The notes below the pieces were generated by a model. It worked only from the letters and a program-made list of their open reading frames with translations. It was not told the origin of the DNA and did no database searches. This document shows positions 1 to 62,093 of a stretch of DNA of 62,093 nt, one piece after another. The stretch is taken from positions 1 to 62,093 of the forward strand of contig NZ_JACIDE010000019.1 of the NCBI RefSeq assembly GCF_014196205.1. Direction: 5' to 3'. The position numbers were made by a program, and so were the translations under genes. Positions within the stretch are counted from its first letter, which is position 1; every line of letters starts with the position of its first letter. The stretch comes from Anoxybacteroides voinovskiense (GTDB taxonomy: Bacteria; Bacillota; Bacilli; Bacillales; Anoxybacillaceae).

Positions 1-79
1 TCGAAAACTCGTGCGTGTGATCGATGCGCTGCTACGCAACGGTCAAATCTACACGCCAAGAAAGGGGGAAGATCGATAG
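1..79 (+). mobile_element. 3' end of an IS110-family-like transposase gene (partial, cut by window edge)
   Basis: The frame open from base 2 to the TAG at 77-79 encodes 25 residues beginning RKLVRVIDALLRNGQIYTP. This resembles the C-terminal tail of IS110/IS116/IS902 transposases (DEDD recombinases), where a basic (R)KL..V.(D/H)ALL motif precedes the stop. Only the tail is present, so the family call is by resemblance only. It points toward the comQXPA cassette and is followed by two tight hairpins (71-90 and 92-117), as expected of a structured noncoding IS end. Confidence 0.5.
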
Positions 80-117
80 GGGTATCGATCTAACTGATTT
101 TGTATCAAAACCCAGTT
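71..117. other. Two consecutive hairpins after the transposase stop
   Basis: GATCGATA at 71-78 and TATCGATC at 83-90 form a perfect 8-bp stem with a GGGG loop that overlaps the transposase stop codon. AACTG at 92-96 pairs with CAGTT at 113-117 around a partly paired interior. Such folds are common at IS termini, and in IS110-type elements the noncoding end can encode the guide (bridge) RNA. Which role applies here cannot be told from this fragment. The IS boundary was not located. Confidence 0.4.
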
Positions 118-236
118 AATGACATCGGACAAGACTAGGCTTCTTAAGTATTGTCTTTTTTCGGATCATCGGACAATCGAATTTCCAATTTCGATGATTT
201 TTCACCTTGACATATTACCGCAGGACTTTCCCCTCC

Positions 237-271
237 ATTATATCCCTTCTCTCTTTCTTCTTCACCGCCAA
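237..271 (-). promoter_or_regulatory. Promoter end of module A (TATAAT plus adjacent TTGGCGG box)
   Basis: On the minus strand TATAAT (242-237) lies downstream of TTGGCGG (271-265). The distance between them equals that in module B (4999-4965), although the intervening bases differ. No good TTGACA -35 is present, which fits an activator-dependent promoter. Transcription would start near 230 and run into the IS remnant. No convincing gene follows before the window edge, so the promoter looks orphaned. Confidence 0.55.
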
Positions 272-359
272 CTTGTGTCGGAACCCCGCCATTTTTTGGC
301 GGTGCGCACGCCAATTTTGGCGAACTAGACAAAAACACCCTCATCCATCCGATGAGGAC
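262..359 (-). repeat. Module A: divergent direct repeat of 4990-5088
   Basis: This roughly 98-bp stretch aligns with module B over its whole length in the same orientation, with scattered substitutions and small indels. In minus-strand order it contains a stem-loop with a T-run (357-330), then half-sites of the type TTGGCGG at 317-322, 309-314, 297-302, 286-291 and 265-271. These form two inverted pairs plus a single copy. The two modules flank the comQXPA cassette and the secreted-protein gene. Confidence 0.75.
329..357 (-). terminator. Terminator at the 3' end of comA
   Basis: On the minus strand CCTCATC, loop GGATG, GATGAGG form a 7-bp stem followed by GTGTTTTTGTC. The stem overlaps the comA stop codon (341-343), so the last comA codons are part of the hairpin. 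The matching stem in module B differs in sequence but still pairs when G-U pairs are allowed, so the structure is conserved. Confidence 0.65.
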
Positions 360-1012
360 GTTAACAACATATAATGCTCTGGAATGAATCCCAATTGTTT
401 TGCTTTTTCCACCGCTTCTATCCGAGAGGATACACATAATTTTGAAAAAATACGCGATAGCTGTCTTTCTAGGCTCCGCTGGCTCATGCAGTGCTTTCTT
501 GCAATCTCTTTATTGCTTAAACCGTTGGCAACCTCTATCAATATATTTTGTTCAAACATGTCGAGCGCGATATGTTCCACCTCTTCTCCCATCCTAGCTT
601 TCACTTCGAAAAGCCGCAGCTGACGCAGAACATGTACAGGAATGACCGCCTCATCTCGTAGCGCACAGCGAATCGCTGTAATTAATTGCTCACTTGATGC
701 GGTTTTACTGACAAAGCCTGTAATGCCTGATTCAATGAAATAATTTAAAAAAGGAACAATATCATATCCGGTATAGATGACAATTTTCGCATTCGGCTGT
801 TTTTCGAGAATTCGTTTACTCAATTCGATACCGCTCATATCCGGCATACACCAGTCAAGTAAACATACATCATACGCACGTTGCTCGATCATTTGTTCTG
901 CTTCGCTCGCAGATGTCGTAATGTCTACTTGAAAATCCCCTTCACATTCGAGCACATTTTTCGTACCTTCACAAACAAGAAGATGATCGTCGACAATTAA
1001 AATACGAGCCAT
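341..1012 (-). CDS. comA: ComA-like response regulator (NarL/LuxR family)
   Basis: This 223-residue two-domain response regulator has an N-terminal receiver domain whose phosphoacceptor Asp lies in CLLDWCMPDMSG (about residue 52), with the Thr/Ser and Lys switch residues further on (VIYTGY and FVSKTAS). A C-terminal LuxR-type helix-turn-helix follows (ANGLSNKEIARKHCMSQRSLERQ). It ends a four-gene unit comQ-comX-comP-comA, starting 21 bases after comP behind an AAAGGAGAG ribosome site. In Bacillus, ComP phosphorylates ComA once ComX has accumulated, and ComA activates promoters through TTGCGG-type half-sites. The stop codon lies within the terminator stem. Identity rests on family features plus operon context; alone it could be any NarL-type regulator. 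Confidence 0.88.
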   Translation of the reverse strand: MARILIVDDHLLVCEGTKNVLECEGDFQVDITTSASEAEQMIEQRAYDVCLLDWCMPDMSGIELSKRILEKQPNAKIVIYTGYDIVPFLNYFIESGITGFVSKTASSEQLITAIRCALRDEAVIPVHVLRQLRLFEVKARMGEEVEHIALDMFEQNILIEVANGLSNKEIARKHCMSQRSLERQLSRIFSKLCVSSRIEAVEKAKQLGFIPEHYMLLTSSSDG

Positions 1013-1033
1013 GCTTCTCTCCTTTCCATACGT

Positions 1034-3289
1034 CTATAATGGGATGGTGATCGTTATCTCTAATCCAGAGCCATAGGATGACGCGATTTGGCATGTTCCA
1101 CCTAATCCTTGCACACGCTCTTTTATTCCAAATAATCCTAAATTACCATGATGATCATTTAATTTTTCCATCTCTATTCCTACTCCATCGTCCACATAAC
1201 GAAGTTGAACAGCCTCATCTTGCGTATCCAATACGAGTTGGAGCGTCGATGCTTGTGAATGTTTTACGGCGTTGTTTAACAATTCTTGTATGATCCGATA
1301 AATCGCCAGTTCCTGTTCTTCTCCTAATTTAGCTTGTATGTGAACATTCCACTTTACTTTTATATTCGTACGTAAATGAAATCGGTCAATAAGCTGCGAG
1401 ATTGCTTGTTTTAGTCCCATTTGACTCAAAAATGGCGGTCTTAATTCATGACATATTTCTCTCGTTACATCAATTACATCTAAAATTTCCTCTTCCATGT
1501 CGCTTAGCCGCTTTTGCATATCTTCCGTGCCCATATATTGAATACGCAAGTTTTCGACTTTCTTTTTTAACAAAATTAAATCTTGAAGCAATGTATCATG
1601 CAAATCGATCGCAAGTTTTTTTCTTTCGCGTTCTGACCATTGGAACATCAACCGTGTAAACAAAATGGAATGTTCTTTTTCTTTTAAGCTGTCTAACTCT
1701 TTCAGTAACTCCTCTACTTTTAACATGTTTTCGATCGTCATACTCGTATAATAAACAATGGTAGATAGCCAATCTTTTTGCTCGGTGCGAAAGGAAAGAG
1801 GACGTTTCTTTTTCCCTACTAGCCATAAAGGTGTTTGACGAAATGAACCGATAAACACGACAAATAAGGAGCGATGTTCCGTTACGCGACCAATCGAAAG
1901 TGGAGCACCATTTATTTTTTGGACGATATTCGCCCAATGTTCTTCATTGTACTCAAAAGAAAGCGGTTCGTTTATGGACTGTATTACCTCTATTTTTTCT
2001 ACGTCCAAAATTTCTTGCAATTCCTTTTCCAAACAATACATGGCTCCTTCTACTGTACGTTGTTTTTTCAGTTGTTCACTTATGCGATACAAACTCTCTT
2101 CATAAAAATGTTTTTGCATACGTAATTTTGCCCGCCATTTGCGGTCTAACCATTCTTTTATGTAAAAAGCAGCAAGAACGATGATATAAACGATAGAAAA
2201 TAAAACAACAAGTTCAGCCCATTTGCTAGAGCGATGGATCCATTGATTGTACACAATCATCATAAAAAAAGATGGGAATAATGCAAACAAACCGAGATAC
2301 TTTAACCGCTCGATGGAAAATGGCAGTTGAAACAGTTGATCTGTTGCCATTAAATAAAAGAAAACGATCGGTAAGGCGAAAAGAAAGCTAACTGTTAATT
2401 CCGCTGGCAATATCCATTTTTTCATCACTAGCATAGGAAGGCTATAAAAGAAAAGAAATGGGATCGTCGATAAACTAATTGCCAATAACAATCCTTTTAC
2501 GGTATGTTGCTGTTCATCTTTTTTCAGATCAACGAACCCTTTTCCTAACAAAGCAAGAATGATAACCATATTGATAAAAAATGCCGTCAATAACACTTCC
2601 GTTTCACTTATCGAACGAAACGGTATAGACATCAGTGAAATAATAAACATCACAACGTTAAACCCATAAAGGGAAAAGACGATTTTTTTCGCAAACCATA
2701 TCTTCTTTTCTTTTTCAAAATAGTTGTAAACAAAATGCAAAAATAGCGGAGGCAGCATGAAAAATACACCGCTGAATATTTGCCTTCCAAAAGGCGCATG
2801 TTTCGCCGATAAGCTGGCACTGATATAACAAAGCCCTGTCGATAACAACAAGTAAATCAGCACGGTCGCCGAACTACTATCTGGTCGCAAACGAAGCAAA
2901 AATATGCTTAAACGAACAGCGAATAGAAAAAAACATGTCGGCAAAATAATATAATACAACCACTGTTCCGTTCCATGCGCTAGATAGTCAATCACCAAAG
3001 TTTGGATTTGATTTCCTCTTTGAATAGTGATTGCTTTTGCTTGTTCAATCGTTTTGTATTTCTGAACCGTAAAATGGGACAGCGGAGGCTTTCCATCTAT
3101 TTTTAACACTTGATCATAAATATGAATCCCATGTTTTTTTGCCCAGCCAAACTCATAAAGATCGTTAACAACCACAGCGCCCTTCTTTTCTACTACATCC
3201 ATGCCGATCAATGGATGTTTCACATTTAAAACGGTTAAATATAGCGCTAAAATCGAAGCAAAAATCATGGCAATAACTGTTCGATTCAT
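1034..3289 (-). CDS. comP: ComP-like membrane histidine kinase
   Basis: This 751-residue sensor kinase starts with one membrane helix, then an extracytoplasmic PDZ-like segment (about residues 30-105), then a block of further hydrophobic helices to about residue 370. This is the layout of B. subtilis ComP. The cytoplasmic half carries a HisKA_3 dimerisation/phosphoacceptor motif (LAIDLHDTLLQDL, His near residue 560) and a HATPase domain with N box NNAVKHS, DDGVGIE and GLFGIKERVQGLGG. It is expected to sense prenylated ComX outside the cell and phosphorylate ComA. It begins 6 bases after the comX stop without a strong Shine-Dalgarno, so translational coupling is likely. ComP sensor regions vary with pheromone type, so its partner should be the adjacent ComX. 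Confidence 0.9.
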   Translation of the reverse strand: MNRTVIAMIFASILALYLTVLNVKHPLIGMDVVEKKGAVVVNDLYEFGWAKKHGIHIYDQVLKIDGKPPLSHFTVQKYKTIEQAKAITIQRGNQIQTLVIDYLAHGTEQWLYYIILPTCFFLFAVRLSIFLLRLRPDSSSATVLIYLLLSTGLCYISASLSAKHAPFGRQIFSGVFFMLPPLFLHFVYNYFEKEKKIWFAKKIVFSLYGFNVVMFIISLMSIPFRSISETEVLLTAFFINMVIILALLGKGFVDLKKDEQQHTVKGLLLAISLSTIPFLFFYSLPMLVMKKWILPAELTVSFLFALPIVFFYLMATDQLFQLPFSIERLKYLGLFALFPSFFMMIVYNQWIHRSSKWAELVVLFSIVYIIVLAAFYIKEWLDRKWRAKLRMQKHFYEESLYRISEQLKKQRTVEGAMYCLEKELQEILDVEKIEVIQSINEPLSFEYNEEHWANIVQKINGAPLSIGRVTEHRSLFVVFIGSFRQTPLWLVGKKKRPLSFRTEQKDWLSTIVYYTSMTIENMLKVEELLKELDSLKEKEHSILFTRLMFQWSERERKKLAIDLHDTLLQDLILLKKKVENLRIQYMGTEDMQKRLSDMEEEILDVIDVTREICHELRPPFLSQMGLKQAISQLIDRFHLRTNIKVKWNVHIQAKLGEEQELAIYRIIQELLNNAVKHSQASTLQLVLDTQDEAVQLRYVDDGVGIEMEKLNDHHGNLGLFGIKERVQGLGGTCQIASSYGSGLEITITIPL

Positions 3290-3295
3290 CGTGAT

Positions 3296-3451
3296 CTACA
3301 TCCAATATCCAAGCGGTCTAGTCGATTCGCTAAACACCTTTATCACCGCTTTTACCTCTAACTCACTTAAACCGATCAGGCTCACCGTACCATTTTGTAA
3401 TTTTTCGATGACTTCCGGATGTTCGACTAAAAAGCGAATGATTTGTTGCAT
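3296..3451 (-). CDS. comX: ComX pheromone precursor (51 aa)
   Basis: A short gene lies exactly between comQ and comP. Translation starts at ATG 3451-3449 behind GGAGGGAG (spacing 9) and stops at TAG 3298-3296. The N-terminus MQQIIRFLVEHPEVIEKL and the internal SLIG followed by an acidic stretch match the ComX propeptide pattern (MQ.LI..FL..PE, then LIG). The C-terminus, ending ESTRPLGYWM, places a single Trp one residue from the end. In characterised systems ComQ prenylates this Trp and the C-terminal peptide of about 5-10 residues is released as the signal. The mature peptide here would lie within that ending. Size, position, start site and the Trp all agree; the mature ends and the isoprenoid cannot be read from DNA. 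Confidence 0.9.
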   Translation of the reverse strand: MQQIIRFLVEHPEVIEKLQNGTVSLIGLSELEVKAVIKVFSESTRPLGYWM

Positions 3452-3472
3452 CACAATCTCCCTCCAACATCC

Positions 3473-4363
3473 TTAAATAAATGTTTTCAGCACAGATTTA
3501 TACGCATCATCTACGTCTAGTTTTTCGATTTCTTGCAACGCTTTTTCCTTGTAAATTTGGCTCATCACTTTTGCGTAATAAAACGCTCCTTCCTGTCCCA
3601 TTTGCTGAAGTGCTTTTTCTTTTTGGACATACATCCGATCGTAGTCCATATCGTTGTTGAAATACTGCTTCCACAAGTTATTTTGTTTGCTTTCTAGCAT
3701 ATACAAAATCGGAAGCGACTTTTTCTTTGCTTGAATATCAGCTTTTTTATCCCAGTTGTATAGCGCATCAAGGTCATTGTCGATTTGTGCTGCAATGCCG
3801 ATGTAGCGAGCATACGTTTCAATCGCTGCGATGTCCTCTTTTCCTGCTAATAATGCTCCGATGACACAAGCCATCGCAACAAGAGAGCCTGATTTTTTCT
3901 CTACCATTTTTATATATTCTGCTTCTGTTTGTACGTCACACGCCACATCAGTCTGTTGTCCGTGTACACTTTGCAACAAGCAAGACGTAACATATGACAG
4001 TGCCTTTAATTTCTTTTCATCAGCAATGTGTGAATGAGCAATTACTTGCTGACCTAATAACAAAAACCCAATCGCAGTATGTACGGTAATCGCATCATCT
4101 TTTAACCGATCTTGATCGACTACATCATCCAATAAATCCCCAGCAAGCACGATCAATTCAATAGCCGCTGCGATATATGTTGAGTGATCTCCTTGTGTCG
4201 AAAACAAGTCATAATGCAAATAAGCCAACCGCCCAAACAACAAATCGCTCTCTTTCATATGTGACTCGATTGCCACCAGCATGTGTGCTTTCAGTCGCGG
4301 TTCCGACACCAATTGTTCCACGATTTCTTTCATTTGCTTCGCTATTTTTTCTTTTTCACTCAT
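3473..4363 (-). CDS. comQ: ComQ-like isoprenyl transferase (ComX-modifying)
   Basis: This 296-residue polyprenyl-synthetase-fold protein has a first Asp-rich motif in LAGDLLDDVVDQD (about residues 92-104) and a second in QIDNDLDALYNWD (about residues 191-203). These are the Mg2+-diphosphate ligands of the family. ComQ uses a prenyl diphosphate to modify a Trp of ComX, and the comX gene follows 21 bases downstream. It is the first gene of the cassette. About 74 bases separate its ATG from the terminator of the secreted-protein gene, so it probably has its own promoter there, although none stands out. The protein is diverged from housekeeping farnesyl or heptaprenyl synthases, and context makes ComQ the best call. 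Confidence 0.88.
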   Translation of the reverse strand: MSEKEKIAKQMKEIVEQLVSEPRLKAHMLVAIESHMKESDLLFGRLAYLHYDLFSTQGDHSTYIAAAIELIVLAGDLLDDVVDQDRLKDDAITVHTAIGFLLLGQQVIAHSHIADEKKLKALSYVTSCLLQSVHGQQTDVACDVQTEAEYIKMVEKKSGSLVAMACVIGALLAGKEDIAAIETYARYIGIAAQIDNDLDALYNWDKKADIQAKKKSLPILYMLESKQNNLWKQYFNNDMDYDRMYVQKEKALQQMGQEGAFYYAKVMSQIYKEKALQEIEKLDVDDAYKSVLKTFI

Positions 4364-4435
4364 CCTATCGCACCTTGCACAAATATTTACAAATAGGGAA
4401 TATTCGACAATTTCAATAAAATTCCTTCCTGAAAA

Positions 4436-4466
4436 ATAAAAAGACTTGTCGAAGATTGTGACAAGT
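4436..4466 (-). terminator. Terminator of the secreted-protein gene
   Basis: On the minus strand AAGACTTGTC and GACAAGTCTT form a 10-bp stem followed by TTTATTTTT. It sits 22 bases past the stop of 4488-4931 and upstream of comQ, so the two units are likely transcribed separately. Confidence 0.8.
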
Positions 4467-4487
4467 CTTTTGCTTTGCTATCACTTA

Positions 4488-4931
4488 CTACCCAATAGAA
4501 CGATTAGCATTGCAATAAAATTCTATACTTGTTGAAATCGTATATGTTGCACCATTATAGGAATATTTCCCTGACACAGTAATGACGTATGTGCGACCAC
4601 CATCAATTAATTCCGCATTATATCCTGTCTGTGTCCACGTCCCACTGCCAGACGCTTTTGAGGAGATCGATTTAACTCCCGAAAACAGTTGTCTTTTATG
4701 AACATCACTATACTGAGTTTCAAAAGTCCCTGTCACATACAAAGTTTGAACGGTTTGTCCAACTTGGATCGTTGTTGTTTTTGTCTTTGAGGCAATCGAT
4801 TGAGGAGTAATCGTCCCCGATTCTTTTATCCCCGTTTGATTGGAATTTGCCAATGAATCTTTTCCTATGCCAAATAAAATTCCTCCAACAAGCATTACCG
4901 TTACTGCTATGCTTACAAATTGACGAATCAT
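4488..4931 (-). CDS. Small secreted protein of unknown function
   Basis: I do not recognise this protein. It has 147 residues from ATG 4931, chosen because AAAGGAGG lies 9 bases upstream; an in-frame ATG at 4976 has no such site. A signal peptide is clear: MIRQ, a hydrophobic core FVSIAVTVMLVGGILFGI, then a likely cleavage after SLA. The mature part of about 120 residues is rich in Ser, Thr, Tyr and Gly with alternating beta-type patterns (TYVITVSGKYSY, TYTISTSIEFY) and one Cys near the end. That suggests a small extracellular beta protein. Its promoter is embedded in module B and it is divided from comQ by a terminator. It is a candidate output of the quorum-sensing system, by position only. 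Confidence 0.75.
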   Translation of the reverse strand: MIRQFVSIAVTVMLVGGILFGIGKDSLANSNQTGIKESGTITPQSIASKTKTTTIQVGQTVQTLYVTGTFETQYSDVHKRQLFSGVKSISSKASGSGTWTQTGYNAELIDGGRTYVITVSGKYSYNGATYTISTSIEFYCNANRSIG

Positions 4932-4964
4932 TTTAAAAATTCCTCCTTTCGTTTTGATAGTTTG

Positions 4965-4999
4965 ATTATAATTCACTTTTTTCCATTATTCACCGCCAA
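4965..4999 (-). promoter_or_regulatory. Promoter end of module B, upstream of the secreted-protein gene
   Basis: TATAAT (minus strand, 4970-4965) lies at the same distance from TTGGCGG (4999-4993) as in module A. The start codon of the secreted-protein gene is 34 bases further on. No TTGACA-like -35 is visible, which suggests activator dependence. Confidence 0.65.
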
Positions 5000-5088
5000 C
5001 ATGTTGTCGAACCCCGCCATTTTTTTGACGGTGCGCCCACCAATTTTGGCGGACTAGACAAAAATTTCCTTACCGATCCGACAAGGAC
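4990..5088 (-). repeat. Module B: regulatory direct repeat of 262-359
   Basis: This module aligns throughout with module A. In minus-strand order it has a G-U-containing stem-loop (5086-5068), a T-run, and half-sites at 5046-5052, about 5038-5043, 5026-5031, 5014-5019 and 4993-4999. Site 5026-5031 (TGACGG) and the 5038-5043 site are degenerate relative to module A. It lies between the pheT terminator and the secreted-protein gene, so its stem-loop would act as a second barrier to read-through. Confidence 0.75.
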
Positions 5089-5130
5089 ATAAAAACCCCC
5101 ATCCAATGCTCATGCATCAGATGGGGGACG
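5089..5130 (-). terminator. pheST terminator
   Basis: On the minus strand CCCCCATC pairs with GATGGGGG (5127-5120 with 5103-5096), followed by TTTTTAT directly after the pheT stop. Confidence 0.85.
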
Positions 5131-5132
5131 TT

Positions 5133-7547
5133 TTATGCGCGCAATGTGGCGCCGAATTGTTGTTCGACAGCTTTGATCACTTGTTCGTGAACGTTTGTTA
5201 CTTCTTCATCCGTTAATGTCCGTTCTGGGTCGTAGTAACGGAGCGAGAAGGCGATCGATTTTTTGCCTTCTGGAAGGCGATCGCCTTTGTAGACGTCGAA
5301 AATCGATACGTCCTTCAACAGTTCGCCGCCTGCTTCGATAATCGCTTTTTGCAACTCACCCGCGACGACATGTTCATCGACGACAAGGGCAATGTCGCGT
5401 GCAATCGATGGGAAGCGTGGAATCGCGGTATAGCGAATGTCGTCTACTTCCGCTTTCAGCAACGCTTCAAGGTCTAGCTCAAACACGTACGTTTCTTTCA
5501 AATCAAATTGTTTTTGCACGACCGGATGTAGCTGACCGATAAAACCAATTGTTTTGCCGTCTAGCAACATATCGGCTGTGCGCCCTGGATGAAGGTGCTC
5601 GCGTTTTGCTTGTTTGTATTCCACGCGGTTTTCTAATCCTAGCAACGCAAACAAACCATCTAAAATCCCTTTTGCAACATAAAAATCAACCGCTTTTTTC
5701 TCTCCTTGCCACAAATGCGCATGCCATACGCCTGTCACAACGCCTGCGAGGCGCTCTTTTTCGTTTGGCAGTTCGTGCTCTCCGTTAGCTAAGTATACCG
5801 AGCCAATTTCATATAGCGCAACGTTTTCGACTTGGCGGGCGCGGTTGTAGCTTGCCGCTTCCAATAAGTGCGGCACTAAGCTTTGCCGCAAGACGCTGCG
5901 TTCTTCACTCATTGGCAATGCCAAACGAATCGATTCCGCCGTTTCAAGCGCAAACATCGGCGCTTTTGCTTCATTTGTAAGCGAGTACGTAATCGCTTGG
6001 AACAAGCCCGCATCTTCTAAATAACGGCGCACGTGGCGGCGCTTTGCTTGATATGGGGTGAGTTTCCCTGGCTTTGCTTCCCCGACTGGAAGCGTTGCTG
6101 GCAAGTTGTCATAGCCATAAAGGCGCGCCACTTCTTCAATAATATCTTCTTCAATCGTAATATCGCGGCGGCGCGATGGAACGGTAATCGTAAACGTCCC
6201 GTTATCTTCTGTGAACATAAATTGCAAGTTGGTTAAAATGCCTGCGACTTCTTCTTTCGTAATTGTTGTGCCAAGCACGTTATTGATACGGTCTAATGTA
6301 ATCGTGACAACAACATCTTTTCGTTGCAGCGTGTTCACTTCGACAACACCGCCAATGACTTCGCCGCCAGCATATTCCGCCATTAAAGCAGCGGCTCGGT
6401 CAAGCGCTTCTTTCGTGCGCGCTGGGTCGATGCCTTTTTCAAACCGTGTGCTCGACTCGCTGCGCAATCCGTGATCTTTGACCGCCTGACGAATGACAGG
6501 ACTTATGAAATACGCGGACTCAATAAATACGGTCGTTGTGTCGTTTTTCACTTCCGAATTGGCACCGCCCATCACACCAGCTAAGGCGACAGGCTCTTTC
6601 CCGTTTGTAATGACAAGATGCTCCTCTGTTAACGTGCGCTCTACATCATCAAGCGTCACGATTGTTTCACCGGCTTTTGCGCGGCGAACGACAATTTCTT
6701 TTGAACCGAGGCGGTCATAGTCAAACGCATGAAGCGGCTGACCGTACTCAAGTAAAATGTAGTTCGTAATATCAACGACATTATTATGTGGGCGAATGCC
6801 GGCCGCCATTAAACGCGTTTGCATCCAAAGCGGTGACGGACCGATTTTCACGTTTTTCACAATGCGCCCTGCGTATAACGGATTGTCTTCTGGTGCATCG
6901 ACGCGAACGGAAATGTAGTCGTGGACGTTTTCGCTGTTTTCTTGTAGCTCAACTGCCGGAAGCTTCACGCTCCGCCCTAAAATCGCCGCCACTTCATAAG
7001 CGACACCGATCATGCTTAAACAATCGGCGCGATTTGGCGTCAATCCTAACTCCAATACTTCATCGTCCAAGTTGAGCAATTCAAGCGCATCGACACCGAC
7101 TGGCGCATCGCTTGGGAAAACGAAAATGCCGTCGGCGTATTCTTTCGGCACTAATTTTGACTCCACGCCGAGTTCTTGCAACGAGCAAATCATGCCATTC
7201 GATTCTTCGCCGCGCAATTTCGCACGTTTGATTTTCAAATTTCCTGGCAAAACTGCCCCGACTTTGGCGACAGCGACCTTTTGTCCTTTTGCCACGTTCG
7301 GTGCCCCGCAAATAATTTGCACCGGCTCCCCTTCCCCGATATCGACAAGACATTTGCTTAATTTATCAGCATTTGGATGCTGCCCGCGCTCAAGCACATG
7401 GCCGATGACCACTCCTTGCGCTCCTTTATTTAACACTTCCACACTTTCCACTTCAATCCCGCTTTTCGTAATGCGGTCGGCTAATTCTTTTGCGGTAATG
7501 CCTGCTAAATCGACATATTCCTGTAGCCATTTATATGAAACGAACAT
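5133..7547 (-). CDS. pheT: Phenylalanyl-tRNA synthetase beta subunit
   Basis: The 804 residues match bacterial PheT in length. From the N-terminus there is an EMAP/tRNA-binding OB domain (about 40-150, with [16 protein letters not shown]), the B3/B4 editing region (about 210-400), B5 (about 405-480), a synthetase-like core and a C-terminal anticodon-binding domain (about 710-804, [10 protein letters not shown]). With PheS it forms the alpha2-beta2 enzyme that charges tRNA-Phe. It starts 15 bases after pheS, behind AAAGGGAGG, and is controlled by the T-box leader ahead of pheS. In B. subtilis rnhC follows pheT; here the quorum-sensing island follows. Confidence 0.97.
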
Positions 7548-7562
7548 CCATTAAACCTCCCT

Positions 7563-8597
7563 TTACACCCGGTTAAATTGTTGCAAGAAACGAACATCGT
7601 TTTGATAAAAATGACGGATGTCGTCAATGCCGTATTTGAGCATCGCAATACGCTCCGGTCCCATCCCAAACGCAAAGCCCGTATATTTTTTCGAATCAAA
7701 TCCTGCCATTTCAAGTACGTTCGGATGAACCATCCCGGCACCTAAAATTTCAATCCAACCTGTTCCTTTACATACGTTGCAGCCGTGCCCACCGCAATTA
7801 AAACACGACACATCGACTTCAACAGACGGTTCTGTAAATGGGAAAAAGCTTGGACGGAAGCGAATGTCGCGATCTTCGCCAAACATTTTGCGAGCAAACT
7901 CGCGCAACGTTCCTTTTAAGTCGCTCATGCGAATATGTTCATCGACGACAAGCCCTTCAATTTGCGTAAATTGATGCGAATGTGTCGCATCGTCGTTGTC
8001 GCGACGATATACTTTTCCCGGGCAAATGATTTTTACTGGACCGCGTCCTTGATGTTTTTCCATCGTGCGCGCTTGCACAGGTGACGTATGCGTGCGCAAT
8101 AAAATTTCCTCTGTAATATAAAAGGAATCTTGCATATCGCGCGCTGGATGACCTTTTGGCAAATTGAGCGCTTCAAAGTTGTAATAGTCTTTTTCGACTT
8201 CCGGTCCTTCAGCAATCGTATAGCCCATGCCGATAAATAAATCTTCAATTTCTTCAATGACGCGCGTTAACGGATGATGATTGCCGCGTCTAATCGGACG
8301 TCCTGGAAGTGTCACGTCAATCGCTTCCGCCGCTAATTTTTTCTCGACTTCTGCTTGTTCAAGGGTTGCTTGCTTTGCTTCAAGCGCTGTTTGAATCACT
8401 TCGCGCACTTCGTTCACAAGCGCTCCCATGACAGGACGCTCTTCAGGAGACAATGCTCCCATGCCGCGCAGCACTTCTGTAATTGGACCTTTTTTGCCGA
8501 GATATGCGACGCGCACGTCATTGAGCGCTTTTAAATCGTTTGCCTGTTCAATTTTTTCAAGCGCTTCTTGTTGAAGCTGTTGTAACCGTTCTTTCAT
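7563..8597 (-). CDS. pheS: Phenylalanyl-tRNA synthetase alpha subunit
   Basis: This 344-residue class II synthetase alpha subunit has an N-terminal coiled coil (residues 1-85) for tRNA binding, motif 1 around [14 protein letters not shown], motif 2 with [17 protein letters not shown], and motif 3 near [14 protein letters not shown]. It makes Phe-tRNA together with PheT. It starts at ATG 8597 behind AAGGAGG and is preceded by a phenylalanine-type T-box leader of about 300 nt. Confidence 0.97.
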
Positions 8598-8611
8598 GTG
8601 AAATCCCTCCT

Positions 8612-8896
8612 TATTATGTATAAAAAATAAAAAACTCGCCCCTCACATAAGGGACGAGTGCACTCGCGGTACCACCCTTGTTAGCTATGCCGTTCGCATA
8701 GCTCACTTCATTCAGATAACGGCTTCCACCGGAACGCCTTTACATTTTGCATGCGCAAAATGGTCCAAGCGCCAACTCCCGAGGTGAATTCACTTGCTTC
8801 TACCATAAAAACGCTCGCAGTCTATGGCGTTTCCTCCCTGAATGGTGATCGGCAAGCTACTCTTCTCGATCATTGTCTTTCATATAATGAAATTCT
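8612..8896 (-). ncRNA. T-box leader of pheST
   Basis: The minus strand carries the diagnostic T-box AAGGGTGGTACCGCG (8679-8665), which pairs with the tRNA acceptor end and forms the antiterminator. A terminator follows, ACTCG...CGAGT (8659-8633) with a run of Ts. Upstream lies a long structured Stem I region. GAATTC near 8786-8793 contains a TTC triplet that would suit a Phe specifier, although I could not fold the stem to prove it. Uncharged tRNA-Phe would allow read-through into pheS. Confidence 0.92.
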
Positions 8897-8902
8897 TCAT
8901 TT

Positions 8903-8931
8903 ATTATAAGCAAATGGGGAATAACGTGCAA
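8903..8931 (-). promoter_or_regulatory. pheS promoter (sigma A type)
   Basis: TTGCAC (8931-8926) and TATAAT (8908-8903) are separated by 17 bases. The start site would be near 8896, at the head of the T-box leader. Confidence 0.8.
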
Positions 8932-8952
8932 GGTAATCGTGCAAACATACGT

Positions 8953-9702
8953 TTATTTTTTCTGTAAATGATACAGTAAAATGCCTGTCGCAACGGCTAC
9001 GTTTAACGATTCTGCCTTCCCATAAATCGGCACATATAAGTTTGTTGTCGTCTGTTGCAGCCACTTATCGCTTACTCCACTTCCTTCATTTCCAACAATT
9101 AATGCAAACGATGACGAAGGAGCGACAGAACGGTAGTCTACCCCATGTTGAAGCGATGTGCCATAAATGGGGATATGCTTGTTTTGGAAGCGAGCGATCC
9201 ATTGACCAATATTTCCTTTTACAACTGGCAAATGAAACAACGAACCTTGCGTAGCACGCATGACTTTTGCGTTATATATATCGGCACTCCCCTCTCCGAC
9301 AACAACAACATCTATCCCTGCCGCATCAGCGGTGCGAATAATCGTTCCTAAGTTTCCCGGATCTTGAACCGCGTCGATGAACAATGCCGTTTGTACACTA
9401 TCGACGCTCCAATGTAGGTGCTTGCACACTGCGATAATTCCTTGTGGTGTTTCCGTATCGCTTAATTCACCGATCACCGCTTCAGTGACAATCACTATCG
9501 GAATATTGTCCACGTTCCAGCTTGTCGGAATCGTTTTCGTTTCAGCTAAAATAAGCTGTTCAACGATGTTGCTTTTTAAAGCTTCTTCGACTAAATGGAA
9601 CCCTTCCACTAAAAATAGCCCCGTTTTCTCGCGTTCTTTTTTCGTGAGCAATTTTTTCCATTGCTTCACTTGCGGATTTTTCGTTGATTCAATGCGTTTC
9701 AA
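8953..9702 (-). CDS. SpoU/TrmH-family RNA 2'-O-methyltransferase (YsgA-like)
   Basis: This 249-residue SPOUT methyltransferase has an N-terminal substrate-binding part (KNPQVKQWKKLLTKKERE, LFLVEGFHLVEEAL) and a C-terminal knotted domain. The three motifs are visible: DPGNLGTIIRTADAAG, FALIVGNEGSGVSD and VPIYGKAESLNVAVATGILLY. It would transfer a methyl group from SAM to a 2'-OH in rRNA or tRNA; the exact target is unknown. I start it at TTG 9702 because GGAAAGGAAG lies 8 bases upstream and orthologues begin here; an in-frame ATG at 9738 is the alternative. It is divergent from sspI. Confidence 0.9.
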   Translation of the reverse strand: MKRIESTKNPQVKQWKKLLTKKEREKTGLFLVEGFHLVEEALKSNIVEQLILAETKTIPTSWNVDNIPIVIVTEAVIGELSDTETPQGIIAVCKHLHWSVDSVQTALFIDAVQDPGNLGTIIRTADAAGIDVVVVGEGSADIYNAKVMRATQGSLFHLPVVKGNIGQWIARFQNKHIPIYGTSLQHGVDYRSVAPSSSFALIVGNEGSGVSDKWLQQTTTNLYVPIYGKAESLNVAVATGILLYHLQKK

Positions 9703-9796
9703 TGCGTTTTCTTCCTTTCCTCTTCTCTCTCTATACATAATAACCGAAAAGCGCGCCAAAAATAAACGTGTAATACATAAAGCGAGGTGAAAAGAC

Positions 9797-10006
9797 ATGA
9801 ATTTAAATTTGCGCCATGCGATTATGACGAACGTCGCTAACAATACGAAAGAACAGTTAGAGGACACGATTGTCGACGCCATTCAGCGCGGCGAGGAAAA
9901 ATATTTGCCAGGACTTGGCGTCTTGTTTGAAGCGATTTGGAATCATTCTAATGAGCAGCAAAAAGAAACGATGCTTTCGACGCTAGAACAAGCAGTAAAG
10001 CAATGA
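9797..10006 (+). CDS. sspI: Small acid-soluble spore protein I
   Basis: The 69-residue protein closely follows SspI ([16 protein letters not shown], then [23 protein letters not shown]). It is a minor small acid-soluble protein of the spore core, normally made in the forespore under sigma G. The start is ATG 9797 behind AGCGAGGTG. It is monocistronic, divergent from the methyltransferase and closed by a strong hairpin. Its presence shows the host can sporulate. Confidence 0.95.
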
Positions 10007-10010
10007 ACAA

Positions 10011-10040
10011 AGGGGAAGTGGCCACCCACTTCCCCGATTT
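10011..10040. terminator. Bidirectional terminator between sspI and the M42 peptidase
   Basis: GGGGAAGTGG and CCACTTCCCC form a strong stem, with a T-run on the plus-strand side (ATTTTTTT) and a short T-run on the other, so it can serve both converging genes. Confidence 0.8.
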
Positions 10041-10042
10041 TT

Positions 10043-11128
10043 TTAATCAAATGTAATTTCCTGCACCTTTTTCGCATCGAGCCGCTTGATGACTTCAACA
10101 AGCAACTTCACGGTTTGTTCGTAGTCGTCGCGATGAAGCATGGCTGCATGCGAGTGAATGTAGCGCGTCGGGATAGCGATAGTGAGCGCTGGAACACCGC
10201 TTGCCGTTAAATGAATCGCCCCTGCATCGGTGCCTCCGCCCGGCATCGCATCAAAATGATACGGAATGTTTAACTGTTCCGCAACATCAATGACAAACTC
10301 GCGCAATCCTTTATGCGACACAAGCGTTGCATCGTATAACACGATATGCGGACCCGCACCAAGTTTGCCCATCGCTTCTTTTTCCGACACGCCTGGGGTG
10401 TCGCCAGCGATGCCGACATCCACCGCAAAGGCAATGTCTGGTTGAATCGTGTGCGCCGCTGTTTTCGCCCCGCGCAAGCCCACTTCTTCTTGCACCGTAC
10501 CAACGCCATATACCACATTCGGATGCTCCACATCTTTTAATTGTTTCAATACGTCAATGGCAATTGCGCAACCGATGCGGTTGTCCCATGCTTTGGCCAG
10601 CAACATTTTTTCGTTGTTCATGACGGTAAATTCAAAGTACGGCACAATCGAATCGCCTGGACGAACGCCCCAAGCAAGCGCTTCGTCACGGCTGGAGGCG
10701 CCAATGTCAATGAACATATCTTTGATTTCCACTGGTTTCTTGCGCGCTTCCGGCGGTAAAATGTGCGGCGGCTTCGAGCCGATGACGCCGGTGATGTCGC
10801 CTTTCTTCGTCATGATCGTTACACGCTGCGCAAGCATGACTTGCCCCCACCAACCGCCAAGCGGCTGGAAGCGGATGAAGCCTTTCTCATCGATTTGCGT
10901 CACCATAAATCCTACTTCGTCTAAGTGACCGGCAACCATAATTTTCGGACCGTTTTCGTTCCCTATCTTTTTCGCAATTAAACTGCCAAGACCATCGGTC
11001 GTTACTTCGTCGGCGTAAGGCGCGATATGTTTTTTCATCACTTCCCGGGCTTCCCGTTCATTGCCTGGGACGCCTTTAGCGTCCGTCAATTCTTTTAACA
11101 TTTGTAACGTCGGATCTAATTTTGCCAT
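10043..11128 (-). CDS. ysdC: M42-family metallo-aminopeptidase (YsdC-like)
   Basis: This 361-residue di-metal peptidase of the M42 (glutamyl aminopeptidase/endoglucanase-like) family shows metal ligands in [11 protein letters not shown], in the [12 protein letters not shown] segment, in [11 protein letters not shown] (catalytic/ligand Glu pair), in [10 protein letters not shown] and in [11 protein letters not shown]. Members form tetrahedral dodecamers that trim short peptides in the cytosol. ATG 11128 is used because AAAGGGG lies 7 bases upstream; a TTG two codons earlier is less likely. Gene order infC-rpmI-rplT-(dUTPase)-ysdC resembles other Bacillaceae. Confidence 0.92.
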
Positions 11129-11194
11129 CTTCAATCCCCTTTCACCGTCTCTTCCTCATTATACCGAAAACAATCGACGATGTACAAAAATTGG

Positions 11195-11683
11195 TTAATA
11201 ATGTTGCGTTTGCCGTTCATGGTTCACTTCATTTTTCGCGATGTATGCGCGCTCGATTTGCTCCGGCGTAAATTGCAGCGCATGCCCAAGCGCCGCATAC
11301 GAGCGCAGCAACGCTTCGTACGTTTCGAAAGTTAGCGACTGCCCAAACAAATGAATGGCTTGAAAAACGGTGAAAAACTGGGCAACGAGCGGTTTGCTTT
11401 CTTCAACGTTCGGCCACTCTATGCGCTCTGCCAACTGTAAATCTAACCCGAGCGATAAAATAAAATGCAGCCCATCCACGTATTCTTCTAAGATTGTTTC
11501 AAAAGAAGCAGGCGGTTTCGAGCTCCAAAATTTAAAACAGCGCGTTTCGTTTGCCAGTTCCCCTACTTCGACTAACAGCGCCAACAGTTTGCGCTCGACG
11601 AGATTTTCTCCCTTTAATCCGCGCTCGGTTTCAATTCGCTCATCTAGCTGCCGCTGCATCGTGTATAGACGGCGAATGTCCAT
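11195..11683 (-). CDS. Dimeric dUTPase (dUTPase_2, all-alpha NTP pyrophosphatase)
   Basis: The 162-residue protein has the all-alpha NTP pyrophosphatase pattern of dimeric dUTPases: ERKLLALLVEVGELANETRCFKFW (ExxE of the first helix pair) and EEYVDGLHFILSLG (ExxxD of the second), which bind Mg2+ ions. It would hydrolyse dUTP to dUMP and PPi, keeping uracil out of DNA and feeding dTMP synthesis. The start is ATG 11683 behind AAAGGGGGAG. It lies between rplT and ysdC, where B. subtilis has other genes. Exact nucleotide specificity is inferred from the family. Confidence 0.85.
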   Translation of the reverse strand: MDIRRLYTMQRQLDERIETERGLKGENLVERKLLALLVEVGELANETRCFKFWSSKPPASFETILEEYVDGLHFILSLGLDLQLAERIEWPNVEESKPLVAQFFTVFQAIHLFGQSLTFETYEALLRSYAALGHALQFTPEQIERAYIAKNEVNHERQTQHY

Positions 11684-11698
11684 GTACTCTCCCCCTTT

Positions 11699-11738
11699 AA
11701 AAAATGACCATTCTCTTAAGGAGAATGGCCATTCCATG
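11699..11738 (-). terminator. Terminator after rplT
   Basis: On the minus strand AATGGCCATTCTC and GAGAATGGTCATT form a long stem, followed by TTTTTTAA, between the rplT stop and the dUTPase start. Confidence 0.8.
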
Positions 11739-11739
11739 C

Positions 11740-12099
11740 TTATTTATTTAAGTTTTCTTTTGCGATGTTTGCTAGTTGTGTAAACGCTGCCGCATCGTTT
11801 ACTGCTAAATCTGCAAGCATTTTACGGTTCACTTCTACGCCCGCAAGCTTTAAGCCGTGCATTAAACGGCTGTAAGAAAGACCGTTCATGCGAGCAGCTG
11901 CGTTAATACGCGTAATCCAAAGTTTACGGAAATCACGTTTCCGTTGACGACGGTCGCGATATGCGTACATTAATGATTTCATTACTTGTTGGTTCGCGAC
12001 TCTATATAAACGATGTTTAGAACCGAAATAGCCTTTTGCAAGTTTAAGAATTTTTTTACGACGTCTGCGCGTTACTGTTCCGCCTTTTACACGTGGCAT
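11740..12099 (-). CDS. rplT: 50S ribosomal protein L20
   Basis: The 119 residues match L20 throughout ([29 protein letters not shown]). The extended basic N-terminal arm threads into 23S rRNA and is needed early in 50S assembly. It is third in infC-rpmI-rplT. In B. subtilis free L20 represses the operon by causing termination in the leader, and a matching leader is visible at 12867-13080. Confidence 0.98.
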
Positions 12100-12124
12100 G
12101 TATATTCCCTCCTACGAATGATCG

Positions 12125-12325
12125 TTATTTTACGTTGTCAAGCAATTGACGAATGCGTTTGAAGTCGCCAGAAGATACAAGCGTTGCTTTGCGAAGTTTG
12201 CGTTTTTGTTTTTGTGTTTTGTTGGCGAATAAATGGCTAGTAAATGCATGAGAACGTTTTAATTTCCCAGTGCCCGTCTTTTTAAAACGCTTTGCAGAGC
12301 CTTTATGTGTTTTCATTTTTGGCAT
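12125..12325 (-). CDS. rpmI: 50S ribosomal protein L35
   Basis: The 66-residue protein is typical L35 ([24 protein letters not shown]), a small basic protein of the large subunit. It lies 25 bases upstream of rplT and 22 bases after infC in the conserved operon. Confidence 0.98.
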
Positions 12326-12347
12326 AAGGTGTATCCTCCTCGTTCGA

Positions 12348-12863
12348 TTATTTATCGTTTTTCGGCGCTAACACTAAAAACATGCTGCGTCCGTCCATTT
12401 TTGGTGCCGATTCCACGACACTAATATCAGCGCATGCTTCAGAAAAACGGTCTAATACACGTTGACCAATTTCTTTATGCGTAATTGCCCGCCCTTTAAA
12501 GCGAATCGTCGCTTTCACTTTGTCTCCTTTTTCAAGGAATTTGCGTGCGTTGCGGAGTTTCGTGTTAAAATCGTGCTCTTCAATCGTCGGGCTTAAGCGC
12601 ACTTCTTTGACGTTAATGACTTTTTGCTTTTTGCGCGCTTCTTTTTCTTTCTTTTGTTGCTCGAAGCGGAATTTGCCGTAGTCCATAATGCGGCATACCG
12701 GCGGTTTCGCGTTTGGCGCCACCATCACTAAATCAAGGTTCAGTCTTGCAGCGATTTCTAACGCCTCTTGCTTTGATTTAATGCCTAATTGTTCGCCGTT
12801 TTGGTCAATTAAACGAACTTCACGTGCACGAATGCCTTCGTTAACGATAAAATCTTTGCTAAT
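12348..12863 (-). CDS. infC: Translation initiation factor IF-3 (ATT start codon)
   Basis: This 171-residue IF-3 has an N-terminal domain to about residue 75 ([13 protein letters not shown]-type start, [20 protein letters not shown]), a basic linker ([18 protein letters not shown]) and a C-terminal domain that binds the 30S P site. It keeps subunits apart and proofreads initiation. The start is ATT at 12863-12861: GGAGGTG lies 7 bases upstream, the reading begins at the conserved ISKDFIVNE, and no ATG, GTG or TTG is available nearby. IF-3 rejects AUU starts, so this codon gives negative feedback, as known for infC in other bacteria. Confidence 0.95.
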
Positions 12864-12866
12864 AAC

Positions 12867-13081
12867 TAGCCACCTCCAAGGTTTTTTCCGAATGACTTGT
12901 TTGTTTTTTGCACCCTTTGCGAAAAGCTTCTTCATTTCGAAATAAAAAACGTGGATGCATACGACACCCACGCTCATTACGCTCTATAACCGAACCGTAA
13001 CAACCTGCCAACAGCGAATGGCGTCAGCCAGGTGAGAAGCGGGTGCTTCTGCTTTTGTCACAAACAAGTATTCTATTCGAC
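12867..13081 (-). ncRNA. infC operon leader with attenuator (L20-leader type)
   Basis: About 215 nt lie between the promoter and infC. They end in an intrinsic terminator (CGTGG, loop, CCACG at 12972-12950 followed by TTTTTTATTT) that lies before the infC ribosome site. In Bacillus, L20 binding to this leader promotes termination. The position, operon and terminator fit that model; I did not derive the L20-binding fold. Confidence 0.75.
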
Positions 13082-13087
13082 TTATGT

Positions 13088-13116
13088 AGTATACCATGTT
13101 GGAAGCGGCATGTCAA
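13088..13116 (-). promoter_or_regulatory. infC-rpmI-rplT promoter
   Basis: A near-perfect sigma A promoter: TTGACA (13116-13111), 17-base spacer, TATACT (13093-13088). Confidence 0.88.
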
Positions 13117-13187
13117 TTTTTTATTCCCTGCTTTCGCACAACATGTTTCATTATACCGAATGTTATTACTGTTGGCAACTATTTTTT

Positions 13188-13217
13188 TAAAACCTGCGGA
13201 AGAAACTTCCGCAGGTT
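13188..13217 (-). terminator. thrS terminator
   Basis: AACCTGCGGAAG and CTTCCGCAGGTT form a 12-bp stem with a 3-base loop, followed on the minus strand by TTTTAAAAAAA, directly after the thrS stop. Confidence 0.8.
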
Positions 13218-13220
13218 CGG

Positions 13221-15152
13221 TTAACGGCGCGCTTCTCTTTTTAACGTTGCGATAAAGTCTTCAAGCGCCATCGTTTCGCTTTTTTGTTCTCCGTATTTGC
13301 GGACGTTGACCGTTCCTTCTTTCATTTCGTTATCTCCGACTACCAGCATATACGGAATTTTTTGTATTTGTGCTTCGCGAATTTTATAGCCGATTTTCTC
13401 ATCTCGCTCATCGACTTCCACGCGGAATCCTTGTGCTTGAAGCGCTTCTTTTACTTTGTATGCATAGTCAACATGGACGGCAGGCGACACTGGAATGACT
13501 TCGACTTGCACCGGCGCAAGCCATGTCGGGAACGCTCCCTTATATTCTTCAATTAAAAACGCCACAAAGCGTTCCATCGTCGAAACAACGCCGCGGTGAA
13601 TGACGACCGGACGATGCGGTTTTCCGTCTTCGCCAATATACGTTAAATCAAAGCGCTCCGGCAGTAAGAAATCAAGCTGAACGGTCGAGAGCGTTTCGTC
13701 TTTTCCAAGCGCTGTACGTACTTGCACGTCTAATTTTGGCCCATAAAACGCTGCTTCTCCTTCTGCTTCGTAATAGTCGAGCCCTAGCTCGTCCATCGCT
13801 TCACGCAACATCGTTTGCGCTTTTTCCCACATCGCATCGTCATCGTAATATTTTTCTTTATCTTGCGGGTCGCGATATGACAGACGGAAGGAATAGTCAT
13901 CAAGCCCAAAATCTTTATACACTTCAAGAATTAAGTTGACGACGCGCTTGAATTCGTCTTTGATTTGATCTGGACGGACAAAAATGTGCGCATCGTTTAG
14001 TGTCATTCCCCGCACGCGTTGTAAGCCGGTCAACGCCCCAGACATTTCATAGCGATGCATCGTTCCAAGCTCAGCAATGCGAATCGGCAGCTCACGATAG
14101 CTATGCATTTTGTTTTTGTAAATCATCATATGGTGCGGACAGTTCATCGGACGAAGCACGAGTTGCTCATTGTCCATTTCCATCGGTGGGAACATGCCAT
14201 CTTTATAATGATCCCAGTGTCCAGACGTTTTATATAGCTCGACACTGCCAAGCACCGGTGTGTAGACGTGTTGGTAGCCAAGTTCTAATTCTTTATCGAC
14301 GATATAGCGCTCAATTGTACGACGAATCGTCGCCCCTTTTGGCAGCCAAAGCGGCAATCCTTGTCCTACTTTTTGCGATGTCGTAAACAGCTCTAATTCT
14401 TTTCCTAGCTTACGATGGTCGCGTTCTTTCGCTTCTTGCAAGAGGCGAAGGTATTCGTCGAGCGCTTCTTTTGTAAAGAACGCCGTACCGTAAATGCGCT
14501 GCAACATTTTATTGTTGCTGTCGCCACGCCAATATGCTCCGGCGATGTTTAGCAGCTTAAACTCTTTAATTTTTCCTGTCGATGGGACATGAACGCCGCG
14601 GCAAAGGTCAAAAAATTCGCCTTGTTCATAAATCGAAACGACTTCTCCTTCTGGGATGTCGTGAATTAATTCAATTTTCAAATGATCGCCGATTTCTTCA
14701 TATCGTTGAATTGCTTCTTCACGGCTTACTTCTTTCCGGACAATTTCTAAGTTTTCTTTGACAATTTTCCGCATTTCTTGTTCGATTTTCGGAAGGTCTT
14801 CTGGTGTCAACGACTCTTCCATGTCAATATCGTAATAAAAGCCATTTTCAATAACAGGACCAACGCCAAGTTTTACATTTTTATACAACCGTTTAATCGC
14901 CTGTGCCATTAAATGGGCAGTGCTATGACGTAAAATGTCCAGCGCTTCTGGCATCTCTTGTGTAATAATGGAAATTGCTCCGTCTTCCGTAATTGGCGTC
15001 CGCAAATCAAGTAACCGCTCGTTGAGTTTTCCAGCAATCGCTTTTTTCTTTAGTCCTGGGCTAATCGATGCAGCAATTTCTTCAGTCGTAATCCCTTTCG
15101 GAAACTCCTTTACCGCTCCATCTGGAAACGTAATTTTCACTACTTCTGACAT
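13221..15152 (-). CDS. thrS: Threonyl-tRNA synthetase
   Basis: This 643-residue class II synthetase has a TGS domain (1-60, [16 protein letters not shown]), the N2 editing domain (about 65-230, with [10 protein letters not shown] carrying the metal/editing His), the catalytic core (about 260-530, [10 protein letters not shown] with a Zn-ligand Cys, [17 protein letters not shown]) and a C-terminal anticodon domain. It charges tRNA-Thr. Several starts are possible at the head; I use ATG 15152 (MSEVVKITF), which fits orthologues and is 8 bases from AAAGGAG. A T-box leader precedes it, so the gene answers to uncharged tRNA-Thr. Confidence 0.97.
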
Positions 15153-15169
15153 CATTTTCACTCCTTTTC

Positions 15170-15433
15170 GATAAATAAAAAAACTCCTCCCTCACACAAG
15201 GGACGAGTTTGTTTCGTGGTTCCACCCTTCTTCCCATCGCCAACAGCGATGGCTCGAATAGCATAACGGCGCCTTCTCCGTCACCTATTACTCGAACAAG
15301 TCTTTCACAGGTGAAGTTCCGAGGTGGTAAGTGCATTTTTCGTGTTAGGAAGGTTCCAGCCTAGCCTTCCCTCTCTGGAAACCGTAAAAATACACCCATG
15401 TCCTCATCATCACTTTTCCGTCGATCCATTATG
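15170..15433 (-). ncRNA. T-box leader of thrS
   Basis: The minus strand contains AAGGGTGGAACCACG (15229-15215), a T-box variant. A terminator follows, made by AACTCGTCCCTTGTG and its partner GAGGGAGGAGTT, with a T-run ahead of the thrS ribosome site. An ACC triplet in the ACTTACCACC context near 15325 would suit a Thr specifier, which is inferred only. Confidence 0.92.
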
Positions 15434-15439
15434 TACGTA

Positions 15440-15468
15440 ATTATAAAATGAGAATGTGGAAAAATCAA
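15440..15468 (-). promoter_or_regulatory. thrS promoter
   Basis: TTGATT (15468-15463), 17-base spacer, TATAAT (15445-15440). It lies directly after the ytxC stop, so thrS is transcribed apart from the genes upstream. Confidence 0.8.
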
Positions 15469-15469
15469 G

Positions 15470-16309
15470 TCACTCTACCGAAAACGAATGGCGGAACGCC
15501 TGACTTGGGCAAAAGCGAAGCCGCTCTTGAAATACATTTTGCAACGTTTGCAGCATACCGTCATCCGGCTCGTCCGTATACACGTAAATCGTCTTTGGCG
15601 CAAGCGACACGAGCGGCGCTAAGACGGTAGAATCAATATACATTGGCTGATTAACTAGCTTGCGGTCAATCCATTGTTTCAGCTCTGTCTTAGGCACATA
15701 ATGAAACTGTTCGTCAAAAAAGAAAAATTCCGGCGGACGATGCACGAGATGAACAACTGACCATTTTGTCTCGCGCATCGCAACATAGTCGCGCAACAGC
15801 TGCACAAACGTTTGATATTCCTGCTCTAATTTGTACTCATCAATCGCTAGTTCGACATAATGGGACAGTAATTCAATATACGGTTTTAATCGAAACGTCA
15901 CGAACGATGCTAAAGAAAAGGAAAGCCCATCTTTTAAAAACGGCAATAGCGCGTCCATAATAAGCGCCTCGCGCGACTGTCCGTGCTGGTTTCCATTTCG
16001 ATAGTCATGCCTTTCCCCGTCAAGAAAAGAATGGGCAAGCTGCAAAATTTGTTGCTGTTCTTCTTCGTCATTATAATAAAACGTACCTGAAATAATCGAT
16101 AATAATAGCCGGTCTTCCATAAAACGCAAAATAAACTGAGCAACCGTTCGTGCGACCGCAGCCAATCCATTTTCTTCTGCACGTTCGAGATGAATAGTCA
16201 CTACCCGATCGTCGCTATGCTCACAGCTAAAGAGCGGGTCAGCGTCTGCTTGCAACAAGCAAAGAAATTTTTCTAGCTCGTTGGTTTGTTCAAAATAAAT
16301 GTTGATCAA
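15470..16309 (-). CDS. ytxC: Putative sporulation protein YtxC
   Basis: The 279 residues resemble the YtxC family, conserved in endospore formers and always near thrS and dnaI. There is no known catalytic motif. The sequence is mixed alpha/beta with a Glu-rich N-terminal part and ends FRHSFSVE. The start is TTG 16309 behind a G-rich site, with no better ATG. Its biochemical role is unknown; the sporulation label comes from the family. It is the last gene downstream of dnaB-dnaI. Confidence 0.85.
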   Translation of the reverse strand: MINIYFEQTNELEKFLCLLQADADPLFSCEHSDDRVVTIHLERAEENGLAAVARTVAQFILRFMEDRLLLSIISGTFYYNDEEEQQQILQLAHSFLDGERHDYRNGNQHGQSREALIMDALLPFLKDGLSFSLASFVTFRLKPYIELLSHYVELAIDEYKLEQEYQTFVQLLRDYVAMRETKWSVVHLVHRPPEFFFFDEQFHYVPKTELKQWIDRKLVNQPMYIDSTVLAPLVSLAPKTIYVYTDEPDDGMLQTLQNVFQERLRFCPSQAFRHSFSVE

Positions 16310-16397
16310 TGTCGTCCCCCCTTTATCAGTGAATGCTTGTTCTATATATATGGGGGGACAACTTTATTTAGAATCAGAAAAAGCTAGTTGCGGCCAT

Positions 16398-17336
16398 CTA
16401 CGTTTCCATGCGGCGGTTTCGTCCTTTAATTTCGACGGGCTGTGCTAAATAACGGATGCGCTCCATAATGCGCGCCGCTTTCATTTGTTCTTCTTCGCCT
16501 CGTTGCGAATACGTTAAATGATGGGCGAGTTGCTGCAAGTCAAAATTCGAGGTAAAGAAAGTCGGCAAATTTTCTAACATCCGGTATTGTAAAATCGGCC
16601 CCAATAAATCGTCGCGAACCCAACTCGACATCGATTCTGCACCGATGTCATCAAGCATAAGCACCGGCACTTTTTTCACGTATTCTAGCTTCTCATTAAT
16701 CGTCTGGTCGTGAAGCGAACTTTTTAGCTCACGGAAAAATTCGGGCACATACACGATAAGGGACGCAATATTTTTTTTTGCTAATGCGTTCGCAATTGCA
16801 CCAAGAATGTATGTTTTTCCAACACCAAACGAGCCGTATAAATATAGCCCTTTCATTTTCTTCCCTGGCTCGTAGGTAGAAACGAACGTTTCTGCCAATT
16901 CAATTGCCTTCATTCGTCCTTCATCAGTCAAATCAACGTCTGATAACGAAGCTTGCAAAATTTCCCTTGGGACAAATAAACTTTGAATTAATGCTTCTTG
17001 CCGCTTGCGGTCATCGTGCTTCACTTTTGTCGGGCAGCGGTCGTACTGAACGTCAATCGCATTGCCTTGCCAAACGAGGCGGGGATGATACCCTTTCAAC
17101 AAATTTTGGCACGATTCTAAGCTCGGACACCGCTGGCAGTTTGTCGTTTGTTCCATAAATTCGTATAGCTTCACAAGGCTGCGGTCGAGAATGTCTTCGG
17201 TTATTTTTTCTTTATGTGCACGCAAAAACGCTTGAACTTCCCGATGGGAGAGCACTTGTTGCTTTAGTTGTTCGTAGCGCTTTCGGAAATCTTGCCGATG
17301 AAGCAGGCGGCCAAGCAGTTGGTTCATATGTTCCAT
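16398..17336 (-). CDS. dnaI: Primosomal protein DnaI (helicase loader)
   Basis: This 312-residue AAA+ protein has an N-terminal helicase-interaction domain with a zinc-binding Cys cluster (CQRCPSLESC and later DRCP) and a C-terminal ATPase with Walker A GSFGVGKT, Walker B VLMLDDIGAE and an arginine-finger region near the end. DnaI loads the replicative helicase DnaC onto DNA with DnaB and DnaD. It starts 15 bases after dnaB, so the two are co-transcribed. Length and order match B. subtilis. Confidence 0.96.
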   Translation of the reverse strand: MEHMNQLLGRLLHRQDFRKRYEQLKQQVLSHREVQAFLRAHKEKITEDILDRSLVKLYEFMEQTTNCQRCPSLESCQNLLKGYHPRLVWQGNAIDVQYDRCPTKVKHDDRKRQEALIQSLFVPREILQASLSDVDLTDEGRMKAIELAETFVSTYEPGKKMKGLYLYGSFGVGKTYILGAIANALAKKNIASLIVYVPEFFRELKSSLHDQTINEKLEYVKKVPVLMLDDIGAESMSSWVRDDLLGPILQYRMLENLPTFFTSNFDLQQLAHHLTYSQRGEEEQMKAARIMERIRYLAQPVEIKGRNRRMET

Positions 17337-17350
17337 CTTCCCACATCCTA

Positions 17351-18736
17351 TTACTCATTTCGATATTTTTTCAGCCGCTCTTCTAGTTCGCGGCGTTTTG
17401 CTTCGAGGTCGCTCGGTGTTTGTTCGCTTTCTTTTTGACTATAATCCATGTTGAGCCAATCCGGCAACATTTCTTTGCGCACCGTTTTCCGGGCAGGTTT
17501 TTTCTCTTTGTCGATTGCCCAACTTTGGTATTTTTGCGCTTCTTTTTTCGCCAACTCCATTGCTTCTTTGACAGTGCGAATTTTTTTTCGCGCCCAATGG
17601 CTAGCAATTTTTTCGACATATGCTTTCGATAGCTTCATATCGGTGCGAAGCATAACGTAATAAATTAAGACGTTGACAACACCAGGCAACAGCTTTTGTT
17701 GGAACATAATGTCTTCAATAAGCTGTAAATCGCTCATCGACGGTTCTGCTCCACCAGAAATTTCCATTAATAGCTGACGCGGAGAAATCGTTTCCAACTG
17801 CTTTATCAGCTGTTCTTCCTTCGTTTTCGGCTCGACGTCCGTCATCGTCCGATACGCAAACGGTTGGACACGCATGCTTAAATGCGGCAATTCGTCGCCA
17901 CGTTCAAACTGATACCAGTCGCGCGCCGCCTTTCGCAGCGCTTCAATGTCGATATGTTCCGTCGGATCGATGACATCCATGACAAGTTTTTGCATTTCTA
18001 GAGGGTTAATTCCATACAAAAACGCAAGCTTTTTAATCGCTTCCCGCACTTTTGCCGTAATCGCTCGCTTTGGAACGATTTGTTTCGAAAGCCCCGCAAA
18101 AAATAGCTCAAAATCGAATACTTCTTCTCCAAGCGCATACGTTTCATTGCTTCGGTCGAGATAGGTGCGTTCTTGCGAGAGGGATAAGTCGTTTTTCGCC
18201 TCTTCATTCATCGTAGTAACCATTTGCTCTGGATGAACGGACGCAAACACGTCATTAAACGAACGGGTAATCGGAGAAAAATGCTGCGTATCAAGCGCCG
18301 GTATGGAGAAAAATTGTTTTAGCTTTTGGAATTTTGTCCGCCCAACGCGATTATAAAGAAAGACGTTTAACATCCCGTCATTAAAAAATTTTTCGGGCGA
18401 AAGCGGTGGCTGCAATTCATAAATAAATTGTTTCGGGTCTTTCGATTCGTTGACGTACGTTTTTAATAGCCCGATCCCTTCTAATTTTAGCCGCTCTTCG
18501 TAAATGTCTTTTAAGCTGCATTGCATAATCGCCATTAAACTATGGTGCGTTGTTTCTGACGTGAGAAACTGCTGGTCTAGTTCACCCCATAGCGTCATAT
18601 ATAAACTAAACGCGCGAGAGCCGATTAACGGTTGATATAAAAGTGTTATTACTTTCCGATCAAAGTCATGGAGCATACCGTTGCTGCGCACGATGTACCG
18701 ATCGACAGGAATCAGTTCTTTCCAATGATGTTCCAT
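17351..18736 (-). CDS. dnaB: Replication initiation/membrane attachment protein DnaB
   Basis: The 461-residue protein corresponds to Bacillus DnaB (not the helicase of E. coli). It has an N-terminal winged-helix/tetramerisation region (about 1-150), a DnaB/DnaD C-terminal domain (about 320-410, KLLPGVVNVLIYYVML and WARKKIRTVKEAMELAKKE) and a charged tail. It remodels origin DNA at the membrane and recruits helicase and loader. The ATG 18736 follows AAGGAAGG. A strong terminator separates it from nrdR upstream. Confidence 0.94.
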   Translation of the reverse strand: MEHHWKELIPVDRYIVRSNGMLHDFDRKVITLLYQPLIGSRAFSLYMTLWGELDQQFLTSETTHHSLMAIMQCSLKDIYEERLKLEGIGLLKTYVNESKDPKQFIYELQPPLSPEKFFNDGMLNVFLYNRVGRTKFQKLKQFFSIPALDTQHFSPITRSFNDVFASVHPEQMVTTMNEEAKNDLSLSQERTYLDRSNETYALGEEVFDFELFFAGLSKQIVPKRAITAKVREAIKKLAFLYGINPLEMQKLVMDVIDPTEHIDIEALRKAARDWYQFERGDELPHLSMRVQPFAYRTMTDVEPKTKEEQLIKQLETISPRQLLMEISGGAEPSMSDLQLIEDIMFQQKLLPGVVNVLIYYVMLRTDMKLSKAYVEKIASHWARKKIRTVKEAMELAKKEAQKYQSWAIDKEKKPARKTVRKEMLPDWLNMDYSQKESEQTPSDLEAKRRELEERLKKYRNE

Positions 18737-18758
18737 GCTATCGACCTTCCTTCATTTG

Positions 18759-18801
18759 ATTAAAAAAAGGGCTTTCCATCACGCGAATCAAGCCCTTTAC
18801 T
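18759..18801 (-). terminator. Terminator after nrdR
   Basis: On the minus strand AAAGGGCTT and AAGCCCTTT form a stem followed by TTTTTAATC between the nrdR stop and the dnaB start. The stem begins within the last nrdR codons, so dnaB needs read-through or a promoter very close by. Confidence 0.75.
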
Positions 18802-19258
18802 GCTGTTCTTTTTTAATTAATTCTTTCAGTTCTTCAATAAAGACGTTTAAGTCTTTAAATTGCCGGTATACAGAGGCGAAGCGGACATATGCGACTTCGT
18901 CGATTTTCGATAGACGTTCCATGACCATTTCACCAATCGTTTCGCTTTTCACTTCCGCCACTCCACGGTGGCGCAACTCTCGTTCAATTTCCTGTGTTAC
19001 TTTCTCTAATTGTTCTAACGCTACCGGTCGTTTTTCGCACGCTTTAATGAGCCCACGCAATATTTTTTCTTGGCTGAACTCTTCACGTGTGCCTTCTTTT
19101 TTCACAACGATTAACGGCATTTCTTCGACTTTTTCAAACGTTGTAAAACGATAATGGCATTGTTCGCATTCTCGTCTACGGCGAATAGAACGCCCATCGT
19201 CGACAGGGCGCGAATCAAGCACCCTTGTTCCGAGATGGTGGCAAGTTGGGCACTTCAT
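18797..19258 (-). CDS. nrdR: Transcriptional repressor NrdR
   Basis: The 153 residues are typical of NrdR. A zinc ribbon comes first ([18 protein letters not shown] and [13 protein letters not shown], four Cys), then an ATP-cone domain from about residue 49 ([20 protein letters not shown]). NrdR senses ATP/dATP and represses ribonucleotide reductase genes through NrdR boxes. ATG 19258 is used, behind AGGAG; an adjacent ATG at 19261 is possible. It is preceded by an uncharacterised 129-residue gene. Confidence 0.95.
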
Positions 19259-19274
19259 CATTACCACTCCTGTT

Positions 19275-19664
19275 TCATCCATTAATTCCGGAACCGATAT
19301 ACGGCAACCGTTTGTCCAACTGTTCGTACAAATCTAAAATGACGCGACGGCTAAAGCCGAAATCAAACGTCGTGTCGGTCGTCACCGAAAAGTCAATCGC
19401 AGTTTCTAACGGGCGAACGGAAATGACGGTAATGACAATAAACGCCTTTTTCCCGCTTCGTGTCGTTGCGCTAAATTCCCCTCGCTCTTCGGATACAGAG
19501 AGGAGTTCATAGTGCGGAGACGATTGAAGGAATTCTTTCACTGCTTTCATTGCCTGCCCGTTTGTCGCCTTATAGTACCGGCTACGCAACCGTTCATCTT
19601 CATGCGTTTCGTTCGTTTCGCAATGATTCGTAAAAACGTATTTCCATTTGTTCCAAACACTCAT
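19275..19664 (-). CDS. Conserved hypothetical cytosolic protein
   Basis: I do not recognise a domain. The 129 residues have no membrane segment or signal. A helical, charged N-terminal half ([29 protein letters not shown]) precedes a beta-rich second half ([38 protein letters not shown]). AAGGAG lies 8 bases ahead of the ATG. It ends 16 bases before nrdR, probably in one transcript, and this position is shared by related thermophilic bacilli as far as I recall. The function is unknown. Confidence 0.75.
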
Positions 19665-19731
19665 TTTTGCCGCTCCTTGCGAAATTCTTTACTATTATGA
19701 TACCACTATTGGCATCCATATGTACAATTAA

Positions 19732-19764
19732 AAAAAGAGGTGCATTTGCCACCTCTTTTTAGTT
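19732..19764. terminator. Terminator after speD
   Basis: AAAAAGAGGTG and CACCTCTTTTT form an 11-bp stem with T-runs on both strands. It lies just past the speD stop and upstream of the 129-residue gene. Confidence 0.8.
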
Positions 19765-19771
19765 CCCGTCA

Positions 19772-20146
19772 TTACAGTGCTTTTACGTTTTTCAATTCAA
19801 TCGGACCCATTCCGCGCGGAAGTTCAATCGTTTCGCGCGTTTGTGCTCCTAACGCTTCCGCAATGTAATCTGCGGCAATCGTCGGATCTAAGTTTCCACA
19901 TGTATACACGTCGATGCTTGCATATCCATGCTCTGGGAAGCTGTGAATCGTTAAGTGTGATTCAGAAATAATGACGACTCCGCTTACTCCTTGTGGCGCG
20001 AATTTATGGAAAGCAACTTCACGAATTTCTGCGCCAGATTTTAATGCTGCATCAACAAATGTCTTTTCAATAAATTCGATGTCATTCAGCTTATCAAAAT
20101 CGCATCCCCATAATTCTGAGATAACGTGACGACCCATTGTGTCCAT
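19772..20146 (-). CDS. speD: S-adenosylmethionine decarboxylase proenzyme
   Basis: This 124-residue class 1B AdoMet decarboxylase self-cleaves at Ser in [12 protein letters not shown] (about residue 63) to give a pyruvoyl-bearing alpha chain. The catalytic His and Cys (HSFPE and YTCGNLDP) are present. It supplies the aminopropyl group for spermidine. ATG 20146 follows AAAGGGGGA; a TTG one codon earlier is unlikely. Unlike the gapB-speD transcript of B. subtilis, a terminator (20345-20382) and its own promoter separate it from gapB here. Its 150-nt leader looks structured. Confidence 0.96.
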
Positions 20147-20159
20147 CAAAAGTCCCCCT

Positions 20160-20294
20160 TTAACTTATTTTCCAAAAAAATAAACATGAAATTCTTTTGC
20201 ATAATGGCATGTATAACTACCACGGGGGAAAGTTAGTCCAAAGAGGTCCTAACCCTTTAAGTAGTCACATTACCGTGCGTTTAAGAAGTTCACG
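20160..20294 (-). ncRNA. Structured speD leader (candidate regulatory RNA)
   Basis: About 150 nt separate the promoter from speD. In RNA order CACGG (20277-20273) can pair with CCGTG (20225-20221), enclosing GTTAG (20253-20249) paired with CTAAC (20236-20232). Further on ACATG pairs with CATGT, with an inner ATT/AAT, followed by TTATTTTTTT just before the ribosome site, which is a weak terminator shape. The layout looks like aptamer plus attenuator. It does not match any riboswitch I can name. Confidence 0.45.
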
Positions 20295-20300
20295 AATCAT

Positions 20301-20329
20301 AGTATACTTTGTTTAGTTTTTTTTTGCAA
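20301..20329 (-). promoter_or_regulatory. speD promoter
   Basis: TTGCAA (20329-20324), 17-base spacer, TATACT (20306-20301). A start near 20294 gives a leader of about 150 nt. Confidence 0.78.
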
Positions 20330-20344
20330 TACACTTTTTTATTT

Positions 20345-20384
20345 TTTTCTCAAATGAGAAAAGCGCTGACGAATGCCAGCGCTT
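20345..20384 (-). terminator. gapB terminator
   Basis: On the minus strand AAAGCGCTGG and CAGCGCTTT form a stem followed by TCTCATTTG, immediately after the gapB stop. The T-run is weak. Confidence 0.65.
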
Positions 20385-21412
20385 TATGCGTTCACTTTTA
20401 ATTTTTCCATTAGCTTGTGGGCGACTAAATTTGCTAAATCAACGACACGGCACGAATAGCCCCACTCATTGTCATACCAAGCGAGCACTTTCACTTTCCG
20501 ACCTTCCATTACCATCGTGGACAGACCGTCAATAATGGCGGAGTGTGGATTTGTGTTGAAATCAATAGATACAAGCGGTTCAGTCGTAAAATCGATAATG
20601 CCTTTTAACGAACCGTTCGCCGCACGAATAAACGCTTCGTTTACTTCATCGACCGTAACTTCTCGCTTCAAGTCAACGACTAAATCGACAAGCGAAACGT
20701 TTGGTGTCGGAACGCGAAGCGCCATGCCGTGCAGCTTTCCTTTTAAATGTGGCAAAACGAGCGCTAACGCTTTTGCCGCACCTGTCGTTGTCGGGATAAT
20801 GGATTGGGCGCAAGAACGAGCGCGGCGCAAATCTTTATGCGGGTTGTCGATATTTTTTTGGTCGTTCGTATACGCATGAACGGTCGTCATCAATCCATTT
20901 TCAATGCCAAATGTTTGGTCGAGTACTTTCACGACAGGAGCTAAGCAGTTTGTCGTGCACGAAGCGTTTGAAATGATGAAATGGTTGTCAATATCGAGCA
21001 TCTCTTCATTCACGCCCATGACGATAGTGACATCTTCGTTTTTTCCCGGTGCGGTTAAAATGACACGCTTTGCCCCTGCTTCTAAATGGAGGCTTGCTTT
21101 TTCCTTCGAATTGAATTTCCCTGTCGCTTCAATGACAATATCGATATCTAGCTCTTTCCACGGGAGCTGTTGCGGGTCGCGCGAATTGAGAAGCAGCACT
21201 TTCTTTCCGTTCACTAAAAGCCCATCTTCAAGTGCAACTACTTCTCCTGCAAATTTGCCGTGAGTGGAGTCATATTTTATTAAATGAGCTAACGTTTCTG
21301 GTGGATAGCTCGCATTAATCGCAACGATAGTTAAGTTTTCGGCGTCGATGGCATTTCGAAACACCATTCGTCCAATTCGTCCAAACCCATTAATCGCTAC
21401 TTTCGCCTTCAT
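20384..21412 (-). CDS. gapB: Glyceraldehyde-3-phosphate dehydrogenase, gluconeogenic type (GapB)
   Basis: The 342-residue GAPDH has an N-terminal Rossmann domain (KVAINGFGRIGRMVFRNA) and the catalytic Cys in SNASCTTNCLAPV. Assignment to GapB (NADP-preferring, gluconeogenic) rather than GapA rests on gene context (coaE, speD) and on two CcpN-type boxes in its promoter region. CcpN represses gapB and pckA during glycolysis. ATG 21412 follows AGGAG by 8 bases. The enzyme runs 1,3-bisphosphoglycerate to glyceraldehyde-3-phosphate in the gluconeogenic direction. Confidence 0.94.
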   Translation of the reverse strand: MKAKVAINGFGRIGRMVFRNAIDAENLTIVAINASYPPETLAHLIKYDSTHGKFAGEVVALEDGLLVNGKKVLLLNSRDPQQLPWKELDIDIVIEATGKFNSKEKASLHLEAGAKRVILTAPGKNEDVTIVMGVNEEMLDIDNHFIISNASCTTNCLAPVVKVLDQTFGIENGLMTTVHAYTNDQKNIDNPHKDLRRARSCAQSIIPTTTGAAKALALVLPHLKGKLHGMALRVPTPNVSLVDLVVDLKREVTVDEVNEAFIRAANGSLKGIIDFTTEPLVSIDFNTNPHSAIIDGLSTMVMEGRKVKVLAWYDNEWGYSCRVVDLANLVAHKLMEKLKVNA

Positions 21413-21433
21413 TAAATTTTCTCCTCTCAAATA

Positions 21434-21478
21434 TATGTTATACTAATTATCACTTATTCACATAAATAGTATAACATA
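21434..21478. promoter_or_regulatory. Two CcpN-like operator boxes upstream of gapB
   Basis: TATGTTATACT occurs at 21434-21444 on the plus strand and again on the minus strand at 21478-21468. Both fully match the published CcpN consensus TRTGHYATAYW. They are inverted relative to each other, 22-66 bases ahead of the gapB start. In B. subtilis a pair of such boxes mediates CcpN repression of gapB on glucose. Confidence 0.75.
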
Positions 21479-21534
21479 TTTTCAATATTTGTGTAGAGGA
21501 AATCGTACAAAAAATAAAAAAGACGTCCTATTTT

Positions 21535-22131
21535 TTACAGGACGTCCCATTCGCTTAAAATCGTTAAAAGCTGTTGTCTCGTTTGATCAATTGTTCCGTT
21601 ATTATCAATCACAGCATCGGCGTATACTTTTTTTTCGCTTAGCGGCATCTGTGAATGAATGCGGGCAAGCGCTTCTTCTTGCGAAAAGCCGTTCCGTTTC
21701 ATTAACCGCTCGAGCTGAATGGCATCGTCTACATAAACGACAATGATTTTATCGACAAAATGGGTGAGATTACTTTCAAACAAAAGTGGAATATCAAGCA
21801 CGACGACCGGATTTTTTTGAAGAATCTCGTCCCGCTGTTCAAGCATTTTTTTTCGCACTGCTGGATGGACGATAGCGTTTAGCTGGTTTCGCTTTTCTTC
21901 GTCATGAAAAATAAGTGCTCCTAATTTCGCGCGGTCGATTTCCCCGTTTTTTTGCAAAATATCCTTCCCGAACGTTTCGACAATGCGGACGTACGCTTCT
22001 TCCCCGACGTTCACGGCTTCGCGGGCAATCCTATCTGCATCCACAACAGGAATGTTCCACTCTTTTAGCATATTCGCTACCGTGCTTTTTCCGCTGGCAA
22101 TCCCCCCAGTTAATCCAATCGTTAGCGCCAT
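21535..22131 (-). CDS. coaE: Dephospho-CoA kinase
   Basis: This 198-residue P-loop kinase has Walker A in [12 protein letters not shown] at the N-terminus, [12 protein letters not shown] (substrate-binding Asp) and the LID-type region around [17 protein letters not shown]. It makes CoA from dephospho-CoA and ATP, the last step of CoA synthesis. ATG 22131 follows GGGGGAGG. It starts 15 bases after mutM and probably shares its transcript. In B. subtilis the membrane-protein gene ytaF lies between mutM and coaE; it is absent here. Confidence 0.95.
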
Positions 22132-22145
22132 TTTCCTCCCCCTTT

Positions 22146-22967
22146 TTATTGTTGGCACTGCGCACAATAATGCGTGCCGCGTCCAGCAACGATGATTTTT
22201 TGCACAAGGTGCCCGCATCGTTTACATGGCTCTCCTTTACGACCGTACACAAACAGTTGTTGCTGAAACGTTCCTGCTTTTCCTTCTGTATTCACATAGG
22301 AACGAACCGTGCTCCCTCCGTGTGCAATCGCCTCTTTTAGCGTCGCTGCAATTTCGCGATGAAGCCGTTCGATTTCTTCCGCTGTCAATGACGAAGCTGA
22401 CCGCTCGGGGTGAAGCTGCGAGCGGAACAACGTTTCATCGACATAAATGTTGCCGAGCCCAACGACCACCGTTTGGTCTAACAACACGCTTTTGAGCATT
22501 CGATTCGTTTTTTTTAGCTTATCCATGAGAAATGCTGGCGTAAATGCCGCTGAAAACGGCTCCGGCCCTAACTTTGCTAACGGAAGCTCTTTCTCTTCCT
22601 CTCCTGCTTTAAATAGGTGCATCGTTCCAAACTTTCGCACATCCCGATACCGCAACTGCGTCCCGTCATCGAAATGGAGGATGACGTGCGTATGCGGTTC
22701 GAGTGGCTCAGAAGCAGGCGCTACACGATAGCGCCCTTCCATGCGCAAATGCGAAACGAGCACATAGTCGTCCAGCAAAAATTTCAAAAACTTTCCACGG
22801 CGTTCGATGCCGCGAACCGTTTGCCCTTGCAGCATTTCCGTAAACGTTGCGACGTCCGGCTTTTTAATAATATTTTCCCAAAATACTTCCACACGTTCAA
22901 TCGTTTTGCCGGCGGTTAACGGAAGAAGCGTACGTTTCACCGTTTCCACTTCTGGTAATTCTGGCAT
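22146..22967 (-). CDS. mutM: Formamidopyrimidine-DNA glycosylase
   Basis: The 273 residues of Fpg/MutM begin [14 protein letters not shown], with catalytic Pro2 and Glu3. A helix-two-turn-helix follows, with a Lys/Asn region in [17 protein letters not shown]. The C-terminal zinc finger has four Cys (CKRCGH...HYCAQCQQ). It excises 8-oxoguanine and FaPy lesions and nicks the strand. It is 15 bases downstream of polA, linking repair and gap filling. Confidence 0.97.
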
Positions 22968-22982
22968 GGTAAATCCCTTCCT

Positions 22983-25610
22983 TTACTTCGCGTCATACCA
23001 TGTTGGTCCGAAATGATAGTCCACTTTTAACGGGACACGCAATTCGATGGCGTGTTCCATGACTTCTGGAACGATTTTCGTTAATTGTTCCACTTCATCT
23101 TTCGGCGCTTCTAAAATGAGTTCGTCATGCACTTGCAATAAAATTCGTGCGCGCATTTCTTCCTTTTGCAAACGTTCCGCTAAATCAATCATCGCCTTTT
23201 TAATAATGTCTGCCGCACTTCCTTGAATCGGCGTATTCATCGCTGTCCGCTCGGCAAAGCTGCGCAAATTGAAATTACGGCTTGTAATGTCAGGCAAATA
23301 ACGGCGGCGATGTAAAAGCGTCGTCACGTATCCGGTCTGCTTCGCCTGCTGCACAATGTCTTCCATGTATCGTTTCACCCCAGGAAAACTCGCAAAATAT
23401 CGTTCAATAAATTCCGCCGCTTCTTTGCGGGAAATGTTTAAGTTTTGCGATAAGCCGTAGTCGCTAATGCCATACACGATACCGAAGTTCACCGCTTTTG
23501 CATGACGGCGCATTTGCGGCGTTACTTCTTCTGCGCTGACGTGGAAAATATCCATCGCCGTTTTCGTATGAATGTCTAAATCTTGTTGAAACGCTGCAAT
23601 TAAGTTTTCATCGTTGGCGATGTGCGCTAGCACGCGCAACTCGATTTGAGAATAATCGGCAGCAAAAATGACCCACTCTTGCTCTGATGGAACGAACGCC
23701 TGGCGAATTTTCCGCCCCTCTTCTAGCCGAATCGGGATGTTTTGTAAGTTCGGCTCCGTCGAACTTAGCCGTCCTGTTTGCGTTAGCGCTTGGTTAAAAA
23801 TCGTATGCACTTTGTTCGTGTCTTCATGGACAACTTTTAGCAATCCCTCAATATAGGTAGACTGCAGTTTGCCAAGCTGACGATAATGCAAAATTTTCTC
23901 GACAATTTCATGTTGCGGTGCTAATTTTTCTAACACATCTGCTGAGGTGGAATACCCCGTTTTTGTTTTTTTCAACGCTGGCAATTGCAATTTTTCAAAT
24001 AAAATCGTCCCGAGCTGTTTCGGGGAGTTAATGTTGAACACTTGCCCTGCAAGCTCGTAAATTTCTTTCTCTAACGCTTGTAGCTGTCCTTGAAGCTCTT
24101 CTCCCATCGCTTTTAGCCGTTCCACGTTAATGGTGATCCCTAAAAATTCCATGTCCGCTAATACGAGCGTGAGCGGCAATTCCAATTCAGTAAATAATGC
24201 ATATTGTTCGTTTGCTTTTAAATCAGCAATGAACGTATCTTTTAGCGCGCGAATTGCCGCTGCTTTCCGGACAAGATGTTCTGCCAATGCGGATTCATCC
24301 GGCACTTTCTGCTTTGCCCCTTTTCCGTACACGATTTCGTCCGGTTGCACGTCTGTATACTGTTTTGTCTTCGCTATCGAAGCAATGTCTTCTGTCGATT
24401 GTGACGGATTTAAAAGATAAGAGGCGATAAGCAAGTCAAAATCGACCCCACGCATTGCAATGCCTTTCCATCGTAACGCGACAATGGCCCGCTTTGCATC
24501 AAATACACTTTTTTTCATTTTGTCGTCTTCTAGCCATTGTTTAAAGGTCGCCGACGACAAGGCGATTTCCACCGGAATAAAAAAGTTCCCTTTTTCGTTT
24601 GCAATGGCAAAACCAAGAATCGGAGCTTTATGATAGTTTTCTTCCAACACTTCGACAACAACAGCAGCATCGTCTGTTAGAATTTCTTTTGTAATATGGT
24701 CGACGATGGTATAGGAAATAGCGTTTAAATGCGCTGGTTGCTCTTGTTCTATCGGAGCAAGTTTTCCAAGCAACGATTGAAAACCAAGCTCTTTAAAGAG
24801 GGCGGTTACTTTTTCTGCATCGTACCCCTCGTATTTCGTGTCTTCGAGTGCAATAGCAAGCGGGGCATCGCGCAAAATGGTCGCTAGTTGTTTGCTCATC
24901 AACGCTACGTCTCGATATCGTTCAAGGTTTTCTTTTACTTTTTTCCCGCTTACTTGCTCTAGCGAATCCAATAATTGCTCAACCGTACCGAACTCTTTTA
25001 ACAGCTTCAGCGCCGTTTTTTCCCCGATGCCCGGCACCCCTGGAATGTTGTCTGATGCATCGCCCATCAAACCTTTTAAATCAATAATTTGCGCAGGGGT
25101 CAGCCCGTACTTTTCTTTCACTGTTTCTGGTGTGTACGATTCGACGTCGGTAATTCCTTTTTTCGTAATATGAACCGTTACATGTTCGGATGCTAATTGT
25201 GTTAAATCGCGGTCTCCTGAAATAATTTTAACGTCAAACCCTTCTTTTTCCGCTTGCGTGCATAACGTCCCGATAATATCATCTGCTTCATATCGATCTA
25301 GCTCATACGTACGAATGCGGTATGCCTCCAATAATTTGCGCAAAAATGGAAACTGCTCCGACAACTCCGGCGGCGTTTTTTGCCTTCCGCCTTTATACTC
25401 GCCAAACGTTTCATGGCGAAACGTCGTTTTGCCTGCATCAAATGCTACTAATAAATGGGTTGGCTTTTCTTCTTCCAAAATTTTCATGAGCATCATCGTA
25501 AATCCGTAAATCGCATTTGTATGAATGCCTTTATCGTTATGTAAAAGCGGCAACGCAAAAAATGCACGATAGGCAATGCTATTGCCGTCAATCAATACTA
25601 GCTTCTTCAC
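22983..25610 (-). CDS. polA: DNA polymerase I (Bst-type)
   Basis: The 875-residue enzyme has an N-terminal 5'-3' exonuclease (about 1-290; DGNSIAYRAFFA, YEADDIIGT, GDRDLTQL), a degenerate 3'-5' exonuclease-like domain (about 300-465) and the polymerase domain with motif A AADYSQIELRVLAH, the O helix RRHAKAVNFGIVYG, and motif C LQVHDELILEAP. The acidic DxE metal ligands of a working proofreading site are not visible (VVVEVLEENYH in place of DTE-type motifs), as in Geobacillus Pol I. The start is GTG 25610 after GGAGGAGGGAG, giving VKKLVLIDGNS; upstream in-frame codons are non-homologous. It fills gaps in repair and replaces RNA primers. Confidence 0.96.
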   Translation of the reverse strand: MKKLVLIDGNSIAYRAFFALPLLHNDKGIHTNAIYGFTMMLMKILEEEKPTHLLVAFDAGKTTFRHETFGEYKGGRQKTPPELSEQFPFLRKLLEAYRIRTYELDRYEADDIIGTLCTQAEKEGFDVKIISGDRDLTQLASEHVTVHITKKGITDVESYTPETVKEKYGLTPAQIIDLKGLMGDASDNIPGVPGIGEKTALKLLKEFGTVEQLLDSLEQVSGKKVKENLERYRDVALMSKQLATILRDAPLAIALEDTKYEGYDAEKVTALFKELGFQSLLGKLAPIEQEQPAHLNAISYTIVDHITKEILTDDAAVVVEVLEENYHKAPILGFAIANEKGNFFIPVEIALSSATFKQWLEDDKMKKSVFDAKRAIVALRWKGIAMRGVDFDLLIASYLLNPSQSTEDIASIAKTKQYTDVQPDEIVYGKGAKQKVPDESALAEHLVRKAAAIRALKDTFIADLKANEQYALFTELELPLTLVLADMEFLGITINVERLKAMGEELQGQLQALEKEIYELAGQVFNINSPKQLGTILFEKLQLPALKKTKTGYSTSADVLEKLAPQHEIVEKILHYRQLGKLQSTYIEGLLKVVHEDTNKVHTIFNQALTQTGRLSSTEPNLQNIPIRLEEGRKIRQAFVPSEQEWVIFAADYSQIELRVLAHIANDENLIAAFQQDLDIHTKTAMDIFHVSAEEVTPQMRRHAKAVNFGIVYGISDYGLSQNLNISRKEAAEFIERYFASFPGVKRYMEDIVQQAKQTGYVTTLLHRRRYLPDITSRNFNLRSFAERTAMNTPIQGSAADIIKKAMIDLAERLQKEEMRARILLQVHDELILEAPKDEVEQLTKIVPEVMEHAIELRVPLKVDYHFGPTWYDAK

Positions 25611-25666
25611 TCGTTCTCCCTCCTCCGATTTCGCTGCCCTTATTGTATCACGATTAACGAGGGAAT

Positions 25667-25701
25667 GAAAAAAAGACGAGAACATTTTTTCGTTCTCGTC
25701 T
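25667..25701 (-). terminator. phoPR terminator
   Basis: On the minus strand GACGAGAAC and GTTCTCGTC form a 9-bp stem followed by seven Ts, between phoR and polA. Confidence 0.85.
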
Positions 25702-25795
25702 TCAAGGGTTGGCTCCCTAGATGAAGGGGTTTTCAGTTTCAGCTTACCAAACGTTTGTGAATAAAGCGTAAAACGGGTGTTAACGTTTTGTAAAT

Positions 25796-27547
25796 TTATA
25801 CTTCTTTCGGAAAATGAACGGTAAACGTCGTGCCTTTGCCGATTTGGCTTTTGACGGTAATATAGCCGTGATGGGCTTCGACAAGATGTTTGACGATTGC
25901 CAGCCCAAGCCCTGTTCCACCAGAATTGCGGCTTCTTGCTTTGTCGACACGGTAAAAGCGCTCAAAAATGCGAGGAATTTCTTTTTCGGCAATGCCAATG
26001 CCCGTATCTTCGACATGAACGAGCACTTCCTCTGGCGATTCTTCCACGCGAACGATGACATGTCCATCTGCTGGCGTATACGTCAGCGCATTCGTAATTA
26101 AATTAATAAAAATTTGTTTGAGACGGTCGCTATCGCCGACGATATACACGGAGTCGACAGCGTCTACACGCAAATGAATATTTTTTTCTTCCGCTTTTCC
26201 GATAAACATTGTCATTAATTCTGTCAATAGTCTGGTGAGGTTGACTTGCTCAAAGCGAAGTTGAAACCCGTGCTGTTCGATTTTCGATAAATCAAGTAAG
26301 TCTTGAATTAAACTTTGCAGCCGTTCACTTTCTTTTAAAATAATTGATAAAAAGTGTTCTAATGCCTTCTCATCTTTCATTGCTCCGTCCAATAATGTTT
26401 CGGCAAAGCCTTTGATGGACGTAATCGGTGTTTTTAGTTCGTGCGATACGTTTGCAACAAAGTCTTTGCGCATCTGTTCTAGCTTTTTCAATTCCGTAAT
26501 ATCATGGAACACGAGCACAATCCCTTTCCATTCGGCGTTTGTCCCAATAATTGGTGCCCCGTATACTTCAAAATATTTTCGCTCAATGTCAACGGTTAAG
26601 ACGAGCTGTTTGCGCACTCTCGTTTCTTTTATAAAAATTTCGTCGACGAGCTGAGTGATTTCTTTATAGGGAAACACCTCTGTATATAGCCGATGTAAGT
26701 AATCGACAGGACGAATATGGAAAATTTCCTTATACGCTCGGTTCACTAAATTAATGTATCCGCGACTATCGATTAAGATTAAACCGCTGCCAACGTTTTC
26801 AATCAGTGTATGCAACCGGTCGGTTTGCATCTCTTGAATTTTGCTCATTTCTTGTAAGTTGCGCGCTAAAATATTGAGCGAATGCGTAAGCAGCCCTGTT
26901 TCTTCTCCATGGTGTGTTTCATACACTCTCGCTTTGTAGTTTCCGCGGGCTAGTTCAAAGGCAACTTTTGTTGCGGCTTCGATTGGTTTCATGTGCTGTG
27001 CTGTAATTTTCAATCCTACTAATACAATGACAATTAGCGCTGCACCTAAACTGCTAACTAGTACCGCCCAGATTTGTTGCGTCACTTTTTTTAAAGAATG
27101 GACAGACGTACTTAAAATAACGTATCCAGCGGCTTTTTTTGCATGTGAAAACGGCACGATGTAATAATAAATGTTTTGTTTTTCTGCCGTGATCGATGTA
27201 TTTTTTTCTCCTTTGCTATGTAAAATATCGCGGACGATTTGTTCATGGGCACCATCACTAATAGTAGAAATTTGCCCTGTATCGATGACGATTTTCTCGT
27301 TTTCATCAAGAACGGTAATGCGCGCAGATAACGTATCGCTCATCTGCACGATTTGCGGACGAGCTATATCGAGCGGCTCGCTTTCAAGCAAAAGCGCAAT
27401 CATTTTCGTTTCTTTTTCGATTCGTTTATTCATCGTTTCCACATAAAAATCTTTAAACAACTGCCCTAACAACATGCCAAGGCAAACGAGCACTGTTACA
27501 ATAAGTGAAACGAGCGCTACTACAAACCGAAAGCGAAAATCAGTCAT
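25796..27547 (-). CDS. phoR: Phosphate-sensing histidine kinase PhoR
   Basis: The 583-residue kinase has a first membrane helix (FVVALVSLIVTVLVCLGMLL), an extracytoplasmic sensor (about 30-150), a second helix (about 155-180), HAMP (about 185-235), PAS (about 245-340) and HisKA with FVANVSHELKTPITS (His near 360). The HATPase has an N box (INLITNALTYTP), DTGIGIAEKEIPRIFERFYR and GGTGLGLAIVKHLVE. It pairs with PhoP in the phosphate-starvation response. ATG 27547 overlaps the phoP stop by 8 bases. It could in principle be a WalK-like kinase, but context supports PhoR. Confidence 0.94.
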   Translation of the reverse strand: MTDFRFRFVVALVSLIVTVLVCLGMLLGQLFKDFYVETMNKRIEKETKMIALLLESEPLDIARPQIVQMSDTLSARITVLDENEKIVIDTGQISTISDGAHEQIVRDILHSKGEKNTSITAEKQNIYYYIVPFSHAKKAAGYVILSTSVHSLKKVTQQIWAVLVSSLGAALIVIVLVGLKITAQHMKPIEAATKVAFELARGNYKARVYETHHGEETGLLTHSLNILARNLQEMSKIQEMQTDRLHTLIENVGSGLILIDSRGYINLVNRAYKEIFHIRPVDYLHRLYTEVFPYKEITQLVDEIFIKETRVRKQLVLTVDIERKYFEVYGAPIIGTNAEWKGIVLVFHDITELKKLEQMRKDFVANVSHELKTPITSIKGFAETLLDGAMKDEKALEHFLSIILKESERLQSLIQDLLDLSKIEQHGFQLRFEQVNLTRLLTELMTMFIGKAEEKNIHLRVDAVDSVYIVGDSDRLKQIFINLITNALTYTPADGHVIVRVEESPEEVLVHVEDTGIGIAEKEIPRIFERFYRVDKARSRNSGGTGLGLAIVKHLVEAHHGYITVKSQIGKGTTFTVHFPKEV

Positions 27548-28250
27548 CGCTCTTTGGCTCCTCAAGCTTATAGCCTAGTCCGCGAATTGTTTTAATATAG
27601 AGCGGCTTTTTCGTATTTTGTTCAATTTTTTCGCGCAAATGGCTAATATGGACGTCGACGATGCGCGTATCTCCGGCAAAGTCATAGTTCCATACCGCGC
27701 TCAATAACTGGTCACGCGTTAATACCCGCCCTTTATTTTTCGCTAAATAGACAAGCAATTCAAATTCTTTTGGCGTTAGTTCTAATAAGTTATCGCGAAA
27801 GTATGCTTCATATCGGTCTGGGAAAATGGACAATTCTCCGATGACGATCTTGTTGTTTTCTTCCTCTACTGGCGCTGCCACCGGCTGAATGCGCCGCAAA
27901 ATCGCCTTCATGCGCGCCACGACTTCGCGTGGGCTGAACGGTTTTGTCATATAATCGTCTGCGCCAAGTTCAAGCCCGAGCACTTTATCAAATTCGTCGT
28001 CTTTTGCTGTCAACATTAAAATCGGAACCATGATTTTTTGTTGACGCAGTTGCTTGCACACTTCGATACCATCCATTTTCGGAAGCATTAAGTCAAGAAT
28101 GATTAAATCTGGTTGCTCGAGAATCGCTTTTTGTAAGCCTTCTTCTCCGTCACTTGCTGTGATCACTCCAAACCCAGCTTGTTTTAAGTTGTATTCTAAA
28201 AGTGTGACAATAGATGGTTCATCGTCGACAATTAACACCTTTTTACTCAT
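27540..28250 (-). CDS. phoP: Phosphate response regulator PhoP
   Basis: This 236-residue OmpR-family regulator has an N-terminal receiver (VDDEPSIVTLLEYNL, phosphoacceptor in LIILDLMLPKMDG, Thr in MLTAKDDE, Lys in YMTKPFS) and a C-terminal winged helix (LTPKEFELLVYLAKNKGRVLTRDQLL, RIVDVHISHLREKIE). In B. subtilis it controls phosphate uptake and wall teichoic acid genes. It is the first gene of phoP-phoR, with TAGGAGG before the ATG. The region between it and the MaoC terminator (28251-28290) must hold its promoter; no clear hexamers were identified. Confidence 0.94.
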   Translation of the reverse strand: MSKKVLIVDDEPSIVTLLEYNLKQAGFGVITASDGEEGLQKAILEQPDLIILDLMLPKMDGIEVCKQLRQQKIMVPILMLTAKDDEFDKVLGLELGADDYMTKPFSPREVVARMKAILRRIQPVAAPVEEENNKIVIGELSIFPDRYEAYFRDNLLELTPKEFELLVYLAKNKGRVLTRDQLLSAVWNYDFAGDTRIVDVHISHLREKIEQNTKKPLYIKTIRGLGYKLEEPKSDD

Positions 28251-28289
28251 CTTTTCCTCCTAGTAAACAAACGGTTTTTTTTATTATAC

Positions 28290-28322
28290 CACATAAAAAA
28301 GACTGCCTCTTTAGGCAGCCTA
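28290..28322 (-). terminator. Terminator after the MaoC-like gene
   Basis: On the minus strand CTGCCT, AAAG, AGGCAG with flanking pairs, then TCTTTTTTATG, directly past the stop codon. Confidence 0.8.
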
Positions 28323-28790
28323 AAAGTTTTCAAGTACGTGGCTATCAAGCCATGATAGAGCATATGGCGGACAAACGACTAGCGTCCCTTCGAGCACTTT
28401 TTCTCGTTCATCGCGCAACGCTTCCACCGCAATGGTGATCGAGTGGGCGTCGACATCGACCGCTTTTACCTCAAACCAAAATTGCAGTTGTTCATAATGA
28501 TAAACCGGCTTTAAAAAATGGAGATCGTGCCGTTCGATATGGCTTCCTGGTCCCGGCAAATATTTCGAAACGGCAGACGTAATCATTCCTGTCAGCATAA
28601 TCGTCGGAACAATCGGCTTTTTCCATGGCGTTTGCGACGCGTAGTCATGCTGGATATATAGCGGGTTGGCGTCATCGGTTAAGCCAAGGTACAACAATAA
28701 ATCTTTATCTTCAATTTTCGCGTTAATGACTAATTTTTCTCCGACCGTGATTTCAGAAATGTTTCTCCCCAGTTTTCGCTTTTTCAGCAT
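28320..28790 (-). CDS. MaoC-like hot-dog protein
   Basis: The 156-residue single hot-dog domain resembles MaoC/(R)-enoyl-CoA hydratases: an N-terminal GEKLVINAKIEDKDLLLYLGLTDD segment followed by NPLYIQHDYA and PIVPTIMLTGMITSAVSKYLPGPG. The hydratase-2 motif is D-x4-H-x5. Here DDANPLYIQHDYA keeps an Asp and a His with close spacing, so activity is plausible but the substrate is unknown. It lies between mdh and phoP and ends at a terminator. It may follow mdh in one transcript (82-base gap). Confidence 0.75.
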   Translation of the reverse strand: MLKKRKLGRNISEITVGEKLVINAKIEDKDLLLYLGLTDDANPLYIQHDYASQTPWKKPIVPTIMLTGMITSAVSKYLPGPGSHIERHDLHFLKPVYHYEQLQFWFEVKAVDVDAHSITIAVEALRDEREKVLEGTLVVCPPYALSWLDSHVLENF

Positions 28791-28872
28791 TGCTTACACC
28801 CCTTTGTTTAGAAAGCGTTTTCATTCATATAGAAACAAACATTCGGGAACGACCCGAATGTTTGCGTTCGTA

Positions 28873-29811
28873 TTATTCTAGTACTTTCATAACGTTTTTG
28901 ACGGATTCAACCGATTTCGCAAGTGCTGCTTTTTCTTCGTCAGTAAGTTCAAGCTCAATTACTTTTTCAATGCCGTTGCCGCCCAAAATCGTCGGTACGC
29001 CTAAATAAATACCTTCGTAGCCATATTCCCCTTCAAGATAAGCAATCGCTGGAAGAACACGGCGTTGATCTTTAATGATCGCTTCGACCATTTCGACAAG
29101 CGAAGCAGCTGGCGCATAGTAGGCGCTACCGTTGCCAAGCAAGTTTACGATTTCGCCGCCGCCTTTGCGCGTACGTTCGACAATTGCATCTAGCCGTTCT
29201 TTCGGGATGAGCGTCTCAAGCGGAATGCCGCCTGCATACGAGTAACGAACGAGCGGAACCATGTCGTCACCATGCCCGCCTAATACAAAGCCAGTAATGT
29301 CTTTGACGGAAAGATTTAGTTCTTGTGCGACAAACGTCCGGAAGCGCGCTGTATCCAGCACACCTGATTGACCGATGACGCGGTTTTTCGGAAATCCAGA
29401 CTCTTTGTACACCGTGTACGTCATCGCATCGACTGGATTGGTTAATACGATAATGTAGCAGTTTGGCGAATATTTGACGATTTCTTTCGTGACGGCTTTC
29501 ATAATTTTTTGGTTTGTTGTCACTAAGTCATCGCGGCTCATGCCTGGTTTGCGAGCAATTCCAGCCGTAATGACAACAATGTCCGAATCTGCCGTATCCG
29601 CGTAGTCAGATGTGCCGATAATGTTTGCATCAAACCCTAATACCGGGCTTGATTCTAGCATATCAAGCGCTTTTCCTTTCGTCGGGTTTTCTAGCTGCGG
29701 AATATCGACTAATACGACATCCCCAAGTTCTTTTTGCGCTAAAATAAACGCCGTCGTCGCTCCCGTAAAGCCAGCGCCAATGACCGATATTTTTTTGCGT
29801 TTCATCGCCAT
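28873..29811 (-). CDS. mdh: Malate dehydrogenase
   Basis: The 312 residues of an LDH-like NAD-dependent malate dehydrogenase include the nucleotide loop [14 protein letters not shown], substrate arginines around [20 protein letters not shown] and [12 protein letters not shown], and the catalytic His in [13 protein letters not shown]. It oxidises malate to oxaloacetate in the TCA cycle. ATG 29811 ([10 protein letters not shown]) is preferred, with GAGGGG 9 bases upstream. It follows icd by 21 bases in a citZ-icd-mdh operon. Confidence 0.97.
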
Positions 29812-29832
29812 TTTCCCCATCCCCTCTCGGCT

Positions 29833-31101
29833 TTATTCCATATTACGAATTAACGCATCCGCAAACTCTGAGCATTTCACCTCTGTTGCCCCTTCCATCA
29901 GGCGAGCAAAGTCGTACGTTACTACTTTCGATGCAATCGTTTTTTCCATCGAATCAATAATCAATTTTGCCGCTTCGTTCCAGCCAAGATGTTCAAACAT
30001 CATCACGCCTGACAAAATAACAGACGATGGGTTCACTTTATCCAATCCTGCATATTTCGGTGCTGTACCGTGTGTCGCTTCAAACACCGCGTGACCTGTT
30101 TCGTAGTTAATGTTTGCCCCAGGGGCAATACCGATGCCACCTACTTGTGCAGCGAGCGCGTCAGAAATGTAGTCGCCGTTCAAGTTCATCGTTGCCACAA
30201 CGTCAAACTCGCGTGGACGAGTTAAAATTTGTTGCAAGAAAATATCCGCAATAGCATCTTTAATAATGATTTTTCCTGCTGCTTCTGCTTCTGCTTGCGC
30301 TTTGTTTGCTGCATCTTTTCCTTCTGTTTCCACGATGCGGTCGTATTCTGCCCAAGTGAATACTTTATCACCAAATTCTTGCTCTGCTAATTCATAGCCC
30401 CAGTTTTTGAACGCCCCTTCTGTAAATTTCATAATGTTTCCTTTATGCACGAGCGTCACCGATTTGCGTCCATGCTCAATTGCATAGTTAATCGCTGCGC
30501 GGACAAGGCGTTTCGTTCCTTCTTCGGAAATCGGTTTAATGCCGATACCAGACGTTTCTGGGAAGCGGATTTTGCGAACGCCCATTTCGTTTTGTAAGAA
30601 ATCAATCACTTTTTTCACTTCTGGCGTTCCTTTTGCATATTCAATCCCCGCATAAATGTCTTCTGTGTTTTCGCGGAAAATGACCATGTCCGTATCTTCT
30701 GGACGCTTAACAGGAGAAGGTACGCCGTTAAAATAACGAACTGGACGCAAGCAGACGAATAAATCTAACTCTTGGCGAAGCGCAACGTTTAATGAACGAA
30801 TTCCGCCACCTACTGGCGTCGTAAGTGGTCCTTTAATCGCAATTATGTATTCCCGAATGACGTCAAGCGTTTCTTGCGGCAACCATTCGCCTGTCAATTT
30901 GTATGCTTTTTCGCCGGCAAGTACTTCTTTCCAGACGATTTTCTTTTCGCCTTTGTATGCTTTTTCTACCGCTGCTTCTAGCACGCGAGAGGCAGCTGCC
31001 CAGATGTCAGGACCTGTTCCGTCTCCCTCAATAAACGGAATAATCGGATTGTTTGGTACGTTTAACACACCGTTTGTAACCGTAATTTTTTCACCTTGCA
31101 C
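29833..31101 (-). CDS. icd: Isocitrate dehydrogenase (NADP)
   Basis: The 422-residue dimeric NADP-isocitrate dehydrogenase has the substrate loop with the regulatory Ser region ([27 protein letters not shown]), the Tyr in [13 protein letters not shown], metal-ligand Asps near [20 protein letters not shown] and the cofactor segment [12 protein letters not shown]. It makes 2-oxoglutarate, CO2 and NADPH. The start is GTG 31101, since GGAGG lies 9 bases upstream and the protein then begins with the orthologous QGEKITV; a TTG three codons earlier overlaps the ribosome site. Confidence 0.96.
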
Positions 31102-31130
31102 TTGTAACAACCTCCAATGTATTTAATGTG

Positions 31131-31165
31131 AAGGGCGAGGGCATATAAATTCCCCGCCCTTATTC
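31131..31165 (-). other. citZ-icd intergenic hairpin
   Basis: On the minus strand AAGGGCGGGG and CCCTCGCCCTT form a stable stem with no T-run, 13 bases past the citZ stop. It may be a processing or mRNA-stability element that sets the citZ to icd ratio. Confidence 0.5.
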
Positions 31166-31177
31166 CCCTTTGCTGTC

Positions 31178-32296
31178 TTAGCCTCTTTGCTCGATCGGCA
31201 CATACGACCGCTTCGCTGGTCCTGTATATTCGGCACGCGGGCGGATGAGGCGGTTGTTTTCATATTGTTCTAAAATGTGCGCAAGCCATCCAGACATCCG
31301 GCTTACCGCAAAAATTGGCGTAAATAAATCATGGTCGATTCTTAAACAATGGTACACAGATGCAGAGTAAAAATCAACGTTTGGTGGTAACGCTTTCGTC
31401 GACGTAACAATCTCTTCGATTTTTGCCGACATTTCATACCAATGCGGCTCCCCGACAAGCTTCGTTAATTTTTCCGACATTTTTTTCAAATGTTTCGCGC
31501 GTGGGTCACCTTTTCGGTATACGCGATGGCCAAAGCCCATAATTTTTTCTTTGTTTTCAAGCTTTTGACGAACGTACGGTTCTGCGTTTTCCACCGTGCC
31601 GATTTCTGTCAACATTTTCATGACCGCTTCGTTTGCCCCACCATGAAGCGGACCTTTAAGGGCGCCGATAGCTGCCGTAATGCCTGAGTAAATGTCAGAC
31701 AATGTCGCAACACAGACGCGCGCGGTAAACGTCGAAGCGTTCAATTCGTGGTCTGCGTGCAACACGAGCGCTTTATCAAATGCTTCTACGGCAATCTCAT
31801 TCGGTTCTGTCCCTGTTAACATATACAAAAAGTTGGCAGCAAATGTTAAATCTTGGCGTGGTGCAACTGGTTCCAGTCCTTTGCGAATGCGCGAAAATGC
31901 CGTCACAATCGTCGGAATTTTCGCTTGCAAGCGAATCGCTTTTCGATAATTTGCTTCCGGTGTCATCACATCCGCTTCCTCGTCATACAACCCTAATAAT
32001 GAAATCGCCGTCCGCAACGCTGCCATCGGATGCACTTTATCGATTGGATATAGTTTAAAATGCTCGATAATTTCGTTTGGAACTGCTGCGTTTTCTGCTA
32101 GTTGTTTTCTTAGTTGTTCCAACTGTTCTTTCGTTGGCAATTCGCGATGCCAAAGCAAATAAACAACTTCTTCAAAAGTGGCATTTTCGGCCAAATCGTC
32201 AATATCATAGCCGACGTACGTTAATGTGTCATCGATGATGGAGCTAATGCTAGAAGTCGTTGCGACAACCCCTTCAAGACCGCGTGTTACTGTCAT
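31178..32296 (-). CDS. citZ: Citrate synthase
   Basis: This 372-residue hexameric-type citrate synthase has catalytic residues in HADHELNASTFTARV (His), MGFGHRVYRKGDPRA (His and Arg) and NVDFYSASVYH (Asp). It condenses oxaloacetate and acetyl-CoA. ATG 32296 follows AAAGGAGAGG. It is the first gene of the TCA operon citZ-icd-mdh. The 285-base upstream region has a cre-like sequence and is otherwise A+T rich, as expected for a CcpA/CcpC-controlled promoter. Confidence 0.96.
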   Translation of the reverse strand: MTVTRGLEGVVATTSSISSIIDDTLTYVGYDIDDLAENATFEEVVYLLWHRELPTKEQLEQLRKQLAENAAVPNEIIEHFKLYPIDKVHPMAALRTAISLLGLYDEEADVMTPEANYRKAIRLQAKIPTIVTAFSRIRKGLEPVAPRQDLTFAANFLYMLTGTEPNEIAVEAFDKALVLHADHELNASTFTARVCVATLSDIYSGITAAIGALKGPLHGGANEAVMKMLTEIGTVENAEPYVRQKLENKEKIMGFGHRVYRKGDPRAKHLKKMSEKLTKLVGEPHWYEMSAKIEEIVTSTKALPPNVDFYSASVYHCLRIDHDLFTPIFAVSRMSGWLAHILEQYENNRLIRPRAEYTGPAKRSYVPIEQRG

Positions 32297-32397
32297 ACAC
32301 ACCTCTCCTTTTCTCTAAAAAGATTCCCCTTCTCCCATTATGTGCTTCATGGTGCGAGAGCGAGCGCTTGCTCGAAATGGTGAAACAAAAACGAAAA

Positions 32398-32411
32398 AGA
32401 AAATGCTTACA
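32398..32411 (-). promoter_or_regulatory. Possible cre (CcpA) site upstream of citZ
   Basis: On the minus strand TGTAAGCATTTTCT fits the cre pattern TGWAANCGNTNWCA at 12 of 14 positions; the central CG is CA. It lies about 100 bases ahead of citZ. Repression of citZ by CcpA is known in B. subtilis. Apart from this, the 32297-32582 gap is A+T rich with nothing else I can support. Confidence 0.4.
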
Positions 32412-32582
32412 TTTTATATTGTATTCATATTGTCACCCATTCATTGATGCGCGACAATAAGAATATCCACAACTATCGTGCAGACAAAGAAAAGGGCGCT
32501 TGTCTATATTATAAACAATTATCTGACTTTTGTGAATCAAAACTGCTTATTCTTGTTCAATATTATCATAAAAAAACGATTT

Positions 32583-33032
32583 TCATAAATATTCTATCAC
32601 CTTGATTACCATATACGCAATGCCTGCCCCAATTAACGGTCCGACGGCTACTCCGTTAAAAAAGGAAACGGCAATAATTGTGCCAAGCACAAGTGCAGCG
32701 GTAATATGGGGATCGGTCGATAGTAGCGTAATGCCGCCCCGTGCAACTAAGGCAACAAATATCCCAGACAAAAGCGCCACCCATGCCGAAACGGATTGGA
32801 GCGACGCGATAAGCTGCTTAAACCCTATTTCTCCCGTCGCAATCGGTGCTAATACCGCGATCGTAATAATCGTAACTCCCCATTGAATGCCTTTCGTTTG
32901 AACCAATGGCAACCACTTCTCTAACCCGATTAGCTTCAGCACTAATAAAAATGCTACGGCAACGATTAGCGATTCGTTTTTCGCCAAAACCCCAATCCCT
33001 AACAAAAGAAGCAGAAAGATTATTGCATGCAC
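32583..33032 (-). CDS. ytwI: DUF441 membrane protein (YtwI)
   Basis: The 149 residues form four to five hydrophobic helices with Gly-rich turns (LLLLGIGVLAKNESLIVAVAFLLVLKLIG, VLAPIATGEIGF, VAVGPLIGAGIAYMVIKVI). This is the DUF441 pattern; its function is unknown. The start is GTG 33032 behind AAAGGA (spacing 9). The order citZ-ytwI-ytvI matches B. subtilis. It is divergent from ytvI with about 100 bases between. Confidence 0.88.
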   Translation of the reverse strand: MHAIIFLLLLLGIGVLAKNESLIVAVAFLLVLKLIGLEKWLPLVQTKGIQWGVTIITIAVLAPIATGEIGFKQLIASLQSVSAWVALLSGIFVALVARGGITLLSTDPHITAALVLGTIIAVSFFNGVAVGPLIGAGIAYMVIKVIEYL

Positions 33033-33132
33033 ATGTCGTCGTCCTTTCTTCTAATGATGAAACTTTTTGTTTTTCATAGGCGTATAATACAGTATAATAT
33101 GATGTATACGGAAAAAATTAGGAGGTGGAAAT

Positions 33133-34239
33133 TTGTCTTCGCAATATATTCAACGGCTAGTTCGTTTTCTTCTTGTCATTGCCGCCGTTATATTTGGCTC
33201 TATTGCTATTTACTATACCGCTACCGTTACATACCCGTTCATTATTGCATTTTTGCTTGCCTTTTTCATGAATCCGCTCGTGAACTATTTAGAAAAGAAA
33301 GCAAAGATGCCGCGAGCGCTTGCGGTGATCGTGTCTTTAATCGCGCTGTTTGCCGTATTGGCAGGACTCGTTACGCTTTTAATCGTTGAAATCGTTTCTG
33401 GCACTCAATATTTAGCGGAAGTAGTACCGAGCCATTTTCAGACGCTTGTCGTCTACATCGAAGACATCGTCGCAAGCCAAATCATTCCGCTCTATAAAGA
33501 TTGGGCTGCATTGTTTAAAAACTTAGATGCTAGCCAGCAAGATACGATTATGAACAATATTCAGTCGGTCGGAACGAAAATAGCGACGACGGTCGGTCAA
33601 TTCATTCAAGGCGTATTGCAACATATTCCTAAGTTGCTCGGATGGCTACCGAACGCCGCAACAGTGATCATTTTTTCGCTACTCGCTACCTTTTTCATCA
33701 GCAAAGACTGGTACCGTCTAAACGGTGCCGTGCAGCGGCTATTGCCAACAAGAGCGCGGACAAGCGGGCAAGCGGTGTTTCTGAACTTAAAGCGCGCGCT
33801 ATTTGGGTTTGTAAAAGCACAAGCAACGCTCATTTCGATTACGACCGTTATTGTGTTAATCGGATTGTTGATTTTACGCGTCGATTATGCCATTACGATT
33901 GCACTTATTATCGGGATTGTCGATGTTTTGCCGTACTTAGGAACAGGCATTGTGTTTGTGCCATGGATTATATACGCTGCGATGAGTGGGGATGTACCGT
34001 TTGCCATCGGATTAGGTGTTTTATATGTCGTCGTTCTCGTTCAACGGCAAATTATGGAACCGAAAATTTTATCTTCCTCTATCGGTCTTGATCCACTAGC
34101 CACGTTAATCGCGCTGTTTGTTGGCTTCAAGCTACTTGGGTTTCTCGGGCTAATCGCTGGTCCTGTTTTGCTTGTTGTGATCCGCGCTTTACACAGCGCC
34201 AATGTGTTTCATGACCTATGGCGGTTCATTAAAGGATAG
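33133..34239 (+). CDS. ytvI: AI-2E-family transporter, sporulation membrane protein YtvI
   Basis: The 368-residue AI-2E family permease has seven to eight membrane helices. The characteristic C-terminal part includes ALIIGIVDVLPYLGTGIVFVPW and GLDPLATLIALFVGFKLLGFLGLIAGPVLLV. The start is TTG 33133 behind AGGAGGTGG (spacing about 6), clearly better than later ATGs. Members export small molecules or act as ion antiporters. The YtvI branch is annotated as sporulation related, but its substrate is unknown. Confidence 0.88.
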   Translation: MSSQYIQRLVRFLLVIAAVIFGSIAIYYTATVTYPFIIAFLLAFFMNPLVNYLEKKAKMPRALAVIVSLIALFAVLAGLVTLLIVEIVSGTQYLAEVVPSHFQTLVVYIEDIVASQIIPLYKDWAALFKNLDASQQDTIMNNIQSVGTKIATTVGQFIQGVLQHIPKLLGWLPNAATVIIFSLLATFFISKDWYRLNGAVQRLLPTRARTSGQAVFLNLKRALFGFVKAQATLISITTVIVLIGLLILRVDYAITIALIIGIVDVLPYLGTGIVFVPWIIYAAMSGDVPFAIGLGVLYVVVLVQRQIMEPKILSSSIGLDPLATLIALFVGFKLLGFLGLIAGPVLLVVIRALHSANVFHDLWRFIKG

Positions 34240-34267
34240 CCCTTCGCGCGAGAAGGGCTATTTTGCT
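34239..34267 (+). terminator. ytvI terminator
   Basis: AGCCCTTC, loop GCGC, GAGAAGGGCT, followed by ATTTTGC. Confidence 0.75.
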
Positions 34268-34291
34268 ATGACATGTCATAGTTGCATTCGT

Positions 34292-34681
34292 TCATAGACG
34301 TTTGATGAAAAATAAGTTTGTTTCAAATAGCGACTTCAGCCAGCGGGCAAGCAACGGCTTCATCCATCTTCGCGTTGCTGGAAGCAGCAACAAAAGACCG
34401 ATCATATCCGTAAAAAAACCTGGCGTTAACAATAAAAGACCTCCCGCAAGCACACAAATGCCATCCAATACGGCACCGCTCGGCAAACGACCGTACATCA
34501 TATCCCGCTTTGCCGCTTCAATCACTGCTATCCCTTGGCGTTTCGCAAGCGCTGCCCCTAACACCCCTGTTAACAAAATAAGGGCAACGGTCGACCACAC
34601 ACCGATCAGTTGACCGGAAAGGGCAAATAAAGCCACTTCCACTGCAGGAATCAAAAGAAAAAAGACAACAAGCCATCTCAT
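34292..34681 (-). CDS. fxsA: FxsA family membrane protein
   Basis: The 129 residues match FxsA/YtzA: four hydrophobic segments with the family motif around LTGVLGAALAKRQG and LLLTPGFFTDMIGLLLLLPATR. E. coli FxsA, when overproduced, relieves phage T7 exclusion by F; its role here is unknown. ATG 34681 follows GGAGG by 8 bases, with a GTG just before it as the alternative. It is convergent with ytvI and downstream of pyk, with a terminator between. Confidence 0.88.
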   Translation of the reverse strand: MRWLVVFFLLIPAVEVALFALSGQLIGVWSTVALILLTGVLGAALAKRQGIAVIEAAKRDMMYGRLPSGAVLDGICVLAGGLLLLTPGFFTDMIGLLLLLPATRRWMKPLLARWLKSLFETNLFFIKRL

Positions 34682-34699
34682 CACGTTTCCCTCCCGAAA

Positions 34700-34740
34700 A
34701 AATAAAACAGAGAAGAGGTCTTCTCTGTTTTATTTTAGCT
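34700..34740 (-). terminator. pyk terminator
   Basis: On the minus strand AAAACAGAGAAGA and TCTTCTCTGTTTT form a long stem followed by ATTTTTTC, right after the pyk stop. Confidence 0.85.
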
Positions 34741-36500
34741 TATAATACGCTCGCATGTCCTTGATAAATCGCGCCGAATCCTGCATCGACCGTGATTTCT
34801 TGTCCATCTTTTAAAATCGATGTCGCGTTTTGAACACCGACGACGACCGGAATACCAAGGCTTAAGCCGACAACGGCCGCATGGCTTGTTAGTCCGCCTT
34901 CTTCTGTAATGATTGCCGCTGCTTTTTCTAATGCTTTCACCATATCAGCATCCGTGCTATACGTGACGAGAATACCACCGTCCATCATTTTGTTAAGCGC
35001 TTCTTCCGCTGTTTTGGCAATCACGACTTTGCCAAACGCTGATTTTCTGCCAATTCCTTGCCCTTTTGCAATCATATCACCGATGACATGGACTTTCATT
35101 AAGTTTGTGGAGCCTGTTTCTCCGACTGGAACGCCTGCTGTAATAACTACTAAATCGCCATGTTTCACAATGCCAGATTTCACCGCTGCTTCGACGGCAA
35201 TATCTAGCATTTCGTCCGTTGAATTGACTTGTGGAGCAACTTGCGGATAAACGCCCCATACAAGCGCTAACTTTCGCGATACCGCATCGCTTGATGTAAC
35301 CGCGACAATTGGTGCTTTCGGACGATATTTGGAAATCATACGCGCCGTCTGCCCGCTAACGGTTGGCGTCACAATCGCGGCAACATCAAGGTTTAACGCC
35401 GTATGCGCTACCGACTGACCAATCGCATCGGTAATGGTCGTTCCACTTTGCTTTGTACGCTGTGCTAACAAATCGCGATACTGAAGCGCTTGCTCTGTGC
35501 GCAACGCAATGCGGTGCATCGTTTTTACTGCCTCAACTGGATAAAGCCCCGCTGCTGTTTCTCCGGAAAGCATAATCGCATCCGTGCCGTCGAAAATTGC
35601 GTTCGCCACATCGCTTGCTTCCGCTCTCGTCGGACGCGGATTGCGCTGCATCGAATCGAGCATTTGCGTCGCGGTAATGACCGGTTTGCCGAGCGCGTTA
35701 CATTTTTTAATCAGCTCTTTTTGCACGAGCGGAACTTCCTCGGCTGGAATTTCTACTCCTAAGTCTCCGCGCGCAACCATCAATCCGTCGGCCACTTCTA
35801 AAATTTCGTCAATATGGTCGACGCCTTCTTCGTTTTCGATTTTCGGAATAATTTTAATATCAAGCGCATCGTTTGCCTCTAGCAACTCGCGAATTTCTAA
35901 TACGTCGGCTGCACGGCGAACAAACGACGCAGCGATAAAATCGACGCCTTGGCGAATACCGAATAAAATATCTTGGCGGTCTTTTTCCGTAATGCCAGGT
36001 AAATTGACGCGCACACCTGGCACGTTAACACCTTTTTTATTTTTTAACACGCCGCTATTTAATACTTTCGTCACGATTTCCCGTGCTTGTTTGTCGACCG
36101 ATAACACTTCTAAGCCAATTAAACCGTCATCGAGAAGAATTTTATCGCCAGCTTTTACGTCGTCAACGAGTCCTTCATACGTAACCGAAAATTTTTCCTG
36201 TGTTCCAAGCACTTCGTTCACTGTCACGACGACTTGCGCCCCTTCTTTTAACTCGATGGCGCCGTTTTCCATGTTATGTGTTCGAATTTCTGGCCCTTTC
36301 GTATCTAACAAAATGGCAACGTTTTTTCCTGTCCGCTTCGCCGCTTCGCGAATGTTTTGAATGCGCTGGCCATGCTCTGCATAATCTCCATGGGAGAAAT
36401 TTAAGCGCGCTACGTTCATCCCCGCTTCAATTAATTCGACGAGCTTTTCGACGCTTTCGCTTGCAGGACCAATTGTACATACAATTTTCGTTTTCCGCAT
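34740..36500 (-). CDS. pyk: Pyruvate kinase (with C-terminal PEP-utiliser domain)
   Basis: The 586 residues form the long bacillary pyruvate kinase. The barrel has [56 protein letters not shown] and [10 protein letters not shown], followed by the allosteric C domain (about 350-470). An extra domain of about 110 residues resembles the PEP-utilising swivel, with [21 protein letters not shown]. It makes pyruvate and ATP. ATG 36500 ([14 protein letters not shown]) is preferred, 10 bases from AAGGAAG. It is 50 bases downstream of pfkA, so both glycolytic kinases are probably co-transcribed. Confidence 0.96.
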
Positions 36501-36550
36501 GTTTTCCATTCTTCCTTTCCGTTTGTCCTCTGGTAACGATACCACGTTTT

Positions 36551-37615
<1,065 letters not shown>

Positions 37616-37649
37616 TCACAAATGTTTATTTTTCTTTCCATTTTCGAGT

Positions 37650-37686
37650 AGGCAAAAAGCTGCCCCATTAAAAGAGACAGCTTATT
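37650..37686 (-). terminator. accDA terminator
   Basis: On the minus strand AAGCTGTCTC and GGGGCAGCTT pair over 10 positions (two G-U), then TTTTG, at the accA stop. Confidence 0.75.
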
Positions 37687-38659
37687 TTACGCCAAGATAA
37701 TCGCGAGAAAACGTAAATTTTCCAATCTGTTTAAATTTTTCGTATCGCTGTTCGACTAGCGCATGCCCATCTAATGTGAGTAGCTCTTTTAGCGACTGTT
37801 TCAACACCTGGTCAATCGCTTTTGCTTGTTCGTCCACATCACGGTGCGCCCCGCCGCGCACTTCTGGAATAATTTCATCAATGACGCCAAGCGCTTTTAA
37901 ATCGGGTGCCGTAATTTTCATCGTTTCCGCTGCCCGCCGCGCTAATGAAGCATCTTTCCATAAAATTGCGGCGGCTCCTTCTGGAGAGATGACGGAATAC
38001 GTTGAGTTTTCAAGCATGTGAATATGGTTGCCAACCCCAAGTGCCAATGCGCCACCGCTTCCTCCTTCCCCGATGACGATGCAAACAATTGGCACTTTTA
38101 GCCCTGCCATTTCAAACAAGTTGCGGGCAATCGCTTCGCTTTGGCCGCGCTCTTCTGCCGCTTTTCCTGGATATGCCCCTTTCGTATCGATAAAGCAAAT
38201 AATCGGACGCCCAAACTTTTCTGCTTGTTTCATTAATCGCAACGCTTTTCGATATCCTTCCGGATGCGGCATCCCGAAGTTGCGGCGAATATTTTCTTTC
38301 GTATCTTTTCCGCGCTGATGCCCGATAACAGTGACAGGCAGCCCGTCGTATTTGGCGATGCCGCCGACAATTGCTTCATCCTCTCCGAATAAGCGGTCGC
38401 CATGGCATTCCAAAAAGTTCGTAAATAGGCGTTGAATGTAATCAAGCGTTGTCGGTCGGTTCGGATGTCTTGCGATTTGCACGCGATCCCACGGCGTTAA
38501 GTTCGCGTACGTTTCGTTTTCTAGCTTTTCCAATCGTGCCTCTAATTTTTCAATTTCCGCAGATAAATCGACGTCCGCCGTTTTTGTAAATTCTTTTAGT
38601 TCACTAATTTTTTTTCGCAGTTCGATAAGCGGTTTTTCAAATTCTAATTCTCCCACCAT
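37682..38659 (-). CDS. accA: Acetyl-CoA carboxylase carboxyltransferase subunit alpha
   Basis: The 325-residue crotonase-fold subunit has an N-terminal coiled segment ([17 protein letters not shown]) and catalytic core motifs such as HRQGRDT-like [53 protein letters not shown] and [14 protein letters not shown]. With AccD it moves the carboxyl group from biotin to acetyl-CoA, making malonyl-CoA. Its start overlaps the accD end by 16 bases, so the two are made in step. Confidence 0.97.
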
Positions 38660-39516
38660 CCGCCATCCCCCCTTGCTTGATGGATATCTAATACGTTCGT
38701 TAACGTTTCTTTCAGCTCGTGCCGATGAATAACTGCATCGAGTTGTCCATGTTTTAATAAGAACTCTGCGGTTTGAAAATCTTCTGGCAATTCTTCACGC
38801 ACCGTTTGTTCAATGACGCGGCGACCAGCAAAGCCAATGAGTGCCCCCGGCTCGGCAAAGTTATAGTCTCCAAGGGAAGCAAAGCTTGCCGATACCCCTC
38901 CAGTCGTCGGATGGGTCATCACCGAAATAATTAAGCCCCCCTCTTCACTGAACCGTTTGAGCGCTGCGCTCGTTTTCGCCATTTGCATTAAGCTTAGCAC
39001 TCCTTCTTGCATGCGCGCACCGCCAGAAGCAGTAAAAATAAGAAATGGGACTCCTAGTTCCTGCGCTTTTTCTACCGCTCGCGTAATTTTTTCGCCAACG
39101 ACCGAGCCCATACTTCCCATACGGAAGGCGGAATCCATCACTGCAATGACAAGCGGATACCCATTTAACGTTCCTTCACCGGTTACAACAGCTTCGTTTA
39201 AATTGGATTTCCGGCGATCCGCCTCAAGTTTTTCGAGATAGTCTGGAAATTGAAGCGGATTTTCCGAAATCATCTCCGCGTCGTACTCGCGGAAGCTTCC
39301 TTCATCTAAAAGGCTGGCGATTCGTTCGCGCGACGGCATCGGGTGATGGTAATGGCAGCTAATGCATACACGTAAATTTTTCACGAGTTCTTTTGTATAC
39401 ATAATTTTTTTGCATTTCGGGCATTTCGTCATAATCCCTTCTGGAACATCTTGTTTCATTTGTTCCGAAGGAATCGAAGCATATTTTTTCTTCTTGGTAA
39501 ACAGCTCTTTAAGCAA
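38644..39516 (-). CDS. accD: Acetyl-CoA carboxylase carboxyltransferase subunit beta
   Basis: The 290-residue subunit has an N-terminal zinc finger ([13 protein letters not shown] and CISCHYHHP, four Cys) and carboxyltransferase motifs [22 protein letters not shown] and [16 protein letters not shown]. It pairs with AccA. The start is TTG 39516, placed by AAAGGAGGGG 7 bases upstream and the orthologous [13 protein letters not shown]; the frame is open further up but unlike the family. A structured intergenic repeat sits between it and the regulator gene upstream. Confidence 0.96.
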
Positions 39517-39553
39517 GAGGCGTCCCCTCCTTTGCCAATGTAGAATGTATTCT

Positions 39554-39602
39554 AGTCGGCAAACGAATCGTTTGCCGGCTACAGCAGAAAAGCTAGGAAT
39601 AG
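39554..39602 (-). repeat. Short structured repeat, relative of 59311-59465
   Basis: AGTCGGCAAACG (39554-39565) pairs with CGTTTGCCGGCT (39569-39580), then CAGAAAAGCTA follows. The same arrangement occurs in reverse orientation at 59314-59359, where one A-T pair of the stem is G-C and the G-U pair is A-U. It lies between the FadR-type gene and accD. Confidence 0.65.
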
Positions 39603-39615
39603 TCATTTTTAATGG

Positions 39616-40227
39616 TTAATCAATACGCCTATACTCTGAAAATATGTTGCGAATGGTTGTCCAGTCGCGCGTTTGGAATGATTGTGCCATTTGCTCATAA
39701 AACATATGCGGGAGCGAAATCGCTCCATGCTGCGATTGGTAAAAGTCGTTTAATACGCGCCAAATTCGCTCGAGCAAATAGTTATTTCCCGCTTTTACTA
39801 CCCATTGAAAAAACGTTTCGTAGTCAAGCGGTTTGGTTAGCAATTGCTCTAGTTCTTGAACGTGTTCCTCCGTCCGTCGTTTGCAAGCTAACGACAAGCA
39901 CATTTCCTCAATCAGCCATTTCGTTTCAGCTAAATCTTCTTTTGCTCTTTTTTCTTGCAAAATAAACATTCCTAACAGCCCGATAAGCTGATGGTCACCG
40001 AACTCTTTTAAATACGTCCCTTCCCCTCTTCTCGTTTCAATAATTCCGAGAAACTCAAGGGAACGGAGCGCCTCTCGGACCGAAGAACGACCAGCGTTCA
40101 GCCGTTCAGCTAATTCCCGTTCAGAAGGAATTTTATCGCCTGCACTTAATCCATCTTCTTCAATGATACGATACAGCTGTTGCAAAATTTCTACGTATAC
40201 TTTCGACGTCATCGTATTCGATTTCAC
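39616..40227 (-). CDS. GntR-family (FadR-type) transcriptional regulator
   Basis: The 203-residue regulator has an N-terminal winged helix typical of GntR (GDKIPSERELAERLNAGRSSVREALRSLEFLGIIETRRGEGTYL, about 25-70) and an all-helical C-terminal domain of the FadR/FCD kind (about 80-200), shorter than the full FCD. It lies directly upstream of accD. A TGGTCTGACCA palindrome in the leader suggests autoregulation and perhaps control of accDA. The likely ligand is an organic acid or acyl-CoA, which is inferred. The start is GTG 40227; an ATG at 40212 is also possible. Confidence 0.82.
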   Translation of the reverse strand: MKSNTMTSKVYVEILQQLYRIIEEDGLSAGDKIPSERELAERLNAGRSSVREALRSLEFLGIIETRRGEGTYLKEFGDHQLIGLLGMFILQEKRAKEDLAETKWLIEEMCLSLACKRRTEEHVQELEQLLTKPLDYETFFQWVVKAGNNYLLERIWRVLNDFYQSQHGAISLPHMFYEQMAQSFQTRDWTTIRNIFSEYRRID

Positions 40228-40338
40228 CTGCTTTGTACCATAATATGCACAACGGCTTCTTCATAACCTTTCCATTATAAAAATAGCACATGATTGCTCA
40301 CTAACTTCATAGCCCTTCGTTGAACATCGGAACGAGTC

Positions 40339-40349
40339 TGGTCTGACCA
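40339..40349. promoter_or_regulatory. Candidate FadR/GntR operator
   Basis: TGGTCTGACCA is a perfect 11-bp palindrome of the TGGTNNNACCA kind bound by FadR-subfamily regulators. It is 112 bases ahead of the regulator gene, next to an A+T-rich stretch (TATTATATTGTATAAA on the minus strand) where its promoter should be. It also lies upstream of accDA. Confidence 0.6.
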
Positions 40350-40397
40350 CTTAACGTTTATACAATATAATAAAACAACGAAATAGTAAAGAAAAGA

Positions 40398-43300
40398 TTA
40401 TTTCACTACGACATACGGCCCTCCTATCAATGTTTTGAGTTCCATTACACATTTGCTCGAAGCGTTCACGTAATAATCCGGCGATAGTTTGACCGTTTTC
40501 CGTTCGTGCTCGTAATAAAGTACAACCGGAACGGTGCCGCGGTATCGCTGCAACAGCTGCTTCAATGACGCCAGCTTCGGAATATGATGAGGGCAAATTT
40601 TAATAAAAAGCGTTTCTTCGCTAAGTGCGGTAACATTTTTAATGATGATTTTCCCGTTTCCGCCGCGTGTTTCGACTTTCCCTTCAAGCAGCACGATTTC
40701 TCCTCGTTTTAGCAACGATTGATAGTGACGATATGCCGCTGGAAAGGCGACTGCCTCTATTTCTTCGCTCTCATCACTAATAGTGAAAAACGCCATTTCT
40801 TCCCCATTTTTCGTCCGTGTTTTTCGTTCGCTTACCACGTAAGCCCCGACGCGAACGTATTGGTCGCTTCGTTCTTTTAGCGCGTCAGCAATTGACGTCG
40901 CTCCCGCTGCCTGCAACCGCTCTATTTTAGCGGAAATAGGATGCGGAGACACATACACACCTAGCAGTTCTTTTTCGTGCGCAAGTTTTTCCTCGAGCGA
41001 CAACGGTGGCGCTTCCACATATTTCGGTTTAAACGAAAATTCGCTCGCAAATATGTCTTCGCCAATATACGGTCCCATTAAGTCTGCATGCTCAAGCGCT
41101 GCGTCTAACGTTGCAAGCAACACTGACCGCTCAACGCCAAATTCATCAAAACAACCAGCTAAAATTAACGATTCGATTGTTTTGCGGTTGACCGTTTTTT
41201 TAGACAATCGGACACAAAAGTCGAATAAATCGGAAAAAGGTCGTTTTTTTCGTTCGTCGACAATCGCTTTTACTGCTATCGCGCCGACATGTTTTATGCC
41301 AGCAAGGCTAAAGCGGATATGTCCGTCTTCGATGGCAAAAGAATAGTAGCTTCGATTAATAGAAGGCGGGAGCAAGGGGATACGTCTTTTGCGCATCTCC
41401 TGCATATACTCCGCTAGTTTTTTTTCATCGCCAATGGCGCTCGTTAATAACGCCGCGTAAAAATAAAACGGATAGTGCGCTTTCAAATACGCCAATTGAT
41501 AAGCAAGTAAACTATAAGCGACCGCATGGCTTCGATTAAATCCATAGTTGGCAAAGCGAACGATGGCATCGTATAGTTCATGAGCAATCGTTTCGCTATA
41601 TCCACGCTCGATGCAGCCGTTAACAAAATGCGTTCGTTTTTCGTCAAGAATTTCTTTTTTCTTCTTGCCAACCGCCCGCCGCAATAAATCAGCTTCCCCT
41701 AACGAAAACCCAGCCATTTTCGCTGCGATATGCATAATTTGCTCTTGATAAATAAGCACCCCATAAGTTGACTGTAAAATTGGTTTAAGGTCTTCGTGCA
41801 AGTACGTCACTGCTTCTTCGCCATGTTTGCGGCGAATGTATACTGGAATAAATTCCATTGGTCCTGGGCGGTAAAGCGCATTAACGGCGACGATGTCTTC
41901 GAATTGCGACGGTTTCAGCTGCCGAAGCACTTGCTTTATTCCTTCCGATTCGAGCTGAAAAATGCCGCTCGTATCCCCATTACTTAACAGTTCGTATGTT
42001 TTTTTGTCATCTAATGGGATATTCGTTAAATCGACCGATTGTTTTGTTTTTTGCTGAACCAATTTCTGAATGTTTCCAATCAACGTTAATGTGCGGAGCC
42101 CGAGAAAATCCATTTTTAATAAGCCAAGCTGCTCTAGTACGTCCATCGCGTATTGTGTCAAGTAAATGTCCCCGTGCCCTTGCTGCAACGGAACGATATC
42201 GGAAAGGGGCTGCTCGCTAATTACTACCCCTGCTGCATGGGTTGATGTATGGCGCGGAAGTCCCTCAAGTCGTAGCGCCGTCATAAAGAGCTGGTGCATT
42301 CGTTCCGAAGCGTGTACTTCTTTACGAAATGCAGGCACGTCGTCATATGCTTCTTGCAGCGTCACCCCTAATTTGTGCGGAAGATATTTCAACAGTTGTT
42401 CTACTTCTTTAGCCGTCACTCCCATCGCTCTTGCCACATCGCGCAGCGCAGCTCGCGCACCAAACGTGCCGAACGTAATAATTTGTGCGACATGCTGGGT
42501 TCCGTACTTTTTTGCAACATATTGAATCACTTCATCCCGCCGATCGTCTGGAAAATCAATGTCAATATCCGGCATCGAAACGCGAGCAGGATTTAAAAAC
42601 CGCTCGAACAGTAATCCATATGGAATCGGGTCAACGTTTGTGATGTAGAGGGTATACGCAACAAGCGAGCCAGCCGCCGAACCGCGTCCTGGTCCGGTCA
42701 TTATTCCTTGCTTTCGAGCAAAGTTCATAAAATCCCAAACAATTAAAAAATAGTCGCTGAAATTCATTTTTTTAATCATTTCTAGCTCATACTCGAGCCG
42801 CTCAACGTACACAGGAGATGGCGATGCGAGTCGCTCTTGCAATCCTTCGAAACAAAGCTTCCGCAAATAATCATGGGCATTTTCATTGTTAGGCACAGGA
42901 TATTTCGGCAGCTTCCTCTCTCCAACTCGAATATCGATATGACATTGGGCCGCAATTTTTTCCGTATTGGCAATCGCCTCTGGAATATCGGCAAATAAGG
43001 AAGCCATTTCCTCCGCTGATTTTAAATAGTATTCGCCGCTTTCTAGCCGCTTTCCTTCTTCATGGATTTTTGTCCCTCGCTGAATGGCAAGAAGACACTC
43101 ATGCACAAACGCGTCTTCTTTTTCGAGATAATGAACATTATTCGTTGCAACGAGCGGAATGTTTGCTTCCTTGCTTAAACGAATTAGCTCGCGCTGCCAC
43201 GTTTCTTCTTTTCCGTGTCGTTGAATGGCGATATAAAAATCGCTAGTAAATAGTCGTTTATATGTATCCGCTACTTCTCTTGCTTTCTCCCATCCGTTTT

Positions 43301-43703
43301 GGGCAAGCAACGTTTCAATCTGTCCATCGTTCCCCGGCGTTAGCGCAATAAGCCCTTCTCGGTAATGCCTTAACCATTTTTCAGGGATTCCGTCTTGCGC
43401 TTTCGTTTGGATGGCACTGCTTATTTTCAGTAAATGACGATAGCCGATGTCGTTTTTTGCTAACAGCACAAGTGGATACCCTTTTTCTTCTAATTTCACC
43501 AACGCAACCATCCCGATAATCGGCTTAATTCCATATTTTTGGCACTCCTTGTAAAACGGAATCGCGCCATATAATACGTTTTCATCGGTCAACGCTAACG
43601 CATGGAAGCGTAAGTCGCTTGCTTTTTTCACTAAATCATTGATTTTCGCTGTCCCGTTTAATAAACTATACCCGCTCCGTACATGAAGGTGAACAAACGC
43701 CAA
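40398..43703 (-). CDS. dnaE: DNA polymerase III alpha subunit (DnaE type)
   Basis: The 1101-residue C-family polymerase has an N-terminal PHP domain (FVHLHVRSGYSLLNG, LALTDENVLYG; about 1-200), palm and thumb with catalytic Asps in MPDIDIDFPDDRRDEVI, GPGRGSAAGSLVAY, a fingers region, a tandem helix-hairpin-helix (about 790-880) and an OB fold (about 950-1040). In low-GC Gram-positives DnaE extends RNA primers, mainly on the lagging strand, before PolC takes over. The start is TTG 43703 behind AAGGAGG (spacing 8). In B. subtilis the malic-enzyme gene ytsJ lies between accD and dnaE; here the GntR regulator does. Confidence 0.96.
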   Translation of the reverse strand: MAFVHLHVRSGYSLLNGTAKINDLVKKASDLRFHALALTDENVLYGAIPFYKECQKYGIKPIIGMVALVKLEEKGYPLVLLAKNDIGYRHLLKISSAIQTKAQDGIPEKWLRHYREGLIALTPGNDGQIETLLAQNGWEKAREVADTYKRLFTSDFYIAIQRHGKEETWQRELIRLSKEANIPLVATNNVHYLEKEDAFVHECLLAIQRGTKIHEEGKRLESGEYYLKSAEEMASLFADIPEAIANTEKIAAQCHIDIRVGERKLPKYPVPNNENAHDYLRKLCFEGLQERLASPSPVYVERLEYELEMIKKMNFSDYFLIVWDFMNFARKQGIMTGPGRGSAAGSLVAYTLYITNVDPIPYGLLFERFLNPARVSMPDIDIDFPDDRRDEVIQYVAKKYGTQHVAQIITFGTFGARAALRDVARAMGVTAKEVEQLLKYLPHKLGVTLQEAYDDVPAFRKEVHASERMHQLFMTALRLEGLPRHTSTHAAGVVISEQPLSDIVPLQQGHGDIYLTQYAMDVLEQLGLLKMDFLGLRTLTLIGNIQKLVQQKTKQSVDLTNIPLDDKKTYELLSNGDTSGIFQLESEGIKQVLRQLKPSQFEDIVAVNALYRPGPMEFIPVYIRRKHGEEAVTYLHEDLKPILQSTYGVLIYQEQIMHIAAKMAGFSLGEADLLRRAVGKKKKEILDEKRTHFVNGCIERGYSETIAHELYDAIVRFANYGFNRSHAVAYSLLAYQLAYLKAHYPFYFYAALLTSAIGDEKKLAEYMQEMRKRRIPLLPPSINRSYYSFAIEDGHIRFSLAGIKHVGAIAVKAIVDERKKRPFSDLFDFCVRLSKKTVNRKTIESLILAGCFDEFGVERSVLLATLDAALEHADLMGPYIGEDIFASEFSFKPKYVEAPPLSLEEKLAHEKELLGVYVSPHPISAKIERLQAAGATSIADALKERSDQYVRVGAYVVSERKTRTKNGEEMAFFTISDESEEIEAVAFPAAYRHYQSLLKRGEIVLLEGKVETRGGNGKIIIKNVTALSEETLFIKICPHHIPKLASLKQLLQRYRGTVPVVLYYEHERKTVKLSPDYYVNASSKCVMELKTLIGGPYVVVK

Positions 43704-43823
43704 TGGCTTTCCCTCCTTTTTCCTTATTATAGTCGACAAAACTTTCGTAACGCAAAACATACTTCGTTTCGTTTGTCCATATATATGAAAAGGAAAGTGG
43801 ATGAACGAAAGGAATGGGCAACG

Positions 43824-44165
43824 ATGGAGATGAAGCTGTCATTTTTCCCAGCATTAGTACAAAGTTATTTTCTTGCTCTCGGGGTATTATTAGGTGGGGC
43901 GATTATTGGTGGGATTGGTGCGTTTTTAATGGGGCAGCCGCCGCTTACGTCGATGTATCGGTTTGCGCTTGATTTAAAAATTTGGGCGGTCGTTTCGGCG
44001 ATTGGCGGAACGTTCGATACGTTTTATACCGTCGACCGCGGCTTGTTTTCTGGCGAAACACGCGATTTAGTGAAACAAATTTTTCTTATTCTTTCAGCGA
44101 TTGGCGGGGCACAAACAGGCGTGACGATTATTACATGGTTGACACAGGAGCACATTTCCTCATGA
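43824..44165 (+). CDS. ytrH: Sporulation membrane protein YtrH
   Basis: The 113 residues match the YtrH family with three hydrophobic segments (YFLALGVLLGGAIIGGIGAFLM, LDLKIWAVVSAIGGTFDTF, QIFLILSAIGGAQTGVTIITWL). It is a mother-cell membrane protein needed for efficient sporulation in B. subtilis under sigma E. ATG 43824 is preferred, giving the family length, although AAAGGA is about 10 bases off. The stop overlaps the ytrI start as ATGA. Confidence 0.88.
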   Translation: MEMKLSFFPALVQSYFLALGVLLGGAIIGGIGAFLMGQPPLTSMYRFALDLKIWAVVSAIGGTFDTFYTVDRGLFSGETRDLVKQIFLILSAIGGAQTGVTIITWLTQEHISS

Positions 44166-44668
44166 GAATTCCACCGTATTATCACGAACGAACGTGGCAA
44201 CGTTTTTTCGCCGGAGCTGCCGTCGGAGCCGTGATTAGCTGGGTTGTATTTCTTTATTTATTCGGTGCCCTGCAAGAGAAACAAACACGCCGAATTGCCG
44301 AACTAGAGGATAAAATTGTCGATTTGCAAAACGATATTCGCATTTGGCAAGAAGATTACGTAAAGTTAAACAAGGCGAATAAAAAGAAACTTACCGTCCA
44401 AGAAATTCGTGTCCATCTGGCGAATGCTGAACAATACAAGCTTGATTCGTATACAACATTTCATATCGAAGAAAGCGTAAAGGAAGATATTTCTCATTTA
44501 ATTGCTAAAGATATGGAAACTGTTTACCAAAGCAAAGAACTGTTAAAGAAGGCGATTGAAAATAAAACGTATACGATGAACGAGCAAACATATCGTTTAG
44601 AAGTAACCGAGCTTTTTTTATTTACGACGTTATCGATAGAAGTGAAATTAAAACCCGTCAATAACTAA
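44162..44668 (+). CDS. ytrI: Sporulation membrane protein YtrI
   Basis: The 168 residues have an N-terminal membrane helix (FFAGAAVGAVISWVVFLYLFGAL) followed by a coiled coil (KQTRRIAELEDKIVDLQNDIRIWQED, about 40-85) and an extracytoplasmic domain. It is paired with ytrH, overlapping by 4 bases. Both belong to the sigma E regulon in B. subtilis. The ATG 44162 is set by the overlap; the longer open frame upstream is not coding. Confidence 0.88.
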   Translation: MRIPPYYHERTWQRFFAGAAVGAVISWVVFLYLFGALQEKQTRRIAELEDKIVDLQNDIRIWQEDYVKLNKANKKKLTVQEIRVHLANAEQYKLDSYTTFHIEESVKEDISHLIAKDMETVYQSKELLKKAIENKTYTMNEQTYRLEVTELFLFTTLSIEVKLKPVNN

Positions 44669-44700
44669 AAAGGGGGCAACATGAGCCCCCTTTTAGCTTG
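44667..44700. terminator. Bidirectional terminator between ytrI and nrnA
   Basis: AAAAGGGGGC and GCCCCCTTTT form a 10-bp stem with T-runs on both strands between convergent genes. Confidence 0.85.
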
Positions 44701-45640
44701 TACGGCACGCCGCTTCTAAATCAGCAATCACTTGGTCAGCTTCGTCCCATGAATCAATCGTGGCACCAGCCGCAAACGGATGGCCGCCGCCGCGGTATTT
44801 TTTCGCCACTTCATTGATGATGACTCCTTTGGAACGTAGCCGCACGCGAATGTCTTTTTCTTCTTCAATGAAAAATACCCATGCGCGAATTCCTTCAATG
44901 TCCCCTAACAAACTAACAAGCTGCGATGCTTCCGAAGGTGTCACACCGTATTGTTCAAGCAGCGCTTTCGGTATTTTCACAAACGCCACTCCTGATCCGG
45001 AAAGTTCAAAGTTTTGCAGCACATAGCCGCTTAAATGGGCAACGTTCACCGGTGTGCGATACAACTCATTGTATAGCTCGGTCATCGAGAACCCATATTG
45101 GATGAGCTCGCTTGCATATTGGAACGTTTTTGCACTCGTTCTTGAGAAAAGGAAGCGGCCAGTATCGCCAACAATGCCAGCATAAATTAAACGAGCCGCT
45201 TCTTTTGTCATGACTAGTCCTTTTTCTTTCCCTGCTAAATAAAACTCATAAATCATTTCGCTTGTCGAGCTGGCATTTGTATCTACCCAAACGATGTCAC
45301 CATATGGGTCTTCGTTCGGATGATGGTCGATTTTAATAAGTTTTTGCCCTAGGCGATACCGTTCATCACAAATTCGCTCTCGATTTGCTGTATCACAAAC
45401 AATGACGAGCGCTTGTTCGTAAACGTCGTCGCTAATTGTGTCGAGCCGCCGTAAAAAATGCAATGATGGTTCTTCTTTCCCAACCGTATAAATTTTTTTG
45501 TCGGGAAACGAAGCTTTTAACATTTCTGCTAATCCGCCTTGTGAGCCGTACGCATCTGGGTCCGGGCGCACATGGCGGTGAATGATAATCGTATCAAATT
45601 GCTCGATCATCTGTAAAATAGCGAGTGCTTGTTCTTTCAT
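44693..45640 (-). CDS. nrnA: Oligoribonuclease / pAp phosphatase NrnA
   Basis: This 315-residue DHH/DHHA1 phosphoesterase has metal-binding motifs RHVRPDPDAYGS, VIVCDTANRER, LIKIDHHPNED (DHH) and GIVGDTGRFLFSR, and a C-terminal DHHA1 substrate site with RGGGHPFAAGA. NrnA degrades 2-5 nt RNA fragments and dephosphorylates pAp. ATG 45640 follows GAGGAG (spacing 9); the upstream ATG has no site. It is divergent from ytpI. Confidence 0.95.
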   Translation of the reverse strand: MKEQALAILQMIEQFDTIIIHRHVRPDPDAYGSQGGLAEMLKASFPDKKIYTVGKEEPSLHFLRRLDTISDDVYEQALVIVCDTANRERICDERYRLGQKLIKIDHHPNEDPYGDIVWVDTNASSTSEMIYEFYLAGKEKGLVMTKEAARLIYAGIVGDTGRFLFSRTSAKTFQYASELIQYGFSMTELYNELYRTPVNVAHLSGYVLQNFELSGSGVAFVKIPKALLEQYGVTPSEASQLVSLLGDIEGIRAWVFFIEEEKDIRVRLRSKGVIINEVAKKYRGGGHPFAAGATIDSWDEADQVIADLEAACRTS

Positions 45641-45728
45641 TCTTAACTTCTCCTCTTTCCTGCGATAGTTTTCTTTCATTATAAGGGAAAACTATGTACA
45701 ATGGTAGAGAGAAAGGGTGGTGGAATAA

Positions 45729-46040
45729 GTGCCGGTATTGGTCATTCTCATTATTTTTTCGTTATCGTTTTATGCTTATTATAAGATGAAGTATTTTCGG
45801 AGCCACCGTCCAGCGGAACGCCGCTGGATTTCAGCGAAAGCGAGCATGGCGCTTGGCTCATTCGTCTTTTTCTTTGGCGCTAACCAATTTTTCCTTTATT
45901 CCTCTACGGTGACATACGTTGTCGGCACGATTTTTTTACTGATTGGCGGCGGAAGCATATGGGCTGGCTATCGCGCATATAAACATTATTTGCCGCTTGT
46001 TATCGAGGAAGCAGCGCAACTAACAAAAAACGGTGGATAA
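45729..46040 (+). CDS. ytpI: YtpI-like small membrane protein
   Basis: The 103 residues have three hydrophobic segments (PVLVILIIFSLSFYAYYKM, ALGSFVFFFGANQFFLY, TYVVGTIFLLIGGGSIWAGYRAY). This matches the YtpI family of Bacillaceae, whose function is unknown. The start is GTG 45729 behind GGGTGG. It ends at a strong bidirectional terminator shared with ytoI. Confidence 0.85.
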   Translation: MPVLVILIIFSLSFYAYYKMKYFRSHRPAERRWISAKASMALGSFVFFFGANQFFLYSSTVTYVVGTIFLLIGGGSIWAGYRAYKHYLPLVIEEAAQLTKNGG

Positions 46041-46053
46041 TCCACCGTTTTTT
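46023..46053. terminator. Bidirectional terminator between ytpI and ytoI
   Basis: AAAAAACGGTGGA and TCCACCGTTTTTT form a near-perfect stem; A/T-runs on both sides serve both genes. It overlaps the end of ytpI. Confidence 0.85.
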
Positions 46054-46054
46054 G

Positions 46055-47371
46055 TTATCTATCCATCAACTGGCACATCATCATCGCTTTCCCGACAACT
46101 GCCCCGTCATGGTATACTTCCACATCGACTTTCCCGAACTTCCGGCCGATTTCTAATAACCGCGCTTTAATATCAATAGTACTGTCAATTTGCACTGGTT
46201 TAATAAAATAAATCGTGATGCTTTCCATTACTAAATCGCCGCGCTTATACAAACGAAGTGCTCGCGTTGCCGCTTCTGTTACAATCGTCGTGAAAACGCC
46301 ATACGACAACGTTCCTAAATAGTTCGTCATTTGCGGCGTAATTGTGCAACGAAAAACGTTTTCCGTTTTCGAGTGTGGGTCGAGTTCTTGAAATTGGCTC
46401 GTAATAATATCGTCGATCGTTTCGCCGACTTGCGGTTGCCGCTGAATCATTTGCAGCGCCTTCAGCACGTCTTGGCGGCTAATGATTCCTTGCAGCCGGT
46501 TATGGTCGTCGACGACCGGCAACAGTTCAATTCCTTCCCAAACCATCATGTGCGATGCGGAGGCTACCGATGTTTTTCCGTTGACAGTAATCGGATGTTT
46601 CGTCATCACTTTTTCAATCGGAAGTTGTCGGTCGCAATCTAGCACATCTTTTGATGTCACCATTCCTTGCACTTTGAATTGATGGTCAACGACAGGAAAG
46701 CGGCTATGCTTTGTTTCCCGATTCAGCTGGTACCACTTTTCGACAACATCGGTCGTTTGTAAATACACCGTTTTTTCGAGCGGAATCAAAATGTCTTCGA
46801 CAAGCACAATTTCTTTTTTAATCAATTGGTCGTAAATCGCCCGGTTAATCATCGTGGCGACAGTAAACGTATCGTAGCTTGTCGAAATGATTGGTAGTTG
46901 CAATTCATCGGCTAATTTTTTGACATGATCTGCCGTATCGAAACCGCCAGTAATTAAAACAGCTGCGCCAGCTTCTAACGCAAGTTGATGCGCTTTCGTT
47001 CGGTTGCCGACAATGAGTAAATCCCCTGCACCTGTATAGCGCATCATCGCTTCAAGCTGCATCGCGCCGATAACAAAGCGGTTTAACGTTTTATAAAGCC
47101 CTTCCCGCCCGCCTAATACTTGACCGTCAACGATATTAACGACTTCAGCGTACGTTAGCTTCTCAATATTTTCTTTCTTTTTCCGTTCAATACGAATCGT
47201 ACCGACGCGCTCAATTGTACTGACATACCCTTTGTTTTCTGCATCTTTAATCGCGCGGTATGCCGTTCCTTCGCTCACGCCCATCTCTTTTGCGATTTGT
47301 CGAACGGAAATTTTTTCGCCGACTGGCAGGCTATCAATATATTGCAAAATTTGTTCGTGTTTTGTCGCCAA
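46055..47371 (-). CDS. ytoI: HTH-DRTGG-CBS-thioesterase-fold regulatory protein (YtoI)
   Basis: The 438 residues combine four parts: an N-terminal winged helix (ISVRQIAKEMGVSEGTAYRAIKDAENKGYV, about 20-55), a DRTGG domain (about 75-185, LLIVGNRTKAHQLALEAGAAVLITGG), a CBS pair (about 195-310) and a C-terminal hot-dog domain (about 330-430). This is the YtoI architecture. CBS domains usually bind adenosyl nucleotides, so it may be a ligand-responsive regulator; its targets are unknown. The start is TTG 47371 behind AAAGGGTG. Confidence 0.9.
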   Translation of the reverse strand: MATKHEQILQYIDSLPVGEKISVRQIAKEMGVSEGTAYRAIKDAENKGYVSTIERVGTIRIERKKKENIEKLTYAEVVNIVDGQVLGGREGLYKTLNRFVIGAMQLEAMMRYTGAGDLLIVGNRTKAHQLALEAGAAVLITGGFDTADHVKKLADELQLPIISTSYDTFTVATMINRAIYDQLIKKEIVLVEDILIPLEKTVYLQTTDVVEKWYQLNRETKHSRFPVVDHQFKVQGMVTSKDVLDCDRQLPIEKVMTKHPITVNGKTSVASASHMMVWEGIELLPVVDDHNRLQGIISRQDVLKALQMIQRQPQVGETIDDIITSQFQELDPHSKTENVFRCTITPQMTNYLGTLSYGVFTTIVTEAATRALRLYKRGDLVMESITIYFIKPVQIDSTIDIKARLLEIGRKFGKVDVEVYHDGAVVGKAMMMCQLMDR

Positions 47372-47454
47372 ATGTCTTCACCCTTTGTCCAATGTCTACT
47401 TCCTATTATACGAGTGAACGAATGACGATTCAATGTGCCCCATCTGCTTGCGGC

Positions 47455-47487
47455 AAGAAAAAAGAGCCTCGAGGGCTCTTTTATAGT
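47455..47487 (-). terminator. ytkL terminator
   Basis: On the minus strand AAAAGAGCCC and GGGCTCTTTT form a stem followed by TTCTTGCC at the ytkL stop. Confidence 0.75.
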
Positions 47488-48161
47488 TCGATGCTTTCGC
47501 CTGGACGTAATACTTTTCCAACGCCTGTTTTTAGCATCGACACAAACTGCTCTGGGTCTTGCTGAATGACTGGGAACGTATTGTAGTGAATCGGTACGAC
47601 CGTTTTTGCCCGCAGCCATTCTGCCGCAAGCGCCGCATCTTCTGGTCCCATTGTAAAATTGTCGCCAATTGGTAAAAAGGCAACATCAATTTCATTTCGC
47701 TCCCCGATTAGCTTCATATCGGAAAATAACGCCGTATCCCCCGCATGATAAATCGTTTTTCCTTCCGCAGTAAACAATATCCCGCACGGCATGCCTGTAT
47801 AAATGATTTGTTTATTTTCATCAATGTAGCTAGAGCCGTGGAACGCTTGCGTTAATTTCACTTTTCCGAAACCAAATTGGTGCGCCCCGCCAATATGCAT
47901 CGGGTGCACGTTCACCCCTTGCCAATTTAAATACGTCGCTAGCTCAAACGGTGCAATGACGAGGGCGTTGTTGCGCAGTGTAAGCGGAACGGTATCACCG
48001 ACATGGTCGCCGTGCCCGTGCGTCAATAAAATGACATCGACGTTTACTTTTTCTGCAGTTAAGTCGGTTAGTTCATTTCCGGTAATGAACGGATCGATAA
48101 AAATCGTCGTGCCGTTCGTTTCAATTTCCACAAAGGAATGTCCATGATACGTTAGTTTCAT
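47481..48161 (-). CDS. ytkL: Metallo-beta-lactamase-fold hydrolase (UPF0173, YtkL)
   Basis: The 226-residue MBL-fold protein has the metal motif [12 protein letters not shown], an [10 protein letters not shown] segment, [13 protein letters not shown] and a terminal [11 protein letters not shown]. The start is ATG 48161 behind AAAGGAGAAG. It is a cytosolic hydrolase of unknown substrate. It is divergent from the M24 peptidase gene. Confidence 0.92.
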
Positions 48162-48291
48162 CTTCTCTTCTCCTTTCGCATTTTTTCCTTCGTATGTATT
48201 TCGCATTTCTTTTTTAAATTCCTTTTTTGTTTACAATTTCTTTCGTTATTGGTACGCTCAAAAGTAGAAAAATAATAAAGAAGGGGATACG

Positions 48292-49386
48292 ATGAATCAA
48301 CGATTACATCATTTTTCTAAATGGCTACAAGAACAACATCTTTCTTTCGCCTTCATTACGTCAACACCGAACGTTTTTTATTTAAGCGGATTTTATAGCG
48401 ACCCGCATGAGCGGCTACTTGGCTTGCTTGTTTTTCCAAACGAAGAACCTGTGCTAGTTTGCCCACAAATGGAAACCGAACAAGCAAAGCGCTCTGGTTG
48501 GGCGTATTCGCTCATTGGCTATAGCGACACCGACCATCCGTGGGAGCTGATTGCCAACTATCTAAAAAAACTTGCGCTCCCAATCGAAAAAGTGGCAGTC
48601 GAAAAAAGCCATCTTTCGCTCGAACGGTTTGAGCAGTTCTCCACCTATTTTCCGGCTTGCACGGTAGTAAACGCCGAAGAAAAGTTGCGCGAGCTTCGCA
48701 TGATAAAAGAAGAAAACGAAATTGCTATTTTGCGTCAAGCAGCGGCGCTTGCCGATTTTGGCGTCGAGGTCGGCATACAGGCAATTGCCGAAGGAAAAAC
48801 GGAATTGGACATTATCGCAACGATTGAGTATGAATTGAAGAAAAAAGGCGTCCGCGAAATGTCGTTTGCAACAATGGTCTTAACTGGTGAAAAAACAGCA
48901 GCGCCGCACGGTGTTCCTGGCTTAACCACTATTCAACGGGGCGATTTTGTGTTGTTTGATTTAGGCGTCGTCCTCGATGGATATTGTTCAGATATTACAA
49001 GAACAGTCGTTTTCGGAACACCGACCGACGAACAGAAACGTATATATGAAACCGTCCTAAAAGCGCAACTTGCCGCCATCGCTGCTTCTAAACCAGGGAC
49101 AGCCGTCGGAACGGTCGACCAAGCCGCAAGACAAATGATTGAAGAAGCAGGATATGGGGAATATTTTACCCACCGTGTTGGCCACGGGTTAGGGATTGAA
49201 ATCCATGAATATCCATCCATGAACGCAACAAATCCGCTACCGCTCCAACGCGGAATGGTGTTTACGATTGAACCAGGCATTTACGTCCCGTCTATCGGCG
49301 GTGTGCGCATTGAAGACGATGTGCTAATTACCGAAACTGGTGTTGAAGTACTGACAAACTATCCGAAAGAGCTAATGATTGTATAA
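48292..49386 (+). CDS. M24-family Xaa-Pro dipeptidase-like peptidase
   Basis: The 364 residues have a creatinase-like N-terminal domain (1-130) and a pita-bread C-terminal domain. All dinuclear metal ligands are present: FDLGVVLDGYCSDITRT (two Asp), HRVGHGLGIEIHE (His), FTIEPGIYV (Glu) and GVRIEDDV (Glu). It should cleave X-Pro dipeptides or remove N-terminal residues before proline; the exact specificity is not readable. The start is ATG 48292 behind AAGGGG. Confidence 0.9.
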   Translation: MNQRLHHFSKWLQEQHLSFAFITSTPNVFYLSGFYSDPHERLLGLLVFPNEEPVLVCPQMETEQAKRSGWAYSLIGYSDTDHPWELIANYLKKLALPIEKVAVEKSHLSLERFEQFSTYFPACTVVNAEEKLRELRMIKEENEIAILRQAAALADFGVEVGIQAIAEGKTELDIIATIEYELKKKGVREMSFATMVLTGEKTAAPHGVPGLTTIQRGDFVLFDLGVVLDGYCSDITRTVVFGTPTDEQKRIYETVLKAQLAAIAASKPGTAVGTVDQAARQMIEEAGYGEYFTHRVGHGLGIEIHEYPSMNATNPLPLQRGMVFTIEPGIYVPSIGGVRIEDDVLITETGVEVLTNYPKELMIV

Positions 49387-49415
49387 ACAAGCGGCGAACG
49401 GCTGCTTGTTTTTTT
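49384..49415 (+). terminator. Terminator after the M24 peptidase gene
   Basis: AACAAGCGGC, GAACG, GCTGCTTGTT, then TTTTTTA. It lies between convergent genes. Confidence 0.8.
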
Positions 49416-50172
49416 ATCGGTAGCGGTGAATGACGTCTAACCCGCCAGTAATGTCAATGACTGAACCGGTAATCATGTCGGAGTTTTCATCACATAAAAA
49501 GGCAATGACCCGTGCAATATCTTCCCCTGTCCCCGAGCGACCAATTGGGGTCATCTCGTCCCGTTTTTTTCGTGATTCGGCAATCGTCGCTTCTTTCATC
49601 TCGCCTAAAATGTTGCCAGGGCAAATCATATTCGCCGTTATCCCGTATTCTGCTTCTTCCACCGCAATCGTTTTCGTTAATGAAACTAATCCAACTTTTG
49701 CCGCACTAAATGCTGCACGATGTAGCCAGCCTGGTGCGCTCGCTGCCCCTTGGAACCCGTATGTAATAATGCGACCGAACCGTTGTTCTCGCATAATCGG
49801 AATGGTTTTTTTAAATAGATGAAAGACTGCACTTAAATTCCCTTCAATCATTTCATACCATTCGTCTTCCGTATAGTCTGCCAGTTTTTTTCGTTCAAAA
49901 ATGTAAGGACCGGCATTATTAATTAAACAATCAATGCGACCGAATCGCTCAAATGCTTGGTCGACAAGCGCATGCAAATCTTCTTTTTTTGTCACATCCC
50001 CTTTAACAAATTGCAGCCGTTCGGATAGATGCGCATATTTTTCTTTCAGCGACTGCACCGCTAATTCGTCGCTTCGATAGTTAACGGTGACAGAATAGCC
50101 TTCCTCAAGCAATCGTTCTGTCACTTTTCGACCTAATCCTTTCGCACCCGCTGTAATGAGGGCGTGTCTCAC
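49414..50172 (-). CDS. SDR-family protein with atypical active site (YtkK-like)
   Basis: The 252-residue short-chain dehydrogenase-fold protein has a cofactor motif at the start (ALITAGAKGLGRKVTE, a TGxxxGxG variant), NNAGPYIF (NNAG) and the C-terminal GSVIDITGGLDVIHRYR. The active site departs from the family: the usual YxxxK reads FSAAK (RAAFSAAKVG), so the catalytic Tyr is Phe, and the Ser-containing strand reads RIITYGFQGAAS. Reductase activity is therefore doubtful. The start is GTG 50172 behind GGAGGAG. Position near ytkL suggests YtkK. Confidence 0.85.
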   Translation of the reverse strand: MRHALITAGAKGLGRKVTERLLEEGYSVTVNYRSDELAVQSLKEKYAHLSERLQFVKGDVTKKEDLHALVDQAFERFGRIDCLINNAGPYIFERKKLADYTEDEWYEMIEGNLSAVFHLFKKTIPIMREQRFGRIITYGFQGAASAPGWLHRAAFSAAKVGLVSLTKTIAVEEAEYGITANMICPGNILGEMKEATIAESRKKRDEMTPIGRSGTGEDIARVIAFLCDENSDMITGSVIDITGGLDVIHRYR

Positions 50173-50255
50173 TAAAACTCCTCCCCATGAACAATCTCTC
50201 TCTTTACTTTACTACAAATGTAGCCAAAAAGGCACGCACAGCGCACGAATGATAA

Positions 50256-50290
50256 AACCATCACGGTAGAATACTACCGTGATGGCTTAT
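50256..50290 (-). terminator. Terminator after the 48-residue gene
   Basis: CCATCACGGTAG and CTACCGTGATGG (minus strand) form a 12-bp perfect stem, then TTTTATC. Confidence 0.85.
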
Positions 50291-50437
50291 TTATTCCCCC
50301 GCTTCTCGGCGCGGATGGTAATATCCTTCCTCTTGCTCAATGACGCCGCTTTGATAGGCGTCCATAATTTGCTCACTAATTGCTTGTACCGCCTCTTCAT
50401 CATATAGAGACTGTCTGACATCGCGTTCTTTTTTCAT
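50291..50437 (-). CDS. Small hypothetical protein (48 aa)
   Basis: The reading frame runs from ATG 50437, behind AAGAGGTGGGAAGG, to TAA 50291, followed at once by a strong terminator. The acidic, soluble protein begins MKKERDVRQSLYDEEAVQAI and contains EQIMDAYQSGVIEQ. That EQ..DAY..G.I pattern recalls small YozQ-like (DUF4025) proteins of bacilli, but the match is weak. No membrane segment, signal or cysteine. The well-formed ribosome site and terminator are the main reasons for calling it. Its function is unknown. Confidence 0.72.
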   Translation of the reverse strand: MKKERDVRQSLYDEEAVQAISEQIMDAYQSGVIEQEEGYYHPRREAGE

Positions 50438-50499
50438 CCTTCCCACCTCTTTTCATAAAAATGTAATGATACCAATAGTTTTCCTTGTCCTTTGTATGC

Positions 50500-50505
50500 T
50501 ATACT
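50500..50505 (+). promoter_or_regulatory. Extended -10 element of the universal stress protein gene
   Basis: TATGCTATACT contains TGC directly before TATACT, 44 bases ahead of the start codon. No strong -35 is present. Confidence 0.5.
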
Positions 50506-50548
50506 TACATTAAAGTTAGCATTTCTATCCAAAAGGGGAGTGGAGAAA

Positions 50549-51004
50549 ATGGCAGTGACGTACAAAACGATTGTTGTAGCTGTCGATGGTTCGAAAGAGG
50601 CAGAATGGGCGTTTAAAAAAGCGATTGAAATCGCAAAGCGAAATGACGCTGCACTTGTACTCACCCACATCATTGACGTACGCGCACTCGCAGCTGTAGA
50701 AATGCATGATCGTGCGGTTGTGGAACGTTCAGAGCAGTATGCAAAAGAATTGCTAGAAAACTATCAAAAACAAGCAGCGGAAGCAGGGGTAAAAGAAGTT
50801 AGCGTAGAAATCGAATTTGGTTCACCGAAAGTGAAAATTGCCAAAGACATTGCTCCGAAACATCATGCGGATTTAATTGTTTGCGGCGCTACTGGATTAA
50901 ACGCTGTAGAACGCCTGTTAATTGGAAGCGTTTCTGAACATATTACCCGCTATGCAAAATGCGACGTCTTAGTCGTGCGGACAGAAAAAGAATTAGAAAT
51001 TTAA
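50549..51004 (+). CDS. Universal stress protein (UspA family)
   Basis: The 151-residue single Usp domain starts with IVVAVDGSKEAEWAFKKA and carries the ATP-binding signature GATGLNAVERLLIGSVSEHI (G-2x-G-9x-G-S). It therefore belongs to the nucleotide-binding type. Members help survival under stress or starvation. ATG 50549 follows AGGGGAGTGGAG. It is monocistronic; its 3' end faces argH across a strong hairpin. Confidence 0.93.
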   Translation: MAVTYKTIVVAVDGSKEAEWAFKKAIEIAKRNDAALVLTHIIDVRALAAVEMHDRAVVERSEQYAKELLENYQKQAAEAGVKEVSVEIEFGSPKVKIAKDIAPKHHADLIVCGATGLNAVERLLIGSVSEHITRYAKCDVLVVRTEKELEI

Positions 51005-51047
51005 AAAATGCGAAGGCAACTGATTAGCTCTCAAAGCCAAATAAAAT

Positions 51048-51082
51048 AATAAAACACTCCGTAACACGTTTACGGAGTGTTC
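51048..51082 (-). terminator. argGH terminator
   Basis: On the minus strand AACACTCCGTAAA and TTACGGAGTGTT form a stem followed by TTATTATTTT. It may also stop transcripts from the universal stress gene. Confidence 0.85.
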
Positions 51083-52449
51083 ATTGTTTTCTTCGCTTTT
51101 TCAATTGCTTTTCGCACTTCGGCAAATCCAGTTCCCCCTGCGCTATTGCGGCGGTTTACAGCAGTGTATGGGTCGAGCGCTTCATAAATGTCTTCCTCAA
51201 ACAGATTCGACGCTTCCTTATATTCCGAAAGCGGCAAGTCTGCTAAAAAAATCCCTTTTTCAATACATGTCAACACGAGCTTCCCAACAATTTCATGTGC
51301 TTCACGAAACGGAACGCCTTTTTTCGCTAAGTAGTCCGCTAATTCTGTTGCATTCGAGAAATCTTGTTTGACTGCTTTGTTCATCGCTTCCGTACGAACT
51401 TCCATCGTCGCAATCATGCCAGCAAAAATTTTTAACGAACCAGTTACCGTTTTTACGGTATCAAACATGCCTTCTTTATCTTCTTGCATATCTTTGTTAT
51501 ACGCCAATGGCGTTCCTTTCATGACCGTTAACAAGCCAACTAAGTTTCCGTACACCCGTCCTGTTTTTCCACGAATAAGTTCGGCCATGTCCGGGTTTTT
51601 CTTTTGTGGCATAATGCTGCTTCCTGTGGCAAACGCATCATCGATTTCGATAAATTGAAATTCTTGGCTCGACCAAATAATTAACTCCTCACAAAACCGC
51701 GACAAATGCATCATTAAAAGCGAACTGTTGCTTAAAAATTCAATGATAAAATCGCGGTCGCTAACCGCATCGATACTGTTTTCATAAATGCCATCAAATC
51801 CAAGCAAATCCGCGGTGTATTGCCGATCAATCGGAAACGTCGTACCAGCAAGCGCCCCAGCGCCAAGCGGTGACTTATTAATGCGCTTGAGCGATTCCGT
51901 AAACCGCTCACGGTCACGTTCAAACATCCAAAAATACGCAAGCAAATGATGAGCAAATGACACCGGCTGCGCCCGCTGCAAATGCGTATAGCCTGGAATA
52001 AGCGTTTCGACATGCGCTTCTGCTTTTTGGACTAGTACGTGCTGCAATTCGCGAATTAATTCAATAATTTCTTGGACGCGCTTGCGTAAGTAAAGGTGCA
52101 TATCGGTCGCTACTTGGTCGTTGCGGCTTCGTCCGGTATGCAATTTTCCACCAACTGAACCGATTTCATCGATTAACATTTTTTCAATGTTTAAATGAAT
52201 ATCTTCATAAGCAACGGAAAATTCGAGTTTCCCTTGCTTTGCTTTTTCTAAAAGCGACAGCAAGCCAGCTCTAATTTTTTCCGCATCTTCACTCGGCAAA
52301 ATGCCGCATTTTCCGAGCATCGTCGCATGAGCGATGCTTCCTTCGATATCTTCTTCGACTAATTCTTGGTCGAATGGGATCGATGCGCCAAACTCATCGA
52401 CCCATTCTTCCGCTGTTTTCGTAAACCGTCCGCCCCAAAGCTTTTTCAC
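51070..52449 (-). CDS. argH: Argininosuccinate lyase
   Basis: The 459-residue fumarase/aspartase-superfamily lyase has [33 protein letters not shown] and the signature loop [12 protein letters not shown] with the catalytic Ser. It splits argininosuccinate into arginine and fumarate. The start is GTG 52449, overlapping the argG stop as GTGA, so translation is coupled. Confidence 0.97.
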
Positions 52450-53654
52450 ACGGTCACCTTCTTTTGATTGTTCACGATGCTATATACTTTCGTCGGCAAG
52501 CCGAATAAGGAAATAAAGCCAACGGCTGCTTGATGATCGAATTCGTCTTCTGCTGTGTATGTGGCAAGCTTTTCGTCGTATAAGGAAAACGGCGATTTCC
52601 GTCCTTCGATAATCGCATGGCCTTTAAACAACTTCACCCGCACAACGCCAGTAACATTTTTTTGTGTTTCTTTTAAGAACGCAAGAAGCGCATCTTTTAA
52701 TGGGGAAAACCATAGCCCATTATAAATGACTTCCGCTAATTTTTGTTCGATAAGCGGCTTAAAGTGCGCGACTTCTTTCACAAGTGTTAAATCTTCTAGT
52801 TCTTTATGCGCTTTAATGAGCGTAATCGCTCCAGGGCATTCGTACACTTCGCGCGATTTAATGCCGACAAGGCGGTTTTCGACATGGTCGATACGCCCGA
52901 CGCCATGTTTGCCCGCAAGTGCGTTCAATTCTAAAATAAGCGACGCAAGCGAATATTCTTTGCCGTTTAACGTTTTTGGCACGCCTTGTTCAAAGCCAAT
53001 TTCAATCATGTCGGGCACGTCTGGTGTTTTTTCAAGCGCTGCTGTTAATTCATACGCTTCTTCTGGCGGTGCGGCCCATGGATCTTCTAAAATCCCACAT
53101 TCATTGCTGCGTCCCCATAAGTTTTGGTCAATCGAAAACGGGCTATCTAAGTCGATTGGAATCGGAATGTTATGTTTTTTTGCATATTCAATTTCTTCTT
53201 CCCGCGACCAGCTCCATTCACGTACTGGCGCTACGACTTCTAAGTTCGGGTTTAATGCTTTAATCGATACTTCAAACCGCACTTGGTCGTTTCCTTTCCC
53301 TGTGCAGCCATGCGCCACTGCTACTGCCCCTTCTAGCTCGGCAATTTCTACTAGCTTTTTCGCAATTAAAGGACGTGAAAGCGCCGATACGAGCGGATAT
53401 TTTCCTTCGTAAAGGGTGTGTGCTTGCAATGCGACAAGCGCATATTCGTTCGCAAACTCTTCTTTCGCATCGATAACGTACGATTTAACGGCGCCGACAG
53501 TGAGCGCTTTTTCTTTGACAAAATCAAGATCTTTTCCTTCGCCGACATCTAAACAGCATGCAACGACGTCATACCCTCGTTCTTGTAACCACTTAATCGC
53601 AACAGATGTATCTAAACCGCCCGAGTAGGCTAACACAATTTTCGGATTTGCCAT
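52446..53654 (-). CDS. argG: Argininosuccinate synthase
   Basis: The 402-residue ATP-pyrophosphatase-type enzyme has [16 protein letters not shown] (PP loop), [14 protein letters not shown] and [27 protein letters not shown]. It joins citrulline and aspartate. The start is ATG 53654. It is the first gene of argGH, and its promoter has an ARG box between the -35 and -10 elements. Confidence 0.97.
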
Positions 53655-53689
53655 ATGTTTTCCCCTTCCTTTTCACATAAATATACTTA

Positions 53690-53717
53690 AATATAAATAA
53701 TTATTCATTTATTACAA
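53690..53717 (-). promoter_or_regulatory. argG promoter with embedded ARG box
   Basis: TTGTAA (53717-53712), 16-base spacer and TATATT (53695-53690). The spacer contains TGAATAATTATTTA (53707-53694), a near-palindrome fitting the ArgR/AhrC half-site pattern TGAAT...ATTCA with one mismatch. Repression by arginine through promoter occlusion is the expected outcome. Confidence 0.7.
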
Positions 53718-53791
53718 TATCACTTTATCAGCTTTTACTGTCTTTTTCAATAGTTATTCATCAAAAAGTATAAAAATACTGTTCGAATTCG

Positions 53792-53820
53792 TTGGTCTTT
53801 TTCACATTTTTTTGTACAAT
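53792..53820 (+). promoter_or_regulatory. Promoter of the 101-residue gene
   Basis: TTGGTC (53792-53797), 17 bases, TACAAT (53815-53820), 27 bases ahead of the start codon. Confidence 0.6.
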
Positions 53821-53847
53821 AAACAGTAAGAAAGTGAGGGGGAAATC

Positions 53848-54153
53848 GTGTTTGCATATGATGAACGACTCGGCATTCGACTGCCAGTGCTTGAAAAAGC
53901 GTGGGAAGAGTATAGCGAGAAAGAACAGCATGCTATTTTGTTAGAGTGGGAAAACATTCGTGGGGTGATTCCTGACCGAATCGCGGAACTCGAACAAACG
54001 ATCAATCAAAAACAAGCAGAATTGAGCGACGAAAGCGACTTTGCTCGCTCGTGCCGACTCAATTCCGAAATCGCAGAATTAGCTTCGGTCATTAACGATT
54101 TATGGATTTGGTATCGGTTGAATCAAACGGTCTCTGCCAAATTGCATCAATAA
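53848..54153 (+). CDS. Hypothetical protein, charged and helical
   Basis: I do not recognise this 101-residue protein. It is rich in Glu, Gln and Arg and looks entirely helical, with a central coiled-coil-like part (RIAELEQTINQKQAELSDESDF, about residues 45-66) and a C-terminal hydrophobic turn (VINDLWIWYRL). No signal or membrane segment. The GTG start follows a GAGGGGG site. It is divergent from argG and closed by a hairpin. It could be a small regulatory or spore-associated protein, but there is no direct evidence. Confidence 0.7.
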   Translation: MFAYDERLGIRLPVLEKAWEEYSEKEQHAILLEWENIRGVIPDRIAELEQTINQKQAELSDESDFARSCRLNSEIAELASVINDLWIWYRLNQTVSAKLHQ

Positions 54154-54176
54154 AGGCGGCTTAAGCCGCCTATTAT
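54152..54176 (+). terminator. Terminator of the 101-residue gene
   Basis: AGGCGGC, TTAA, GCCGCCT followed by ATTATAA; the T-run is weak. Confidence 0.6.
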
Positions 54177-54202
54177 AAAAAGGTAAGAAAGTATAAATTT
54201 TG

Positions 54203-54396
54203 GGCTCCCGCGGTTAGGATGGGAGCTGTCTAGCTCCAAGCGCCATCGGCTCGAGTCGCTCCGTCCCTTCTTTCTGCGGCGACACACTGAGTTTGCTTCT
54301 TTGAAATATCCCGCGCAAGCCAAAGCTTTGCTTTGGCTGAGCCTCCTCGGTGGGGCTTGTGCGATCTTCGCCGATAGGCGGGCGCTTTGCGCTTTT
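54203..54396. repeat. Large structured intergenic repeat of a Bacillaceae type
   Basis: An opening hairpin is formed by GCTCCC and GGGAGC (54204-54226). The sequence CTAGCTCCAAGCGCC follows, and the far end reads GGCGGGCGCTTTGCGCTTTTC. AAGCGCC and ATCGGC (54238-54250) pair with GCCGAT and GGCGCTT (54370-54387) across the element, with an inner hairpin AGCCAAAGC/GCTTTGGCT (54318-54338). Intergenic repeats that begin CTAGCTCCA(A)GCGCC and end GGCGCTTGCGCTTTTC are, from memory, common in Bacillaceae genomes. It fills the space between two genes and abuts the moaB stop. Confidence 0.65.
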
Positions 54397-54397
54397 C

Positions 54398-54907
54398 TTA
54401 ATCTTTGCGAATTTCGCGAATGACGTGGCGCAGCTCTGGCAAAATGAGTTTTGTCATCGCCAACCGTACCGCCCCCGTCGAACCCGGCGTCGAAAAGATT
54501 GCCGTATTATTCGCGACGCCAGCGATCGCGCGTGACAGCATCGCCGCGGAGCCGATATCTTCCGTATAGCTAATCATGCGAAATAGCTCGCCAAACCCAA
54601 CAATTTCTTTTTCGATGATTTCTTTAACCGTTTCAATCGTCACGTCCCGTTTGGCAATTCCAGTGCCGCCATTTGTCAGCACTACATCGATTTCTGCATG
54701 TTCACAGCCATGGAGAACCGCAGCGTGAATCGCTTCTTTTTCATCTTTCACGATTTCGTAATCCACGATTTCGTGCCCCGCCTCTTTCAAAAGCTGCATC
54801 ATTAATTGACCACTTTTATCTGTTTCTTCCGTTCTTGTATCGCTTACGGTTACCACTTTACAGCGAATGACGCGCGGTGCTTCTTTTTTATGTTCGTTTA
54901 CGCTCAT
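54398..54907 (-). CDS. moaB: Molybdenum cofactor biosynthesis protein MoaB/Mog type
   Basis: The 169-residue MoaB/Mog-like protein has VVTVSDTRTEETDKSGQ, VLTNGGTGIAKRDVTIE (nucleotide/pterin site) and IFSTPGSTGAVRLAMTK. It adenylylates molybdopterin ahead of metal insertion in characterised relatives. ATG 54907 is used, 6 bases from AAAGGTAG. It is 79 bases downstream of ackA and may share its transcript. No other moa genes are in the window. Confidence 0.93.
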   Translation of the reverse strand: MSVNEHKKEAPRVIRCKVVTVSDTRTEETDKSGQLMMQLLKEAGHEIVDYEIVKDEKEAIHAAVLHGCEHAEIDVVLTNGGTGIAKRDVTIETVKEIIEKEIVGFGELFRMISYTEDIGSAAMLSRAIAGVANNTAIFSTPGSTGAVRLAMTKLILPELRHVIREIRKD

Positions 54908-54985
54908 TAGCATCTACCTTTCGTCATTTGTTCATTTCTATTATACAAAAAGCTAGACATAACGCGATGTCTAGCTTTCCTTATC

Positions 54986-56179
54986 TTATACTAATCTTGC
55001 TAATCTAACTGTATCGCGGGCGATCATGACTTCTTCATTCGTCGGAATCACTAATACTTTTACCGGCGAGTGCGGATAGCTGATGAACGCTTCTTTGCCG
55101 CGCACTTTGTTGAGCGCTGGATCCCAGTAGACGCCCATAAACTCAAGGCCGCGCAATACTTTTGCCCGCACGACGTCGCTATTTTCCCCAATTCCCGCTG
55201 TGAAAATAATCGCGTCGACTCCGCACATGCGCGCCGCATAGGAACCAATATATTTATGAATGCGGTTCGCAAACACTTCGAGCGCTAATTCTGCCCGCTC
55301 GTTTCCTTCCGATGCTGCTTTTTCAATGTCGCGCAAATCGCTCGAAAACCCAGAAATCCCGAGCATTCCGCTTCGCTTATTCAATACTTCAATCACTTCT
55401 TCGGCAGTTTTTCCTGTCTTCTCCATAATGTATGGAATCAATGCTGGGTCAATGTTTCCGGAACGTGTGCCCATCGCTACCCCAGCTAACGGCGTAAAGC
55501 CCATCGACGTATCGATCGATTTTCCGCCTTCCACTGCCGCAATACTCGCTCCGTTCCCAAGGTGGCACGAAATAAGGCGCAATTGTTCAATCGGACGTCC
55601 TAGCAACTCTGCCGCTCGCTGCGTGACGTATTTATGGGATGTCCCATGGAAGCCGTACTTCCGGATGCCGAATTTTGTATAATATTCATACGGAAGGCTA
55701 TATAAAAACGACTGTTCTGGCATCGTTTGGTGGAACGCCGTATCAAATACCCCAACCGCAGGCACGTTTGGCAATACTTCTTTAAATGCTTTAATGCCGA
55801 CAATGTTCGCTGGGTTATGCAGTGGCGCAAGCTCAGAAAGCTCTTCAATTTCTTTAAGCACCTCGTCTGTAATTAACACCGAATCGCTAAACTTCTCGCC
55901 ACCATGAACGACACGGTGGCCAATTCCGTCAATTTCGGCAAACGACTGAATAATGCCAAACCGAATTAATTTATCTAAGAGCATTTTCACCGCAACCGCA
56001 TGGTCCGGAATTGCTGTTACTTCTTGCACTTTTTCCCCGTTCACAACAATCGTAAAAATCGCATCTTCAAAGCCGATTCGCTCGACCATTCCTTTCGTTA
56101 ACACTGCCTCGCTCGGCATTTCAAACAGCTGAAATTTCAGCGACGAGCTTCCTGCGTTAATCGCCATAATTTTTGACAT
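54986..56179 (-). CDS. ackA: Acetate kinase
   Basis: The 397-residue ASKHA-fold kinase shows [13 protein letters not shown] at the N-terminus, GHRVVHGG, catalytic [10 protein letters not shown] and [23 protein letters not shown] and FTAGIGENS. It converts acetyl phosphate and ADP to acetate and ATP during overflow metabolism. The start is ATG 56179 behind AAAGGAG. A cre-like site sits upstream of the promoter, the arrangement for CcpA activation in B. subtilis. Confidence 0.97.
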
Positions 56180-56240
56180 ATAAAAACAACTCCTTTAAAG
56201 CGCTTCTCCATTAGTATTCCAAATCCGACAATCCTTTTTC

Positions 56241-56270
56241 ATTTTACGCATGATTTTCTTGTGTTTTCAA
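56241..56270 (-). promoter_or_regulatory. ackA promoter
   Basis: TTGAAA (56270-56265), 18-base spacer, TAAAAT (56246-56241); start near 56235. Confidence 0.65.
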
Positions 56271-56284
56271 GCACTTCACGAAAT

Positions 56285-56298
56285 TGTAACCGATTGCA
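56285..56298. promoter_or_regulatory. cre (CcpA) site of ackA
   Basis: TGTAACCGATTGCA fits TGWAANCGNTNWCA at 13 of 14 positions. Its centre is about 56 bases upstream of the expected start, matching the location through which CcpA activates ackA in B. subtilis. Confidence 0.75.
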
Positions 56299-56387
56299 CG
56301 GAATATGTTTTTATATTCACAAAATTCGAATCAAGCAAACGCCCTTTCCGTTCGTTCGCAAAAATCGCTTTCAAATTGGCTTAATAA

Positions 56388-56417
56388 GCGAAAAGAGCCC
56401 TTGTTAGAGCTCTTTCT
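56388..56417 (-). terminator. ytxK terminator
   Basis: On the minus strand AAAGAGCTC, TAACA, AGGGCTCTTT followed by TCG. It overlaps the last codons of ytxK. Confidence 0.65.
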
Positions 56418-57393
56418 TTTCTTCAACAAACCATTCGTCGATTTTATGCATCATCGCCGTCATCGCTTGTTTATTCGAAAACTTCGGAAGTTCAATAAGT
56501 AGCGCTTTTTTCGGTGCTTTCACTCGAGCGCCTTTCTTTTGCAAAATAAAAATGCTTTTCGCTGCTTGCTCGTTTTTAAACATCGACAGCGGGAGTTGCA
56601 GCAATCCTTGAATGATAGTATGTTCTTTTAAAAACGCATGAAGCTGTGGTGCTTGGTCGCTCGTAAATAGCGAGTTTGGAATTAAGAAAAACAAATAACC
56701 GCCTTCTTTTGTATAATGGACGCTTTGTTCGATAAACAAATGGTGCGCGTATGAATGCCCGCTTTCCGCTTTCAGCACAAACCGCGATGCGTTGTCATCG
56801 TTCGGATAATAGCCAACAGGCAAATCGCAAATGACGACATCGGCATGATCAACAAATAGCGGTTGTAAGCTATCTTGGTTAAAAAAGTGGACAGGGTGTT
56901 TTTGCAAATTCGCATTTACGTACGCTAATTTCATTAATAAATCATCGACATCGATACCGTAGCTTTTCACTTGTTTATTTGACAAATGATTGAGAACCGC
57001 CGTTAATAAATTGGCGGTACCAACTGCTGGGTCAAGAATCGTTAGCGCAAAATAGTTAGCGGTAAATTTATTCACTAAATAACTCATAAATAAGCTAACC
57101 GCATCCGGTGTCATTTGATGGTGCGGTTGCGTATGCTCTTTCATTCCTTTCAACACTGCAAGCTGGAACGACTTGCGAATTTCTTCGTTCGTAAACCGCT
57201 CAAGCAACATTTGTTTGTACGCATTTTTTAACCGCTTTTTATTGAGTTCGCTCACTTCTTCTTGCAATACATCCCCATGAAAAACATTCTCGCCCGTTTC
57301 CGCCACCGCTTCTAAATAGGTGCAATGCAGCTCTTCTTGTAAAATAAGCGCCGTTTCATCAAATAACGTAAATAATCGCTCAATTGGTGTCAT
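56404..57393 (-). CDS. ytxK: Class I SAM-dependent methyltransferase (YtxK)
   Basis: The 329 residues have an N-terminal helical part (1-100) and an N6-adenine-methyltransferase-like core: ALTILDPAVGTANLLTAVLNHL (motif I), YGIDVDDLLMKLAYVN, VVICDLPVGYYPND (motif IV as DLPVGYY, a variant of NPPY) and HLFIEQSVHYTKEGGYLFFLIPNSLF. It is related to HsdM-like methyltransferases but lacks a restriction partner. B. subtilis ytxK lies next to ackA and tpx as here. The target is unknown. ATG 57393 follows GAAGGGGG. Confidence 0.9.
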   Translation of the reverse strand: MTPIERLFTLFDETALILQEELHCTYLEAVAETGENVFHGDVLQEEVSELNKKRLKNAYKQMLLERFTNEEIRKSFQLAVLKGMKEHTQPHHQMTPDAVSLFMSYLVNKFTANYFALTILDPAVGTANLLTAVLNHLSNKQVKSYGIDVDDLLMKLAYVNANLQKHPVHFFNQDSLQPLFVDHADVVICDLPVGYYPNDDNASRFVLKAESGHSYAHHLFIEQSVHYTKEGGYLFFLIPNSLFTSDQAPQLHAFLKEHTIIQGLLQLPLSMFKNEQAAKSIFILQKKGARVKAPKKALLIELPKFSNKQAMTAMMHKIDEWFVEEKKEL

Positions 57394-57461
57394 GTATTTT
57401 CCCCCTTCGTAATGGGTGTCCAATTTTTTATTGTATGTCGTCTTGGCGCCGTTTTCAAATA

Positions 57462-57493
57462 AAAAAGACCCCGAACCTTGGGGCCTTTTGCTT
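57462..57493 (-). terminator. tpx terminator
   Basis: On the minus strand AAGGCCCCAAGG and CGGGGTCTTTTTT form a GC-rich stem with a T-run. Confidence 0.8.
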
Positions 57494-57992
57494 ATTTCGC
57501 TGCTTTTGCCGCTTCAATCGCTGCTTCGTAGTTTGGATGGTTTGTTGCTTCCGGTACGTATTCGACGTATGTGACAGTGTCGTTGCTGTCGACGACAAAT
57601 ACCGCACGAGCAAGCAAACGCAATTCTTTCATTAAGACACCGAACGCTTGCCCGAACGACACATCGCGATGGTCGGAAAGCATTTGCACATTCTCAATTC
57701 CAGCTGCTCCGCACCAACGTTTTTGCGCAAACGGCAAGTCAACGCTAACCGTCAACACTTTCACGTTATCAAGTTTCGCTGCTTCTTCGTTAAAACGGCG
57801 CGTTTGCGCATCGCACACGCCTGTATCGATCGATGGAACGACGCTAATTAAGCGAACAAAGCCCTTCGTATCCGCAAGCGTCACTTCTGATAAATCGTTC
57901 GCCAATACTTTGAAGTCGGGCGCTTTGTCGCCTACTTTCACTTCATTCCCGACTAGTGTCACTGGATTCCCTTTGAACGTTACATTGGCCAT
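57492..57992 (-). CDS. tpx: Thiol peroxidase
   Basis: The 166-residue atypical 2-Cys peroxiredoxin has the peroxidatic Cys in [20 protein letters not shown] (about residue 60) and the resolving Cys in [12 protein letters not shown] (about residue 94). It reduces H2O2 and alkyl hydroperoxides using thioredoxin. It starts at ATG 57992 behind GGGAGG and is monocistronic with its own terminator. Confidence 0.97.
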
Positions 57993-58066
57993 TGAAAATT
58001 CCTCCCATAAAAAATATGTATAGGGTAATCATAACGGGAATGAAAAAAATTTTCAACGATTTTGCT

Positions 58067-58513
58067 TTAGATTAAATTCCCTAAATCATCTTTCGGATGT
58101 GGCTGCTCTTCTTTATTTTTCTTTAACATCGCTTGAATTTTCTCGACCACTTGTGGGGCAAAATCTAAAATTTTTTCGTATAAATGCGTGTTTTCATCGA
58201 GATGTAATAGCTTCACTCCGGAAGAATTGACAACTAAAAACGCAATCGGTGTAATAGATACTCCGCCGCCGGAACCGCCGCCAAACGGGTGTTCACTATT
58301 TGCTTGGCTGTTTGGCGTGTGCCCGTTTTGTTTTCCGTCCAACATAAACTCGCTTCCGCCTGCCGCAAAACCGAAGCCTACTTTGGAAACCGTCAAAATG
58401 ACACTGCCGTCCGGCGTTTCCACTGGATCGCCGATAATCGTATTTACATCAATCATTTGCTTTAAATTTTCCATCGCCGTTGTCATAAGTCCTTGAATTG
58501 GATGATTGCTCAT
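58067..58513 (-). CDS. ytfJ: GerW-family sporulation protein YtfJ
   Basis: The 148-residue protein has the GerW/YtfJ pattern: GLMTTAMENLKQMIDVNTIIGDPVETPDGSVILTVSKVGFGFAAGGSEF, then a Gly-rich GGGSGGGVSITPIAFLVV. It is made in the forespore in B. subtilis, and mutants germinate poorly with some germinants. It starts at ATG 58513 behind TAGGAGG and follows ytfI by 11 bases. Confidence 0.94.
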   Translation of the reverse strand: MSNHPIQGLMTTAMENLKQMIDVNTIIGDPVETPDGSVILTVSKVGFGFAAGGSEFMLDGKQNGHTPNSQANSEHPFGGGSGGGVSITPIAFLVVNSSGVKLLHLDENTHLYEKILDFAPQVVEKIQAMLKKNKEEQPHPKDDLGNLI

Positions 58514-58524
58514 AGCGAAACCTC

Positions 58525-59190
58525 CTAATAACTTTCATTTGCTTGACGGTTGAACGTTTCTTTTTTCAACCGACTCCCGCGCCAATATTTCATTATTCGT
58601 ATTCCTGCTACTATAGCATGCCCGATACGAAAATGAATCATACATACAAAGTTTGTTTCCGACACTGCTTGCTGGAATGACGGGATAAGCGACAGAACAG
58701 GTGTTGTTTTTACTCTCATATATTTGCTGATGAGCGCTAAAACGCCATACTTTACAGACCAGCCAATTCCGACGAGCACGCCTGTTTGTGCAGCGTCACC
58801 AGTTCCGATTTTCGACTGCCACTCAAATGTCGTGACGGTGATATGCGAACAAAATTTACGGATAATCACATGCAAATGCACGACATGCTCGGCGAAATCT
58901 TTTGCTTTTTGGAAACTATGAATAATTTCTTGCGGACTATATTTCGTTCGTTTCGGTTCGCTTTCGGAAACGTTTTGCGCCGTTTTATGAGCCACTACAA
59001 TTCCAGGGGATTCTTTCTCTACTTTAATTAAAGGAATGCGAATCGTATAGCGAATCAGACCGAACAAGACCCGAAACGTCACGCGACACTCATCGTCATC
59101 TTGGGCATGCCGAAAAAAGATAGTAATGGACAGTTTCATCCAAAGAAAAAAAAGCAATACTATCGGGAGGATGACAGCGATCACTTTCAA
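58525..59190 (-). CDS. ytfI: DUF2953 membrane-associated protein (YtfI)
   Basis: The 221 residues begin with a hydrophobic helix (VIAVILPIVLLFFLWM), then a beta segment (ECRVTFRVLFGLIRYTIRIPLI) and DUF2953-type sequence with WQSKIGTGDAAQTGVLVGIGWSVKYGVLALIS and LIPSFQQAVSETNFVCMIHFRIGHAIVAGIRIMKYW. The pairing ytfI-ytfJ is conserved in spore formers and suggests a sporulation role. I use TTG 59190, 8 bases from AAAGGAAG; GTG 59199 overlaps that site. Confidence 0.85.
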   Translation of the reverse strand: MKVIAVILPIVLLFFLWMKLSITIFFRHAQDDDECRVTFRVLFGLIRYTIRIPLIKVEKESPGIVVAHKTAQNVSESEPKRTKYSPQEIIHSFQKAKDFAEHVVHLHVIIRKFCSHITVTTFEWQSKIGTGDAAQTGVLVGIGWSVKYGVLALISKYMRVKTTPVLSLIPSFQQAVSETNFVCMIHFRIGHAIVAGIRIMKYWRGSRLKKETFNRQANESY

Positions 59191-59235
59191 TGTCTGCACT
59201 TCCTTTCAACATATCATTGTCACCATCTGTAAAAA

Positions 59236-59264
59236 AAATAAACCTGCGTTTGCAGGTTTATTCG
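59236..59264. terminator. Hairpin upstream of ytfI
   Basis: AAACCTGC, GTTT, GCAGGTTT with A/T-runs on both sides. It lies downstream of the RDD-protein gene, beyond the large repeat, so it may end that transcript. Confidence 0.65.
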
Positions 59265-59310
59265 TGAATCAGGCGTGTTGATTAACCAATAAAAACAAGT
59301 TGACATCGCT

Positions 59311-59465
59311 CTATTTCTAGCTTTTCTGCCGTAGTCGGCAAGCGGTTCGCTTGCCGACTGGGCATGCGCACAGCATGCCCTCCTCGAACAATGAACGCTT
59401 TGCGGGCAAATGTTATTTGCCCGCCGGCGTTCTTGTTCGAGGGAAGAGGCAGAAAAGCTTGTGTT
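59311..59465. repeat. MITE-like structured repeat with 12-bp inverted ends
   Basis: The inverted ends are AGCTTTTCTGCC (59319-59330) and GGCAGAAAAGCT (59448-59459). Between them are three strong hairpins: AGTCGGCAAGC/GCTTGCCGACT (59333-59359), GGGCATGC/GCATGCCC (59360-59380) and a long interrupted stem made of CCTCGAACAA, GAACGC and GCGGGCAAAT with their complements (59382-59442). It has no coding capacity. A shorter relative occurs at 39554-39602. Together with the terminator at 59236 it accounts for the gap between the RDD gene and ytfI. Confidence 0.75.
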
Positions 59466-59507
59466 CAGTCATATAATTCTGTGTTTTTTTAGTAAAATAA
59501 TGGATAA

Positions 59508-59981
59508 TCAACACTCGTGTTCGTGAATAACAGTTGTATCCGCAATTTGATCGTGTAGCCCTTGCTTTTTCTCGGAAAAGGCGACAAAAAGAAAACCGAT
59601 AAATAAAATGAACTTCGCAATAAATTTTCCAATGACTTCGCGAAACAACACCGTAAACCACGTGAATGGTTCATCGTTCATCGTCACGACTTTTAAGCCA
59701 AACACCATTTTTCCAACGGTTTGCTGAAAAAATTTTGTCATGCACACGAAATAGCCGTAAAATACGACTGCGGTGGCAATCGCAATCGGTGAGAACATCG
59801 TCGCTTTATCGACAGAAAGGTCAAGCAGACGAAAGACCGGGTAAACGACTAAACGATCGATGCTGCCAACGACGAACAAATCAAGTAAATATGCCCAAAA
59901 TCGCATCCAAAAACCTGCGTAGCGGGGTGGCTGACTTGGCGTTATATCAACGTTGTTTTCAAGCGTATACACATTTTCCAT
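59508..59981 (-). CDS. yteJ: RDD-family membrane protein (YteJ)
   Basis: The 157 residues match the RDD family: YAGFWMRFWAYLLDLFVVGSIDRLVVYPVF with the Arg and Asp residues of the name, a second hydrophobic block (FSPIAIATAVVFYGYFVCMTKFF), the conserved QTVGKMVFGLKVV, and a last helix (IGKFIAKFILFIGFLFVAF). Function is unsettled; some members act in ion or small-molecule transport. It starts at ATG 59981, 6 bases after AAGGGGG, and 11 bases past the sppA stop. Confidence 0.9.
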   Translation of the reverse strand: MENVYTLENNVDITPSQPPRYAGFWMRFWAYLLDLFVVGSIDRLVVYPVFRLLDLSVDKATMFSPIAIATAVVFYGYFVCMTKFFQQTVGKMVFGLKVVTMNDEPFTWFTVLFREVIGKFIAKFILFIGFLFVAFSEKKQGLHDQIADTTVIHEHEC

Positions 59982-59992
59982 ATGCATCCCCC

Positions 59993-61003
59993 TTATTCCG
60001 CATACAAATACATTAGCCGAGGTGATTTTGGCGTGGAAAAGAACTTCACTAGTTTCATTTCTTCCGTATCATTTGGGAGAAATGTCTGTGCGTTTGTCCG
60101 GAATAACGAACTAAAGCCAAAATCGCTCGTATATTTCACCACTTGCGCTTTTTCTAAATGATGCTCTTTTTTCATCGCCGCAATCGTATCATCTAAATAG
60201 CCGAATTCGTCAATCAGCTTTAGCTGCTTTGCTTGGCGACCGTCGTAAATGCGACCATCGGCAATTTTACGAACTTCGCTCTCCGGTAAATGCCTTCCTT
60301 CAGAAATGACTTTGACAAAGCCGCCATAAGCGTTTTGGATAAGCGATTGTAAAATGTTCCGTTCTTCTTCGGTCATTTTCCGTGCTGGATTCATAATGTC
60401 TTTATACGGACCGCTTTTAATCGTTACCATTTCCACTCCGTACTTTTTCGCTAAACCTTCGTAGTTTAAGCTTTGCATAATGACACCGAGCGAGCCTGTT
60501 ATGGTGTCAGGGCTAGCAAAAATTTTATCGCCCGCGGTCGAAATATAATAGCCGCCGGAAGCTGCCATCGAACCCATTGACACATAAATCGGCTTTTTCG
60601 TTTCTTCTTTTAGTTTCACTAATTGATCATGAATTTCTGCGCTTTCTACGACGCCTCCTCCTGGAGAATTGACGCGCAAGATAATGGCTTTCACCGCATC
60701 GTCGTTTTTCGCTTGGTCAATCATTTGTAAAAAATTGCGATGATTGTACCCTTCTGCGGAAAAGAGCGAGTTTGCCTCATCGGTGTCTTGAATGACGCCA
60801 TTCACTTCAAGCACGACAATTTTTTTCGATGGATCCCCGTCTTTCAGCACTTCTTCGCTAAAATTTTGCTCAACTAACGCTAGCCATCCTTCCGACCATT
60901 TTCCTGCGTCTTTTGTCATTAATGAAGAAATGACGCTAACAAGCGAAGAAATAATAAATAGTACAATGGCTACTGCGAGCGCAATCCAGCGCTTCCGGTT
61001 CAT
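59993..61003 (-). CDS. sppA: Signal peptide peptidase SppA
   Basis: The 336-residue S49 peptidase has an N-terminal membrane anchor (WIALAVAIVLFIISSLVSVI), the catalytic Ser in SMGSMAASGGYYIST and the Lys region in MVTIKSGPYKDIMNPARKMT about 50 residues later, consistent with the Ser-Lys dyad. It degrades signal peptides left in the membrane and, in B. subtilis, helps resist lantibiotics. The start is ATG 61003 behind AGGGGGAA. It is upstream of yteJ in one probable operon. Confidence 0.95.
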   Translation of the reverse strand: MNRKRWIALAVAIVLFIISSLVSVISSLMTKDAGKWSEGWLALVEQNFSEEVLKDGDPSKKIVVLEVNGVIQDTDEANSLFSAEGYNHRNFLQMIDQAKNDDAVKAIILRVNSPGGGVVESAEIHDQLVKLKEETKKPIYVSMGSMAASGGYYISTAGDKIFASPDTITGSLGVIMQSLNYEGLAKKYGVEMVTIKSGPYKDIMNPARKMTEEERNILQSLIQNAYGGFVKVISEGRHLPESEVRKIADGRIYDGRQAKQLKLIDEFGYLDDTIAAMKKEHHLEKAQVVKYTSDFGFSSLFRTNAQTFLPNDTEEMKLVKFFSTPKSPRLMYLYAE

Positions 61004-61118
61004 GCTGATTCCCCCTTGACATTATTTCAGTTTCTAAAAATAAATGGTAAACTATAGTTGATTCATTTATTTTACCATAATTCCACATCAACTAAAATAT
61101 GACAATGGAGGTTTTACC

Positions 61119-61922
61119 ATGCCAGAACGTCGAAACCGCATGTATTTTTTTTACAAGCATGACGACGAGCTAACGAAGCGCGTCCAACCGCTAGTAAATC
61201 TAGCAAAAGAGCATGGCTTTGTCGTCGTGGACGACCACCAAGATGCAAACGTCATCGTCAGCGTCGGGGACGATGGCACCTTTTTGCAGGCGGTACGGCA
61301 AACAGGATTTCGCGACGATTGTTTATATGCCGGCATTTCTACACTATCATCCCGCGGGTTTTATTGCGATTTTCAAATTGAGGACACTGAGCATATGGTG
61401 CAAGCTGCCTCAAGCGAACAAATGGAAGTGCGCCGCTATCCGATTATCGAAGTAGCAATCGATAATGCCGCTTCGTTTTTTTGCTTAAACGAGTGTTCCA
61501 TTCGCTCGGGAATTATTAAAACGTTTGTGATGGACGTATTCATTGATGACCTTCATTTTGAAACATTCCGCGGCGATGGAATGATTGTCGCTACGCCAAC
61601 AGGAAGCACGGCATACAATAAGTCCGTCAACGGCGCAGTCGTTGACCCGTTGCTTCCGTGCATTCAAGTGAGCGAACTCGCTTCCTTAAACAACAACCGG
61701 TATCGAACGCTTGGATCGTCATTTATTTTGAGTGGAAAGCGGAAACTAACGTTAAAAATTTCGCTGGAAGGAAATCATTACCCGCTCATTGGCATGGATA
61801 ACGAAGCGCTAAGCATCCGCCATATCGAAAAAATCGACATTTCGTTAAGCGACCGCGTCATCAAAACCGTCCGTTTAAAAGACAACTCGTTCTGGGAAAA
61901 AGTCAAGCGGACGTTTTTGTAA
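61119..61922 (+). CDS. nadK: NAD kinase (second, YtdI-type)
   Basis: The 267-residue ATP-NAD kinase of the short YtdI branch shows the first motif as SVGDDGTFLQAV (family consensus GGDGT, so the second Gly is Asp), NECSIRS in the NE/D region and FRGDGMIVATPTGSTAYNKSVNGAVVDP. It makes NADP. Bacilli often have two NAD kinases; the other (ppnK/yjbN type) is not in the window. The start is ATG 61119 behind GGAGG. It is divergent from sppA. Confidence 0.93.
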   Translation: MPERRNRMYFFYKHDDELTKRVQPLVNLAKEHGFVVVDDHQDANVIVSVGDDGTFLQAVRQTGFRDDCLYAGISTLSSRGFYCDFQIEDTEHMVQAASSEQMEVRRYPIIEVAIDNAASFFCLNECSIRSGIIKTFVMDVFIDDLHFETFRGDGMIVATPTGSTAYNKSVNGAVVDPLLPCIQVSELASLNNNRYRTLGSSFILSGKRKLTLKISLEGNHYPLIGMDNEALSIRHIEKIDISLSDRVIKTVRLKDNSFWEKVKRTFL

Positions 61923-61931
61923 GAGAAAAAG

Positions 61932-61964
61932 GAAAAGAGGCCTCAAAGAGCCTCTTTTCTACCA
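61932..61964 (+). terminator. nadK terminator
   Basis: AAAAGAGGC, CTCAAAGA, GCCTCTTTT then CTACC; the stem is 9 bp with T-run partly inside the stem. The 61965-62034 stretch beyond it holds nothing I can identify. Confidence 0.75.
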
Positions 61965-62034
61965 TTTTCGTTCGTCAATTAAAGGAGAGGAAGCAGTTTC
62001 TATATACATCCAAATTAAAATTTTAACCTCTGGT

Positions 62035-62093
62035 TCACGTAGCACACCCGATGCGGCGTAACACCTCATCTGGATGCTGTAAGACGTATTGTT
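62035..62093 (-). other. Possible 3' end of an unidentified gene (cut by window edge)
   Basis: A minus-strand frame enters from the right edge and stops at TGA 62037-62035, giving QYVLQHPDEVLRRIGCAT. It reads like the tail of a real protein (helical, polar) and could be a transposase tail, but the fragment is too short to assign. Other frames are also open over this short span. Confidence 0.3.

Follow-up and report, generated by a model that had tools for sequence, protein, structure and literature searches.

The window analysed here comprised the whole 62,093 nucleotides of contig C19 (NZ_JACIDE010000019.1) of the 3.23-Mb draft genome of Anoxybacteroides voinovskiense, and the features given below with coordinates lie on the minus strand unless another strand is named. 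Along that strand, pheS-pheT was followed by a terminator, a sequence module (B), the gene of a 147-aa secreted-type protein, a further terminator, comQ-comX-comP-comA, a second module (A), an IS110-type element and the contig end. The ComX isoprenyl transferase gene comQ (3473-4363) was recognised by the Pfam polyprenyl_synt domain, with its role taken from the gene order, and comX (3296-3454) as the pheromone precursor gene by a match to Pfam PF05952 at 83 bits (cut-off 25). The histidine kinase gene comP (1034-3289) was recognised by Pfam HisKA_3 and HATPase_c, and the response regulator gene comA (341-1012) by the receiver and LuxR/GerE helix-turn-helix domains in Pfam. A ComX-family gene together with the ComQ, ComP and ComA genes in tandem on one strand was therefore found, as defines a comQXPA locus. 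The end of the IS110-type element (3-229, strand not assigned) begins about 7-10 nt past the -10 of promoter A and parts this promoter from any cargo, the word being used here for the genes behind a module. The assignment of 3-229 as IS110-type is putative and was made through its 96% identity over 227 nt with L038:3293-3519, which follows an ORF whose cluster member L046:9678-10217 matches Pfam DEDD_Tnp_IS110.

A sequence-only reading of this DNA had placed two modules in the same orientation on either side of comQXPA and the secreted-protein gene, and both were present at these positions. A direct repeat of 89 nt with 78% identity was found at 276-364 (A) and 5005-5093 (B), and the module profile (HMM), run on the set of fetched loci, matched 261-366 (E 1.9e-29) and 4989-5095 (E 6.1e-27). 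BLAST of copy A against its own genome gave an E of 1.5e-22 for copy B and, beyond it, matches of just 14-22 nt, and no third strong copy was detected in this genome by BLAST and by the profile search at E<=10. One extra profile match in the same genome (18.3 bits, E<=10) was rejected as a module for being coding-like by eye.

The constituents named in that reading, a stem-loop, a T-run, half-sites and TATAAT, were recovered, with some corrections: the functional direction is minus, so that the stem-loop and T-run come first and TATAAT last, and the stem of copy B is weak. The plus-strand TATAAT to the right of A (370-375) was rejected as a -10, being comA coding sequence. In module A, the terminator stem-loop with its T-run (322-362) overlaps the comA stop codon and folds at -14.4 kcal/mol (z -3.1). 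The half-site array (261-323) consists of IR1 (TGGCGT-N5-CCGCCA) and IR2 (TGGCGG-GGTT-CCGACA), with the proximal half-site TTGGCGG at 265-271, and the -35-like hexamer GTGAAG (260-265) stands 17 nt before the -10 TATAAT (237-242). The two inverted pairs and one single half-site proposed earlier were seen in this copy, on the plus strand as CCGCCA/TGGCGG at 286-291/297-302, CGCCA/TGGCG at 309-313/318-322 and CCGCCA at 265-270, respectively. Just upstream of module B, a terminator behind pheT was located at 5093-5128 (-25.1 kcal/mol, z -5.2 for 5080-5132), and it is followed by the weak terminator-like stem-loop and T-run of the module itself (5052-5090; -7.2 kcal/mol, z -1.5). The array of module B (4989-5052) comprises IR1 (TGGTGG-N5-CCGTCA) and IR2 (TGGCGG-GGTT-CGACAA, second half degraded), with the proximal half-site TTGGCGG at 4993-4999, and the -35-like hexamer GTGAAT (4988-4993) again stands 17 nt before the -10 TATAAT (4965-4970). 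The distance claimed from the last half-site to the end of TATAAT proved exact, with 35 nt from the first T of TTGGCGG (271 in A and 4999 in B) in both copies and different 18-nt spacers, and this spacing is general in relatives.

For the relatives, a cut-off of 40 bits was applied to the profile matches in the fetched loci, which left 44 of 51 rows (22 genomes), and promoter features were counted on 43 copies, with L029 left out as cut by a contig end. The fixed phase between half-sites and -10 held and exceeds chance: the -10 stands 18 nt after TTGGCGGTGAA in 41 of the 43 copies and 19 nt in the other 2, counts that suggest more independence than there is, since the copies are homologous and descended from one another. 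When each of the 21 clusters of downstream sequences was represented by a single copy, the best-matching -10 in the first 60 nt stood at +18 in 20 and at +19 in 1. TATAAT is perfect in 34/43 copies, and the spacers themselves differ between copies. At the -35 place, on the end of the proximal half-site, GTGAA followed by A, G or T was found in 40/43 copies, and the distance from this hexamer to the -10 was 17 nt in 41 copies and 18 nt in 2. The distal and proximal TGGCGG are 21 bp apart, two helical turns, in 37/43 copies, and a further upstream inverted repeat scoring at least 10/12 was present in 28/43 copies versus 1/2000 random places. The spacer of IR1 is 4 or 5 nt and that of IR2 is 4 nt. 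The first half of IR2 is TGGCGG in 37/43 copies, and the second half deviates by at most two bases from CCGCCA in 22/43 (perfect in 3) and is degraded in the remaining copies, about half, module B among them. Module A fits an N4 inverted repeat of the ComA-core type and module B does not. The proximal half-site, the counterpart of RE3, is 95-100% conserved per column, and the array of A. rupiensis (L026) is near ideal, comprising the proximal half-site and two TGGCGG-N4-CCGCCA repeats free of mismatches.

A ribosome-binding site, a start codon and an ORF of at least 50 aa were found 20-55 nt past the -10 in 24/43 copies versus 163/4000 random places, and in 0/43 copies on the opposite strand. 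Under a looser rule (at least 28 aa, within 200 nt), such an ORF was found in 34/43 copies, being of the IS110 type in two of them and 30 aa long in another, and none was found in 9, including both copies in front of the skf operon (see below). By these alignments, the module is a promoter family with its half-site array in fixed relation to the -10. This anatomy is firmly established, and the module is an insulated promoter cassette that is very probably activator-driven. Transcription of the repeat into an RNA that controls the mRNA ends of comA or pheT could appeal to strong folding (-45.0 kcal/mol with z -4.5, and -35.1 kcal/mol with z -2.9), but the dyads are placed before the -10 and after the terminator and no Rfam family was found at the gathering score at the modules (positions 1-20000 of the window), which makes such a role hardly credible.

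Promoter B lies 33 nt ahead of the ATG of the secreted-protein gene (4488-4931, assigned by ORF and ribosome-binding site). The 147-aa product has a signal-like N-terminus as judged by eye, an alignment of 8 members was obtained for it, and its mature part is predicted to be all-beta (mean pLDDT 73 in an AF2 single-sequence model). This protein matched no family in Pfam or NCBIfam, the PHROG match was weak and the best Foldseek E was 0.08. An intrinsic terminator (4434-4476, arms 4434-4450/4460-4476; -14.3 kcal/mol, z -3.7) lies between this gene and comQ. From the bracketing arrangement, the sequence-only reading had drawn a self-contained signalling unit, in which ComX-ComP-ComA acts on its own flanking promoters, and this was examined as a closed circuit with two promoters that regulate comQXPA itself. 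Module B does lie upstream of comQXPA on the same strand, and comQXPA could be fed by read-through of the 4434-4476 terminator. Support for the circuit is nevertheless only partial, the action on flanking promoters of its own was not supported, and the circuit is judged improbable, as promoter A faces away from the cassette and that terminator separates the gene of promoter B from comQ. In the relatives, the counterpart of promoter A precedes cargo, comQ showed no module immediately in front of it in two genomes with comQXPA (G029 and G031), and a third (G009) has a module and the secreted-protein gene behind pheT without comQ or comA.

The co-occurrence of module and comA was tabulated from a profile search at E<=1e-3, which gave 47 matches in 22 of the 41 genomes of the family, Anoxybacillaceae (one genome per species), including two partial or weak matches in G017 and one in G011. 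A match of at least 68% over nearly the whole ComA was counted as a comA ortholog, and a genome was otherwise counted as comA-less. Immediately after each of the 13 comA orthologs (12 genomes) stands a module. Modules were present in 12/12 genomes with comA versus 10/29 without it (Fisher p 9e-5, ignoring kinship), so the proposed tie of the modules to comQXPA stands as an enrichment with comA but not as a confinement to it. The 10 comA-less genomes hold 15 of the 47 matches, and many of their modules are as intact as the rest. This speaks against ComA as the activator, most of all in genus g2, where the module is present in 9/9 genomes and comA in just 5, and recent comA loss, strain-level polymorphism or another regulator would explain modules of this type without comA. 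Of the 13 genomes with a module behind pheT (14 copies in all), 6 lack comA. C-terminal comA fragments are also contained in G029 and G010, and G012 carries two pheT-linked copies on two contigs at 5% contamination, possibly a mixed assembly. In an order-wide profile search, 10 of 397 evenly drawn genomes were positive, every one in the family, with stricter filters under which weak copies may be missed. No module match was obtained in phages, and a single record was returned from plasmids, that of A. amylolyticus. When distant comA loci (L089-L092 from Pontibacillus, Paenibacillus, Metabacillus and Bacillus sp. J37, 4 of 80 loci) were scanned for an inverted repeat, a half-site and a -10, one match, in L090, was obtained and was rejected as unconvincing.

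The half-sites had been said to resemble those of ComA, and this holds for the hexamer, TGGCGG being one base off TTGCGG. The direct-repeat partner RE4 of B. subtilis ComA promoters is absent, which counts against ComA control. The closest solved structures to the DNA-binding part of this ComA are those of ComA (2krf and 3ulq). Two further comparisons were of little use for the regulator: comA-linked modules track two ComA C-terminal alleles and unlinked modules do not, so that the co-variation of allele and module is uninformative, and the difference in mean core match, 20.25/22 for 12 copies of comA-less genomes versus 21.26/22 for 31 copies, mostly reflects spacings shifted by one base in genera g3 and g4 and was not used as a sign of decay. 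A recombining comA-linked module would co-occur with comA even without ComA binding. The same kind of activator-dependent promoter might be served by another regulator, either another LuxR-type response regulator or Spo0A. Intact modules persist in the 10 comA-less genomes, and other matches to this ComA, of about 30% identity, exist in all 41 family genomes. For Spo0A in particular, TTCGACA, which is the 0A box TGTCGAA read on the other strand, occurs in about 18/43 copies, and in B. subtilis skf is under the control of Spo0A. Against such a regulator, which we regard as unlikely, stand the module after every comA ortholog and in every comA-bearing genome, and against Spo0A the conserved units, which are two TGGCGG 21 bp apart, the 0A-like string being absent from more than half of the copies. 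Control of the module by ComA is likely on this comparative evidence.

The cargo is diverse. The secreted protein of this window is headed by a module in 8 copies, a 132-aa protein stands behind it in 3 genomes, and a 160-aa protein headed by a module is followed by a weakly LolA-like gene. Further genes headed by modules encode 56/184-aa and 169-aa proteins, small membrane-type proteins, KAS III and DUF3419 proteins, an ACP-like protein (matches under the cut-offs), and a DUF5367 protein with an erythromycin esterase (assigned by cluster). Many cargo products are small, with signal-like N-termini as judged by eye. The skf operon (sporulation killing factor) lies behind comA and a module in A. 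amylolyticus (G010) and G013, in the order skfA, skfB, CPBP protease, ABC ATPase and skfF in NZ_CP015439. SkfA and SkfB exceed the NCBIfam cut-offs, and SkfB is above its cut-off in just 2/41 family genomes, in both right behind comA and the module. The -10 of both skf copies is TATATT and skfA lies about 0.37 kb downstream, which makes the link between module and skf less direct. The stretch of about 38 kb from skfA to pheT in A. amylolyticus also contains two comQXPA copies, in one of which an IS66 element interrupts comP, as well as a gene for a polymorphic toxin and a thiopeptide cluster.

For the exchange of cargo, twelve pairs picked by eye were compared segment by segment, a sample and not a systematic scan: three with the same cargo and different comA alleles, two with the same cargo and unrelated neighbours, six with the same neighbour and different cargo, and one with both sides alike. 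Between G029/L046 and G002/L050, identity was 74% at the comA end and 47% in the distal boxes, the spacer and -10 agreed in 24/24 positions, and 98-100% identity extended over about 860 bp past the promoter; G029 and G004 gave the same pattern up to +400 and diverged beyond. The skf pair (G013/L040 and G010/L037) showed 72% at the comA end, 50% in the distal boxes, 23/24 in the spacer and -10, and then 98%. Of the pairs with unrelated neighbours, that of KAS III showed 96% and then 74% (spacer 18/24), and that of the 160-aa gene 94% with a spacer of 21/24 and a leader of just 50%. Conversely, the modules of G004/L049 and G007/L043 are 100% identical, with a spacer of 14/24 and unrelated cargo, and G013 and G012 are identical at pheT through the -10 and unrelated after it. 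The comparison of G029/L046 with module A of the window, one of the six pairs with the same neighbour, was set aside as exchange evidence, being confounded by the IS110-like element. By the segment comparison, the switch from one cargo to another falls on the proximal half-site and the -10 or close to them, at a point that differs from pair to pair. Cargo thus appears to have been exchanged at the promoter, which is well supported in a few pairs. Homologous recombination via the shared promoter, with selection for an intact promoter, is enough to account for these alignments, and a dedicated recombinase may take part.

The same alignments bear on an account in which the repeat serves chiefly for recombination or attachment, like an integron attC or the end of a mobile element, and has incidental promoter features. 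Direct repeats with internal dyads do bracket exchangeable gene blocks, and the cargo changes in or beside the repeat. Against it, the -35/-10 spacing is fixed, ribosome-binding sites and starts lie on one strand only, the change point varies between pairs, and phages gave no match and plasmids only the A. amylolyticus record; we consider this account very unlikely.

The preferred explanation, to which a probability of about 0.68 was assigned as a whole, is that of an insulated, ComA-activated promoter cassette with cargo swapped by recombination. The module would be an activator-dependent, sigma-A-type promoter of about 130 bp, in which the terminator halts transcription arriving from the upstream gene (comA or pheT), the TGGCGG/CCGnCA inverted repeats are stepped at about 21 bp, and the proximal half-site abuts the weak -35 GTGAAN. 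Most likely, by analogy with the ComA promoters of B. subtilis, ComX is sensed by ComP, and phosphorylated ComA then binds the array and recruits RNA polymerase. The output would be the gene behind each module, for B that of the secreted protein, and the cargo of module A would have been lost or displaced by the IS110-like element. Since the same module precedes different cargo across the family, the pheromone regulon looks assembled by recombination at the promoter, presumably with the cargo behind comA or pheT swapped and the control kept. The fuller proposition, that in Anoxybacillaceae the ComX-ComA regulon owes its make-up and its repeated remodelling to recombination within the insulated promoter cassette, so that weapon operons are swapped behind comA or pheT and always stay under pheromone control, is put at about even odds. 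Such weapon operons would be skf, the secreted proteins and possibly thiopeptide clusters.

To our knowledge, ComA regulons are known from B. subtilis only. A readable operator would give probable ComX targets across the whole family directly from sequence, and these would be small, apparently secreted proteins and antimicrobial operons, skf included. The promoter as a recombination handle is a testable idea, by which competing strains may trade weapons while the same pheromone keeps control.

Genes of the comQXPA type have already been mentioned in Anoxybacillus and Geobacillus (the census PMC4008528 and PMC3948429), and the locus described here is like those in gene content and order; the excerpts of these two accounts cover the genes and do not show a promoter module or targets. 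Titles and opening lines of abstracts in the open-access literature on comQXPA, ComX, ComA motifs or skf yielded no description of the module. For B. subtilis, ComA is described as binding TTGCGG-N4-CCGCAA, where n=5 is accepted as well, and a further site next to a weak -35 (PMC4797271). The module shares with these promoters, as far as that account goes (PMC4797271), a hexamer different by one base (TGGCGG versus TTGCGG), in roughly half the copies an inverted repeat with a 4-nt spacer, a first half-site better conserved than the second, a sigma-A-type -10, and a proximal half-site that adjoins a weak -35. Unlike those promoters as described, it has no RE4 5 nt after RE3, columns +11 to +16 being AAGAGA, so that it was not placed in the B. 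subtilis ComA promoter type. It also differs from them by inverted repeats stacked at about 21 bp, by a built-in upstream terminator and by near-identical copies before unrelated genes with which they have apparently been exchanged. By this analogy, the module probably works like a B. subtilis ComA promoter. In the pneumococcal blp/BlpR system (PMC5295010), a two-component pheromone system, a shared promoter element and variable bacteriocin-type cargo are likewise combined, with BlpC and BlpR in the places taken here by ComX/ComQ and the LuxR-type ComA. The present system further differs from blp/BlpR, as represented there, in having modules at several loci, a cargo change mapped to the promoter, and skf and KAS III genes among the cargo.

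A comQXPA/skf-type locus was found in family genome G038 (locus L183, G038:C1:3014000-3028000) at about positions 3006-8300, with comQ and comX both preserved intact. Of ComP, only residues 1-522 were retained, inside a single 842-aa ORF, the end of which is probably SkfC, and this ORF was followed by skf-type (sporulation killing factor) ABC genes. In the G038 genome, comA, the module (terminator, half-site array and promoter) and skfB above the cut-off were all absent. The locus looks like a deletion relic, further linking comA, the module and skf.

The module also adjoined comA-like 3' end sequence at another site of the genome in G029 (L047:7641-7750), on the basis of a comA C-terminal fragment among the ComA matches of that genome, and in G026 (L051:7792-7901), on the basis of alignment. 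A second comX in G031 (G031:C1:976159-976308) was located about 0.6 kb ahead of a module (G031:C1:976873-976966), with no comA match in the interval between them, and may perhaps represent another decayed comQXPA copy.

Two T-box leaders (8647-8882 and 15196-15419) and an L20 leader (12937-13060), all on the minus strand, were detected elsewhere in the window with Rfam at the gathering score.

In A. amylolyticus, comQXPA was present twice within positions 1-50000 of NZ_CP015439 (L167), a 258-kb record labelled as a plasmid, together with pheST, skf, a thiopeptide cluster and a gene for a polymorphic toxin; the record is possibly a chromid or a mislabelled piece of chromosome. As for the putative secreted protein encoded at window 4488-4931 (-), an 8-member alignment showed a variable N-terminus and nearly invariant C-terminal two thirds, and a distant relative (48% over 82 aa) is encoded by a Priestia koreensis plasmid.
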